64,000 bases of DNA from the NCBI RefSeq assembly GCF_963576615.1, contig NC_088717.1:13150108-13214107 (forward strand), read 5' to 3'. The position numbers were made by a program, and so were the translations under genes. The DNA comes from Watersipora subatra (lineage: Eukaryota > Bryozoa > Gymnolaemata > Cheilostomatida > Watersiporidae). The stretch's first letter is position 1. Each line of letters starts with the position of its first letter. Under the pieces are notes generated by a model, which was not told the DNA's origin, searched no databases, and worked only from the letters and a program-made list of their open reading frames with translations. This document shows, piece by piece, positions 1 to 64,000 of this stretch.

Positions 1-1452
1 GTAGTGCTTCACAGATCATAAATTGATTATCTTTAGGATTGTTAGGTTTCAAAGTTTTTGAATGCATATAATTCTTTAATATTGTTTAATATAAAGGTGT
101 CGTGGGACTATATGCTTTGCAGGCTGAACACTCTTACTAGGCTGAAAAAGCTAAATCTATCAGGTAACTTTTTTTCTGATGGTCTACCAGAAGTAGTCAG
201 CCAGCTCAACTTTTTGGAGTCACTTAACTTGTCTATGTGTAGACTCACAGGACTACCTGCAACGTAAGTCATATTATATAAACCTTTACTGCAAGTGTTC
301 AGTTAAATCTATGGAACTTATACATATATTAAGATGCTACAACTGAAATATTAGATGATTTAAAGTACTTTGATTGTTATCACTGCACTACCTAGTTATG
401 TAAGTGAAAGCTATTTGGAGTTGTCTCATCGGTGTTTCAACTTGCTAACAATAATCATATTTCTTATGTACAGATATAATATAAACAGTTTGCTTGGCTA
501 CAGAAAACTATTCATAGCAAGTTTCTTAAGAAATCTGATAAAAAAGTTCTATTTAATTTCCATCCACTACCCTGGTTTCTTTTTTATTTTGTTTATTTTT
601 TGCCATACTTAGATTGTTACAATTACTAGAAGTTGTCACCTCATGAGTCAATAATCAGGCACAAATCATTTCAATCATCCCTGATTACTGGCAGTTATTG
701 CGGGTACTCTGTATGGTACCTCACTCATTCTTTACACATGGAATATTTCATGTTTAAAGTTGTGACTCTCGTGCAAAATCACTCTTTGTGTATTTTTATA
801 CATATAGCTGCCAGTCGTTGCTGCCAGCAACTGGCAGCAACGACTGGCAGCAACTTTAATGTCAGCTACAGATTCCTAGTATTAGCAATAACAATGCTTG
901 CATTGGTTAGTTGTTAGCTTATCCAAGTCAGCTGCTCATAGTGGTAAAAGGTTAAGTCAGCACCTAAATCAGTGGTGGCACCTGTTTCAAATGGTGGAGC
1001 ATTGCTCTGAGATGAGGGAACACTTTGTTTGGTGCCATAAATTTGAATGAGCAGCCAATTCTAGGGCAGGTTCAGCCAAATCAGGCCTCCTGATGGTATA
1101 CAAGCTTATTTGTTTTGTAATAAATATTTTATTTATAGTTTTTTGCCGTATGTCTACTAATCATACTTTTAGTTACTTAGTTGCATATCAAAACAAAATG
1201 TATTCTCAAACCCTATGATGACTGCTTACTCCCACTAATAATCATATACATGTAGGATGTTTGGTTTCATTTGAAAGTTCCTGTTAGGGTAAGATTTTTA
1301 CCCAAGTGAGTTTTGTTACAAGGTTTTGTTTATTAAAGAATCATGTTCTTGTGAATCTGACCTAAAAATTTAAATTTATTTAAATTTTCTTGTATGAAAA
1401 ATTTCTAGTATACATTTATGACAGATTTGTGGTGAACTTTGTACACAAGTTC
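1..1452 (+). repeat. LRR exon duplication unit, copy 1
   Basis: About 120 bp upstream of the exon, the exon itself, and some 1.2 kb of downstream intron match 11692-12870. They also match 19624-20469 continued at 27714-28032, where a gypsy element splits that copy. The unit is therefore a genomic duplicon made of exon plus intron, not an exon shuffled alone. Copy 1 lacks the gypsy insertion seen in copy 3 of the series and serves as its empty site. Confidence 0.75.
123..263 (+). CDS. LRR exon A of the ROCO-caspase gene
   Basis: A 141-bp exon (47 codons) between a TTTGCAG acceptor and a GTAAGT donor. It begins and ends in phase 2, so adding or removing it keeps the frame. It encodes two leucine-rich repeats of about 23-24 residues (LKKLNLSGN and LESLNLSMC cores, each followed by LP). 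It is nearly identical to the exons at 11815 and 19624, and so is its surrounding intron sequence, which shows recent tandem duplication. Confidence 0.85.
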
Positions 1453-4400
1453 TAATCATTTATCAGTAATATATCACTGGTGCCAATTGGTGGAAGCAGC
1501 AGCAGGGTGCATATTAGGAATTATTAAAGGAAGAGACAATTGAATGTTATTCAGTCTCCAGCACCATTTCATATGACTGTAATCAAGTTAGTTAGCCTTT
1601 GGTAATATCACTAGGGTAAATATACATACAGTCAAACATGGATAACTGAAACTTCACGAGACCAAGCACAACTGTTTAAGTTTTCAATGTGCTCAAATTA
1701 TCCTACCTCTTTCACAAGTACGTGTATTTGTTCGTAAATACAGGTATATACACGAACTATATGTAAATCAAAAACATAGATTGCATGTTGCAAGTTAAAG
1801 GGGCTCTTTTGTAAAATTTTAAAACAGTTTATCAGAAATTATGGAACTTTTTTTGTCATTTCAATTTTGTTTGTTGTTTCATGTGATGTGGCTGGCAAGA
1901 TGTATTAAAATTAAAGTCGGTAAAATTTGATCTCTGTTAAAATGCTAAGAAAAATATACATATTTCTCTTGTGAGCATTTACATTGGGATTAAATTTGGT
2001 CGATTTTAATCTTAAAACACCTAAGCAGTCGCATCACTGAACACAACAAACAAAGTCTTCAAAGGTTAAACAGTATCTAAATTTTCTGATTAAACGTTTA
2101 GGAGCAATGCAAAAAGCATGTTTCATATCTGATCAATATTACTTTTAAAAGGTTATCAAGTGCGGTCTGTGACAAGGTATTTTGATGAAAAAGATCAACA
2201 CTGTAACAAGGTACCGCAAAATGTCACATACTGCACAATCTCCGCATCACAGAAATGCACAGGGCCCTGTGTTGAGCGAGGAAAGAGAACAGAAAAGTTA
2301 GACAAGTGCCAAGACTAAGCCTCAGCTCGGCCAACAACTTGGCCTTCATTAGAGCTTCCAGTCAGTTGAATTGTCAACAGACCGGACTGCAATGGTGCAA
2401 GCCCCTCCATCAGTCAGCTGGTACTATTTGTGCTGCAGCTGAAGAAACAAGTTTCATCAGCTGCAGGACGAGAAGCATAGGCTTAAGGAGGCTACCACAA
2501 AAAACCCTTTAAATGCAAGTGTGTGGGGTCTAAAGGAATGTCCATAAGAACTGTCATTGCTGGAAGTCACAGAACCTAGGAAATGACTTAGGGTAGATAG
2601 ATGGCTGCCTAGAGGGTCTGCCGTTAGTTATGAGCATCAGCTGGACACAACCAAAGGGAATCGTAGTCATGCAATGCCTGAACCTCGAAAAACAACCGCT
2701 ACACTTGATCAGGCATCATGGCCGGTACCTAAATGGTCAGAAAGGACCTGCAGGCAGATGAAAAGTCACCCCTTCTCCACTCGGTTCTTACAACTTGAAG
2801 CACGAAAACATCAGATGCAGGAGTGCCAACCTACCTTGATGACCTCTTCTTGGCAGCCAAGAATAATTTCATGGAGCCAGAGTAAGATGAACAGTCAGCC
2901 AAGCTGCTAACACGATACCTGAGCTCATTCAACCCCGGCAACAATAGAATTGGTTGAACCTCCAAAGTGGAACACTCCATTCCGTTGAATTAGTGACTCT
3001 GGTCTATACGTCGACCTCCACACTGACTTGGACCAGAGAAGGAGACAGAGGCTGAGCCAGACACGCTTATCCATTGGGGTATATCGATTTACACCACTTG
3101 CTTGTCCATAGCAGTGTGTCTGTCTATTCCAAGTGCTTTTCCATTGAAGTGTGTCTGTCTACTTCTACAAATTGTTCATGGCAATGCGTCTGTCCACTCT
3201 AACTGCTTGTCCATGGAAGCATGTCTGTCCAATCCAATGGCTTGTTCATGGCAAAGTGTCGGTCTACTCCAACTCCTTGTCTATTGAAATATGTCTGTCT
3301 GGTCCAACAGCTTGTCTATAGCATCGTGTCTGTCTACTCCAACTGTTTGTCCATGGAAGTGTGTCTGTCTAATCCAATGGCTTGTCCATGGCAGCATGTC
3401 TGTCTACTCCAACAACTTGTCCATACCAGCGTGTCTGTTTACTCTAACTGCTTGTCTATGGCAAAGGATCTGTTTACTCCAAATGTTTGTCTATGGCAGT
3501 GTGTCTGTCTTCTCTAACTGCTTGTCTACGGCAGAGTGCCCGTCTACACCAACTGCTTGTTCATTAGAGTATGTCTCTCTACTCAAACTATTTGTTGGTG
3601 GCAGTATGTCTGTATACTCTAACTGCTTGTTCATGGCAGTGTGTCTGCCTACTCCAACTGTCCCTAACAAGTCGGAGCTGATTGCAGTATCTCCTCGTCA
3701 AAGGGCTTATCAAACCCGCTAGATTCGCTTGAAGTTCCTGTGCGATGCTGGTCTGAAAGAAAGATAGAAAATGACTGCTTTGCATTGACTACCATCAACT
3801 GCATGCTGTCCAGAACAGGATATCTACTTTTTTCTAGATCGGTGACAGCCTTGATGCCCTCTCGACAGCAATTATGTTAAAACACTGGATTTAGTCAGTG
3901 GCTACTGTCGAGTGCTGTTGCATGCTGACACTCAGGGAAACTCAACGTTTGCTACACGCTCCAGGCTGTGGAAGTTGAAGGTTCTACCAATCTGACTCAC
4001 TTCTGCACCGGCCACCTTCCAGAGGTTGTTAGAGCATGTGCTGCACAACCTACATCGATGAGCAACATTGAACTTAACTTGAACGCCGTAATAGTTATCA
4101 TAACAGACATTGAAACACACCTGCACCAACTGGAGGGTGTCACCAAGGAAAGCAGAGCACCTTGAAGTCTCCCATCGTGCAGTTTGTTTGTTCATTGTGT
4201 CTTCAACAGCACTCATATATATTTAAGAATACATATATGCTCATAGCCTTGTATTCAAGCTGTTCGATTATTGTGGAGCAAGTAGTGGAACACGGTCATT
4301 CTTTTACATCAGTGACAGTAACATTTGCATCAACTGCTAAAATCTCATCTGCAAAACAAAGCTTGAACTTATGAAAAACTCAGCATTATATTTAAAACAT

Positions 4401-7400
4401 TTAGGCACAGCTAACAGTCATAACTTTAACTCTTTAATGGGTGAAGTTTATGTCAATGTAACAGCATATTTCAAGATTACCTGTCAGCTGTCAATTTGGA
4501 TGTAGGATCTATGGTGTGTAGTAGCAGATTTAGATTTTTCAGTGTCACCATGATTTCTTGCAAAGTTACTTGCCAAGAAAATCCTGCAATTTTAACGAAT
4601 AGAAAACTTACATAGGTAACTTACATTAATTTATATAGTGGTGTGACAGGGCAGTTTTGGGTAAGGCAGATCTAATTTCTCTCACTAAAGTAGATCCTTG
4701 TTCTAGTACTTACATGTAGATAAATTAAATGTAATTTTTATTGCTAAATACAGTCGTGTATTCCCACCTGTTTGATAAAGTACTCACTCTGTGCTATGTA
4801 GGTTAACCAAACTGACTGAGCTTAAGTCGTTGGACTTATCAGACAATAACTTCTCCCAAGATCTACCCTCTTCAATTAACCAGCTGAGATCACTACAGTC
4901 ACTCAGGTTGTTCGACTGTAACCTAAATGATCTTCCTCCATGGTAAGTCACATTGTATTAAAGATTAACTGACAGTTTAAGATTTCATAGCACCAATAGC
5001 AGCAGATAACATTCCAGGTTGGGTTTCAATAGTATTAACAAATGTATTTTCTGTGTTGGTATTTCTGATATTTCAATAATAATACACTATATAATTATAT
5101 TCTAATTGTTTTGTCTGAAAACCAGGCTATTTCAATGTGCTGAGTTTTTTCTGTAATAACCCATTTTTTTGTACTATAGATTGCGTTAGAGTCAAATTTA
5201 ATGTTCAAGGTCATTCGACAGTCACTCCTCATATAAAGATTTTTCAGGCTATTTTTTCCACCACACCATATTAAACAATAATAATTCTGGTCCAGCTTGA
5301 ATGTTACTGCCTTTCTGCAAGCAATTGACCACAGTTTTACATGCAGTTTGATAGTGAAGTGACACATGAGATTGATGGTGGAGTGTGTACTTGCACAGAA
5401 GCTCAGCTTTCAGTGGATCACATTCCACAACACTCTCCCCTCCATTGGTGACCACGGTCTCCAATCTAGACCTTGGGAGAGAGCTTATGGTAGCCACTCG
5501 GTAGACCTCCTCCTCTTCTGTCAGGGTTCTGTCCAGGTTCTCGCCATCTGCTTTGGAGACAGCTTCTCTGGGGCAGCTCGTGCTGGCCTCAGCAGTCACC
5601 TCCTCCCACTCCTGATCTCTTTTGGGTGCTGCCACACATACCGGCTCCAGTGCACCCAGTGCTTCCTCAGCTTCTTTCAAGCTAGTTGTGACCGAAGTCA
5701 ATAAATCCTGTAGGAAGGTGTTAACTTCGCTGTCCATCTTTTCAAGTGCTGTAACGTCTTCCAGAAAAAAACGAGTGTTTTAAAAGGAAAGCTTCGGTCG
5801 CATCCGTGAGGACCGTTTTGCTGCTTTCCTGTTTGACCTCCGAACCGTTTTCTGACAATTCCATGGACATACCTCATCTCCGTACCGTTCCAGTTTCCTA
5901 GTGGTCCGAGCTGGCCTCAGATTGTGCCGGACCGGAGCTGATTGGATTACGGGGTTGATTGGATCTAGTGTTGTGGTCCCTTCGATCTCTACCGGGTTTG
6001 CTTCAGGTTCTCTCGGAACTTTTTCTGTGTGACCGGATTGATTTCCTCAACGCTCGGATGGCATCTTTGACTTTTTCCTTCCTCTGGTTCGGTCAGATTT
6101 TTTCCCGAAGTTATCTCCTGTCCTCATTTTTCTGCCACTTCTAGCCCCAACTTTTCCTAGCTTGGGTGGCATTATAGGTACGGGGTCTATTCTGACCTCC
6201 TGCCTCCTCTCCAGCCTGCTGGGTTGAGCTACTTTCATGTTAGGACCCCTCCTTTATTCCAAGGTTGCCGGGGCTTGCCCAACCTTTCTGGGCAAGCATG
6301 ATAAGGTTTCAGCCTTTTTTCGATCTGAATGGAAGACTGGTTCTGTCGTTCCACTAGACATGCGTGGTTCTTCCAGGCCTTCAGGACCTGGTATGGTCTC
6401 ACGAACTTCGCCTGTAGTTTGGGAATTTCTCTTCGTCTCCGGCGTTTATTCATGAGCCATACCTAGTCGCCCGGGGCGTACAGCGGTGGCTCCTCCCGGT
6501 CCTCCTGTCTCACCTTTTTCTGACTTTGTTGTAGCGCCTTGTGCACCATCTGCAGCCTCCGCTGCAACTTGAGGGCATGCTCATGAGCAGGAAAGAACTT
6601 GGTCGGTGGTGGGTGGCTTTCCAGGCTGTCCGGCAACCTCAGCTCCCGTCCCAACATCAACATGTTGGCTGTCTCTCTGGTTGCAGAGGGAGTGTGCTTT
6701 GGTATGCCCTCATCAGCTGGGGAAGCAGCAGGTCCCACTCGTGCTGTCCCCGGGTCAAAGTTAGTGCCCTAAAGGAGTCCCCGAGTCGCCGATGGTTCCG
6801 TTCAACGATTCTGTTGGCCTTTGGGTGATAAGGAATTGTATGGGTTTCCCCACATTTCAGAGTTAGCACAGTTCCACCATCAGTTGGCTCTCAAACTGCG
6901 CCCCCTGATTCGTGTAGATCTGCTCGGGTAACCCCAGGTAGCAGAAGACCCGCTCATCCAGTGCGTTTGCGACCACCGGGGCCGTGGCGTCACATAGTGC
7001 CAGTGCGTTCTGCTATCAGGTGAAGTGGTCGGTGAGAACCTGCACCTACTTGTTCTCCTTAGGCGTGACTGGAAATGGCCCCACCAGGTCCATGGCCACT
7101 TTCTGTCAGGGTTGTCTGGCGTAGAGCCTTATTTTCCCTCCAGCCGCCTTTGTCCTTCCATGCTTTGCGGCCTGGCACACCTCACAACTCTTGATGAGCC
7201 GTCTGACTGTGGCCATCAGTTCAGGCCAGTACCAAGTCAGCTGGAGGCGGTTCATCGTTCTTCCTACCCCAGAGTGAGCCATGGCGTACGTTTGCCACAC
7301 CGTGGTCTTCCACATGGCCGGGGGCAGATGGCGCACTATCTGGCGTGGCCCTGCGGGGCCACGCGTGCTTCCAGCGCGCCGTCCTGTCGTATGCCCAGAG

Positions 7401-10400
7401 AGCCCCACATGAGATGCAAGATATCTAACTTTCTGCTCCCGACTTCCAGGTGTTCCGCTGGCACCTTTTTCCCTGTGGCACTGGCACGATACATGATGGC
7501 CACGGGTCATCGTCTGGTGGCCTGTGTCTTTGTCAGCTCGCCCTTTGGTCCTGTTATCCCTGGTGTGGCCAGTAGCCCCTCGGAGGAACCTCCGGCACCC
7601 AGGTTCATCCCTGCCACTGTTGGGGTGGAAGTCCTGTGTGAGTTGCCGGCATGCCCTCCGGGGAATGCGACGTCGCCCAGGGTTGATCTCGCCCTGTCGA
7701 GAGCAGGAGTCCCATCCAGGCAACTGGTCGGTACCCACGCGGCTAACGGCCCTTGTTCCCTTGCCAACTCCTTCCGTGAAGTCCCCCGATCCTCTGCTCA
7801 ATACTCACCCATTGCCGGCAGTCCTCGCAGGTTCGCCTGCTCAACCCATCTGCGTTCCTGTGGCGAGTTCCTGACCAATGCTTCAGGATGTAGCAGAACT
7901 CAGCCAGGATCTCTAGCCACCGGGCTACCTGGTTCGAGGGTACCCTCCTCCTGCATAGCCACCGGAGTGACGCATGGTTCCTCTGTAGGAAGAACTCTTG
8001 GACATACAAATACGGCCGAAAGTGCTTCACTGCCTTTACCATCGCAAGCAGCTCCCGTCGAGTGACGCAGTAATTAAGTGCTGAGGGGCTGAGGATCTTG
8101 CTGTAGTAGGCAAAACTCTCTCGCAGCCCTCCTGTTCTTGGGACAGCTTGGCCCCCACTCCACATCCACTGGCGTCTGTGTTCAGGATGTACTGCCTCTG
8201 GGGAACCGAGTAGCCCAAGATCGGTGCGGTGCTGATACTATCCTTCAGTGCGTTGTAGGCGATATGTTGCCCTTCCGTCTATCTTCAAGGCTCTCCTTTC
8301 ATAGTCAGTCGGTGCATGGGATGCGCTATAGTGGCATTCTTCGGGATATATTGTCGTGTAGTAGCCGACCGTCTTGAGGAATCCTTGGAGTTCTTTCAGT
8401 CAGCTCGGGCTCGGCCATTCCGTGACTGCCTTCACCCTGTCGGGGTCTGTAGAGACTCCGTCCTGGCTTACTATGTGGCCCAGGTAGCAGACCTGGGATT
8501 GCTGTAGTTCGCACTTGGACGGCTTTAACTTCAGTTCGGCCATGTGGAATCTCTGGAAGACTTCCTCCAGCCGGTGCAGATGCGTATCGAAGTTTGGGGC
8601 AATGACTATAATATCATCCAGTAGCAGCGTTCTCTAGTGGAGGCCATGTAGCACACGTTCCATGAGTCTTTTGAAAGTGGCAGGGGCGGGTGTCAGTCCA
8701 AAAGGCAACACCTTGCACTTCCATAACCCGGACCGTGTCGAGAAAGGCCGACTTCTCTTGCGCCTCTGCATCCAGGGGTACCTGCCAGTACTCGCTCATC
8801 AGGTCGAGCGTGCTGAAATAGCGGCTGCCGGACAAGGTGTTACAGGCTGTTGTCGATCCTGGGTAGAGGGTAGGCGTCCTGCTCAGTGACGGCATTTAGA
8901 CGCCGGTAGTCGATGCAGAAGCGCCACTTCCCGTCCTTTTTCCGGACCAACACCACGGGGAACTCCAAGCTTTTCCGGCTGACTCGATCAGCCCTCGCTT
9001 GAGCAGATACTGGACCTGCCTTTCGGCTTCGACTTCCTTCCACAGTCCGAGTCTGTGAGGGGGTTGTCAGATTGACCAGGTGCCCTCTTTAAGTGGAATG
9101 GGTTGTTCCACCTCGGTGGTTCTTCCTACGTCATCGTCACCTGTACTGAACAAGGTGGCATATCGACTCAGCAAGGAGGCCAACCTCTCTTCACAGTTTG
9201 GCTGGGCCACCTGGAACAGTTCTTCAACGTGAGCCCGCACTCCATTGATTGAAGTCGGACCAGCATCACACAGTAAGGGATCGCCCTCTTCGATGTGCGA
9301 GGTCTCCACTCCTGTGTAAATGCCGATAGTGCCTCCTGACCGGAAAGTCAATGGCTGCTCCGTAGCCTTCATGCAGCGGATGATGACCTGTTCCCTGGGT
9401 CCTGGCTGATTCAAGCTACTTACTGTTGGAGGTCTGTCAGGAAATCATTTGATCAGTCTTATGGGGCAGTAATTTTGCGTGGTGATGTGACAGTGTATTG
9501 CCATTACCACTACCCCCTCATCACCTGTACCTTGACCTGTAGCAGCCGCTCATGTCGATCCGTGCAGACTAGCCATCTGCCATCCACTCGGACCACCGGC
9601 TGCTCAAATTCAAGAGAGCACTGATGGGTCATGAAAAATGGCATTCCGAGTATGGCATCCTCGCTCAGACGGCCAACCACAAATACTTTCTCTGTCTTTA
9701 CATCCTTCAGGCAGATGGCCAGACAGATTATCCCGTAGAAGGGAAGCTGTGTTCCGTCAGCTAATAGGCCATGGCTGTTACTCTCATTGGGCTGGTCCCG
9801 TACGGCTCCTGGCAATCGGTCAAAGACCTGTTTATTGATCAGGTTTGTGGTTCATCCTGTGTCTAAAAGAAACTTGATGGGCCGCCTCTCCACTCTTCCT
9901 GGGAGGAAATGGCTGGTGAAGTTCGGTCAACTGAGGGCTTGCGCCCTAGAGGTGTCTTCCAAAACATATTCCGGGAGGCCTGAGAGCCTTCTTTTCTGCG
10001 GTGGGGCGGGGTCGGTCCCTCTGGTCGTCTTACATCCGGTGTAGACCCGTGGCTCCTGTGATTGCCATCCTCAAGGCGGAGAAGCGGTCGGCCCTGCCGC
10101 CTTTAAGGCAGGCTTCCGACCATCCGGTCTAGTGGGGGTGGTTTTTGCTGTTTGGGTTGGAGGGGATTTGAGGGTCACCCTCCTTCGTTTCGGGCTACGT
10201 CCCTGTCATTCGCACGGAGGGGCGTAGGCGGTATCTGGGACAGTGAGAATGTTCAGATTGGCTTCACTTAAAGACTGGTAGTAGTTTAGTGTCTCCACAG
10301 GCCTTTCCTGTGCACGAACTTTCCTCGGCCTAGTCCTTGCTGGTTAAGACCAATCGTCGGCCGTCATGAATTTTGTGTAATCATATTGTGTTTCCGGGAT

Positions 10401-13400
10401 TGCAGAATCTTGCCCGGAAGACATTGAAAATGGCCTCCTGGTCCTCGGCTCATCCGCAATCCTCAGCCTGTTTGCACAGTGCTTCCCCGGATATGCAATA
10501 GGGTTGCTCTTTCCGTCCACTGGTTGGCGTCGGCTACCTCCGTGAAGCGAGTGATGAAGTACTCCACATCTCCCTTTCCAGTGTACTAGGAGTCCTAAAA
10601 CGTGGTGCCGGTTTTTGAGCCCTTGGCATCAGTAGTACCCAATCTAGTGCCTCGACTAGTCGGGCACTAGAACGGGTCTTAATGGTCTCCATTGGTCATC
10701 ATGGTCACACTCAGCTATGAAAGGCTGACAGCTAGTAAAGGTAGATTGATTCATTTGCCTATAACCTTTAAATACTTTTTTTTCTAGAACAATAAACTCA
10801 CTGAAGGATCGTGGGAATGTTGGTGACAAAAATGACTAACTAGATAAACAGACAAAATGAGAATTTTTGTCTTTTTTCACTTTGGAGAAATTAAATGTTG
10901 TAGGCATGTTAGATGATGTCAATAAGTCAGCAGACTAGCCTGAACTGAAGGGAGTCAAAGCTACGACTATCTGTAGCTGACACTTTAGTTCACCGAACTT
11001 TAAGAGGAGCTGCTGAACAGCTGGGTAGTAACTGTGTGTGATGTAAAGTTCCCAAGTAGAGGGAAAAAGAAATGTTTCAATACTGAAATAGTACATTAAG
11101 TTACTAGCGCTTGTTCAGAGTTAGTGGTCACTGAAATATAAGGGTTGTTAGTAAATGAGACCAACATTCCATGTACCTTATTCAGATGTGTAGGCTCAGA
11201 TTGTGGTTGTATTTAACCAATCATGCTTTAATATTGTAAAGGTTTTGTGCGACCTTCACTTTTCCTCCACTAGTACAAGACTCGGTGCATGAGTTTAAAC
11301 ATATATTTTTGCTTAGTTCATAAGTTGTACAAAAATGATCAAGTAACAGGCAATGAACAGGCCCAGAACAGCTCTGCTCTTCTACACAAATTTTCGAGTT
11401 TATATAGCTATTAAGCTCCGCTTCCGTTCTACTTGGCCGGACCCGGCATGGCTTGGCTCAGCTCGGTCTTGACTCGGCACGGCTCTGACTTGGCTTGGCT
11501 TAACTCTGACCTTGTCATTTTGCCTTACTGAGCACAGCGTGGCTCGGCATAGCTCAGCCCTAGGCTCAGCTCTCAGTGGATCACATTTTACAACATCCCT
11601 GTAAAGTACAGCAAAGGCTCACATGTCATGTTGCTATGCATTGTATACAAAACAGGATACAGGAGTTCTTTATAATAAAAGTACAATAGTTGTGGTGCTT
11701 CACAAATCATAAATTGATTATCTTTAAGATTGTTAGGAACACCAAGTTTTTGAATGCATATAATTATTTAATATTGTTTAATATAAAGGTATCGTGGGAT
11801 TATATGTTTTGCAGGTTGAACACCCTTACTAGGCTGAAAGAGCTAGGTCTATCAGGAAACTTTTTCTCTGATGGTCTACCAGAAGTAATCAGCAAGCTCA
11901 ACTTATTGGAGTCACTTAACTTATCTCACTGTGAACTCACAGGACTACCTGCAACGTAAGTCATATTATATAAACCTTTACTGTAAGTTTTCAGTTAAAT
12001 CTACTGAATTTGTAAATATGTTAGGAAGTTACAACAGAAATAGTAGATGATTTAAAGTACTTTGATTGTTAACACTGCACTACTTAGTTATGTAAATGAA
12101 AGTTATATGGAGTTGTCCATGGATGTTTTAACTGACTAATAATAATCATATTCCTTATGTACAGATATATTATAAACAGTCTGATTGGTTACAGAAATCT
12201 ATTCCTAGCAAGTTTCTCACGAAATCTGATAAAGAGCTTTATTTGATTTCCATCCATTACCAACCTGTTTTCTTTTTTATTCTGTTCATTATTTGCCATA
12301 CTTGGATTGTTACAACAACCAGATGTTGTCACCTCATGAGTCAAAAATCAGGCACAACTCATTTCAACCAGGCCAGATTGCTGGCAGTTATTGCATGTAC
12401 TCTGTATGGTACCTGACTCATTCATTGCACTTGAAATATTTTATGCTTAAAATTCTGACTCTCGTGCAAAATCACTCTGTGTGTATTTTTATACATATGG
12501 CTCTACCAGCAACTGACAGCAATGACTAGCAGCAAATTTAATGTCAGCTATAGACCTCTAGTACTAGCAATAACTACTTGCGTTAGTTAGATGTTAGCTT
12601 GTCCAAGTCAGCTGCTCATAGTAGTAAAAAGTTAAGTCAGCACCTAAATTGGTGGTTGCACCTGTTTCAAATGGTGGAGCCATTGCTCCGAGATGAGGGA
12701 ACATTTGGTTTTGTGCCATAAAATTGATGGGCAGCCAACTACACTGCAAGCCAGGCCCACCAATGGTATACAGATTTATCGCTTTTTGATATAATATATT
12801 TTATAAAGACTTCTTACTGTGTATCTTCTAAACCTACTTCAAGTTTCAGAGTTTCATAGCAGGACAAAAGTAAATCAGGTTGTGGCTTACACATTACAAA
12901 TAGAATATTTTACAGTAGATGCTTCTATAACGTAGGCCTGTACCTTTAATAACTTAAATTCCATATGGTATAAAAAATTATGTGAATTTTTTGCTTTGTA
13001 CTACGTAAATAATTCTATATGAAGTAAAGCATCAAGTCTGACGCGTTCTCAAATTCGATTTGAATAGCAATATATTTTGTCGCACTAGTAAGAGAAAAGA
13101 TGACATGTGTATAGTGTCATATCTATTATATATACATAACTAAGGTAAAGTGTCGAGTCCGGCGATTTTTCCAATTTGATTGAAATGTTAATCTATCTCG
13201 TTGCATGTGAGAAAGAAAGAACGAAGTGCTTAAAACGTTATATCTATTATATATACACCTTCCAGAACATTCTAGTTTGTCGTGATAGATGGTCAGATAT
13301 GTCGAATAAACAGAAAATAGGTTGCTGCACAATTGTCCATAAATACTTGAAGGAGATAGATTGGTGCAGGTTTTACAGCGTCGGTCCACTAATCTGAATG

Positions 13401-16400
13401 TCTCGAGATGTAGTATCTTTGAAAGTTATTTTATTCTAACCTTGAACCTTGGGAACAGATCGTCGATGAACAGGTAGTACCACTTTTTATAGTAAAATTA
13501 TTTTGTTGTTCTGCTTTATTGTAGATAGATGAAATATTTTTATAAAGTTTACTTTGCAGAATAGACTTTGCTGTCTAGAAAAAAAGACATGAGTCGTTCG
13601 TTGTAAAGAAATGTCGAAGATGCGCTCTACCACGTAAAATTATTGTAAAATTAAAGCAATCGTGGTCTATAAAACTAGTGAGATTGGTCAAAAGAAGGAA
13701 ATAAGTTGTTGATGCAAGTCGATAAGACTTAAATTACGTTACAGCCAACAAATTCAAAAAGTTAACTCAAGTTTGGCCTTTCTGAATGACCAAAGGGGTG
13801 AGTTTGAAAAGATCTTGGAGCGGATAAGGCAATTTACATGTATTTTATTGTTCTTATAATGTAAAATCCTTATTACATACATGTACATGTCCCTGAAACA
13901 GACGAATTATGTTGTAGGAACACCTACTGTATGTTTAAAGCTGTGAACTGGCTTGTAGCTTTTCGATTTGTTATACTTTGACACAAATAGCTCATCATGA
14001 TTGGCAGCAATTTTATTGTCAGCACTAGACAAAAGGGTTAGCAATTATTGATTGTGTTTTCCAGTTCAAGTAATGAATGAGAAGTTCTCTCCACTTCAGA
14101 GAATATAACCCCTAAATAGATGGATGCAACTGCAGAGGTTGACAGAGAAATTACTGCGTTTGCACCTATAATTGATGGAAAATGTGTTTACAGCGCCTTA
14201 GGATACGATTTTAATTCATTCTAGGGTTGGCATCGCATGGTGTAAAAAGGTATAATGAAAAAACTGTGAAAATTTTTGTGAAAACTGTTGAAATTATACA
14301 ATGCAAACATTCCCTGGTAAAAATGGTCAAAATTTTATAAAAATGTGTTTATATTGAGAATTAGCAACAAAATAGTATGTTAACTTTTTATAATTATAGT
14401 TACCTACAGTAACTGTGTTGTATTTAGTATATTTTAATGGTTATGGTCTGCAATAAAATGTAAAACTATTATGTGTGTACCGAATGCAGTATGTACGGTA
14501 AGGAGGTTTTACCTTCAAAAGCTACGCGTAACATAAACTTTGAATTCACTTCAAATAAGTTTAGCTTACTAAACCTACACTTAAAACTAAGTTTCAGTAT
14601 GTATGTTGAACTATTTTACTGAATTTCAATTTTTAATCATGAAGTTTTATCCTTAATCAGTTTCCGTCTTCACTTTCACTCTAAAATTTAGCGTGTCTGG
14701 TTGAAACATTTTACAACCTTATTCAATAAAAAAGGCCGAGCGATGCAGTTATTGAAAGCGGCCTCTCACACGCTTGACCATTTAATGGCTACCGAAAAAA
14801 AGGAAATTTATTCTACTATACAGGACGTACATACCTTGGGAGTAACAAGATGTTAGCTGATACATGTAGCGAGTAAAGCAGAAAGGAAGCAAAAATGTAT
14901 CAATGCTAATTATGTTGCTGTACACTTGAAAATAAATTTAATGCGTAATGAAATAGGATTTTTTAGCAAGGTAAAAGAAGCAGTCTAATCCTGACTAATT
15001 TTTCTACTCGTTTAAAAGAAAAAGATGCTGGTACAATGCAGAAAATTTTTAGCTAGCTTAACGCTTGCAAAAGGATCCAGAGAAAGCAGTACAATAGTTT
15101 GTCTTGTATGAAATGTCCACATGAATCAATGTACCCATGCATACAAAGTTTGTGTGTATTTATATCATATAGAGGACTGGGCTTTAGCAAGTTCTAGAAA
15201 GTAATGTGGATGCATCAATTATCTTGAGTAACTAGTTATTTATGAGTTACATACATACAATGAGTTGTATTTATGTAGAGAACAGTCCCGCCTACAAAGA
15301 TATGGTTAAACAAGAAAATAAAACATAAATCAAAATGAAATAAATAAAACATAAATTGAAATGAATAAAACATGAAAAACATGCCACACAAAGAAGATAA
15401 ATAATGGTATACATTACACATGCATTGTTTTTATGTGCCAGTCCACATCAGTAAATTAAATACTTCAAATATTTCTGTATCTTTTACTTCCTCGCCCCAC
15501 TGAAGGGTTGTTCCTCTTGAATGCTGATTGCATGTATGGCTTTTCAACTCCTCCAAATCGTTAGTCGTAAGCTCCTCATTGTGCTTGCTTTAATGGAGTT
15601 CTTGTTTTAATAATAATAGCAAATGTTGATTGGTTGCAACCATATTCCTTGACAATATTAACATTATGGGCGCCTTCTTCCTTTTTATTTATGACCTCCA
15701 ACTTTGTTGACATGGGAATCATTTTCCTTCGTTTAGTAACATTTGTATCGATCTCAGATTCCATAGCTAACGAATTAACTATAGATACTTGTTATATTTG
15801 TTATATGCGTATGCTGACTAGAACTTTATAGTAAACGAGACTATAACACTAAAATTAATATTTGCTCTCACTTGTGTATTTTACACAAATTTTCCAAGCG
15901 GAATGCTGACCAGAGAAAAGTCCTGAAAAAAAGGAAAAGTTCTGAAAATGTTTTCGGCGAACCGTATCTCAAATTGTACCGTAAATTTCGACTCAGGTAA
16001 AACTTTTCTCGAATTTGTATGCCGAAATAAAATTTTTATGGTAAGGTGAAGATCTCATAATGTTCAACCTTCAAGACAGATGTATGTATAACATAAACTT
16101 TGTTCACTTAAATAAGTTTAGCTCACTAAACACACACACTTGAAGCTAAGTTTAGCATTTACTTTTAATTATTTTACTGAATCTAAACTGTTTATTAATA
16201 GTTTTATCACTTTTCAGTTTCTATCTTCGTTTTTACTATAACTTTTAGCCGATCCTATTAACATCGTTTTTAATCTAATTTGCCATGAAAGCTCGAGCAA
16301 TGTTATTTTCGAAAGTATTATGTTTAATACAAAATGAAGTGGACTTTGGTTAGCAGGTTAAGAAAAGGGGTCTGACCAATTTTGTTGGAAGGGATCGCAG

Positions 16401-19400
16401 CTCATACTTTGCTATAAGTTTTAAAGGGAAAATATTACCGTTTTTCAAAGGCTTAATTGAAATAAAATGATAATCATAATTTGAATTGTATCGTTCATGC
16501 TTTGTGTAAACGTTTTCGGCAACCTACATTTCTACCTCTTTTTTATCTCGGTGTACGTCATAAGCGCATCGACTGCCAAATTTGAACTTGTGCAGAAATT
16601 TTGTTGAATTCGCGTGGTGAAATAAGATTTGTATGGTGAGGTGTAAAACCATCAGGTTCTACCTTGTAAGGTGAAAAAAATTGTATATCAGGGTAATCGT
16701 ATCCTGAGGGCTCACTGTATATTGTATATTGAATGGGTGGCCTTTCTATATTATGCTTACACATTCAGAGAAAAAATATAAATCTATAAAAGTAATGATG
16801 ACTGCTGACTCTAACAATTGCAAAAAATGGTAATATTAATGCTGATGCAATGGAAAGCATGTAAAACACATACTGCTATCTAGCCTGCGTAACATATCAC
16901 TACTATCTAACCTGTGTAACACATCCCTGTTATCTAACCTGTGTAACACATCACTGCTATCTAGCATGTGTAAAACATCACTGCTATCCAGCTCGTGTAA
17001 CACATCACTGCTATTTAGCCTGTGTAATACATTACTGCTATCTAGCCTGTGTAACACATCACTGCTATCCAGCTTGTGTAACACATCACTGCTATTTAGC
17101 CTGTGTAATACATTACTGCTATCAAGCCTGTGTAACACATCACTGCTATCCAGCCTCTGTAGACACTGTTGAGAATAATCAGTTAATTTATATCATAGAA
17201 CCTGTAGAACTCTTATGTAATATTACTGCTGACTTTATTAACTTTTTGATGAGTTTCTCATGATTGTATCTGAGTCATTTCAGTGTAACAGTCATGAGTA
17301 TTTCCTACTATTTTATTTATACTGTAAACCGTATTAGATGGTAATGGTCATAGCAGGATTTATATGTTTGTACTATTACCAAATTGAACCAGTAAATCGA
17401 TCTGGAATATTCATATAGCAAAAAAAAAGATTTAATCACAACATATTTTATACTAAAAATTCTCTGTCATACAGCCCACGACCTGATAATGGAATAAGTG
17501 ATAATGGAAAAAAGAAATGGTAATTCTGGTTGTTGAAAAAGTAGTTGTCAGCAGGAATTGGCAGAGTATAGGGTAAATGAGAGTTAACGAGGGTAAATGA
17601 AAGTAAATGAAGGAGAATTATGTCAATTTTTTGTAGTTGGCAAGGTAAATTTTTAACAAAGTCATTTACATTGTGAGTGAAATTGATGACATTACCTCTG
17701 AACCCAAATTGGCCACCACGGGGAAGACGGAATATTGACATTGTAGGATTAACCTTAGCAATGGGTAACTGTTCTATAAGTGTAAGAGAAGATAAAAATT
17801 CAACAGATAGACCTAGGTCCATATTGTTGGCTGCACTGAATTTATTAACAGTGTCAGGTTTAACATGTTGGCACGTATGACATAGTTGTATTTGAACATT
17901 GCATGTAATGAAATTTTTCTCATTACATCCAGTACATGTGAGCTGTGATATGTTGTTGTCAAGTCTGCCTAGAAAGTTGTTACGCAGTTCTTGAAAATCA
18001 GGACAATCTAAAGATTGAAAATGAGGAATTTGATGAAGGGGGTCAGCATTGGGAGGAGCAATATTGTTTTGTGCAATATTTTCATGGTCAATGAAGTCCA
18101 TAAAATCATGATCATCTGGAAACAAAGGGGCTGCCAAGTCCATGTCATTCACATCGCCTACAACATCTAATAAAGAATTCTCTGAATCAGATGAGTTGTT
18201 GTTATTAATTTGAGTAGCGGAGTTGTTGAACATTAGCATTTGATGTTAATGGTTGCTGTGAGGACCTTATATTTATCCTCCTATTGAGCTGTAATAATTG
18301 AGAAACACGTGGATGGCTACTGCGTCGGCATGGCGTGGTGTTCTGGGAAGTTGTATGTCCATGGTAGTTGTCAAGTTGTTTTGAAATTAAATTCTAAAAG
18401 TCAATTATGCAAAACAAAAGGTTGTAAAAAATCACACCTAGTCTACTACTATCTCAAACCTGTTTTGCAACAATAAAATAAATATTAATTAAAGCTGTAG
18501 GCCTAACCTACTGTAAGGTATGCAATTTAACAACAGTAATAAGGAAATATGTTTATTATAATTCTGAAATGCAATATTAAAAGTAAAATGGCAAGCTTTT
18601 GTGTAATATCCACAGTTTGAAAGTTGGTTGTGTTGAATGTAGAATGGTTTTGATAACGATCTTTAGCAGAAAGCAAGTATGAGCGTTCACGCATCTGGAA
18701 GCTTTTTGCAAACTGGAGCAAAATAAAATAATGTTCTCGTCATAAAGGGGCATTGTAGTTTGGCCCTAGTTTGTACATAAGATGTAAAGAATTTTGGCTA
18801 ACGTTTTAATTAATTTAATGAAACCTTCGGTAATTGGACAAAAAAAACAGGCTGATAAACTGTGTACCACAATTTCATTCCTGTAAATTGGTCTACGCCT
18901 CAAATGGTCTACGTTTACTACAGAAACCTTTGGATAAATTTGAATAATTATTCTTATAATTAAATAAATCTAATAATAATTTTTTTTAAATCGAGTAATT
19001 AATCTTATAATTAAATATTTTTGCAAGATATTCAAAACGGAAAAATATTAGAAACCTTCAGCAATTAAACAATGTCATAGACTCGTGAAATGAGCATGTT
19101 TTTCTCGTGAAATGCGCACTGCTAAATAGTTCTACTATCTGTCGCACAGCTTTATTGGCATATCGTCGGCCGGTCTTAATTATAATTAAAATAAGCTTTT
19201 CAAGTGTTTTATTGCGATTTTAGGCCAAATTAATCTGTCTATTTGTGTATAATCCGATCAGATTTGTAAGGTTTAGGATATTGTCTACAAATAATAAAGA
19301 CTTGGTAACATATTTAATAGGTTTATATGTGTTTTGTATCATTATTACACTCAAACGACTCCATTGAAAAATGGTTAAATTTGTTGATGAGAAATCGGTC

Positions 19401-22400
19401 CAAGGGTTTGTGACAGTGTTGATGAATAATTTTCTAGAGTTGTGTGCGCATATGCATTTATCATAAATCTCTCAAATAATCGCTTCGCTCATGCTTGGTC
19501 ATGGGTTAAATTATAGTGAGCAGATATTATAAATTATCTCGTTGTAAACTACATCAGTAATTTATTTTTTGCAACCTTCGATTAATATTATTTGCCACCC
19601 GCAAATAATATTATTATTTGCAGGTTGAACACTCTTACTAGGCTGAAAGAGCTAAATCTATCAGGTAACTCTTTCTCTAATGGTCTACCAGAAGTAGTCA
19701 GCCAGCTCAACTTATTGGAGTCACTTAACTTGCGTCACTGTAAACTCACAGGACTACCTGCAACGTAAGTCATATTATATAAACGTTTACTGCAAGTGTT
19801 CAGTCAAAGCTACTGAATTTATAAATATGTTAGGATGTTACAACAGAAATAGTACATGGTGTAAGGAACTTTGATTGTTATCACTGTACTACCTAGTTAT
19901 GTAAATGAAAGTTATTTGTAGTTGTCCATGGATGTTTCAACTGACTAACAATCATCAGTCTTTTGGTACAGATATATTATACACAGTCCTTCTGGCTACA
20001 GAAAACCATTCATAGCAACTTTTTCAAGCAGGCACTTATTTCTGGCGGTTATATCAGGTAGCCTACTCTTGTATGGTACCTGACTCATTAATCGCACATG
20101 GAATATTTTATGTTTAAAACTGTTAACTCTCTTGTAAAATCACTCTGTGTGTATTTTTATACATATACCTCTGCCAGAAACTGGCAGCGATGACTGGCAG
20201 CAACTTCATTGTCAGCTACAGACCCTTAGTACTAGCAATAACTATGCTTGCATTAGTTAGATGTTAGCTTATCCGAGTCAGCTGCTCATAGTGGTAAAAA
20301 GTTAAGTCAGCACCTAAATCAGTGGTTGCACCTGTTTCAAATGGTAGAGCATTGCTCTGAGATAAAGAAATATCTTGTCTCGTGCCATAATTTTCATGAG
20401 AAGCCAACTCTAGGGCAAGTCAAGCTTTTCAATTTCATACACACTTATTTGGCTTTGTGATGACTATATTGTTGTGGAATGTGATCTACTGAGAGCTGAG
20501 CCTAGGGCTGAGCTAAGCTGAGCCTGGCTGTGCTCAGTCAGGCAGAATAACGAGGTAGAAGTTAAGCCAGTCAGAGGCAAGCCGGGCTGAGTAGAGCCAA
20601 GCCGATCCGGGTTAAGCCCAACCAGGCAGAACGAGAGGTGGGGCCTACCCGCTATATAGACCTGAACATTTGTGCTAGAGAGCAGAGCTGTTCTGGGCCT
20701 GTTCATTGCCTGTTACTTGAGCATTCTTGCACGACTTATGAACTAAGCAAAAAATATATGTATAAACTCATGCACTGAGTTTGGTACTAGTGAAGGCAAG
20801 TGAAAGTCGCACAAAACCTTTACACTGGTGACAGCGGTGGGATAACTACGATCCCAAGAAACACTCTACCACGGGACTCGTGCTCGATTTCTGGATGAAC
20901 TTTCTACTGCCTTAAAAGCAGCAGCAGGAATAAACCCAGACAACACAGGATAAGGGCCTGCCTGAAAAACGGCAGCACTGCTCCTACTGAAAGAATTTCC
21001 TGGCAACAGGAAGAAACCCAAAGAGAGCTGTGTAAAACCTTCTGGACAGGAACAGACTCAGTAGATGCACTGCTCCATGGAAAGAGCAGAAACCTACTAA
21101 AAGCCGCCAGGGCCTGCCTGAAAAATGGCGGCACTGCTCCTACTAAAGGAACTTCCTGGCAACAGAAAGAAACCCAGAGAGAGCTGTGTAAAACCCTGCA
21201 GCAACGGACCTGGTAGATGCACTGCACTAGGAGCAGAAACCTACTGATGGTCTCGACAGGACTTGCCTGAGAAAGCAGCCCTGCTCCTACTGAAAGAACT
21301 TCCTGGCAACAGGAAAAAAAACCAGAAAAAGAGCCAATAGCCACGGACTCAGTAGATATACTACTCTAGGAAAAGAGCAGAAACCTACTGAAAGCCCCAA
21401 ACATGGCCATATTAGGGCACGAAGCACCGATTTGAGACCCGGCTGACTAGCCGAAGCACTAGAACGGATGCTATTGATGCCAAGGGCTCAGGACCCAGTC
21501 CCAGGACTCCTCAATACACAAGAAAGGGGGATGTAGAATATTCTATTGCCCACTTTCTTGAGGTAGCCGACGCCAACCAGTGGACAGAAGGAGGAACACT
21601 GTTACACCTCCGAGAAGCATTGGGCGAACAGGCCGAGGACTGTGGACGGGCCGAAGACCAGGAGGCCATCTTCAATGCCCTCCAGGCAAGATTCGGGTTA
21701 TCCGCCAAACAGGCACTAAGCCAGCTTAACGCCCTTAGACGAGAGGAAGGAACGTCACTTCAGGGTGCTTGCTATGGAGGTCGAAAGGCTGGTATGCATT
21801 GCGTACGGAGACCTGCTGAACCGTCACCAGAATAACACGGCCATGGAGACGTTCTGTAGCTCGCTAAGGGGCCCGGCCCTGCAGCGACATTTGTTGGCTG
21901 TTCACACGCCCACACTAGCTGACACTCTATGGACCAGAAATGACTACTTTCAGATTCAGGGAGGCGAGCGCAAACCTGCCGAATCTTTGGTGCGAGACCT
22001 GGAATGAGGATCCTCTGACCAAGTAAACTCGGCCGAAACCGGCGTCATTGGTCGACTAGTCCGGCTAGTCCAATCTTTCACGGAGAAAGTGAAATGATTC
22101 CAGGAGCGAGTTCACACACAGACAAAGATATTAAGCCAGCCAGCTACCCTTTGCTGGGGTTGTGGTCAGCCAGGGCCAGTTTGAAAGAACTGTCCCCGCT
22201 ACTCGAAACTGGCTTTGGAAAACGAGGGAAGGCCACAGCAGGAGTTCCGGCTGCTGACTGTACCAAAGCCAAACAACCCCGGAGACGTACCAAAGCAACG
22301 CGGGATTCGGTGAACGCTAAAGGATGGTCTCAACCAGCAAGGATTAGACCGAGGGAATTTCATGCACAGGAAAAGCCTGTGGAAAAACGAAATTATTATC

Positions 22401-25400
22401 AGTCATTGAGTGAGGCCAGCCCTGACGCTTTTCAGATTCCAGATGCTGCCTACACCCCTCTGAGCGAGCTGCAAGGGCGTTACCAGAAACGTAAGAGGGT
22501 GACTACCAAGGCACCGAGAACCACCCCCACAAGACGGGATAATCGGAAGCCTCTCTTAAAAGCGGCAGGGCTGGCACTTTCCTCGTCTCAGGAGCGGCGA
22601 CCTCAGGAGCGGCGACCTCTGGAGCGGCGACCTCTGGAGCGGCGACCTCAGGAGCGGCGACCTCAGGAGCGGCGACCTCAGGAGCGGCGACCTCAGGAGC
22701 GGCGACCTCAGGAGCGGCGACCTCAAGAGCGGCGACCTCAGGAGCGGCGACCTCAGGAGCGGCGACCTCAGGAGCGGCGACCTCAGGAGCGGCGACCTCA
22801 GGAGCGGCGACCTCAGGAGCGGCGACCTCAGGAGCGGCGACCTCAGGAGCGGCGACCTCAGGAGCCGTGGGTCAACCCCGGACACGAGACGACCCCAAGA
22901 ACTAACTTTGCCCCGTTGCAAAGGGAGGGTACTTCAAGCCCCTCAGAAGATGCCCTGGAGAACACTGCTATGGCACGGGCCCTCAGCCTCCATCAGCTAT
23001 CTCCTTCCAGGAAGAGTGGAGAGGCGGCCCATCCAGTTTCTACTGGCCGCGTGGTGTACCACAAACCTGCTAAATAAACAGGTATTTGACCATCTACCTG
23101 GAGCTGTACGAGACCAGCTCGAGGAGAGCGACAGCCACGGCCTACTGTCTGACAGGATACAACTCCCTCCTATGGAATAATCTGGTTGAAAATTCGTCTG
23201 AGGGACATGAGGACAGAGGAAGTTTTTGAAGTCAGTCATCTAAGCGAGGATGCCATGCTGGGAATGCCATTCTTCGTGGCCCATCAGTGTTCTCTCGAGT
23301 TTGAACAACCAGTGGTCGGAATGGATGGCAGGCAGCTAGTCTCTATGGACCGGCATGGACGACTGCTGCAGAGAATAGTGCAGGTAATCAGGGGAGTGGT
23401 GGTTCCATCCCGGACAGAGATGGCGATACATTGTCACATCACCATGCGGCCGGGACCTAAAGGACAGGTCATCAGCCGCTGTATGAACTTGACGGAGCAG
23501 CCATTGACCTTCCAGACTGGAGCCACCATTGGCACATACACGGGGGTGGATACCGCACAGGTCGAAGAGGATGGCCCCTTACTATACGAAACCGGTCCGA
23601 CTTTAGCCAATGAAGTGCCGGCTTACCTAAAGGAGTTGTTTTAGTCGGCCCGACCGCACTGTGAAGGGGCGAGTCAGACGGCAAGGTTTGCCTCCCTGCT
23701 GAGTTGGTATGCCACCGTGTTCAGTGGGAGAAACCTACGAGGTGGAACACTCTATCCCACTCAAGGAGGGCATTCATCCGATCCGGCAGCCCTCCTCCCC
23801 CCCTCCCCCTACAGGCTCTGGCCGGAAAAGGAGGCAGAGGCCGAAAGGCAGGTTCAAGACCTACTCAAGAGGGGGCTCATCGATCCAGTTGAAAAAGCCT
23901 GGAGCTCGTTCTTGGTGCTGGTCTGAAAAAAGGATGGGAAATGGCGGTTCTGCATCGATTGTCGGCAGCTGAACACCGTCACCGAGTAGGACGCCTACTC
24001 CCTACCCAGTATCGATGACAGCCTGGACGCGCTGTTTGAGAGTCGTTACTTCAGCACATTGGACCTGGTGAGCGGGTATTGGCAGGTGCCCCTGGATGCG
24101 GAAGCACAGGAGAAGTCAGCCTTCTCAAAACAATCCAGATTGTGGAAGTGGAAAGTGTTACCCTTCGGCTTGACGTCCGCCCCAGCCACCTTCCAAAAGC
24201 TCATGGAACGCGTCTCAGATGGCCTCCACTAGAGAAGGCTGTTGCTATACCTCGATGACATCATATTCATTGCACCGGATTTCAACACACACTTACATCG
24301 GCTGGAGAAGGTCTTCCAGAGACTTCACAAGGCTGGATTGAAATTAAAACCATCAAATGTGAACTGTTGCAACCCCAGGTTCGCTACCTGGGTTACATAG
24401 TGAGCCAAGACAGAGTCTCTACAGACCCCAACAAGGTAAATGTAGTCACGGAGTTGCTGAACCCGCGAGGAGTGAGGGAACTCCAAGGGTTCCTCGGGAC
24501 AGTCGGCTACTACCGACAATATATCCCGGAGTTCACCACTATAGCGCATCCCTTGCACCGGCTGACTGCAAAGGGAGAGTCCTGGAGATGGACGAAAGAG
24601 AAGCAAATCGCCTGAGGCAGTACATTTTGGACACGGATGCCAGTGGATGTGGAGTAGGAGCCGTGCTGTCCCAATTACACGAGGGCTGTGAGAGGGTCAT
24701 TGCCTATTACAGCAAAACCCTCACCACCTCGGAGGCCAATTACTGCGTCACTCAACGAGAATTGCTCGCAGTGGTCAAAGCGGTGAACCACTTTCGGCCT
24801 GATTGTAGGGACAAGAGTTCCTTCTACGGACATATCACACTTTACTCTGGTGGTTGTGTAGGCGGAGAGAACCCTCGAACTAGGTGGTCAGGTGGCTTAA
24901 GATTCTGGCAGAGTTCCGCTACATTCTGGAACAACGGTCAGGAACTCACCACGGAAACGCAGATGGGCCGAGTAGGCAACCCTGCGAGGACTGCCCACAA
25001 TGTCACGAAAAGAGTTGGCACGGGAGCAGGGGCCGTTAGCCATGTGGGTACCGACCAGTTGCCTGGATGGGACTCCCACCCTCGACAGAGCGGAATTGAC
25101 CCTTGGCAACATAGCGTACCCCGGGGTGCCGACCGGCAGCTCGCATGGGACTCCCGTCCCAACAGTGGCGGTATTGAACCAGAGTGCCAGTGGTATCCCA
25201 GAGGGGCTACCCGCCCCGCCAGGGAAGTCAGGATGAAAGGGCGAGCTAGCAAGTCTACAGGCCACCGCACAGGGACTGTTGGTCATTATGTACCAGGCAA
25301 TCGCCACAGGAGAGGAGGTATCAGCAGAACACCTGGAAGTCAGAAGCAGAGAGCTGGCTTTACTGTATCACATGCAGGATTTTTTGCGAATACGACAAGA

Positions 25401-28400
25401 CGACAAGCTGGAGGCACGCGTGGCCCCGCAGGGCCAGGCTAGATGGTGCGCTATCTGTCCGGCCATGCAGGAAAGCACGGTATGGCAATCATACGCCCTG
25501 GCCACTTTGGGGTCGGAAGGACAAGCCGCCTCCAGCTGACCTGGTACTGGACCGGACTGATGTCCACAGTCAGACGGGTCATCAAGAGTTGTGAGGTGTG
25601 CCAGGCCATGAAGCATGGAGGGACAAAGGCGGTCCGAGGGAAAAGAAGGCTCTACGTCAGACGATCCTGGCAGAAGGTGGTCGTTGACCTGGTGGGGCCA
25701 TTTCTGGTCACGCCTAGGAGGAGCAAGTGAGTGCTGGTCCTCACTGACCATTTCACCCAATGGCAGGATGCACTGGCACTACCTGACACCATGGCCCTGT
25801 GGTCGCAAATGCACTAGATGAGCGGGTCTACTGCTACCTAGGGTTACCTAAGCAGATCCACACGGACCAAGGGACGCAGTTCAAAAGCCAGCTGATGGCT
25901 GAACTGTGCCAACTCTGGAATGTGGAGAAGACACATACCACTCCCTATCACCCACAGGCCAATGGAATCGTAGAACGGAATATCCAGGGACTCGGAGATT
26001 CCTTGAGGGCATTACTTCTGGCCGAGAGACAGGAGGAATGGGATCTGTTGCTTCCCCAGCCAATGAAGTCATACCAAAGCACCCCCCACTCCGCAACCGG
26101 AGAAACAGCCAACATGCTGATGCTGGGGCAGGAGCTGAAGTTGCCGGACCAGCTGGAGAGTCACCCCCACCGACTGAGTTCTTTCTAGCCCACGAGCACG
26201 CCCAGAAGGTGCAGCAAAGGCTACAAACAGTACAAGAGGCACTACGACAGAGCCGGATAAAGGTGAGACAGGAGGACTGGGAGGAGCCACCGCTGTACAC
26301 CCCAGCTGACCGGGTATGGCTCGCGAACAAACGCCGGAGACAAGAAAAAAATCCCAAGCTGCAGGCGAAGTTCGTGAGACCATATCAGGTCCTGAAGGCC
26401 TGGGGCAACCATACATATATGGTGGAGCACCAGGGCCAGTTTTCCATCCAGAGCGAGGCAAGGCTGAAGCCCTACCATGCTTGCCCAGAGAGACTGGGAC
26501 AAGCCCCGGCCATTCTGGAGGCAAGGTTGGGCCCTCCTAACATGAAAAGGGCTCGACCCAGCAGGCCGGAGAGAAAGCCGGAGGAAGTCAGGAGCAACCC
26601 AGTGCCAATGATGCCGCCGCCCCAACTGGAAAAAATTGTTAATGGAGGCCGCAAAAAAATGAAGACAGGAGACAACTTCCAAGGAAAACCCAGCCGGACC
26701 GGAGGAAGGAGAGCGCCAAAGACCTAGTTCAGTGAAAATCAATCCGGTCCCACTAAGAGAAGAGGTTCCGGGAGAACCGGAATCAAACCCGGAGGAGGCC
26801 AGAGAAACCGCGACTCCAGTAATCCCACCAACTCCAGAAATCTCATCAGCTCCAGTCCGGCACAATTCGAGACCGGTCCGGACCACTAGGAAGCCAAAAC
26901 AGTATGGAGATGGGGTCTGCTACTGCATGGAATTGTCGGAAAACGGTTCAGAGGTCGAACAAGAAGGCAATAAAATGGTCCTCACGGTCGCGTCCAAAGC
27001 TTTCCTTTTAAAATACTTGTTTTCTCTGGACGACATTAGAGCACTCAAGAAGATGGACAGCGAAGGTAACACCTCGCTACAGGATTTATTGATTTCGGTC
27101 ACAACTAGCTTGAAAGTAGCTGAGGAAGCACCGGGTGCACCGGAGCCGGTAGGTGTGGCAGCACCCAAGAGAGATCAGGAGTGAAAGGAGGCGACTGCCG
27201 AAGCCAGCTCGAGCTGCCCCGGAGAAGCTGTCTCCAAAGCGGATGACAAGGACCTGGACCGAACCCTGACAGGAGAGTAGGAGGTCTGCCAAGTGGCTAC
27301 CATAAGCTCTCTCCCAAGGTCTAGATTTCAGACCGTGGTCACCAATGGAGGGGAGAGTGTTGTGGAATGTCATCCACACAGAGCTGAGCCTAGGGCTGAG
27401 CTAAGCCAAGCCGAGCTGTGATCAGTCAGGCAGAATAACGAGGTGCGAGTTAAGCCAGTCAGAGCCGAGCTGAGTAGAGCCAAGCCAATGCCGAGCTGGG
27501 TCAAGCCCAGCCAAGCAGAACGAGAGGCGGGGCCTACCCACTATATAAGCCTGAACATTTATGCTAGAGAGCAGAGCTGTTCTGGGCCTGTTCATTGCCT
27601 GTTACTGGAGCATTATTGTACAACTTATGAACTAAGCAAAAAATATATGTATAAACTCATGCGCCGAGTCTTGTACTAGTGGAGGAAGGTGAAGGTCGCA
27701 CAAAACCCTCACAATATTATTTAAAGACTGCTTACAGTTTGTCTTCTAAACTACTTTAGGTATTTGAATTACACAGCAAGACAAAAAGTATTCTTAAACC
27801 CTATAGTGACTGCTGACTCCAACTAACTATCCCATACATGTAGGATGTTCGGTTTTATTTGAAAACTCCTGTTAGCGTAATATTTTTACCCAAGTGAATT
27901 TCATTACAAGGTTTTGTTCTTTAAAGAATCATGTTCTTATAAACCTAGTTTAAAACTTTAACTTCTTAAAAATGTTATTATATGAAAAAAGCATGTATGC
28001 ATTAATGACAAATTTGTGCTGAACTTTGTACAGTAGACTCTCCTACAGCATGAATAATCCGTTCCATGAGTGTTTATGTTATAGAAATTTTACGTTATAC
28101 GAACAGTAACCTACATGTAAATTGCTTAATGCACTTCAAGATTTTTCCAAACTCACCCTTTTGGCCCTACAAAAAAGAAACATTAGATTTGGCATTTTTA
28201 TTTGTTGACTGCAGTATTATTGATTTGTGTTGACAACGTTTTTCTTTTTTTATCACTTTTCGTTTACACTAACTTTTAACCAACTTTATTAAAACTTGTC
28301 TCAAGCTAATTTGTCAAGAACAACCAAACGAAGCTGTTTAAAGGTTGACTTGCAACAAAATTCACATTACAGTTATTTGGTATCAAAAGAGTTACCATGT

Positions 28401-31400
28401 TTTACTCTGCTGTGTTGTAGGTGCGAAATATGTTGAAATGTGGTTGCACGCTCTTAAAGGGCATAAATTACATAATTTTTTATTTAATATTTCAATACAT
28501 TAGATTCTTGGCTTTTGAATGAGCTATTGTATGACATGGTGAGACGAAGATTGGTTGGTGTTCATAGGACATTTCCCCAGAGCTCTACCGCAGAAACGTT
28601 TAATGGTATTAATAATAAGCTCAAAAATTGTGACATCCTAATTTTCATATTCGGTCTTGTATGCTCTTACCGCTTATTTTATTGCTTAACGCTTATATTT
28701 ATCAACTACGATAATGACGCTAGTGGCAGGCAAAAGTAGGACAACTCCAGAGGACCAATGAAGATGACTAACAAATCAGTGTCATTAGCTCTCCATGTAC
28801 AGATTATTTATATGATAATTAACTCAGATTCCAAGGACCATACTATGTTTTCCGATGATATTATGCACTAGCCCTTTCTTTTTATTGTGATGTTGAGGGG
28901 CATGACTGAAACTAATTAATTTCAAGCATTGCGTGATCTCGTAAAAGTGCAATTTACATATAGTCTTAGAGATACGCAACTGCAGGTCAAAATTTAATCG
29001 ATGTGATTTCATTACCTTTGTCAACCACAGCATATTTATTGAAGCATAATTAATTATCCCAGAACATGTGTTTGTATTGGTAGGACGAACGTTAGCGCGA
29101 TCCCTGGGCATTGTTGATTATCTAGAATCCTAGTTTATTATTAGCGCTCTCCGGGTTCAATTGCACCGATTGTCACAAAATGCGCAGTTTCAATGGGAGC
29201 GAAAGAGATCGACTACCTAAGGCTAAATAATAGTTATGACATCACATTGTGGGAACCGCAACCAAGTGTTTTTTTATTGTAAGACATACTTCTGACATTT
29301 TGTTTTTCATAGTTCTATTATTCCTTGTGTATTGATTATAAGGTCATTTGAAAGCCAAGACTCTGATGTATTGAGCTACATGTATATAATAAAAAATTTA
29401 TATAATTTATGGGCTTTAAAAGTTCAAAATGAACAGTTAATCGCCGCCATCACGAAACTGCCATAGATTGGAATATCTTTCCAAAACGGCTCAAATGAGA
29501 CGTAATTGAATGAGATGGCTTCTGTTTACAATTTCATGCAACCTCATTTGTCAAAATATTTTCACAAATACACTTCACGCATTCAATGAAACCAGGTCTA
29601 TTGTCCTTATATGTCTACTTCATCATCATTGTAATGCTGTCACTTTCAGCACTGATATCTTATAACCTGCCGTGAAAATTCGTCTAATTTTTTAACCTTA
29701 GCTCGGAGGAGTACACATCATTATCAATCAAAAAATGCTGCAGAGCTTTTTTCGGGCTGTTTGGCAGAATGTATGGGTCACATTATTAGATAACAACTAG
29801 ACGATTAGACCAAGCCGAAACAAAACTGCAAAGTAGCGAGCATCTACATGTATATTTGATACGGGGTCTTTGGTAAAGCCCGAAGTGTTTGTCATAAACT
29901 AGTGCTATGAGAAGTTTTATATTGAGCCTTTTATTGGCCTTTCAATTCACGTGAAAACATCACGTGTTAAAACAATATCCAAATGGATTGACTACATCAG
30001 AGAAATAAACTGATTTCAATCTACGGCGATTTCGTGATGGCTGCGATTGACTGTTAGTTTTTGAGGTTTGAAGAGCTTGTAATCTCATTTCCACATATTT
30101 TGCACCTACAACAGAGCAGAGTAAGACATGGTGAATCTTTTGATACTAAATAACTGTAATGTGAATTTTGTTGCAAGTCAACCTTCAAATTTGAATTTTG
30201 AAAAAAAGTTTGACGTCATATGATGAGAGAAAATGCCGCAACTAATGGCCAGAAAAACTATGTATTCATTGTATTATATTATATTGCATTACATCAGGTA
30301 AGAAAACTTTAAGACAGGGACACTGTGACCCCGATGCCCCTGTCTTAAAGCCAACTCTGGTGTCTATTGTAATAGTATTTAACTGGATAAACCCTGTAAA
30401 CAATCCAGGCTCATGTAGAGTATCAAAAGGTTATCAGAGGCTCTGGTCAGGGCGATGAAGATGAGTTTGGTTAGAGTTTCACCACATAGTTTCTTTTTTA
30501 CACGAACATATTTGGTATATTCTTGATGTAATAGTTGGTAACATTGATTAGCTAGCGCATGGTTTACATACAAAATAACTATTAACTTACTATTGTCTTA
30601 TGTCACTTGGTAGAGTGATAGTAATTTGGTAAATACTACCGCATGAGTGACTATAGTTTCCTAGAGTTGTTATGGTAATGTAAACCACTGATCAGTCAAA
30701 ATTATTTTTGTAGCTTCAATTGAATATTTTAAAAACTAACTTGAAGAAGAAAACATTACATAGTTCATCATCTCCTAACTAGCGAGTAGTGTTTGCTAGT
30801 CTAAACAACTGGCATAATATCACGTATATATTTTTCTATCAACACTTTTATCTTTTGACTTACTGTTGTAGCTTTGTAATAGACTTTAATAGGTGTACTG
30901 TCAGTATTACGACACGGTCTGTTGCAGTATTGACAAGCTGAAGATGCTCAAACATCTCGACCTTTCCTCAAATAAAATTGACAAATTGCCTCCAGAGATA
31001 GGGGAGATGAAGGAGCTGGTCACATTGAATCTTTCAAAAAATTACCAGCTTACTTCCCTTACCTCTCAAGTTCTATCTTTAAAGAATCTACGATACTTTC
31101 GCTTATTTGGATGTACCTCATTACAAAGCCCTCCTTGGAATGTTGCACAGCAAGGTTTGTCTGCAATACATCAGTACTACAAAGATCTGGCAGGAGGAAA
31201 GGAGAAGCTGCTGTCAACAACCGTTGCAGTTATTGGTAAATCCAGATCAGGCAAAACCAGTCTTATCAAGACTATGCAGAAAGGGACACGAATTCTAACT
31301 GGAAGTTTGGGCTCGGCAGAGCAAATTTCTACAAAAGTATTCAACTTCGAAAAAGTATCATTTGGTGAAAGAACTCTGTATTTCATTGATTTTGGAGGCC

Positions 31401-34400
31401 AGGAAATCTACCACCATGCGTATAGACTGACCCTCAGAGAAAATTGCATCCCAATAGTGGTAGTTAACATGCATATGTATGTAGAAGAATCGGATAGAGT
31501 TGGGCCAAGAGAGTCTGTTCGAGCTCTTTTCTTTGACTGGATGGCCCATCTTTATCTAGCACATCCGAACATGCTACCTCCGGCTCTCCTGTTAACCCAC
31601 AAAGATTTATTTGATGAAGAAAAGTTTGAAGCAGAAAAAACGAAGCTTTTACAATATTGCAACGACGTATGTGGTGAGGTTCGAGATGAAGAGAATCGAC
31701 TTGGGGAAGCAATTTTTTGTCGCATTAAAAGCTTCGGAAAAGACACAGACCTGTTCACCCCAGACAGGATCTTTGAATTCGGGCGTGAATATTCAGACGA
31801 GTTTACAAGACTGAGGGATCAGCTGTTGCAACAAAGTCAAAAATATGTCATAGAAGTGCCTCGGCTGTGGAAACAAGTGGAAGGTGTGATAAGAACCCTA
31901 AAGTCACACTTTACCACTTTTGAATCGCTGCTTGACAAAGTTCATAAGTCACACGGTGTTGTAGAGAAGCAGATGGAAGTGATACTCAAATACATGCATC
32001 TGAGTGGTAAGCTTCTTTGGTACAATGAAATTGAGGGTCTAGATCAACATGTCTTTCACAAGATATCTGCTGTTACAGATTTGCTCAATGTCTTGTATGA
32101 CCATGATGGCGATTCCAAGTGGGACAAGCGGAGACAAAATTTCAAAAGCTGCAAAATTCAAACTGTGAATTTGTTAGAAGAAGAGTTTGAGGAGTCAGTG
32201 AAACAGTTCACGGCCACAGGAGTGATCCGTTTGGTGCTGCTGGCTTACCTGATAAAAACTGAAACAGCATTTATTGAAGATGATGAGCAAAGAGTTGCAT
32301 TAGCAATTCTTTCAAAGTTTCGTATTTTGTTTGGTTCTCTCTCAACTGATGATCCCAAATTCATAGTTCCTCATTTTGCTCAAGGGTTTCAATCAACCTT
32401 GCCAACAACGAAGTTAGACTTACAGTTTCAGACATATGTTTTGTGTAAAGGGCTGGCACTTCCACAGTATGTGTTTCATGAGCTGACAGTAAGGCTTTTG
32501 GAGCTATACTCTGACCCGTACAATACACCCATCGTGCATCACAATGGAGTATCAATTGCAGTTGATAAATCCCGAGTGCACTTTACCCACAATGCTAAAG
32601 CCGGAAAGATAACAGCCACTGTTGCTTTTAACGTGGAAGAATTTCATGAAGCATGGAACTATCTCAAAGAAACTGTCAACGTGGTCATCAAACATCTGCA
32701 AAAAACATGGAAAGCAACTCCGTTGGTATGCGTTTTCTACTGCGCCCACTGCAGACTAACTGGACAGCAGCACCCAGAAAAAGTCATCAATCCTTCTTGG
32801 AGTGTTCTTTCACGGGCACAGCCAGACCCTAAAAAGATAAAGATGAGAGATGTAGTATGTGCTGGGGAAAGTGTGTATTCAGTCTTCAAGTTTCCAAGTA
32901 AGTGTAAATATAGTTAATATATATGAATATATGCAACTCGACAACAAGATACACAACTGATTTCTGGCTTTGTTTAAAGGTCAGCCATTGTCAGAAGATG
33001 AAAAAAGGAAACTCAAGGAATATGTGTCAGCAAAACAAACAGCCACAGCACCGGGTAAGCATCTACACGTGGCTGATTCTCTAGCTATAAAAGTATGCAT
33101 TAGTTTATTAACACCAATATGACGCTCTATTTCTGTATGAAATTGTATTATTATGGTAATAAAGAATATTGAATAGTAACCTTTTATAGAGAATACTCGG
33201 TAGGTTTGTTTCTATTATTACAGCAAGATGACATCCTTTAGGACTTTAAATCTTATTTCTACAAGTAATAACTACCTCATTGTATAAAAGTTGCAATACT
33301 CTACCGTTACATTTGTTATAGTGTCTGGCATCATTCAACCATACACTGCTTCCTCCTGCCCTTCTGCTTTCAACGGAATCCCTGATCTGATAGGTTCATC
33401 GTTGGTTGATGTATGCAAGGCTATCTCTGATGGCAGCCCGTCCCACACAAATAAGACAGAGATCAAATACCTGTTCCACGATACTGATGCGGCAAGTATC
33501 TGAATTATGTTCGTGTTATAGACTTTATAATAAATAAATAGTATTAAACAGGTATTTCTATTTTCCATTCTATTTGACTATTAGAAATAAAATACTCAAT
33601 TTTGTAAGATATTATAGTTGTTTGTAATATTGTAATTGTTTGGAGTCAAATATTCTTAGTTGTTTTAAATACAATTTCAGTTTTTATGCTCATATTTTTA
33701 TACATCTACTGGAAGCACTATTTTATATGTAATACAAGTGATTTAGTACTACATTTTCTGTATTCACTACTGCAGTTGCTATTTGGTTTTAACTATAGCT
33801 AATATTCAACCATGCTGCGATATTCAGAGTTGCATAACTGCTTATTGTTTGTTAAATATACTGCTTGCAAGATAACATAACAAATAACTTACATTGGAAT
33901 TAATCTACATAAATTTTTCAACATTCTATAATCATGCATGTCTTCACTGTAAATCTTTGCTCAATAACTCGGTATGTTTCTTTCAGGTCTACAAGATGAC
34001 AAATCCTCGAGGAAGAGTGCTGATAATCAACAACAATGAATTCCATGATGTTCATGGAAAGACATCTTACAGACATGGATCAAAGCATGATGTTAAACAT
34101 CTGCAGGAAATGTTTGGTCATCTTTATTTTGAAGTTGAGACAAGAGAAAATCTAACTAGCAACGTATGATATTAAATTAGTGTCGTTAGTGGGTCATGTA
34201 ATGTCCTTAGTCATGGCCTTATTGTTTGTTAATAGGAAAGGTTGCTATTGAAAAAATGAAAAGGTGCAGTTGGTTTCGCCATATATTCGAAAATATTATT
34301 TCCAAATATGGCGGCGTGCCTATTTCATTTAGTAGCTAGTTTCCAGTGTGCGTGTAGCAACTGAGAACTTAGCTGATACAAAGGCTGTGATAAAATAAGC

Positions 34401-37400
34401 TAACTTGACGACCTAATTACCGTAAACTGGTAGAATTGGTAGTCATTACTCAAATGTTTACACAGCATTTAGAGGAAGTTAATATGGCAAGTTTTCAATT
34501 TCCCTTGTTCGAGGCGTTTGAAACATTCAAAATAATGTATCTGTAGCTGGATCTAAAATTTTATTCTAGCTATCACAAGCAAATACGAAATAAAATATAT
34601 GCCAATAGAGCCGCGTAGGACTAGACTTTTATCGCATTAGCCGATGTGAATACGAGAGATAGAGACGGGTTGTATCACGCGTTACATCATTTTGGGCAAG
34701 TCTGGGCATGTTTTTTTTTGCCTGAGCATTTTTACTGCGGTCAATTTTTTCGATTTTAATTTTCAAATATCTTGACAATGAGATCGCTTATCACAACAAA
34801 CAACAAATCAACTGACAGACAAACAAATGATTTCTTTTAAAATCAACTCAAATCTGACACAACCACATCTTTAAGCTTTGTGATAAGCTTTAAGCTCTTG
34901 ATAAGTTTGTCAAACAAATAATGCATTGTTAATTGAATTAAATCTGAGGTAAGGGATCTTAGTTAAACTTTTGAGCATTTTAAACATTGAGCTGTAAAAT
35001 TATTTTCCAAAATAACTGCATTAATAATTGCAAATCATTTGTGACTGGAAAAGTTATACATGATTTGCACATCCGCAGTTACACATAAAATTCCAGTTAC
35101 AATCCCAAATTACATTTAGCTTAGAAAATATATGCAATAAAAGTTACATTTATAAAAATAATTAATTAATTTGTCCTTGAATAAGTTAACAATAATAAGT
35201 TATGCATTATATTGCCAAATTGTTTTCATTCAGTAATTAAATCGGTTAACCATAGTTCTAGCGGAATTAAATTGTGCATGCATTAATTTTTTCAGTTACA
35301 TTTGTAAAATATTTTCAACATTTCTTGCACCACCTGAGGCGGTATAGATTTGCTTTATTTTATAATCATGGAAATACATGTATACATACTTTATACAGAC
35401 TGCGTATATATATATATGTGTGTATGTATACATATATATACAGTGAAACTCGGATAACTCGCCCTCGGATATCTCGAACACATGGTCAACTCGAACGGAT
35501 TTTTTGGTCCCCTCCCACGCAATGATAAATTGCTTTAGATAACTCTACCTCAACTTTGTTAACTCAAACAGTTTTTTGCCCAACGGCTACCGAGACGGTT
35601 GTTATCGCTTTAGAATATCGCTTTATTCCAAGCCATAGAAATAAACAACAACTTTTAGTAGTTCTTAGGCGTCCTTATTACCACTATCGGCAAAATATTT
35701 TCGTTAACAACTTTTCTAAAGGTTTGCAAAAAATCAAATTTTACCAAACATCCGCTTTGGGATAGCCCTCCGCAAGCATGGAGAACCCAGGTAACCTTCA
35801 GATAAACTTTAAGAAAAATCGGCAAAACTGTTTTTTGTTAAAACGCTCAAAAGAAAAATACGAATTTTTTTTCTGAGAGTTTCAACCGCGATCAGGTTTT
35901 GCCTATTTTAATCTGAAAACGTCCTGGCAGTCACATCACCTAAAACGAACAAATGAATCTCAAGTAATAAAAGGAAGATATTTATACTTTCGGATAAAAA
36001 TTGTTAAAACATTACATTAGAGGTCCCTTAACTTGCAACAAACAATCAATGCTTTTGATTTATATATAGTTTGTGTATGTACTGATAAATACAATAATAC
36101 ATGCACTTGTGACAGTTTTCTCATAACTTGAACGCTCTGATAACTCGAACGCTTTCTCTCGGTCCCGTGAAGGTCGAGTTAGCCGAGTTTCAGTGTATAT
36201 GTGTGTGTACATGTACTATCTGTGCTACCCGGCGTTGCTTGGGTAATAAAAAATTATTTGGACAGAAAATTGATTTGTATTTAACATGTTACAACATTTG
36301 CCATTCCAACTTTCAATTTACATATCATTAGAGAGGTGTTTTTTGTAGTTGAAATAAATTAACAAAGAAAGTAAAAACAAGTGTACAGGTTTTTAAACTT
36401 TGTCAAACAACTGTAACTTTCAAACTTCATATCATGAGGAAAAGGTTTTGTGCAGGACAACTAAATTAAAAATAAATAAAACAACTATAAAGGTTTTCGA
36501 ACAACTGTAAGGTTAAGGTTTCATAACTTGAAAGAAGCGTTTCGTTGAAATAAATTAGAAAGAAAAATAAAAATGTAAAGGTGTTTAAATGCACGTGTGA
36601 AATCATTAGCAAGCAGTGGCTAAATATAGTCTATTTTGCTACAGTTACAATAAAAACTATTTGGTATACAGTTATATGATTTCTGATCGTTTCAGTGTTG
36701 GCATGCAAAAATTAGCCTATGATATTTTATATGAAAATATCATAGGCTATAGACATACGTAGAGTAGTTTAGAAACCCATAATAATTATCAATGCAATCA
36801 CCTCCTGACAAAAATTCATCATTAAAATGGTACCAAAATACTATATAAACCTTAGTAACTATAGTACCTACCATGACATTAGTGCATTTGTGGTTATGAT
36901 CTGCAAGATAATATAACATTACAATGTACTACGTGGAGAGTTCTTACCTTCCAGAGAGACGTGCAACACAAACGCTGAATCTAAATTAAATTAATTAAGT
37001 TTACTAAACACATACTTGAAGGAAGTTATAGTATGTATTTTAGTAAACTTCAAACTTTTAACAGAAATTTTATCATTTATCAGTTTGGGAATCATTTCAA
37101 TTCTAACTGATACCAGATTTACCGGAAAACGAATACGGATAGCTCGCCATGGCGAGTTCAGCGACGTATATATTTTAATAACGTATATAATCACTACACG
37201 GATTGCCAAATTTTAAGTTTGACATACATTATTGTCGATATCATGGAACGAAACAACAAAGCAATCCCAACGAGAAAAAGACGAAGAAGCATCGTGTTGC
37301 ATATACTAAGGTCGCCAAATATTTCTTAACTGCAGCATCGTAATGCAAGGGCGCAAATGCTAAAATAATAATAAGCTGGAACTCCGGAGAAATCTCTGCA

Positions 37401-40400
37401 TTAAAGAGTGTAGATTATAATATGAGGGCTTAATTCATCACTTCAATAGTTTTCTTCAGTTTAAACCATGTTTTTATTCATATTTAGTTAATTGCGAATA
37501 TTTATGGCTCGATGGAAAACCAGAGAGACAGACATGTAGGAAAATTAGACATACCTTAGATGTTTTTGACAGGTTACATGTTGTCTGCTTATTCCGGTGC
37601 AGGAAATGTTGGAAGCAGTGGAGTCAGTCACCCAAGACAGGAGAATGGAAGACTATGGCATGTTTGCTCTTGTGATTATGAGTCATGGACAAGAAAATGA
37701 CCAGATAAGCGGAAGTGATTTTAATTTGATCAAACTTGATGATGTGTACTTCCTATTATCCCCGCAAAGATTCCGGCATATGGCTGGGAAACCCAAGATG
37801 GTGATCGTTCAAGCGTGTGCTGGATGTAAGACTTTTATATAAGCGTAATAAAACACAAAGTTTAATTAGATAATCTATTGAGGTCAAATAACATACTAGA
37901 TGCATTTCAGATGGAAGAGAATGACTTACCACTTAATATTTGTTTGCAGTCTTAAAAGACTTTGGAGAACAGCATGACAATCGATTGGGAATCGCATCAC
38001 AAGTAATTGATGCGCAACACCCTGGACCTTTTCAACGAGTACATGTTACAGAATCACGAACTGTACGATCCAGAGATCCCCCAACACCAGATCTATCCAT
38101 CAAACATCTCAGCATGGATGATTTGATTGTGATCAAGGCTAGTTTTAACAGTAAGTTACAGATTCAGTTAAAGATGTGGTTGCGTCAAATTTGAGTTGAT
38201 TGTAAAAGAAAGTATTTTTTGTCTATCAGTTGATATGTTGTTGGTTGTGTTAGGCGATCTCATTGTCAAGATATTTGAAGATTAAAATTGAAAAAATCGA
38301 TCGCGGTAAAAACGCTCAGGCCAAAATACCATGCACAGACTTGCCCAAAATGATGTTACGGGTGATACAACCTGTTTCTATCTCTCGTATTTACATCGGC
38401 TATTGCGATAAAAGTCTAGTCCTACTCGGCTCTATTGGCATACATTTTATCTTGTATTTGCTCATTTTGGCTAGAATAAAATTTTAAATCCAGCTACAGA
38501 TACATTATTATCAATGTCTCAAATGCCTCAAATAAGGGAAATTAAAAACTGGTCATATTAGGTTCCTCTAAATGCTGTGCAAACATCTTAGTACCGACTA
38601 CCAATTTTACCGATCTACGGTAATTATGTCAAATTAAGTCGAATAAGGTCTTTGTATCGGCACAGTTCCGTTGCTACCACACCGGAAACTAGTTACTAAA
38701 TAAAATAAGCAAGCTGCGCCTTTGACAAGAATATGTGGCGAAACCAATTGTATCCCTGAAAGTCGTGTACATTGTATAGTCATCGTTATCGAGTCATTAT
38801 TGGTATCAATTTGTAGAAAAAATTTTACTGGTCACATTTGATTAGTAGATTCAAGTACTAAACAAATGGTCGAGTTATGCAAAAGTACCTGTCAATACAG
38901 CTCTGATTACACTTCATAAATCCGTCTATCAGACAAGATTTCAGCACAAGTGTCAACAGGGCTATGATGTATTCAATGTTCTGCAAATCATGTTTTGCAT
39001 TATCTTCAACAATATTATTTTATTATATAATTTTTACAAGCAAAAGGTTTTCATCTCCGCATGAAGCTTTTATTAAAAATATCCATCCAATTTGTGGCCG
39101 CTCACATAGTTTCAGCTCATACAATAAGACAAATTCGTCTACTGCAGTAAACTCAAACAAAACACCGTGGTTTATGCAGCACACATTCAAGGCTCACTTT
39201 CCCATTTATGGCAGTTTCCACACTGACAAAGCTGCTTTGCTGGTGGGACCACATAAACATCCTATAATAAATAAAACAAATGCAATAAATACATGTCATT
39301 CATAGATATGTCATTCTAACGCGTATCTACTGAAAGCTTTCAAATTGGGAGTTAGATGGATGGCGAGTGTAGTTTTAAAAATGAGTAAATGTTTAACCAA
39401 AGCATAATTACGCCAAGCCAATGATTCGAAGCTTTGGTTCTGGAAGTTAAAGATGTGCATTGATCAATCAATTTTCCTAAATTTCTACAAGTGAGCAGTG
39501 AACATCTAAATTCTAATCATAAATTTACTTTACTAGCTAAAACTGCGAAAGAAAATTTGAAGCAAATATAGCTAGGTGAAACGATAAAAGATTATAAAAC
39601 GATGATTGGTGATAGCAAAAAGTTATAAATCTATTAATTGGTAAATGTATTCATGAGTACTAAATTTATTACTTTTAGTATACTTATCAATCTAAGCCAT
39701 TGTATTGATAGATGCTATGGAATAAAAAGGAGCCGTCAATAACTCACTGTGCATCCGTATCTTGCACACGCACAGGAAGTTACATCATAGCCTCAAACAG
39801 GGAAATATAACCTGAATGTAAACACAACAGTATATCTATAATAGGAGACTCAAAGTAAAAAATAAATTTACCTCCATTCTCCTATCTTCCTCTGTAGCAT
39901 AACGCTGCTGACACCTGTCAGTTCAAACAATAAGCTGTCTGTCCCAAACTTTAACCACCTGATGCTCAGAAAACTCAAAGTCACCTTCGCAGGAGCTGGA
40001 AGTATTTTACAATTCTGTTGTTCATCAATAAAACGTGTCGATCGAGTAATTCATTGAAGTAACGATGTTAATTAATTTAGTAAATATCTATGTCGATGCG
40101 ATCTAATAATGGAGTAAAATCCCTAACTTTGAGATCACAGACAACGCGTTTTACGAGTGATAACATTCATTACAACCTACATAAAAAGTTTTGTGCTGAT
40201 GATTGGCTAATGAAGCAATTTCATATTTATCGCTCGGGGACTCTTTCTTTTCAGATGTATCACTCGTTATGTCACGATTGAAGCACCCGCTGAAATCTGA
40301 GCTTTTTAAAAGATGGCCTCATTCAAACGCATATATCTCTGGACAGGGTTAGTCTACAAAGACTAAAATGACATCAAGTTGTAGCTGATGTTTTAGCCTT

Positions 40401-42276
40401 TTATTGGCCTTAATTTCATTAAATCGACCTTTTTAACGCAACCACAACTTTAAAGGAAGTGAATGAATAACTAAATAGATGAGTGAATTTGACTCTCCTG
40501 AAATGCACTATTCATGCCATTCTGAGTTAATAGAGAGTCAACTTATATAAAGTACACAAGAGATAATATGTATCTTGTACAACTGAGTATTACCGTTTTA
40601 CTGATAATCTTGTTTATTTTTATGAGAGAATGCATCTGTCATCAAATGCTTTCAGTGTACGCATCTATGAGAGATGCACAAGGTGATCAAGGCTCATTCC
40701 TTATTGCTAATCTGATTTATGGATTCTACAAGCATTCTCATGATACTGATGTTGAGTCTATCTTCAAATTAGTGAGTCTATTTATCTTACATTTATATTC
40801 ATCGTACCTGTATGACATTTAGTAAGATCATACATTTTTTTATTCATTTTAGCTTTTTTAGCATACTTAAGCATTGTGCAGTTAATGCTTAAGTTATTAA
40901 ACAAAATATTAATTAAACTAGAGCTAATAAACTTAATTAATGTTAATTGAAGGTAATTAAACTATAATATTAAACTAATTATTTTTAAAGTTTTTATGCA
41001 GGGCTTAAAAATGTACTATTGATTGATATATTTTGTTGCTAGATAAACTAAAGACTAGTAAAACATGGACTAACTTGTGTTGTTTTGAGAGAGTTTAGAA
41101 TGGCTACTGATAAAAATGATTCAATGTAACTACAAGAGTCATGAAATTACTAAAATTCGTTCTGCTGGAAAATCTCTCTCAACCATTAAAAGCCTACAGT
41201 AAAGGACCAGCCTTAAACACTCTCTTCTATAGCTGTGAGTACAAGATTTCACCCAAATCAGGACTATATATCAACAAATAGTATTTATATATGTATGATT
41301 GTTTTACAATGGAGAGGTAAAGAGCCATTTTTGTTGTATTCATTCAAGCATTAACTCATCCTGGTCACCCTCAAGTAATTAAGCCCTGAGCTGACGTTTA
41401 TCATTATTCCATGGACCACTTGGGGTGAGATGCATTGATAGGTTCAATTCGGCATACCATTTTCTATATAGGTTGTTGGTAATAGGAACATTTTCCAGAT
41501 ATTGTATCAAGTATCCCTTTTGATAATATTTAATACGTAATAAGACCAAAGTACACTAGAGAAATATTGTGTAAATACACAAGGGTTAGTCTGTAGCTGA
41601 AGCGGCGTGAATGATCACAAACTCACCTATAATAGTATTTATGCTTAAAGTTGACTGTTGCCAATGTTTTGGGATTGGCTCACTGATTGTCAGCCAGTAA
41701 GTTTTAAAATTAAATCCGAAGCACTGTGTGGGGGACTTACTTTAAAATTAACTTACAGTTACTCTATAAGGATATAACACAGCCAAAAATAACAATCACT
41801 TGAAAGATAATATTTCTAAAGTTTTCACACTAAAATTTTAAAGTCATATTAAAAGCTATGTTCATTGTAATAGAAATTTGAGTATATAAATGTCAAGGTC
41901 TAAATATTGTGCATAAATTATCCATCATCAGTGCACGTAACTGTGCAGTCATTGCAGAGCAAATGGTAGTTCTAACATTCAGCATGAACTCTTACTTGAC
42001 CTCCAGTATGCTTAAACTATATTTTACAATTCTCAAGCAATTGTATTTAATGTATCTATCTTTGCTTCCTCTCCTAATATAACAAGTTTTTTGGTAATAA
42101 AATTATTGTTTTAGCCAAACATTATTTTGTAGGTTCAAGAAAATATTAGGAACCAAACAAAGGATTTAGCTAGCAAGTCCCCGAAAAGCTGTTATGGTCA
42201 GATGCCTTTTGTCTTCAGCACACTGACAAGGCTAAGAAAACTTTACCTGTTTCCTGGATACCATGGAGAGGCATGA
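123..42276 (+). CDS. ROCO-caspase gene: LRR-ROC-COR-caspase fusion, 12 visible exons, 5' end outside window
   Basis: Twelve exons chain with matching intron phases into one open frame of about 1,212 residues that ends at a TGA. Order: four 47-residue LRR exons, a large exon with further LRRs, a ROC GTPase (P-loop, DFGGQ switch II, THKD) and COR, then a linker, then caspase p20 and p10 halves. In known ROCO proteins the ROC-COR tandem is a GTP-controlled dimerisation switch, and LRRs sense ligands or partners. Caspases are cysteine proteases cutting after Asp. Inference: a cytosolic receptor whose GTP-driven oligomerisation activates an attached initiator-type caspase. No signal peptide or death-fold domain is visible, but the N-terminus is missing. 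The exon chain is read from splice consensus and domain continuity, not transcripts. The alternative is two genes, one LRR-ROC-COR and one caspase; the linker exons 32980-33054 and 33322-33491 keep frame across the junction, and no start or stop signal separates the halves. Confidence 0.8.
264..2282 (+). other. Intron: first half is the duplicated LRR-unit intron, the rest unassigned
   Basis: Positions 264 to about 1450 are copied after the exons at 11815 and 19624, including the short CTGGCAGCAACGACTGGCAG palindrome near 820-855. From 1450 to 2282 the sequence is AT-rich and I see no gene or recognisable element. Confidence 0.6.
2283..4180 (+). mobile_element. Heavily decayed Ty3/gypsy remnant (sense strand)
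   Basis: Positions about 3725-4170 align by eye, with frameshifts and stops, to the reverse transcriptase of the two younger gypsy copies in this window. Correspondence runs from the [12 protein letters not shown] stretch, through [15 protein letters not shown] and [10 protein letters not shown], to APATFQ. Upstream 2283-3060 is GC-richer than the surrounding intron and probably derives from gag, but it is too damaged to prove. No LTRs were found. It lies in the intron between LRR exons A and B and is much older than the copies at 5.4-10.7 and 20.5-27.7 kb. Confidence 0.65.
3065..3660 (+). repeat. 35-bp minisatellite, about 17 units
   Basis: The unit resembles CTTGTCCATGGCAGTGTG followed by TCTGTCTACTCCAACTG. 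It is repeated head to tail with many substitutions and few length changes. Because 35 is not a multiple of 3, the open frames across it are by-products. It sits inside the decayed gypsy, just before the reverse-transcriptase-like part. Confidence 0.85.
4181..4801 (+). other. Intron sequence, no recognisable feature
   Basis: AT-rich, no extended open frame, no inverted or tandem repeat seen. It ends at the TATGTAG acceptor of the next LRR exon. Confidence 0.5.
4802..4942 (+). CDS. LRR exon B of the ROCO-caspase gene (diverged copy)
   Basis: Again exactly 141 bp with phase 2 at both borders and a GTAAGT donor. It encodes two LRRs ([18 protein letters not shown]) ending LPP before the splice. 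Its protein keeps the repeat pattern but differs at many positions from exons A, C and D. Its introns are unrelated to theirs, so it is an older member of the same exon family. Confidence 0.85.
4943..5400 (+). other. Intron sequence before the minus-strand gypsy
   Basis: No gene seen. Open frames on the minus strand here are accidental or run out of the gypsy 3' end. The gypsy LTR fragment begins abruptly at 5401. Confidence 0.5.
5401..5432 (-). repeat. Truncated 3' LTR and adjacent polypurine tract
   Basis: On the minus strand it starts TGTTGTGGAATGTGATC, like the LTR starts at 20470 and 27358, and is preceded by the purine tract GGAGGGGAGAG (5433-5443). LTR homology stops after 32 bp, where unrelated intron sequence begins. 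Confidence 0.8.
5700..7330 (-). pseudogene. gypsy integrase and C-terminal tail (broken)
   Basis: The minus strand shows the zinc-binding region (near 7310-7130; [23 protein letters not shown]), core remnants with [12 protein letters not shown] near 6830-6790, and the [17 protein letters not shown] motif of the integrase C-terminal domain near 6400. These fragments lie in at least three frames. The last section to 5700 is a hydrophilic tail of unknown role. Integrase inserts the element cDNA; this copy cannot encode a full enzyme. Confidence 0.8.
7743..8220 (-). pseudogene. gypsy RNase H fragment
   Basis: The minus strand encodes [14 protein letters not shown], then in another frame [23 protein letters not shown] sequence and [10 protein letters not shown]. 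These match the RNase H domain that follows reverse transcriptase in gypsy pol. A frameshift near 8100 separates the two parts. Confidence 0.8.
8560..9060 (-). pseudogene. gypsy reverse transcriptase fragment
   Basis: The minus strand shows [43 protein letters not shown] and [16 protein letters not shown], which are characteristic RT motifs, in shifting frames. The enzyme copies element RNA into DNA; this copy is inactive. Confidence 0.85.
9510..9900 (-). pseudogene. gypsy aspartic protease (retropepsin) fragment
   Basis: The minus strand keeps the catalytic FLLDTG motif near 9875-9850, but the following codon is a stop (TGA). Downstream are [12 protein letters not shown] and the [14 protein letters not shown] section seen also in the plus-strand copy. 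Retropepsin would process the polyprotein; the nonsense codon beside the active site disables it. Confidence 0.75.
9901..10735 (-). pseudogene. gypsy gag remnant
   Basis: The minus strand of about 10700-10440 matches the gag start of the plus-strand element, for example ATGCCAAGGGCTCA and the passage preceding GGCGTCGGCTACCTC. No continuous frame remains, and the 18-copy QERRP repeat of the other element is absent here. Confidence 0.6.
10736..11234. other. Unassigned AT-rich stretch between gypsy body and LTR
   Basis: This 0.5 kb does not match the leader of the plus-strand gypsy by eye and has no coding potential that I can support. It may be intron sequence or an unrelated insertion separating the LTR at 11235 from its element. 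Confidence 0.4.
11235..11595 (-). repeat. gypsy LTR (solo, or displaced 5' LTR of the minus-strand element)
   Basis: On the minus strand it runs from TGTTGTAAAATGTGATCC to CACAAAACCTTTACA, about 361 bp. It matches the 355/356-bp LTRs at 20470 and 27358, including the GGCCTGTTCATTGCCTGTTACTT section. The flanks (left ATAT, right TCCC) do not form a target duplication, so it may be a rearranged 5' LTR rather than a clean solo LTR. Confidence 0.8.
11692..12870 (+). repeat. LRR exon duplication unit, copy 2
   Basis: It closely matches 1-1200, both upstream of the LRR exon and along the downstream intron. Homology fades near 12870, shortly before a CAGTAGATGCTTC sequence that resembles a Tigger-type end. 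Confidence 0.75.
11815..11955 (+). CDS. LRR exon C of the ROCO-caspase gene
   Basis: 141 bp, phase 2 at both ends, TTTTGCAG acceptor and GTAAGT donor. It encodes two LRRs ([18 protein letters not shown]) and the same LTGLPA ending as exon A. The open frame is intact, so there is no sign that this duplicate is a dead exon. Confidence 0.85.
13020..13256. repeat. Tandem duplication, about 119-bp unit, two copies
   Basis: Both copies run from a GTAAAG...AAGTCTGACG or GAGTCCGGCG start to a shared TATCTATTATATATACA end, with many substitutions between. Confidence 0.65.
15576..15764 (-). pseudogene. Tigger/pogo-type transposase N-terminal helix-turn-helix fragment
   Basis: The 62-residue minus-strand frame contains [20 protein letters not shown], then a [10 protein letters not shown] stretch. 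This is the CENP-B N-terminal/Psq helix-turn-helix signature that starts pogo-family (Tc1/mariner superfamily) transposases and binds the element ends. The frame stops directly after it, and no DDE catalytic domain was found nearby. It is a remnant within an intron of the host gene. Confidence 0.75.
16868..17165. repeat. 27-bp minisatellite, about 11 units
   Basis: The unit is CTGTGTAACACATCACTGCTATCTAGC with scattered changes. Because 27 is divisible by three, all frames tend to stay open. The minus strand reads as a 9-residue LHRLDSSDV repeat, which I regard as fortuitous. Confidence 0.9.
17448..18239 (-). pseudogene. Helitron-type protein, N-terminal fragment (DUF6570-like)
   Basis: A 263-residue open frame. 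Its middle has two CxxC pairs (LTCTGC and LCHTC), then [23 protein letters not shown], and [18 protein letters not shown] followed by VNDFVKNLP. This is the pattern found near the start of animal Helitron Rep/helicase proteins (DUF6570-type domain). Helitrons are rolling-circle transposons; the Rep nuclease and PIF1 helicase that should follow are not encoded downstream, so this is a truncated copy. The residues after NLP do not look like the family and the frame ends in low-complexity sequence. It lies antisense in the intron between LRR exons C and D. Its open state over 790 bp suggests a fairly recent insertion or chance survival. Confidence 0.75.
18240..19590. other. Intron sequence without recognisable features
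   Basis: AT-rich. No coding frame or repeat is supported by eye. Confidence 0.5.
19624..19764 (+). CDS. LRR exon D of the ROCO-caspase gene
   Basis: 141 bp, phase 2/phase 2, GTAAGT donor. It encodes two LRRs ([18 protein letters not shown]) with an LTGLPA end. The exon and downstream intron match copies A and C, but the upstream intron is unrelated. Its acceptor ATTATTTGCAG sits in a hairpin-prone AATATTATTTGC...GCAAATAATATT stretch (19585-19612 region), which marks the duplication breakpoint. Confidence 0.85.
20470..20824 (+). repeat. 5' LTR of plus-strand gypsy
   Basis: Starts TGTTGTGGAATG and ends CACAAAACCTTTACA. It contains TATATAG at about 20653 as a likely TATA box and many GAGCCAAGCC-like short repeats. 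It pairs with 27358-27713. Confidence 0.9.
20826..20842 (+). promoter_or_regulatory. Primer binding site (putative)
   Basis: TGGTGACAGCGGTGGGA begins two bases after the LTR. The TGG start complements a tRNA CCA end, as expected for reverse-transcription priming. The tRNA identity was not determined. Confidence 0.7.
20955..21400 (+). repeat. Three tandem ~150-bp repeats in the gypsy leader
   Basis: Copies begin near 20955, 21111 and 21261, each with CCTGCCTGA(A/G)AAA, TGCTCCTACT(G/A)AA, TTCCTGGCAACAG and AGCAGAAACCTACT. They precede gag and are absent from the minus-strand copy. Role unknown; leaders of retroelements often hold translation or packaging signals. Confidence 0.75.
21411..23000 (+). 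pseudogene. gypsy gag, frameshifted
   Basis: Capsid-like sequence [30 protein letters not shown] and [11 protein letters not shown] (21540-21715) continues in another frame with [19 protein letters not shown] and [20 protein letters not shown] (21765-21925). It then hits a stop near 22005. A third frame (22094-23077) carries a basic, hydrophilic region with the QERRP repeat. Gag forms the intracellular particle; at least one frameshift near 21765 and one stop break it. Confidence 0.8.
22589..22858 (+). repeat. 18-copy 15-bp repeat in gag (QERRP peptide)
   Basis: CAGGAGCGGCGACCT is repeated 18 times almost perfectly; units 3 and 4 have CTG for CAG. It encodes (Q/L)ERRP, an alternating acidic and basic, proline-spaced peptide. 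Its near-identity contrasts with the diverged LTRs, pointing to recent expansion by slippage or unequal exchange. Confidence 0.95.
23010..23645 (+). pseudogene. gypsy protease region, catalytic motif lost
   Basis: PIQFLL is followed by AAW where the minus-strand sister copy has the aspartic DTG triad, so the catalytic Asp is missing. [12 protein letters not shown] and, after a stop and shift near 23180, [30 protein letters not shown] and a [13 protein letters not shown] tail follow. It cannot process a polyprotein. Confidence 0.75.
23650..24600 (+). pseudogene. gypsy reverse transcriptase, broken
   Basis: Recognisable segments are [66 protein letters not shown], the catalytic YLDDI (about 24247-24261) and [17 protein letters not shown]. 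Several stops (for example near 23925 and 23989) and frame changes separate them. Confidence 0.88.
24600..24850 (+). pseudogene. gypsy RNase H fragment
   Basis: [29 protein letters not shown] and [21 protein letters not shown] are contiguous and intact here. The domain then loses its frame after about 24800. Confidence 0.85.
25430..26190 (+). pseudogene. gypsy integrase, frameshifted
   Basis: Zinc-binding part with [16 protein letters not shown] and [12 protein letters not shown], then core motifs [16 protein letters not shown] and [12 protein letters not shown], which place the D, D and E of the catalytic triad. A frame change near 25730-25800 splits the core. Confidence 0.88.
26191..27346 (+). 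pseudogene. gypsy integrase C-terminal domain and tail
   Basis: [31 protein letters not shown] and [13 protein letters not shown] form a GPY/F-like C-terminal domain. A proline- and charge-rich tail continues in two frames to 27184. I see no envelope glycoprotein signature, that is, no signal peptide or transmembrane segment. Confidence 0.7.
27347..27357 (+). promoter_or_regulatory. Polypurine tract
   Basis: GGAGGGGAGAG directly abuts the 3' LTR and is identical to the tract of the minus-strand copy. It primes plus-strand DNA synthesis in retroelements. Confidence 0.85.
27358..27713 (+). repeat. 3' LTR of plus-strand gypsy
   Basis: Starts TGTTGTGGAATG, ends ACAAAACCCTCACA, followed by the ATAT target duplication. 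Substitutions against the 5' LTR are scattered along its length. Confidence 0.9.
27714..28032 (+). repeat. LRR exon duplication unit, copy 3 (part after gypsy insertion)
   Basis: Continues the homology to 1120-1452 that is interrupted at 20469. Shared stretches include TTTACCCAAGTGA and GCTGAACTTTGTACA. Confidence 0.7.
28031..28341. mobile_element. Tigger-like terminal fragment
   Basis: Begins CAGTAGACTCTCCTACAGC just where the duplicated intron ends, and contains a segment related to 14640-14760 and 16190-16310. It is cut off by the TTAA element at 28342. Confidence 0.5.
28342..30184. mobile_element. Long-TIR element flanked by TTAA, carrying a nested insertion
   Basis: The left end AGGTTGACTTGCAACAAAAT and right end GTTGCAAGTCAACCT are inverted over about 120 bp. 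The flanks are TTAA (28338-28341) and a mutated TCAA. A second copy lies at 50452-51333. Noncoding; TTAA targets suggest mobilisation by a piggyBac-type transposase. Its left arm is split by the element at 28458. Confidence 0.75.
28458..29415. mobile_element. Nested inverted-repeat element (TTAA target)
   Basis: Ends AGGGCATAAATTACATAA and its imperfect inverse TTATGGGCT extend inwards about 55 bp (to the TCTTGGCTTT motif on each side). TTAA sits on both sides, and the split arm of the host element can be rejoined by eye at GCTCTTAAAAG. No transposase ORF is evident. Confidence 0.7.
30185..30927 (+). other. Intron end with a strong hairpin
   Basis: Contains the 13-bp stem CTTTAAGACAGGG (30307-30319) with CCCTGTCTTAAAG (30338-30350). 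Otherwise AT-rich, with no gene, up to the CTGTTGCAG acceptor. Confidence 0.6.
30928..32897 (+). CDS. LRR-ROC-COR exon of the ROCO-caspase gene
   Basis: A 1,970-bp exon from a TCTGTTGCAG acceptor (phase 2, matching the LRR exons) to a GTAAGT donor (phase 1). It begins with LRRs ([27 protein letters not shown]). The ROC GTPase domain follows: P-loop [10 protein letters not shown] at 31235-31264, switch II DFGGQ at 31388-31402, base-recognition THKD at 31595-31606. The rest is a COR domain with VPRLWKQVE and [10 protein letters not shown], then [16 protein letters not shown], as in MFHAS1- and DAPK1-type ROCO proteins. The glycine-glutamine in switch II resembles Ras, where Gln supports GTP hydrolysis; LRRK2 differs there. 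The key residues look intact, so GTP binding is expected. An in-frame ATG at 30893 lies before the acceptor and is probably intronic. Confidence 0.92.
32980..33054 (+). CDS. Linker exon of the ROCO-caspase gene
   Basis: A 75-bp exon after TTTAAAG, ending before GTAAGC, phase 1 at both ends. It encodes a charged, Lys- and Glu-rich linker ([15 protein letters not shown]). Support is splice consensus and frame continuity only. Confidence 0.65.
33322..33491 (+). CDS. Linker exon upstream of caspase domain (GC-AG intron follows)
   Basis: Begins after GTTATAG (phase 1) and runs open to DTDA. For the next exon to stay in the caspase frame it must end in phase 0 at 33491, which makes the donor GCAAGT, the usual form of the rare GC-AG intron class. 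A GT donor at 33496 would shift the caspase frame. The peptide ([19 protein letters not shown]) matches no domain I know and may be the prodomain-to-p20 connector. Its DTDA end offers an Asp that could be a processing site. Confidence 0.65.
33987..34163 (+). CDS. Caspase p20 exon 1
   Basis: A 59-codon, phase-0 exon. [19 protein letters not shown] matches the p20 start of initiator (caspase-8-like) caspases. [18 protein letters not shown] supplies the S1-pocket Arg (codon 34071-34073) of the R-x-G-(S/T) motif. It ends NLTSN before a GTATGA donor. Confidence 0.88.
34264..34788 (+). repeat. Inverted repeat arm, left
   Basis: About 0.52 kb that is the diverged reverse complement of 38252-38757. 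Shared stretches include TTGGTAGTC, GACTAGACTTTTATCGCA and TATCTTGACAATGAGATCGC (reversed on the right). Confidence 0.85.
35441..36195. mobile_element. MITE with CAGTGAAACTCGG ends and TA target
   Basis: The left end CAGTGAAACTCGGATAAC and the right end's inverse CACTGAAACTCGGCTAAC differ at few positions, and TA lies on each side. There is no transposase. The end sequence and target are typical of pogo/Tc1-mariner-mobilised MITEs. Confidence 0.75.
36713..36749. other. Near-perfect short palindrome
   Basis: TAGCCTATGATATTTT pairs with AAAATATCATAGGCTA across a 5-nt loop. Possibly a transposon end junction; function unknown. Confidence 0.8.
37603..37825 (+). CDS. Caspase p20 catalytic exon
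   Basis: From a GTGCAG acceptor to a GTAAGA donor. It encodes [12 protein letters not shown] with the catalytic His (CAT 37684-37686) and VIVQACAG with the catalytic Cys (TGT 37816-37818), the QACxG hallmark of active caspases. The G-loop and spacing between dyad residues look normal. Both residues are present, so the protease is predicted to be competent, unlike pseudo-caspases. Confidence 0.93.
37950..38150 (+). CDS. Caspase p20-p10 linker exon
   Basis: Acceptor TTTGCAG, donor GTAAGT, phases 1 and 1. It starts [11 protein letters not shown] right after QACAG, as in other caspases, has several Asp residues that could be the maturation cleavage site, and ends [11 protein letters not shown], the strand entering p10. 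Confidence 0.85.
38252..38757 (+). repeat. Inverted repeat arm, right
   Basis: Reverse complement of 34264-34788 with moderate divergence. It lies in the next intron but one, so the two arms enclose the exons at 37603 and 37950. Confidence 0.85.
38758..40655 (+). other. Intron sequence, no supported feature
   Basis: An open stretch at 38964-39305 has no domain that I recognise and no coding-like repeats, so I do not call it. The rest is AT-rich. Confidence 0.5.
40656..40771 (+). CDS. Caspase p10 exon 1
   Basis: Acceptor GCTTTCAG, donor [25 protein letters not shown] carries the S-x-R motif whose Arg (40670-40672) binds substrate Asp, followed by the GS-F-I strand. [19 protein letters not shown] matches the p10 helix region. 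Confidence 0.9.
40772..42132 (+). other. Last intron, no supported feature
   Basis: AT-rich with short repeats of TTAATTAA-like sequence at 40890-40990. No gene seen. Confidence 0.5.
42133..42276 (+). CDS. Caspase p10 terminal exon with stop
   Basis: Acceptor TTTTGTAG, phase 0, 47 codons then TGA at 42274-42276. [20 protein letters not shown] followed by FPG is the standard p10 C-terminal strand (Q-x-P ... L-x-K-x-x-x-F-P). The protein ends eight residues later, so there is no domain after the caspase. Confidence 0.9.
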   Translation, partial: VQENIRNQTKDLASKSPKSCYGQMPFVFSTLTRLRKLYLFPGYHGEA

Positions 42277-42588
42277 ATATTTTTACCTTCTCAGACTGTT
42301 GCTCATTAACTGCTGCCAGTTTCATGCAACACACTGTTTCCTTACTTTGTCTATGCATGTCACGTATTTGCCTGCATGTAATCACCACCCATTCATGAAT
42401 TTGATCATTACTCTAGTTCAGGGGTTACCAAACTTTCTACTACGGGCCTGAGAACTAAATGGTGATAAGCACAGGTCTTATTATCACTCTGTTCAATACT
42501 TGAAAGTAGTAACAAGCTAAGGGGAAATAGGAAAAACTAGGTTTTCATTCCATATTAATCACGGTTGAGTGGCATGCAATGAACCGAC

Positions 42589-42594
42589 AATAAA
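42589..42594 (+). terminator. Candidate polyadenylation signal of the ROCO-caspase gene
   Basis: First AATAAA after the stop codon, about 313 nt downstream. Not confirmed by any transcript. Confidence 0.4.
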
Positions 42595-42889
42595 AACAGC
42601 CAACATGTTTATTTACATTAGTAGAAAGCTATCTAAAAGGCGTAATTAACAAAATGATAGTTAGACCAGACATACTATGTAAATATCCAATATGTATAAA
42701 CTAAACAGATAAAAAGGTCAATGAGATTTGTGAAACTGGTGTTTGGCTTTCAGGATAATATCAATGTTTAGTTTTGCATCCAATCAAGAGCATTGTTTTT
42801 ATATTCATCACTCAATAGTGTTCAATATGCTGACTTCACATATTTCACTCCTGAGAATATTTGCTCTCAGGCAACTTTTCACTAACAAT

Positions 42890-44600
42890 GGTGGCAAAGG
42901 TTTCAAGTTTTTTGAACTTTTTACCAAGTATGTAGCTGTAAAATACAACAAATATGCCTTCACCGTGCTTCTCTTTCAAGTCATTTGCTTATGAATCATT
43001 GAGCTCCATCTGTGGTTCAACAGTCACACCAAGAATTTAATCAAATGGATTCTACAGCAAAAGAATTTCATGCTCAGTTCCATTACAATCTGCAAATTCC
43101 TTCAGAAAAGGTTTCTTCAAGTGACAGTTAATCAGTTTATCAGTAAATTGAGGCTAACCTCACTGCTGATTGATGTGCAAAGTTCATGGAAACTTTGAAA
43201 AACAGATTCATTTTCTTTTTCAAATTGTGTTTCAAACAGTGGCAGTTTTATTCAAGGTTTTGGAACTTTTTATCAAGTATGTAGCTGTAAAATACAACAA
43301 GTTTGCCTTCCCCGTGCTTCTCTTTCAAGTCATTTACTTATAAATCATTGAGCTCCATCTGTGGTTCAACAGTCACACCGAGAATTTAATCAAACGGATT
43401 CTGCAGCAAAAGAATTTCATGCTCGTTCCATTAAAATCTGCAAATCCCTTCGGAAAAGGTTTCTTCAAGTGGCACTAAATCAGTTCATCAGTAAATTGAG
43501 GCTAACCTCACTGCTGATTGAGGTGCAAAGTTCATGGAAACTGTGAAAAACAGATTCATTTTCTTTTTCAAATTGTGTTTCAAACAATGACAGTTTTATT
43601 CCAATTCCTTTGATGACTCAGTAAAGATCAAATATGAGATTTTTCTTTCCTTGAAGTTTCAAGTTTAGTTCGTTCAAGTGAGATGTGATGTCGACTAACA
43701 ATGACAACTTGGACAGCCAAATCAGATCTGGCAGATGTGAATCAGCTCTATCTTATTCAGTGAGAAAATAGCTATTTTGTGTTGGAGATTGTGAAACCGA
43801 AACAAGAGTTTACCTTAGCTGAGCCATATCACTGTTGTGTAGTAAAGTGAAGAGAAAATAAAATCAATTTCTTGAAGAAAAGCTTGAAACTAACGATGGT
43901 CGATTACATGTTCTCAAATATAGTTTACAGCAAAAATAAATAGCTTCGGTGTCTAAAATCTAAGTCTTTTTCCTAGAGCGCTTGCTGCTGTATAATGCAG
44001 CGTAGGAACAGAGCGCATGGAATTCAAAAATCTTCCGAGTCCATATGTGCCTCATCAGTCCATTCCACGCTTTAGCCATGTTTTTATTCCATCAATAGTA
44101 ATACCTCAATGCTGTTTCCATTAAGGACTATCATTTTACAAAGTTTTCTGCAGATCCTTGAAAACTTATTTTTTAATTGTTTTTGTGCATGCTTCAAACA
44201 GATGCTTTTTCGTTATCCTAAAGTAAAAATTGGCACCACAAATGATAACGAGCAGGTTTAATGTACTTAAGAAACCATTTGACTTATTTAACACCAAATA
44301 ACACCATAAAAAGTTTTGTTATTCTATGCATTCGCAGCACTATTTTCTCTATAAGTTATTTTATTCTGAACACTACTGAACTTGCTGTACGGCTGATTCC
44401 TTAAAAAATAGACTTTACCAGAACAAGCTTTTTCCTTTGCTGTGTGTATCATCTATTATTTGATGAAGTTGTCATCAGTAAACGATTTAGTCTTTTCTGC
44501 CTTTCTTCTCCTAATCTTTCTTCTTTGGGGACTTCTGCAAGAGTATCCCAGTTCAAGCCATGGAACTCTTCTACGAGACAGTCATCATCTGAAACAATAG
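42890..44600 (-). pseudogene. Decayed hAT (ZBED5-like) transposase
   Basis: On the minus strand, broken frames read LSLLVDITSHLNELNLKLQG near 43725-43660 and PQMELNDS ... ANDLKEKHGEG near 43370-43310 and again near 43020-42950. Both are diagnostic of the C-terminal half of ZBED5/GTF2IRD2-like hAT transposases. KSFTDDNFIK near 44490 may be its start. hAT enzymes move DNA by cut and paste; numerous stops make this a fossil. Confidence 0.7.
42900..43600. repeat. 349-bp tandem duplication inside the hAT fossil
   Basis: TGTAGCTGTAAAATACAACA at 42931 recurs at 43280, and homology continues for the whole unit, ending near CAAACAGTGGCAG and CAAACAATGACAG. It happened after the gene was inserted. Confidence 0.85.
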
Positions 44601-44649
44601 ACGAGTCGAAGCTTGACCTCATAGGCATAGCCTCCGGAATGAGAATCTA

Positions 44650-45780
44650 CACAAACTTACACCACATCTAGCTCACCGCTGCTAGTAGTAGCTGACAACT
44701 TCATGGCTCTCCGAACCAGCATGCCCATTACCAGTGTTCGGATCACGGGCGTACTTGACTTCATCAGTATTCCTAAGCTAAGTAAGCTAGTGTGAACACC
44801 TTCGCTTTTGCCGGTGTTGCCATTTGCAGTTGCTTTGGTAACTGTACCTGCTTTACCAATGTTCTTGCTAGCTTCACTCCCATCTCTGCTGGCAGTGGTA
44901 CAGGTACACCATAAGGTGCTCATCACCTTGGCGATGTGTTCCAGGGCTTCCTACACGTGCCTGTCCTTTTAAACTCTTCAGGAAAGGTTGTTCACATTTT
45001 CCTAAAGCTTAACTAGAGTTCCCTCATACGTTTCTCTTGTTGCTCATCGTTTTCTATTAATGTTTTCTCCTTTGTTGACCACCTCTGACATAGAGTCAGA
45101 CTTAATGTCATTTAAGAATGACTCCACCTCATCGGCCACTGGTCATCTTACCACCTTACCTTTAGCGAGTACTGCTTAGCTGGTGCTGGGTGCAGGCAAT
45201 TTTACCATTGCACACGCCTCTTTGGAGCTGGTATTATCTTTCCGCTCCTCTGGCCTACTTCACTCATTTTGGGTGAATGCTGATCTACCTGCATCACAGT
45301 TAACATCATGTGCCCTACCTCACCACAGTAGCTGCGCACTAGAACCCTGTAGCCTCAACTTCACCCAGTTCCTCTTTTCTCTACCGTTCTTGCAATATTT
45401 TCTGGGACAGTATATCATGGAGTGGTCCCTCAGACATCCACAGAACCAGCAGGACTTGATTCCCTACTCCCCCTGAACCTCTCTTGTTCTTTAGCCTTGC
45501 TTGTATGGTCTCGTCCTTATTTGTTTTGCCAATAATCTTTTCTGTTTGGCTTTCCTTTCTGTATTTGCTGTATCCGGACCTCTACCTCTTTCCATCAGAC
45601 TAAGTCATCAAATTTGTCAAATTCATCTAGACTGTCCTTAACTCCCTTAACTGGTTTGAAGTGAAGGCTACCGCTTTTCGAACAGCCAATGGTTCCAGTT
45701 GCTTTAACTCAGTTACACCCACATTGTTTGTTCTCATTTCCATCACTCATCATTCCATTTAGAAGTCGCAAGTGAAGCTA
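44650..45780 (-). pseudogene. GC-richer gag-like fossil with CCHC zinc knuckle
   Basis: The minus strand of 45450-45404 encodes CWFCGCLRDHSMIYC, and further on YCGEVGHMM (another frame). These are zinc-knuckle-like motifs of retroelement gag proteins. Base composition is higher in GC than the surroundings. Family and borders unresolved. Confidence 0.4.
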
Positions 45781-47340
45781 CAGCTTACCTGAAATAAGCA
45801 TGAGCTGGGAAAAATTACAGTGGATGCCTAAATTGGCTTTTGCCCAAATATCTTTCTCCTCATTCTTCATAAAAGGGCTGCAGTCACAGCTGGAAATACA
45901 TTTCACGCTCACATAGAAAAAAACTATGTACAGGTTTTATAATTAAATATTTTCATTAGTACATGGAAAGCACATGGTAATCAGGTCTTCCCATGTAAGA
46001 AGATCATCTAGCATTCTGGACATCATATTCAAATACTGTATCAGTTTCATCACATATTTCATGCATTTGATCAAGAAAGTTCAAAGACCATCAGTGAGCC
46101 AGGGGATTTGGTTTCATGGCCTGTATCTGAGCCGTTGGCAGTAGTTTGGTAATCCTTGCTTTAGTTGAAAGGTTTTAAGTAGTACCTTTTAATGTTTGCT
46201 CATAAAGTATTGATTCCACTAACACGAATATATCACTATAAAGCTCTACATGTCTACTACCCTGTTATTACAGTTGGTCATGGGTATACATTGATTCATC
46301 CCTTATTATGATTACTAGGGACCAAAACTAACCAAGAGTATCATTAACCCTTTTTACATACAGTATGTCAACTGTGCTTTATGAGTTGTGTTTATAAACA
46401 AATACAGCTTTTAATTAGGTATTTAGTATGTGGTGTTGCTTACCTTTTTGTGGAAGAACCTCCAGTTATGAAGTCTTTGATAACATTACAAGCTAGTCCA
46501 GTCAGATTTGTTTCATGAATCTAGTTATTAATTTGAGAGACCCATAGGCTAATAGCTTGCTTGTTTGTCTGGTCACACCATTGTTGAATCAATGTTGACA
46601 TTGCCTCTTTTTTGTGTTACCCATGATAAAATTGTGGCTATTGGAAGATCTGGGTTACACCAGTGTCATAGATGAGTCATGAAGTAGTGATGGATCACTG
46701 TACCCCAAAAGTACCACTCTTACCAAGTACTTGTATAGAATAGCACACACAGGCATGATATATGTTTGTATTAAACTGTAAAACCTACCAATACATATCT
46801 GATACTTTATGAATGTATAGTTCTGGTAAACAAACAGGGAAGTAGTTGTAGCGTTTGTTAAACCAATCACTATCACGGCTCATTAGTACAGCATTAATTC
46901 ATATATAGAAATCAGATGTGACTCCTTTAGCATGAGATGATGAAGAGCTGTAGGAAACAGCACTGACAGCGGTGTATCTACCTAGATCTCTATCAGACAG
47001 TTTAAATCAGCAATACGTTAGTAATATAGCAGCTAGAAGACCTCTAACGGCAGCAATAGTAAACATCTACATGATATTGGACTATCAAATGATACCCATA
47101 ATGCGACTGTCAATATTTTCACAGCATGGATGTACTTAAAAACATCATTTCATCCTTCTAAAAGCTTCTGTGTTTAGTAAATCTTAAAGCTGTGCTTATA
47201 ATAAGAAAATTGATATTTTGGTGTGGAAGCAAATAACAGGGTAAAGTAAGAAGTTAGTCATAAACTGCATAGTTAGCAAATGAAAATCAAATGATTTTAA
47301 TGTATTCAGGTGACTATACTATGAAACACACAACATTCTG
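45781..47340. other. Intergenic sequence, nothing supported
   Basis: No convincing gene or repeat by eye. Confidence 0.5.
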
Positions 47341-47349
47341 CCTGGTAGA

Positions 47350-47720
47350 TATTACCACAGATGCACCAATCGGCCCGCTTCCAGCACTTTAGAATAAATG
47401 TGCACATAGTTATTCTCTGTAATTTATCAGCACACCTGATGATCTTTCACAGCATACTACTCTGACCAGGTAATAGTCTTCACTAAAATAGGAGTTGTGT
47501 CTGTCTGTTCAATGCCATGATTAAATGTTAGGAAAAAAGATCACACACCATGGGATTCAAACTCACAACTGTCATTCATGGTAAACCAGCACTCTAACAC
47601 CTGCACCAGTCGATCACTTCCAGATATGTTAGGAAAATTGCATAAACACTTATTCTCTGTACTTTATCACCTCACCTGACGATCTCTCATGTCACACGAG
47701 GCTGCCAGGGTGCTATATGC
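47350..47720 (-). repeat. tRNA-derived SINE, one copy plus a partial one
   Basis: On the minus strand TGGTGCAGGTGTTAGAGTGC (about 47615-47594) resembles a pol III A box and GAGTTTGAATCCCA (47565-47552) a B box. The tail ATTCTCTGTA(C/A)TTTATCA recurs at 47410 and 47655, so two partial units sit side by side. Confidence 0.6.
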
Positions 47721-48033
47721 TGTAGGGTGAGAGACTGCCATATGAAGGTACTCTCACTAAATCTGATATAGCTACAACTCATGTACATGCAGCATTCCTT
47801 CTCACACTAGGGTTTGTTGGTACCTTTATGCTTGTTAAGGTTATTGATGTACAGTGTACCTACTCAAACAATATCATTAATATTTATAGATATTATTCTA
47901 TAGTAATTATAGCATATGTTTAGGGAGATTTACAGTATATAATATATTGAGTCAATTGTGTCATATCATGGAGATATAACAAAATAATAAAAATTACTAA
48001 AAGCAAACAATGCAATACTGAAGATAAAGCTAG

Positions 48034-48357
48034 CTTTGACCCCAAAGGGTTCACTCTCTTTTATTCATCTCCAAGGGCTCGACGAAAAAGGCACCTTTTA
48101 GGGGAGTTGTCGGTGGCCAGACACTCTAGAGTGTTTTCATAAAAAAAGGGTACGCTTTAGCTTGGTACATGAATACTCCTTTCCACACAGTGGAAAGGGG
48201 TATTCATGAACCAAAAAGGAGCAATTAGTCTGTGTGGATGAAGTTATAAGGGGTAACTTTTATTAATCTGTAAATCAGTGGAAAAGATCCATTTTATATC
48301 ATTTCAGACTAGCCCTTGGTGATGAATAGAAGAAAGTGAACCCCTTGGGGCCTTGAC
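48034..48357. mobile_element. Foldback MITE, about 320 bp
   Basis: TTTGACCCCAAAGGGTTCAC at the left pairs with GTGAACCCCTTGGGGCCTTG at the right, continuing through TTCATC-CCAAGGGCT. A second internal hairpin is TGAATACTCCTTTCCAC/GTGGAAAGGGGTATTCA. No coding capacity. Confidence 0.8.
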
Positions 48358-49383
48358 CTGTAAGAGTTGAGCTAATTACTGTAAAACTCTATTTCAATGC
48401 CAACTTTATTTGACCACCACTGCAGAAGAATGGTTGAAAAATAGAGTGCTATACCTCTAATTTATCGCCAGTTTGATATTCTTGTATCTTTATTAACCCG
48501 TAATAGGAAGTGATCATTAGAAAAGTGTCCACATTATTGCAGTAAGAATGACTCAATTATTATGTCAATAACAATTAATTCATTGATGGTTGCTGTTCGT
48601 ATCAAAGTCCGTTTTCTAACTCTAAAGCTTTACGCTTTTCCATTAAAACTTTAAAAGCAGCACCATATAAATAATTAATAACTTTATTGGGCTAATATTA
48701 GTTCCTTGTGTAACGCAGTCCTAATACCTTGACGTATGTGAAAAATGGATATTAATTATATATAATATGCTATTATAAAAATAGCATATTCAATGGAATC
48801 TGTACAACTATTTTAAGGCTAGAACTTCTGCTTAGCAGGTACTCACAAGCTTACATGTGGCCAAGTTTTTCTTCAGTCATTTAGTTATAAATGTGTATTC
48901 TAAATAGCAACGCATTGAGGTTTGCTGTGTTAAAAACAGTTTGGACGCTAATATCGACTAGTTCAGCAGTGTAAAAAAGTTTAGGTCTGAATACACTGCT
49001 AGAAATATTGAACAGATGGGGCCAAACAAAAGCAACGATCGGAACACAGCAAACAAGTTTGAAAGATTATTATTATATAACTTAAAATTTTTAAATTTAT
49101 AGCATATTATTTGATAGCACTATTGCCGTTATATTTCAATGGATTGACATTTATATCTTCTCTTCTATTGCACACAAAAAACCAGGTTTGGCTTAAAAAC
49201 TGTAGCAAACATATCAATGAGTGCAATGAGCTTTCACACGACACTGTTAAATATAATTACTAAGTAAAAATACGCCTATCAAATATAGAATGAAATAAAA
49301 AATTAAAATATTCAACAAGTTACAATGCAAGCTATAAAGGTCATGCCCATGTGTTTCACTGTGCAATGGACCACAAGAATTAA
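48358..49383. other. Intergenic sequence, nothing supported
   Basis: AT-rich, with no ORF or repeat that I can defend. Confidence 0.5.
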
Positions 49384-50065
49384 CCCTTTCACTGCCAACC
49401 ATGTACAAATTCGGGTATCTGCCTACTGTCAGCCATTTTACCGAAAATTGCCGATATTGCTTTATGATATGTGAACAGTATTTTTTTCAATTTAAATCTC
49501 TATCTAGAACTTTTTTTGTTACATTTCACTTTGCCAACATTTCAACCGACATTGCTATGCAATGCAAAAAATTCAATGGATCTATACGTTGTGCGATGCT
49601 AAAGCTATGCGAAGCAACGATCGATGCGAAGCTAAAACAATCCTCCACGATGTTCCTTCCTTTTACAAAACTATTACTTTCACCGCTATCAGAGACAGTG
49701 CTGCTGTTTTAATAAACTGTATATTCACGAAAATCTAAATCTGAATTGGCTATAATGTCACCAACATAACTAATTATCTGTTTTCTGACTCGCACGCGGT
49801 AATTAATGAACCCACACAAAAAATGTTCGTTTTTAGATTAGAAATTCTCAAACAAAAGTTTAAAATTGCTCTGTTATTTTAAGCTAATTTCATAGACAAC
49901 TTTTTGGACAACACTATCAATTTCATAAAAATCTTAAAAGACCATGGGTTATGTTGTCATGAATAATAAAATTGGGTAAATACGCAATTGCTGGGAAAGG
50001 CGCAATAATGTGTCTATAGCAGGGGTCCCTAGAAAACGCATAATGCATTTATTGCAGCGAAAGGG
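49384..50065. mobile_element. piggyBac-type MITE with TTAA duplication
   Basis: TTAA|CCCTTTCACTGC at the left and GCAGCGAAAGGG|TTAA at the right are inverted ends directly abutting the TTAA target duplication (49380-49383, 50066-50069). The open frame inside has no transposase similarity. Confidence 0.8.
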
Positions 50066-50451
50066 TTAAGCCCACAAGCCTCAAAATCATCGAAGGTGAA
50101 TTGTAGACAATAGATCAGATAACAACCAGTAGAGATATTCCTCAGTTTTCCGATTGATATTTATTTAGAGATCTAAAAGTTGGAGGTGAGTTATAGCCAA
50201 TTTTCTGCACCCCAAAGGAATTAATGTCGCTCCACCCATTGTATTTAAATATAGGTTTCAACGTATATCTAAATAAACTAAAAGAGTATGTTTGATAGCA
50301 TACCTTGGATGGTGACAGAGAAGTATTACAATATGCATCAGCTCTACTATCAGGTACAACTGAGAACAAGCAAATATAAAGCTTCTCGAAAAATCTCTAT
50401 ATAGTTATAAAGCTTGCTGTAAAATAATCATAGAATTCATCACATTCTTAA

Positions 50452-51333
50452 AGGTTGACTTGCAACAAAATTCACATTACAGTTATTTGGTACCAAAAGA
50501 TTCACCATGTTTTACTCTGTTGTGTTGTAGGTGCCAAATATGTGGAAATGCAATTACAAGCTCTTAAAAGCTCAACAACAATAAGCCGCCGTAGATTTGA
50601 ATCTCTTTATTTATATGACGTATTCGTTACAGTTTGGTTATTGTCTTCTCACGTGATGTTCTCACATGAATTGAAAGGCCAATAAAAAGCTCAATAGAAA
50701 ACTTATTGTAGCACTAGTTTATGACAAACACTTCGGATTTTACCGAAGACCCTGTATCAAATATAGATGCTCACTACTTTACAGTTTTGTTTCAGCCTGA
50801 TCAAATCGTCAAGTCGTAATCTGATCATGTGACCCAATACTTCGCAAATAATTTTTGCAGCATTTTTTTATTATCTCAAGTCACCAACAGGCTCATCATG
50901 ATTATCAGACAACGATATGTACTCCTTCGAGGTAAGGTGAAAAATTTAAATGAATTTCTACAGTAAGTTATAAGATATCACTACTAAAAGTGACAGCATT
51001 ACAATGACGATAAAATAGGCGCATAAGAACAATAGACATGGTTTTATTGAATGTGTGAAGTATATTTGTGAAAATATTTCGACCAATAAGGTTGCATAAA
51101 ATTGCAAACAGAAACAATCTACCACAGCTACGTCACATTTGAGCCGTTTTGGAAAGAGAATCCAAACTATGGCGGTCTCGTGTGGCTACGATTAACTGTT
51201 CGTTGTTTAGCTTTTAAGAGCTTGTGATCACATTTCCACATATTTTGCACCTACAACACAACATGCAGAGTAAGACATGGTGAATCTTTTCATATCAAAT
51301 AACCGTAAGGTAAATTTTGTTGCAAGTCAACTT
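50452..51333. mobile_element. Long-TIR TTAA element, uninterrupted copy
   Basis: AGGTTGACTTGCAACAAAAT (left) and its inverse at the right, about 125 bp of TIR, TTAA on both sides. It is homologous to 28342-30184 and reveals that copy's nested insertion. Noncoding. Confidence 0.85.
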
Positions 51334-51545
51334 TTAACATTGCTAGGTTAACAATCGGTATACAGGCAGTTACACTTTCCAAAAACAGAAGTAATACACA
51401 AGTAAAATATGTATTGCTCTGTAAAATAGATTTCGGTCATATCACGAGTCTTTGAGCTCTTACAGATGAACAAGTTTTATCAAAATGTAAAGTTAATAGT
51501 AAATATTCCTAACAATTGCTATTATACTAAAGATATCAATAAACA

Positions 51546-51551
51546 CTCATG
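51546..51551 (+). other. Target site duplication, left
   Basis: CTCATG, identical to 62544-62549. Confidence 0.9.
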
Positions 51552-52041
51552 AGTAGTATATAGAGAGCAGATCTACACACAAAAGTGACGGATCCAGCGG
51601 GGGGATAGAAAAAGGGGGTTGTGAATTAAATTGGCTAGGGGTGTAGATTGAATCGTGTGGAGTTGAATGAGATGTTGGGGTTTGGGGGGAAATTGTGGTG
51701 TAGAGTAGGGGGTTGAATTCGAGGGGTTACGGATCCGCTCCTGGCGTAATCGGCGGATTATCTGTGGATGAGTCATCCGATTAGCGGGGGATGAGTCATC
51801 CGATTAAACGCGGATTATCGTGGGATTAGTCGGGGGAATCGTCGCGGATTAGTCGGGCGAATCGTCGCCGATTATCGGTGGAATAGTGGGGGTGAATATC
51901 TGGGACATCGAGGGCTGGATGGTTTTCCGGAGTGGATCTCGCGGATTATCGAGGAGAGCGAGAGATTACCTACCGGATGAGTGAGGGGGTTAATATCTGG
52001 GACACCGAGGGGTTGATTTTCCGGAGATTGTTATATATTTG
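51552..52041 (+). repeat. Left terminal inverted repeat
   Basis: 490 bp, nearly identical to the reverse complement of the right TIR. It is far richer in G than the interior, and contains many GGATTA/CGATTA submotifs (for example GCGGATTATC, CGCGGATTAGTCGG). The frames read across it are not genes: the same frame appears in both TIRs. Confidence 0.95.
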
Positions 52042-52070
52042 GTTGAATGAGAGATAAGTTTTTATTATAA

Positions 52071-52076
52071 AATATA
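52071..52076 (-). terminator. Polyadenylation signal for the leftmost minus-strand gene
   Basis: AATAAA on the minus strand, 29 nt beyond the stop at 52105 and 30 bp inside the TIR border. Position fits the end of transcription of the secreted-protein gene. Confidence 0.55.
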
Positions 52077-52104
52077 AACTATAAATGTTACAAAAAATTC
52101 AAAA

Positions 52105-52818
52105 TCATTCTGTCATTCGTTTTAAAAAGGAAAGTTTTGGAATACATCTTTCATCAATTTCTGTGTCACATCGAAGAACTAAAATAAGAGTTGATTTTCC
52201 CAAAGAATTGAGAAACTGAACAGGAAGTAACAAATCTAATCCTTCATTATTTCCAATATTATCATATATGAAGGTATCTTTAGGTATAGTAGAATTTGAA
52301 ATAGGTTGAAGATTACAGATAAAGTCAATATCTTGAAAATTCGATCCTGGAGGACATTGCAACATTGAAAGAGTAGAGTTATATCCACATAATTCTCCTC
52401 TGTAGAATAATTTGAAATCAATTAGAATATCGATTGTGGAATTTTGAACTGAATATTCACATTCAGAATATGTTAGAACTTGCTCCTATGAAGCTGACAC
52501 TATAGGATTAAGGTATAGGTTTTTTCCATCTGTTTCATCTTCATTTAGTAGTTCTTTACACGCAAATCTGTGATTGCCTGGTAATGGATAACCACAATGA
52601 AAGTAGCCCAATGGAAATATTCTTCCGCATGTTTCATTATTCTTGTGATATAAAGTAGTTTCTTCGAATGGAAGTAGTAATGAAACTTCAAATTCATTGA
52701 GTGTTCTGCTTAAGCAGTTATTCGCATCGGTAACATATTGAATTCTTTGATTTCCATTTATTATTCCCGTAAAGCGTAAAATGAGAAATATTATAATGTG
52801 CAAATTCATTATAGTCAT
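52105..52818 (-). pseudogene. Secreted Cys-rich protein of the element, one in-frame stop
   Basis: The frame starts MTIMNLHIIIFLILRFTG, a clear signal peptide, and continues through an N-glycosylation sequon (NNET) and Cys pairs (CGRIFPLGYFHC, then FAC). It reaches a TAG at 52486-52488. The same frame then stays open for about 127 codons with further Cys residues (LQCPPGSN, LVLRCDTEIDERC) to the stop at 52105. So it is one gene of about 237 codons with a single nonsense codon. No transmembrane anchor is evident. Family not recognised. As a secreted glycoprotein it would be unusual for a plain transposon and fits a virus-like lifestyle or host interaction. The alternative is two separate ORFs, less likely given exact frame continuity. 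Confidence 0.6.
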
Positions 52819-53029
52819 AGTGTCTTTTTAAAATACTACTCTCTTGACTGAAGTAGGCAAAGATAATGCATAAAAAAGTATGTCAATATAATATATATAG
52901 TTCATTCTTCAAAATTATCTTGAAATACTATACAAAAAAAGTTATTCAATTCTATTTGATGAGTCAATCCTTCTTGGATATAAAGTGATTAAATATAAAG
53001 AATTATGCAAAGTCTAACTGTGATGATTA

Positions 53030-53668
53030 TCAATTCTTCCCATTGATATGTAGGAGTTCACTGAAGTAACGATTTGTAGCATGTTGATCATTGGCTTCTC
53101 CTCTCAAATATGGATAAAGTCTTGTTTCGGTTAATATTATGTTTGAAGGTGTGTTCCAATCAAGTGAGGATAATAATGATAGTTGGACTTTGTCACTCCT
53201 TGGTCCGATTTGAGCAGATTCCAAACACGTTCCAATATCGAGTTCGGCAAAAGTCTCATGAAGTTCTTGTCGAGTCAATCCTTCATTTCCATATCGTATT
53301 TGCATTATTCTAATACAATATTGACATTCTCGAGCTCCCTCGAAGCATCCACACCGACTTTCTAAATATGTTACGAAACGTTTATAGATATAGAATCCGA
53401 TAACATAGTAAAAAGTTTCTTCAGTAACTCTTCTGATGAATTTTTTTGTGTTTTTCTTTACAACCACTCTTGATAATTGTCCATCCTTAAGATGAGCTGG
53501 AATAAACTCCTCTAGAAATATAACCGACATTGTTTCTGTTTTCTTCGTTTTTTTTTTTGTTCCTTCACCAACAGAGCTAAATTGAAGAATGGTGGAGAAA
53601 TCTAGAGGAGTAGACTTATTATCATTCCGAATCTTTTTTTTTTTATTTTCATCCAACAGATTTTTCAT
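53030..53668 (-). CDS. Element protein p212, paralogue of p195
   Basis: 212 residues; a second ATG (MSVIFLEEF) at residue 47 may be the real start, since the first 46 residues are Lys-rich low complexity and overlap the end of p195 by 20 nt. The core reads VTEETFYYVIGFYIYKRFV, a Cys cluster CGCFEGARECQYC, then LTRQELHETFAELDI and SAQIG. The order and spacing match p195, so the two arose by tandem duplication. The YYVIGFYIYKRF-C-x-C pattern faintly recalls the YIAGY..RK..C..C segment at the C-terminus of P-element/THAP9-type transposases. That is a weak likeness and no catalytic domain is present. Function unknown. Confidence 0.7.
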   Translation of the reverse strand: MKNLLDENKKKKIRNDNKSTPLDFSTILQFSSVGEGTKKKTKKTETMSVIFLEEFIPAHLKDGQLSRVVVKKNTKKFIRRVTEETFYYVIGFYIYKRFVTYLESRCGCFEGARECQYCIRIMQIRYGNEGLTRQELHETFAELDIGTCLESAQIGPRSDKVQLSLLSSLDWNTPSNIILTETRLYPYLRGEANDQHATNRYFSELLHINGKN

Positions 53669-54236
53669 CTATAATTACATCATCAATTTCATGCTCGATT
53701 TCCTCTTCCACTCTTTCTCCGATTAATGGAAATTGTGCTATATGAATGAGTCTTCTGAAGAGCAGTTGTTTCGTTTCATCACGTTGAGTAGGATGAGTCA
53801 TGTAGTGCCGAATTCTATTCCAAAACACTGTTTCAAAAATCGTTTCTTCCATCGTTTTAAAATCGGTCGCGATAATTCTGTTAATCCATTCTAAATCAAC
53901 CTCTTTTCCAATTTTACCTTCTCGAATGGTAGCTTCAAGATCAACCCATTCAAAGGTCATCTTCAAATCTGAGGGTGTTATCGATATTTCTTTTACACAT
54001 AATGTTGATTCCAAACATTCCCTGCATTCCAACGCACTGCAGACATAGTTGGACTTTAATCTTTTCAATGACACAACTTTTCTAAAAGCAGCTGTTCCTA
54101 GAATGTAGTATAAACATTCCTCGGTAAGATGTGTACGAATTTGTTCATTTTTGTCAAGATGAACCAAGATGTTATCTGGGATTATTTCTGCAACCTCGAA
54201 TGGAACAAGATCTTTAATCAGAATGTTTTGAGTCAT
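53649..54236 (-). CDS. Element protein p195, paralogue of p212
   Basis: 195 residues, start MTQNILIKDL, acidic C-terminus. The core LTEECLYYILGTAAFRKVV, the Cys cluster YVCSALECRECLESTLC, ITPSDLKMTFEWVDL and EGKIG parallel p212 in the same order. The four Cys could bind zinc. It lies 199 nt downstream of the polymerase stop on the same strand, so it may share a transcript or have its own promoter. Not recognised in any family I can name. Confidence 0.75.
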   Translation of the reverse strand: MTQNILIKDLVPFEVAEIIPDNILVHLDKNEQIRTHLTEECLYYILGTAAFRKVVSLKRLKSNYVCSALECRECLESTLCVKEISITPSDLKMTFEWVDLEATIREGKIGKEVDLEWINRIIATDFKTMEETIFETVFWNRIRHYMTHPTQRDETKQLLFRRLIHIAQFPLIGERVEEEIEHEIDDVIIDEKSVG

Positions 54237-54435
54237 GTTACTATGAGAAAGTCTACATTCGAAATGATTTTACATTGGATAGTATATTGAATTTATATGA
54301 GCTTAGTTATATATTATTGATATTGTATATACGAAAAGAAGAGCCAATGAAGAAAATAAAATTTTATAGTAATAATACATCGAGGAGTAAAACTCTACTA
54401 TCATATATACTTAACGACAAATTCACTTCTAAAAA

Positions 54436-55006
54436 TTATGCTAAAATATATTCTGTGCTCACTCCATCGTTACATACTCTTCTTTTTGAATAAAAATATG
54501 TTAATCCAGTTCTAAGTTGAGTGTATGAGAACACTCTATTGTCTTTTTTTACAAAACCTTTGTTTACCCCTTCCTTAGGAGATCTTGAATGTAATACTTT
54601 TAAAAAAGTGTCTTTTGTAAAACTATTCGTAGTTTTACTTAATCCTTTACTGCTATGCTTTGTAGAATGAGTTTCATCATTCCAGCATAAGTAAGTCTTA
54701 GAATTTAAGGCTACTATTCCATGACCTGAAAATTCTACTTTGAATAAACCAGGAGTCCTTATATCATATTGATATACTTCTTTGCAACAATTTTGTAATT
54801 CCCACAACTTTGTAGGAACAGATTTACAGAGTTGGAAATCATCCGCGTGTCGATCGCAATACATCCTAGGAAACCATTTTCCATATTCTTTGTAGTATAT
54901 ATCAGCGATCTCTTTTCTAACGATATTATCCATAGGTGCTGAAAGAGCCATGTAGGCACGATCTGTATCCATCGCCACATACTGGAAGTCCTTTCTGTCG
55001 AAGTAT
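54436..55006 (-). CDS. DNA polymerase B, exon 3 (motif C)
   Basis: Begins after a TATTTTAG acceptor in phase 2 and reaches a stop at 54436. YVAMDTDRAYM contains the Asp-Thr-Asp of motif C, which binds the second catalytic metal. The downstream 170 residues form thumb-like sequence with Cys-His residues (MYCDRHADDFQLC, QNCCKEV). Confidence 0.85.
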
Positions 55007-55136
55007 CTAAAATAAAAAATTTCAATCCTTAATTCTTGTTATCTTAGTATTATAATACTCCCATTTCAAAAAATTATCATTCAAATGTTTACCATTATAC
55101 ATATTTTTTCTAAAAGATACAAATGAGATTACTTAC

Positions 55137-55228
55137 CTATCCATGAAGTCATAGTAGAACTCCAACATCCGAAGTTTAGCCAGTTGTAATATGGAGAATC
55201 CGATATGTACAGGTATATCCATTTTCAT
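55137..55228 (-). CDS. DNA polymerase B, exon 2
   Basis: A 92-nt exon between TTATTCAG and GTAAGT. It enters in phase 0 and leaves in phase 2, exactly joining exons 1 and 3. It encodes HIGFSILQLAKLRMLEFYYD, which resembles the segment between motifs B and C in Polinton-type PolB. Too short to stand out without its splice sites. Confidence 0.8.
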
Positions 55229-55339
55229 CTGAATAAATATATATACAGTCCTATTAGATTCCTTTACATATATTAGCTCAAGTAAATTTTTCATTATGAT
55301 TCAATTATATCAATAAGATAATAAATATATACTACTAAC

Positions 55340-58300
55340 CGAAGGCTTGTGTTGAGTCAACTCATAGAAGCTATCAACGATTTCCTCCAAAGATTCAAAT
55401 CTGTGTGATCGTATTCTCAAGGATGCTTCATAATCTCCTTGAATATACTTGACATTTCGATGTTTTAATTTCTCAGTGATTGTTTTCCCGTACGATGAAT
55501 TTCCAATGAGTTTATTGGTTGTGGCTATCAACTCTTGGTCAGGATCTTTGTCACCAGCTCTTCTAGCATTTGAGACAGATTCTCCAAATGACTGGAAAAC
55601 TCTTCTAGGGGTGTATTCTATGACTTGATATATTTTGGTTATAATCAATCCATGATTAAGATACCATTTTGCTAAAGTGGTGAGTAGTAAAATTTTTTCT
55701 CCAAACATACTCCCCACCAAAGTTCGTTGTTCTTGAGGTAGCATTCCTTCCTTTTCAGCAAATTCTTTCATACTTTCACTAAGATGATTTCTATTCAAAG
55801 ATGTATTCTTGAAAATGGGGCTCATTTCTGAAAACTTTTCGTATAAGTTTTCAGGAACAGATATATCGCATTCAATGAATCCATATATCTCCCCTTTTAT
55901 AATCTGCTGAATAATCTCATCCTCGGTGGCAAAGGAATTGGAAGGATAAAACTCTTCGTTGAAGATACTAATAAAGTTCTTAATCTCGGTGTTATCCTCA
56001 ATCATCTTGTTCCATTCACACTCCCAGATTCTTACTAAACGATATCCAAGTTCTTTAACATATTCTTCCTTCTTTATCGTTTCCTCCAGAACTTCACTCA
56101 TTGGTCGATTCTTATATGGATGTATACTTATTCCTTTGGTCTTGTTACAGTTATGTTCATGCCAGAAACATCCATGAAATTGAAACACTGTATTCGATTC
56201 TTCACAATATCCATCAACAGGAAGATTATGTTGTCCAATTCTAAATTCTTTATCGTTGTTTTCATGTAAGATTTGAATATTGTCCTTCCAAGTCAAAAAT
56301 TGTAACCATCCATGAGCAGCCATGCTATTTTTTCGAGAATGAGTGTATGCAAATCCATTTTCGAATCGTCTTATTCTAGGGTTTCCAGTAGGCATTTCTT
56401 GCATCATACTCCACAAATATAATGCATTTGCATCAACTCCTAGAATAAGTTCACAAAGTTTGGATTCCTTTCCAAACTTTCTTTCTCGAATCAGTGTTTT
56501 CTTCGACTCATGAAGTCTGTGAAAAACAATGCTAGGTCCACCTACGATATTGTCCTTGATAGTAAAGTAAATATCTTTATCACTTTCCTTGATCAGACAG
56601 ACAGGTTGACAAGCTTTGAAATGATGTGATGAGATTGTCTGATGATGAGAACTCATAGGATGAGGAGGCGAATCTGAAAGTTTCAACATCCATTTTACTG
56701 CCAATCCAGGAAGTGAAATGGCATCTTTCAACATATCGATTCCCATGGTTCTGTAAACTTCTTTTTGTTTTTCTACAGCTTCAACAAATGGTACTACATC
56801 GAGATTGTTGTACCATACTAGAAAATCTTTTAACGTTTTCATCTTCTCTTGTTTCCAAATGTTTAAACAGATTTCATAATCAGCATCCGAAATATGTTCA
56901 TCTCTCAAAGAACTGTAAAAGCATTCTTTAGCTGGTAGAAACGGTTGTTTCAACTTCTCAAGATCATCCATATATTCATAAGGATAGAATCCTTTTTGTT
57001 GAGAGCATTTGAAAGCTTTGAGATACTTTGCATAGGAAAATCCTGGAGCAATGAAGTTGGAAATATCCAAGAATTTGAATCTTCTTGATTGAATACAGCT
57101 CATCTTGTTTGTTCTTTTCACTACAAAATCAAAATCTTCGTCTTCTGTGTCTTGAAGACATCGAAGTAGAGGTCCTTTCATCACATTCAGGTCGTAGTTT
57201 TGTGAATTAAATCCTAGAATCGGAATACATGAGATGAATTTGTCGAAACGATTAAATAAATGACAAAATTCCTCTCTTGAATGGTATACTCGAGGATTGG
57301 AAAATTTGCAGGATTTAAATCTTTCTTCAACTTTTCCTTGCTTTTCAGCTTTTGCCTTCATCAACTGTCTAATGTAGTAAAGTTTTTTTTCAAGGATATC
57401 CCGGGCTTCATCAGCAATTTGGGAAATATACTGAACAAAAGAAGATATACAAGAATCAGTATCTCCCTCACTTACAAAACACTTTGGATCCTTAAATCCG
57501 GGTACATTTGAACAAACTGATATACTCATCAATTCGTGTCTCGATGTGAATGTAACCGAATTGGAATTTGGTGGAAGGTCGGATTTTGGAAGATAACACT
57601 CGATATCATAGGTGATTAAAAAGGGATAATAAGTATCTTCCTCAGCCACGGATATTCCTATCTCTCGTTTCAGTTGTTCGAAAATTGTAGGTGTTGCCTT
57701 AAACTTTCCTCCTTCGAAGATGAAGTTTGTTACTACTTCTTGACTACATTTATGTCTATTGAAATTTCCTCTTTTTGTAAAGCTCACTTCACGGGAAGGA
57801 CAACTAAACCCTTTAGTATAAGCATTAACATCCTTGATGAAACTGAAATGAGAGTTCTGCAAATCGAGGAAGAGTTCCTTTCCCTCTTTTTGGGACGATG
57901 TCCAGATGACTGTTGAGGTTTCATCAGCATTCAGAGAAAATACGGTTATACGGAGGTCAAAACATTTCTCAAGAGAAATTAAGTCTCCTAACTCAATTCC
58001 AGGAAAATTATTCAACAGATCTTTGTAGGATGAGGAAGAAGAAATGTGATTCGAGTACTTTTGAAATAGCACCTTCACAAGTTGCTGTTTTGGTCTTTGT
58101 CTGGTGCAACTACATCGGTTTGAACACTTACACATTTCCTTCAATGCTAAACATCTGAAGAAACAGAGATTGTCTGTGTAAGGAGTGCAGCTATGAGGAA
58201 TGTTATGCATAGTGATTACATGTCGATTGTTAGGAATGTGAGTCGGAAGATCTGAAGCCATTCCTATTTGCCCCATTCCAATCAATTTATAGAAATAGAA

Positions 58301-58687
58301 TGAAATATTGGTAATTATATTCAATTTCCAAGCTGTATTCGGGCGTTCTCGAATCGCTATAGCAGCAAGATCTTGTCTTGTCAATTCTTCAAAGAAATTC
58401 TGTAGTTCCTGTCTTGTTGTAATCAGTTTTGCTTTTTTTAAAATTGTAGCATTATTCGATGAAGCATGAAAATATCTTAATTCTCCTGAAGTTTTATGTT
58501 CAAGAATGCATCCCACACTACAATTTAACTTAGCTCTTGTTTGTAACCCATTCCAAGTTGTCAACATCTCGTTCCATATTCTTTCCGAATGGTTTGGAGT
58601 TGGAAGTTCTGCTTGAGGAATATTTCCATTCCATAAATTTACGTTTAACGTTTCAACAACTCTTCCTCGTCGTCTTTTTGTTTTCAT
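55340..58687 (-). CDS. DNA polymerase B (protein-primed, Polinton/virus type), exon 1
   Basis: 1,116 codons. Order: a Cys-rich DNLCFFRCLA region (residues about 172-195), a zinc-finger-like FTKRGNFNRHKC (303-314), then 3'-5' exonuclease motifs I (TYDIECYLP, about 359), II (FNSQNYDLN, about 493) and III (YNNLDVV, about 626). GGPS follows near 717, polymerase motif A DANALYLWSM (752-761), an inserted endonuclease-like segment FHGCFWHEHNC (837-847) with WECEW near 890, and motif B KLIGNSSYGKT (1059-1069). Motif C lies two exons on. Spliced length about 1,336 residues. The enzyme would replicate the element by protein priming at the TIR ends. The exon donor is GTTAGT after HKPS. All catalytic motifs are intact. 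It lies in frame with, and 6 nt behind, the zinc-finger ORF. Confidence 0.93.
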
Positions 58688-58693
58688 AGCATT

Positions 58694-59467
58694 TCAATAT
58701 CTTCTTATTAACTCATCCCATTCCTCATCATCATTAACAGGAATGATATCCTGATTATCTTGTTCTCTTTCATTTTCGATAGGAACGATGGGCTCGACTC
58801 TATCATTAATACCAACTAAATTGTCATCATCAGCGTCCACTTCATTTTCATTTCTTTCGATTTGATTTGTAGGTTGATCAGATAAATAACTATTTTCTTT
58901 GATTTCATTTGTATTTTCTTCTTCTGATACATCTGATTCATCGGTTTCATCATCAGCAAGATTACGAGTAATAGGAGTTACTGTTATCTTAGATCGAGTA
59001 GGATCTCCTCTTCCAATTTGAGTTGAAGCAGAACGAAATGAAGAATGATGAGAATCATTCTTTACTTTTTTGAAAATGAAAGGGTGATCGGAAACTTGTA
59101 TAATAATTGAGCTATCATCATCATCATCATATTTGCGATATTGTTCCGAAGAATCATTAGTTGATGATGTAAACGATTCTGAACTTTCATTCGATTGGAG
59201 ATGAATGTGCTTGACATGTCTTTTGAGGATTGATTTTTTGTTAAATGAAGTCGAACATTCTAAGCAGATATATTTATTAGCTGAAACGGATAATGCACTT
59301 CTTTCCCTACTTCTGCTTCTTTCTCTATTATCAATTGAAGTGGAAGGAGTAGAATTTTCCGAAGAAATTAAATTATGCTCTCGTGAAAGCTTGAACATCT
59401 TTGAGGAAGAATTCCAACTGTCAAGATTTAAAAAACTCATTTTACTATTCTCTCTACATTTATTCAT
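58694..59467 (-). CDS. C2H2 zinc-finger protein, upstream of and in frame with PolB
   Basis: 257 residues. One classical C2H2 finger (YICLECSTSFNKKSILKRHV, then KHIH; residues 66-89) is preceded by an Arg/Ser-rich patch (RSRSRERS) and followed by acidic and Ser-rich disordered sequence. Its TGA stop at 58694-58696 is followed by two codons and then the PolB ATG in the same frame. It may be the N-terminal domain of a larger polymerase protein cut by a nonsense mutation, a readthrough arrangement, or a separate regulatory gene. The finger could bind the nearby repeats. Confidence 0.75.
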   Translation of the reverse strand: MNKCRENSKMSFLNLDSWNSSSKMFKLSREHNLISSENSTPSTSIDNRERSRSRERSALSVSANKYICLECSTSFNKKSILKRHVKHIHLQSNESSESFTSSTNDSSEQYRKYDDDDDSSIIIQVSDHPFIFKKVKNDSHHSSFRSASTQIGRGDPTRSKITVTPITRNLADDETDESDVSEEENTNEIKENSYLSDQPTNQIERNENEVDADDDNLVGINDRVEPIVPIENEREQDNQDIIPVNDDEEWDELIRRY

Positions 59468-59580
59468 TCATTAAAAAAATTTTCCACCAATTATTGTAAA
59501 TCAACTTACCTCATCAGATTTGCTCCACTCTCCTTCTGAATGGGGAGTTGCCAGATACATTTCCTCGATGTAATCAAATT

Positions 59581-59816
59581 TCGGAGATATATAATCCAGT
59601 GAAACAGAGATAATCCAAAGTTCTGAGAGAAGATTATACATAGATATCCAAATTGTAGAATTAATCCAAACTTTTGTGAGAAATATAATCCAGTTAGTTC
59701 GGAGAAATATAATCCAGTGAAACAGAGATAATCCAAAATTCTGAGAGAAGATTATACGTAGATATCCAAATTGTAGAATTAATCCAAACTTTTGTGAGAT
59801 ATATAATCCAGTTAGG
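59581..59816 (-). repeat. Two 118-bp direct repeats upstream of the zinc-finger gene
   Basis: Copies 59581-59698 and 59699-59816 are almost identical and contain several TAATCC motifs (ATAATCCAGT, GATAATCCAA, TTAATCCAAA). They lie in the 5' region of the minus-strand unit, so they could be promoter or leader elements. Confidence 0.85.
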
Positions 59817-59947
59817 TATAGAAATAGTTCGAAAAAAACTCTCGATAATGGTGAGTCCATCAAACTTGGCTGTATTTATACTAGTCAAGTTCAAGGAGGT
59901 GGAACCTGCACAAAAGCTATAAATCACTTCTAATCCAACTTGTCTCA

Positions 59948-60440
59948 CTCAACTTTCGCGAAATTGGATTTCGCGAAAGTGAATTTCGCGAAATTGGATT
60001 TCGCGAAATTACACATTATATATTATATAGTCAACTTTCGCGAAATTGAATTTCGCGAAAGTGAATTTCGCGAAATTCCATTTCGCGAAATTACACATTA
60101 TATATATTATATAGTCAACTTTCGCGAAATTACATATTATATGTATTATATAGTCAACTTTCGCGAAATTGAATTTCGCGAAAGTGAATTTCGCGAAATT
60201 ACACATTATATATATTATATAGACAACTTTCGCGAAATTGAATTTCGCGAAAGTGAATTTCGTGAAATTGGATTTCGCGAAATTACAGATTATATATATT
60301 ATATAGTCAACTTTCGCGAAATTGAATTTCGCGAAAGTGAAATTCGCGAAATTGGATTTCGCGAAATTATACATTATATATATTATATAGTCAACTTTCG
60401 CGAAATTGAATCTCGCGATTTTCAATTTCGCGAAAAGTCT
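59948..60440. promoter_or_regulatory. Array of 22 TCGCGA palindromes: candidate replication origin or bidirectional control region
   Basis: Twenty-one TTCGCGAA cores plus one CTCGCGAT, mostly as ATTTCGCGAAATT or CTTTCGCGAAAGT, with one TTCGTGAA variant. They are grouped in about seven blocks, each starting TCAACTTTCGCGAAATT and ending in an ATTATATATATTATATAG spacer. The array lies between the divergent minus-strand and p305 units. Repeated palindromes with AT-rich spacers resemble iterons bound by a dimeric protein. Confidence 0.8.
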
Positions 60441-60505
60441 TCTGATATTATGGATGATGCAACTAAATTTATCATAACTCATTAATCATTTGATGAGGAG
60501 AATTG

Positions 60506-60512
60506 TATATAA
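60506..60512 (+). promoter_or_regulatory. TATA box for p305
   Basis: TATATAA, 28 nt upstream of a TCAGTT initiator-like sequence (60538-60543) and 70 bp upstream of the p305 ATG. Spacing suits a pol II core promoter. Confidence 0.6.
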
Positions 60513-60581
60513 CCAGCAGAATTTTACTAAAACGATATCAGTTGTTCATTCAAACTCGGAGAATTAACACACTACACAACT

Positions 60582-61499
60582 ATGGAGGATAATACTCAAT
60601 CTGGAGTGATAAAACCGGGATCGAATAGTTCAGTGAAGATGTCGAAAAAGAAAATGTCACCTGTAACTCTTTCTAACACGACTCCTCCTACGAAGAAGAA
60701 GAAATCCAACCAAATCGAAACGAATTTGGAGCAAAGGGTAAAAGATGTGGCAGACAAGTTAAGAACATTAAGTAAGGCTACTTTAATGGAAGCAAAATCA
60801 CTGCAGAGAATGTCAGATCTTTCAATAGGATTGATTATGGAGGTGACAAAAACGGAAGAAGCTCATTCGATCCATGGAGCGTGCTGTATCATTCACTTCA
60901 ACTATGTGGAAAATGGGATTAGTAAATCTACTGCTGTATTTGCTCTACAACGATTTCTGGATGGATCGCTGTCTTATCCAAGTATTATGGTATATCTTGG
61001 ATTAAAACCTAAGAGTAATGGACAGGGAAGTTACCATGACTTAAGAAGAGTAACAGAAGGAACCTCAACTCCCTCGGACATGAAACGTACTCTAGCCAAT
61101 CTGAGATCGAAGAGACTTGAAAAACTTATACAACATTTCGAGATTCGTCATCTCAAGGAGTTCAAAGCACCATCTATTTTCCACTATCACAATGTTGGAG
61201 CAAGTGAATACAAAGATGGTGAAGGCAATGTGGATGTGGTACCAACTGTAGCATTTTCAACCAAAGTTGATGGAGAGGAAGTTCAAGGAACTTTAACGAT
61301 GCCTTCGAGATGTGCCCTTTCGTTGAAAGAAAATTATCCGGGTATCATTATATACAAGGGGCTAGTAACATCTCACAATACTCGCGAATACTACGATGTA
61401 GTAGTCATGGGACATGAAGAAGCAAGCAGATTTTACGAGAGTTCGGTACAATGCAAAAAGGATCCTGCTATCTCACTTATTTCCGATGACGATGAGTGA
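60582..61499 (+). CDS. Element protein p305, divergent gene, unknown function
   Basis: 305 residues, ATG 42 nt after the initiator-like TCAGTT. A Lys/Ser/Thr-rich N-terminus with a basic patch (TKKKKS) could be a nuclear signal. A predicted helical stretch (LEQRVKDVADKLRTLSKATL) and a compact C-terminal part (VVPTVAFSTKVDGEEVQGTL, LKENYPGIIIYKGLV, TREYYDVVV) follow, and the acidic tail ends ISDDDE. Basic N-terminus plus acidic tail recalls viral single-stranded DNA-binding proteins, and short DNA-binding genes do accompany PolB in some elements, but I cannot name a family. It is the only plus-strand gene of the element and reads away from the palindrome array. Confidence 0.75.
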   Translation: MEDNTQSGVIKPGSNSSVKMSKKKMSPVTLSNTTPPTKKKKSNQIETNLEQRVKDVADKLRTLSKATLMEAKSLQRMSDLSIGLIMEVTKTEEAHSIHGACCIIHFNYVENGISKSTAVFALQRFLDGSLSYPSIMVYLGLKPKSNGQGSYHDLRRVTEGTSTPSDMKRTLANLRSKRLEKLIQHFEIRHLKEFKAPSIFHYHNVGASEYKDGEGNVDVVPTVAFSTKVDGEEVQGTLTMPSRCALSLKENYPGIIIYKGLVTSHNTREYYDVVVMGHEEASRFYESSVQCKKDPAISLISDDDE

Positions 61500-61520
61500 T
61501 TGATGAACAACTCGATACAA

Positions 61521-61710
61521 ACTTCGTTTTAAAGAATGTACATGAACATTTTCTTATATATATTCAATGTTTCATTTATACTATATTATCTTTATTCTGA
61601 CTTATCTACTTGTACACTTCGTTTTAAAGAATGTACATGAACATTTTCTTATATATATTCAATGTTTCATTTATACTATATTATCTTTATTGTGACTTAT
61701 CTTCTTGTAC
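61521..61710 (+). repeat. Two 95-bp tandem repeats after p305
   Basis: Copies 61521-61615 and 61616-61710 differ at a handful of bases. The unit shares the CTTATATATATTCAATGTTTC phrase (split over its middle) with the 60-bp repeats at 61941. Confidence 0.9.
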
Positions 61711-61940
61711 ATTTCATATATTTCAAGTTAAACATAAACTATTTTATTTTTATTGAAACGAAATGATGATGGAAATAATGAATAATACATATAAATATAT
61801 CTTTTAAAGTGAATAATTTTGTAATAAAACTGATCTTTCATTCAACATATATAAAAAAAACCGAAAATAAAAATCCTTAGAATTCTTAACCATTCAAGAG
61901 CTTCAACATTACAAAAACATCAAATCTTCAAAAAAAATAA

Positions 61941-62060
61941 CTTTGTACATAAACACTTTCTCATATATATTCAACGTTCTCAAATATATAACATTCTCCA
62001 CTTTGCACATAAACACTTTCTCATATATATTCCATGTTTCAAATATATAACAATCTCCGG
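61941..62060 (+). repeat. Two 60-bp repeats running into the right TIR
   Basis: CTTTG(T/C)ACATAAACACTTTC begins both copies (61941 and 62001). The second overlaps the inner TIR edge. Confidence 0.85.
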
Positions 62061-62543
62061 AAAATCAACCCCTCGGTGTCCCAGATATTAACCCCCTCAC
62101 TCATCCGGTAGGTAATCTCTCGCTCTCCTCGATAATCCACGAGATCCACTCCGGAAAACCATCTAGCCCTCGATGTCCCAGATATTCACCCCCACTATTC
62201 CACCGATAATCGGCGACGATTCGCCCGACTAATCCGCGACGATTCCCCCGACTAATCCTGCGATAATCCGCGTTTAATCGGATGACTCATCCCCCGCTAA
62301 TCGGATGACTCATCCACAGATAATCCGCCGATTACGCCAGGAGCGGATCCGTAACCCCTCGAATTCAACCCCCTACTCTACACCACAATTTCCCCCCAAA
62401 CCCCAACATCTCATTCAACTCCACACGATTCAATCTACACCCCTAGCCAATTTAATTCACAACCCCCTTTTTCTATCCTCCCCCCCCCCCCCCCCCGCTG
62501 GATCCGTCACTTTTGTGTGTAGATCTGCTCTCTATATACTACT
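62040..62543 (-). repeat. Right terminal inverted repeat
   Basis: 504 bp. The length excess over the left TIR comes mostly from a run of 17 C at 62480-62496, where the left copy has 6 G (51599-51604). Confidence 0.95.
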
Positions 62544-62549
62544 CTCATG
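62544..62549 (+). other. Target site duplication, right
   Basis: CTCATG, directly after the terminal ACTACT. Confidence 0.9.
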
Positions 62550-62733
62550 TCTATACACAGCATATCTCTATAAAAATAATAGCTGGTTTATTAATATATA
62601 TTATTATATGGTAATATTATATGGTAATATTATATTATTATAATATATCATGTATTTACTTCTTTTATTTCTATAATTTTTGATTTGTTGCAAATAAACA
62701 AGTTTTATCAAAAAGTAAAGTATATAGCAAATT

Positions 62734-62821
62734 GTAGCAAATTTCGTCATGCTCTTAGGAAATGGAGGTTCAGTTTACGATCTAATAGATTGTTCAAAGA
62801 TTGTTGCAGGCTACTGCAATT
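62734..62821 (+). repeat. 88-bp direct repeat, left copy
   Basis: GTAGCAAATTTCGTCATGCT to GGCTACTGCAATT; the partner is 63799-63886, with few differences. Confidence 0.9.
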
Positions 62822-63798
62822 ACTGCAATGACTATACTTATTTCGACGATATTGTTAACAACGATAAGCTGAGCTCAACCACCAATTAATGTAACTAGAC
62901 CCAGCTGAACAGTCCGAGAATGCAACACGCTCGCGCCCAGATGCCCGCACGACACAAGCCAACAGCACCGGCGCCGCCAAGGCACGACAGGACCACAGAA
63001 GTAATACCAAACCTACCAGCCAGGCAAGCCCAGAAACAGCGACTACCAACCTGTCACCCAAGGGCACTCTGTCAACACCAGCTAGTTTACAAGCAGTGAT
63101 AAAAAAGGTGTAATCAAAAAACAAAAAACGAAATCTTACTATCTTGGTAATACAAAATAAACGTTTAATCACCATATATTTACGGTATAAGTTTAGGCCA
63201 GCAAGTAATTTTACTCCCTATATTGGCTAACGAGGCAGTGCTCTAACTATTGAATTGTCTGTTTAAATCTACAGCCTGTTATAATTGTCATTAGTCTACG
63301 TAATAAACTTAGTAGGCTTATTCTATATAGATACCTAGCTGATGCTGAGAGCACTTTGACGGTAGATTGGACTTTGCTTGAACTTTACTACTAAAGTCTG
63401 TGTGGCGTCTGTGTCACTGACTACTTCCAGTGTAATGCGAAGACGATTCTAAAGTTTTGGCGGTAGTTCGTGCGTCTGTATCACTGACTCCTTCCAGTGT
63501 AATACAAAGACGATTTTAAAGTTTTGACAGTTGTTCGTGTGTTTGTATCACTGATTACGTCCAGTGTAATACAAAGACTATTGTTTATGCTGACTTAGTT
63601 TGCAGCCTGTAGGTGAGAGCGCTGAAATTGACGACGCTTTCTTTATGACTTTGCCATCTGGCAGTTCGATCAATCAGAACTGTATGCCAAGAACTTTCAG
63701 GATCGTTACGTTAGCTTTCCGTATCGTCCAGCTTACTTTTACTTAGAGTGGTTTGAACCTCTGTAGAGCGTAGTGTTTAAGCGAGTAAAGATTTCACT
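62822..63798. other. Segment between the direct repeats
   Basis: Includes a GC-rich 62880-63090 stretch of unknown origin. The long minus-strand frame there has no recognisable domain and I do not call it. A tandem repeat follows at 63411. No gene supported. Confidence 0.5.
63411..63583 (+). repeat. 67-bp tandem repeat, 2.6 copies
   Basis: Units start at 63411, 63478 and 63545 with GT(G/A)TCACTGA, and contain TCCAGTGTAAT and CAAAGAC(G/T)AT. Confidence 0.85.
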
Positions 63799-63886
63799 GT
63801 AGCAAATTTCATCATGCTTTTAGGAAATGGAGGTTCAGTTTACGATCTAATAGATTGTTCAAAGAGTGTTGTAGGCTACTGCAATT
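63799..63886 (+). repeat. 88-bp direct repeat, right copy
   Basis: Partner of 62734-62821. Confidence 0.9.
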
Positions 63887-64000
63887 TCAAAACTTGGAGA
63901 GGTTATTAATTTTCACTGCTGTTTATTGATTGACACCGTAAAATCTAAAATAGTGTAATACATTGTGATTACATAATGCTTTAGATTGAATGGGGTAAAA

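Follow-up and report, generated by a model that had tools for sequence, protein, structure and literature searches.

Caspase activation in animals is usually described in terms of a separate sensor, adaptor and protease, with a STAND-class ATPase serving as the switch, and initiator caspases are activated by proximity. The gene described here combines a caspase with a ROCO-type protein, and its closest known systems are found on both sides. MFHAS1, DAPK1, LRRK1 and LRRK2 are the vertebrate Roco proteins named in a review of the family, MFHAS1 having only LRR plus RocCOR; the RocCOR unit dimerises largely through COR, with a dimer state that follows the nucleotide, and the word caspase is absent from the available text of that review (PMC6337361). 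In brown algae, as in Watersipora, the LRR-ROC-COR family is expanded and its LRR exons are symmetric and in phase 2, with shuffling of exons and alternatively spliced products; the algal LRR exons are 72 bp long with one LRR each, as opposed to 141 nt and two LRRs in Watersipora, and the available text again lacks the word caspase (PMC11378527). The nearest case described among the matches listed comes from another lophotrochozoan, Aplysia, in which TIR-LRR proteins join ROC-COR to an immune effector domain, although this domain is TIR rather than a caspase, and there are two genes (PMC9334734).

Here we report on a gene of the cheilostome bryozoan Watersipora subatra, for which a genome of 783.70 Mb, mostly in 11 chromosomes and with 16,835 protein-coding genes, has been published, with poly(A) RNA-seq under BioProject PRJEB62167 (PMC12902671). 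A stretch of 64,000 nucleotides (NC_088717.1, referred to as C10, positions 13,150,108 to 13,214,107, forward strand) was analysed and is referred to as the window. The Watersipora proteins share the LRR-ROC-COR order with MFHAS1, the name given to them in RefSeq, but they add a caspase and number more than 100. Over LRR-ROC, the family profile also matches PDB chains 6hlu and 8r4b, which are those of the prokaryotic LRR-Roc-COR protein of Chlorobium tepidum (CtRoco). CtRoco has no protease, whereas the Watersipora family has a caspase.

We found no description of a caspase fusion for ROCO proteins. Among the matches listed in the literature on ROCO proteins, caspases and bryozoan genomes, with subscription journals outside the scope and the texts available in part, none described an LRR-ROC-COR-caspase fusion, and the words caspase, ROCO, MFHAS1, leucine-rich and immune are all absent from a paper on the Flustra genome. 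The sequences themselves are already public in RefSeq, mostly under MFHAS1 names. A protein database search with the caspase region alone, which required shared 5-residue words, gave 2 matches, both from Watersipora; the whole chain gave 28, with a caspase domain listed only for Watersipora, a 5-residue-word search that does not imply absence elsewhere. NCBIfam matches carried mostly the names of bacterial LRR effectors and were set aside as LRR cross-matches.

Exon structure of the window gene

Eight exons on the + strand splice to an uninterrupted frame of 1,024 residues followed by a stop (Table 1), in which the end of the LRRs, ROC, COR, a linker and the caspase follow one another. An earlier reading made from the DNA letters (the sequence-only reading) had placed an LRR-ROC-COR-caspase fusion at 30928-42276, which corresponds exactly to the first and last base of these exons. 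Its claim of matching splice phases holds only when both linker exons and the GC-AG intron after 33491 are included, and fails without them. We discarded a direct splice from 32897 to 33987, where a phase 1 donor would meet a phase 0 acceptor. All other introns of the eight-exon frame are GT-AG.

Table 1. Features of the LRR-ROC-COR-caspase gene in the window (positions are those of the window).
Feature	Position	Strand	Basis
LRR exon, 141 nt, two LRRs, phase 2-2	123-263	+	tblastn with RefSeq paralogs; splice sites by eye
LRR exon, 141 nt, phase 2-2	4802-4942	+	tblastn with RefSeq paralogs; splice sites by eye
LRR exon, 141 nt, phase 2-2	11815-11955	+	tblastn with RefSeq paralogs; splice sites by eye
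LRR exon, 141 nt, phase 2-2	19624-19764	+	tblastn with RefSeq paralogs; splice sites by eye
Large exon with the final LRRs, a ROC GTPase (Pfam Roc at ~31223-31471), COR and a conserved Cys motif	30928-32897	+	
Linker exon A, 75 nt, phase 1-1; missing in RefSeq paralog models P0003 and P0004	32980-33054	+	
Linker exon B, ISDG motif; ends in phase 0 at GC donor	33322-33491	+	
GC donor GCAAGT; GT four bases on; in-frame TGA on read-through	33492-33503	+	
Caspase exon 1: first strand (VYKM), first S1 Arg	33987-34163	+	
Caspase exon 2: both catalytic residues, His (MSHG) and Cys (QACAG)	37603-37825	+	
Caspase exon 3: inter-subunit linker, start of small subunit	37950-38150	+	
Caspase exon 4: second S1 Arg (ASMRD)	40656-40771	+	
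Caspase exon 5: C-terminal strand (LYLFPG), stop	42133-42276	+	

As the LRR exons are all in phase 2-2, any one of them could be skipped or added with the frame unchanged. Two further LRR exons lie 5' of the window (C10:13131485 and C10:13148013), as does an exon at C10:13119129 that resembles the N-terminal part of P0002; the latter has an acceptor site and is thus not the first exon. The start of the gene probably lies at least 31 kb before the window and, if all upstream exons belong to it, the gene is at least 73 kb long. These upstream LRR exons, a gene far larger than the span first proposed, and the size of the family described below go beyond the sequence-only reading.

The LRR introns contain retroelement-like frames (with the look of integrase and RNase H, by eye) at 5249-8237 (-) and 21416-27184 (+), on opposite strands and in GC-richer stretches with opposite AT skew. 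At 53030-59467 (-), a 1,127-aa open frame (55310-58693) resembles, by eye, a protein-primed family-B DNA polymerase. Together with its neighbouring frames, it probably belongs to a Polinton/Maverick-like element.

A GC donor between linker and caspase

In 16 of 16 C10 copies, GCAAGT is found at the junction of linker and caspase, with a GT four bases on and an in-frame stop soon after. We ruled out the GT at 33496 as the donor of the fusion, since its use would shift the frame into a stop. Read-through past the GC donor leads to ends like those of RefSeq models P0002 and P0003, which terminate at the equivalent of the donor region in Table 1. GC-AG introns are reported to be weaker and more often alternatively spliced, ING4 being a GC/GT case (PMC7242645). 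A regulated choice between a caspase-armed and an unarmed protein is conceivable at this site.

The same observations could be taken to mean that the C10 gene is indeed fused, while its usual product is a short, protease-free ROCO protein that arises by read-through or by splicing from the GT, the caspase form being a minor, regulated isoform. The paired donors and following stop in every C10 copy, the ends of P0002 and P0003 and the reported behaviour of GC-AG introns are all consistent with this. We nevertheless consider it rather unlikely: in P0004, a C10 subfamily model, the GC donor is used to splice linker exon B to caspase exon 1 (after which the model stops), special conservation just past the donor, stop included, is not supported (0.78 versus 0.82 in the rest of the intron), and the junction is GT-AG, phase 0 to phase 0, in all four compact relatives (L039-L042).

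GTPase module and variation of the LRRs

The P-loop and THKD of a ROC domain, noted in the sequence-only reading, are present in the large exon and recur in the paralogs. Pfam places LRR_8 (32.7 bits) and LRR_4 (32.9 bits) in this exon, both above the cut-off of 27, while Roc reaches 26.9 bits, just under its cut-off of 27, and the candidate COR domain directly after ROC 25.7 bits with COR-A (E 1e-5), below the cut-off of 35.3; COR-B was matched in P0122 with an E-value of 3e-4, below the curated cut-off. Using motif patterns drawn up for this analysis, as were those for the active site and the LRRs, and which may miss some forms, G1 was found in 31, G3 in 31 and G4 in 32 of 34 aligned chains, an alignment in which P0121 and P0122 are without ROC and P0131 begins past G1. 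By these motifs, the family has the ROC GTPase expected of ROCO proteins.

Just past COR (32741-32860), the 34-chain alignment contains invariant cysteines, a C-x2-C pair and a later C; in P0131 numbering, the columns concerned are C505, C508, W524 and C545. Lying as they do between the GTPase and the linker, these cysteines possibly form a small module that binds zinc. ROC-COR frames of ~580-730 aa with 29-43% identity were also found on short ENA/JGI/LGN contigs (P0007-P0015, P0132, P0133, P0135, P0136, P0139 and P0141-P0143), and are likely to be relatives in other animals.

Median dN/dS across 15 C10 copies (the damaged L024 left out) was 0.26 for ROC, 0.31 for COR, 0.35 for the Cys region and 0.30 for linker exon B, in contrast to 0.88 for the LRR part of the large exon. 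Caspase exon 1 gave 0.52 with 12 of the 15 copies, as L011, L020 and L022 do not extend to this exon or showed no match to it, and this is a weaker sign of constraint. The ratios indicate that ROC, COR and linker are constrained and that the LRRs change faster. The variation of the LRR cassettes falls mainly on their concave positions, with 1.36 bits versus 0.46 bits elsewhere on C10 (n=9, permutation p 0.001) and 1.45 versus 0.21 bits on C9 (n=8, permutation p 0.00005), where concave positions were set from the LRR pattern after the column entropies had been seen, and where the numbers exclude the window cassette at 4802 and a duplicate C9 cassette. A 98% identical exon in an ENA record, P0001, differs at 6 of 65 LRR positions compared with 10 of 592 others (p 0.003).

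Bryozoans are colonial, and a large, fast-changing LRR repertoire fits self/non-self recognition. The proteins might accordingly serve recognition at the level of the colony, or the programmed turnover of zooids, as opposed to anti-microbial defence. Pathogen sensing fits the same pattern, however, and we regard the colony-level assignment as unlikely.

The caspase domain

The five last exons, when spliced, match PF00656 with 128.9 bits (cut-off 21.4). CED-3 is the best PDB match (E 6e-18, aligned residues 4-281 of 286), and the catalytic His, the catalytic Cys and both S1 arginines, already recognised in the sequence-only reading, are in register with it; the four residues also line up in all 7 of the family caspases that we compared. 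By domain and active-site residues the window protein is a caspase (Peptidase_C14A) with predicted Asp-specific protease activity. Proximity activation would be expected, as for CED-3 and the initiator caspases, with which the caspase fold is shared. Unlike in the apoptosome or inflammasome, sensor and switch lie in the same chain as the protease, with a Roc GTPase in the role of the switch. In a scan of 7 chains at E 0.01, the listed domains included neither CARD, DED or Death nor NACHT or NB-ARC. The domain content thus points to a ROCO-type protein with a caspase effector, neither a canonical initiator caspase nor an NLR, and the label of executioner given in the sequence-only reading finds no support here.

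It could be argued that most caspase ends are inactive relics and that the receptors signal by other means. The active-site Cys motif is QACAG in the window as compared with QACSG in the family, and in L040 the position of the second S1 Arg appears, by eye, to be Lys. Given the Pfam score, the active-site residues complete in all seven chains compared, and a Cys exon 87-96% identical across 14 other C10 places, we consider this improbable.

In 15 of 16 linkers, [IL]SD precedes a G, S, T or V, while P0003 has IADD. This is a candidate self-cleavage site, although it could also be a phosphorylation site.

Some copies depart from the common arrangement. By eye, the caspase subunits of L040 are separated by a long repeat rich in Ser and Thr (QSTTVNS type), and L022 (C10:21.38 Mb) carries the linker exons twice in one gene, one copy being partial. 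Across 13 C10 copies, identity is mostly 0.8-0.97 over caspase exon 1 and its preceding intron (33700-34163), compared with 0.55-0.7 midway through that intron; dS is 0.10 at caspase exon 1 versus 0.23 in ROC. The caspase end of the C10 copies is possibly under gene conversion.

Fused chains, family size and order in the genome

P0123 (1,238 aa, C9), P0129 (1,219 aa, C4) and P0130 (1,386 aa, C4) are RefSeq gene models of the full LRR-ROC-COR-linker-caspase chain, and P0131 is a fusion chain truncated in ROC. The contig listed for P0122, P0138 and P0140 is 75,932,528 long, slightly different from C3 of the assembly analysed (75,923,518). The proposal of one polypeptide is supported by models that span all domains, intact active-site residues and a receptor-like family, and gene structure and annotation confirm the fusion. 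Two findings had been named in advance as speaking against it. Transcripts ending between 32897 and 33987 have a partial counterpart in annotation, where 12 of 18 RefSeq Watersipora ROC-COR chains stop before the caspase, while 6 of 18 reach caspase sequence and 4 of 18 have the whole active site, a tally of gene models in which P0126 was classed from its database entry only. The other was a separate promoter and start for the caspase exons in several species: P0121 and P0122, named caspase-2-like and caspase-8-like, begin inside COR and run via the linker through the whole caspase, so these models are not caspase-only genes. That a ROCO gene and an adjoining caspase gene were co-duplicated but never spliced into one mRNA, as the early ends of P0002, P0003, P0005 and other RefSeq ROC-COR models and the existence of caspase-named entries might suggest, is very improbable in view of the whole fused chains, the start of P0121 and P0122 within COR, the phase-matched joining intron of 100 bp in L039, and a caspase exon 1 that starts inside the caspase fold (YKM aligns to caspase-3).

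Queried with the window's ROC-COR exon and with that of a C9 relative, the genome gave at least 122 distinct places (66 of 67 rows and 64 rows merged by overlap, damaged copies included, the one at C10:21.34 Mb without its second fragment). For the caspase Cys exon, the best 150 of 176 candidates were scored; both totals are lower bounds, as such searches score only the best candidates. A caspase Cys exon lies downstream on the same strand within 20 kb, with no ROC exon between, for 106 of the 122 listed ROC exons, whereas the counts for downstream opposite, upstream same and upstream opposite are 0/122 each. At 40 kb the corresponding figures are 107/122, 3, 1 and 0. The order of ROC then caspase on one strand exceeds chance. 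It was also seen for 90 of 102 in a smaller list, the only count in which a family search with 125 rows was used. For 16 of the 122 ROC exons, the list contains no caspase Cys exon within 20 kb, and 41 of the 150 listed caspase exons are without a listed ROC exon within 40 kb upstream. In the C10 subfamily, each of the 16 ROC exons found is followed by caspase exon 1, which lies 1.0-4.5 kb downstream and on the same strand; for three of these ROC exons, no Cys exon is listed within 40 kb.

Proposed mechanism and role

Gene structure, family size, conserved order and intact GTPase and protease motifs are established at the level of sequence and annotation. We propose, with a probability of roughly two in three, that a single gene encodes an intracellular receptor composed of LRR array, ROC-COR switch, linker and caspase, in which a ligand would trigger proximity activation and thereby cell death or inflammatory proteolysis. 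The LRR array of this receptor would be variable and built of symmetric exons, its switch a GTPase module made of ROC and COR, its linker acidic and its caspase complete. A ligand on the concave face of the LRRs would change the nucleotide state of ROC, and the COR module would switch between monomer and dimer such that the caspase domains are brought together. Activated by proximity, the caspases may then cut their own linker at the candidate [IL]SD site and be freed, leading to cell death or inflammatory proteolysis with no need of a CARD or DED adaptor. The most likely role is that of a diversified intracellular receptor that would trigger cell death through its own caspase.

The sequence-only reading had treated GTP-dependent dimerisation as established. 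However, CtRoco, the best-studied Roco protein, monomerises with GTP, and the crystallised dimer is nucleotide-free (PMC11052575), which contradicts the direction assumed there.

More speculatively, bryozoans may hold a repertoire of more than 100 single-chain sensor-switch-protease receptors, with swappable LRR exons providing many variants per gene and the C10 GC/GT donor acting as a safety catch at the RNA level; we put this forward as a doubtful extension. If true, the C10 gene could yield a receptor armed with the caspase or, alternatively, a ROCO partner lacking the protease, which possibly restrains the armed form.

These genes attach a caspase directly to a different switch, the Roco GTPase familiar from LRRK2, and they form a family that is large and changes fast. 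This may offer a simple system for how the Roco nucleotide state controls an attached enzyme, a question shared with LRRK2. For the bryozoans, a little-studied phylum, the family is a candidate for a large immune or self-recognition repertoire, in which the fusion is hidden behind an MFHAS1-like RefSeq name.
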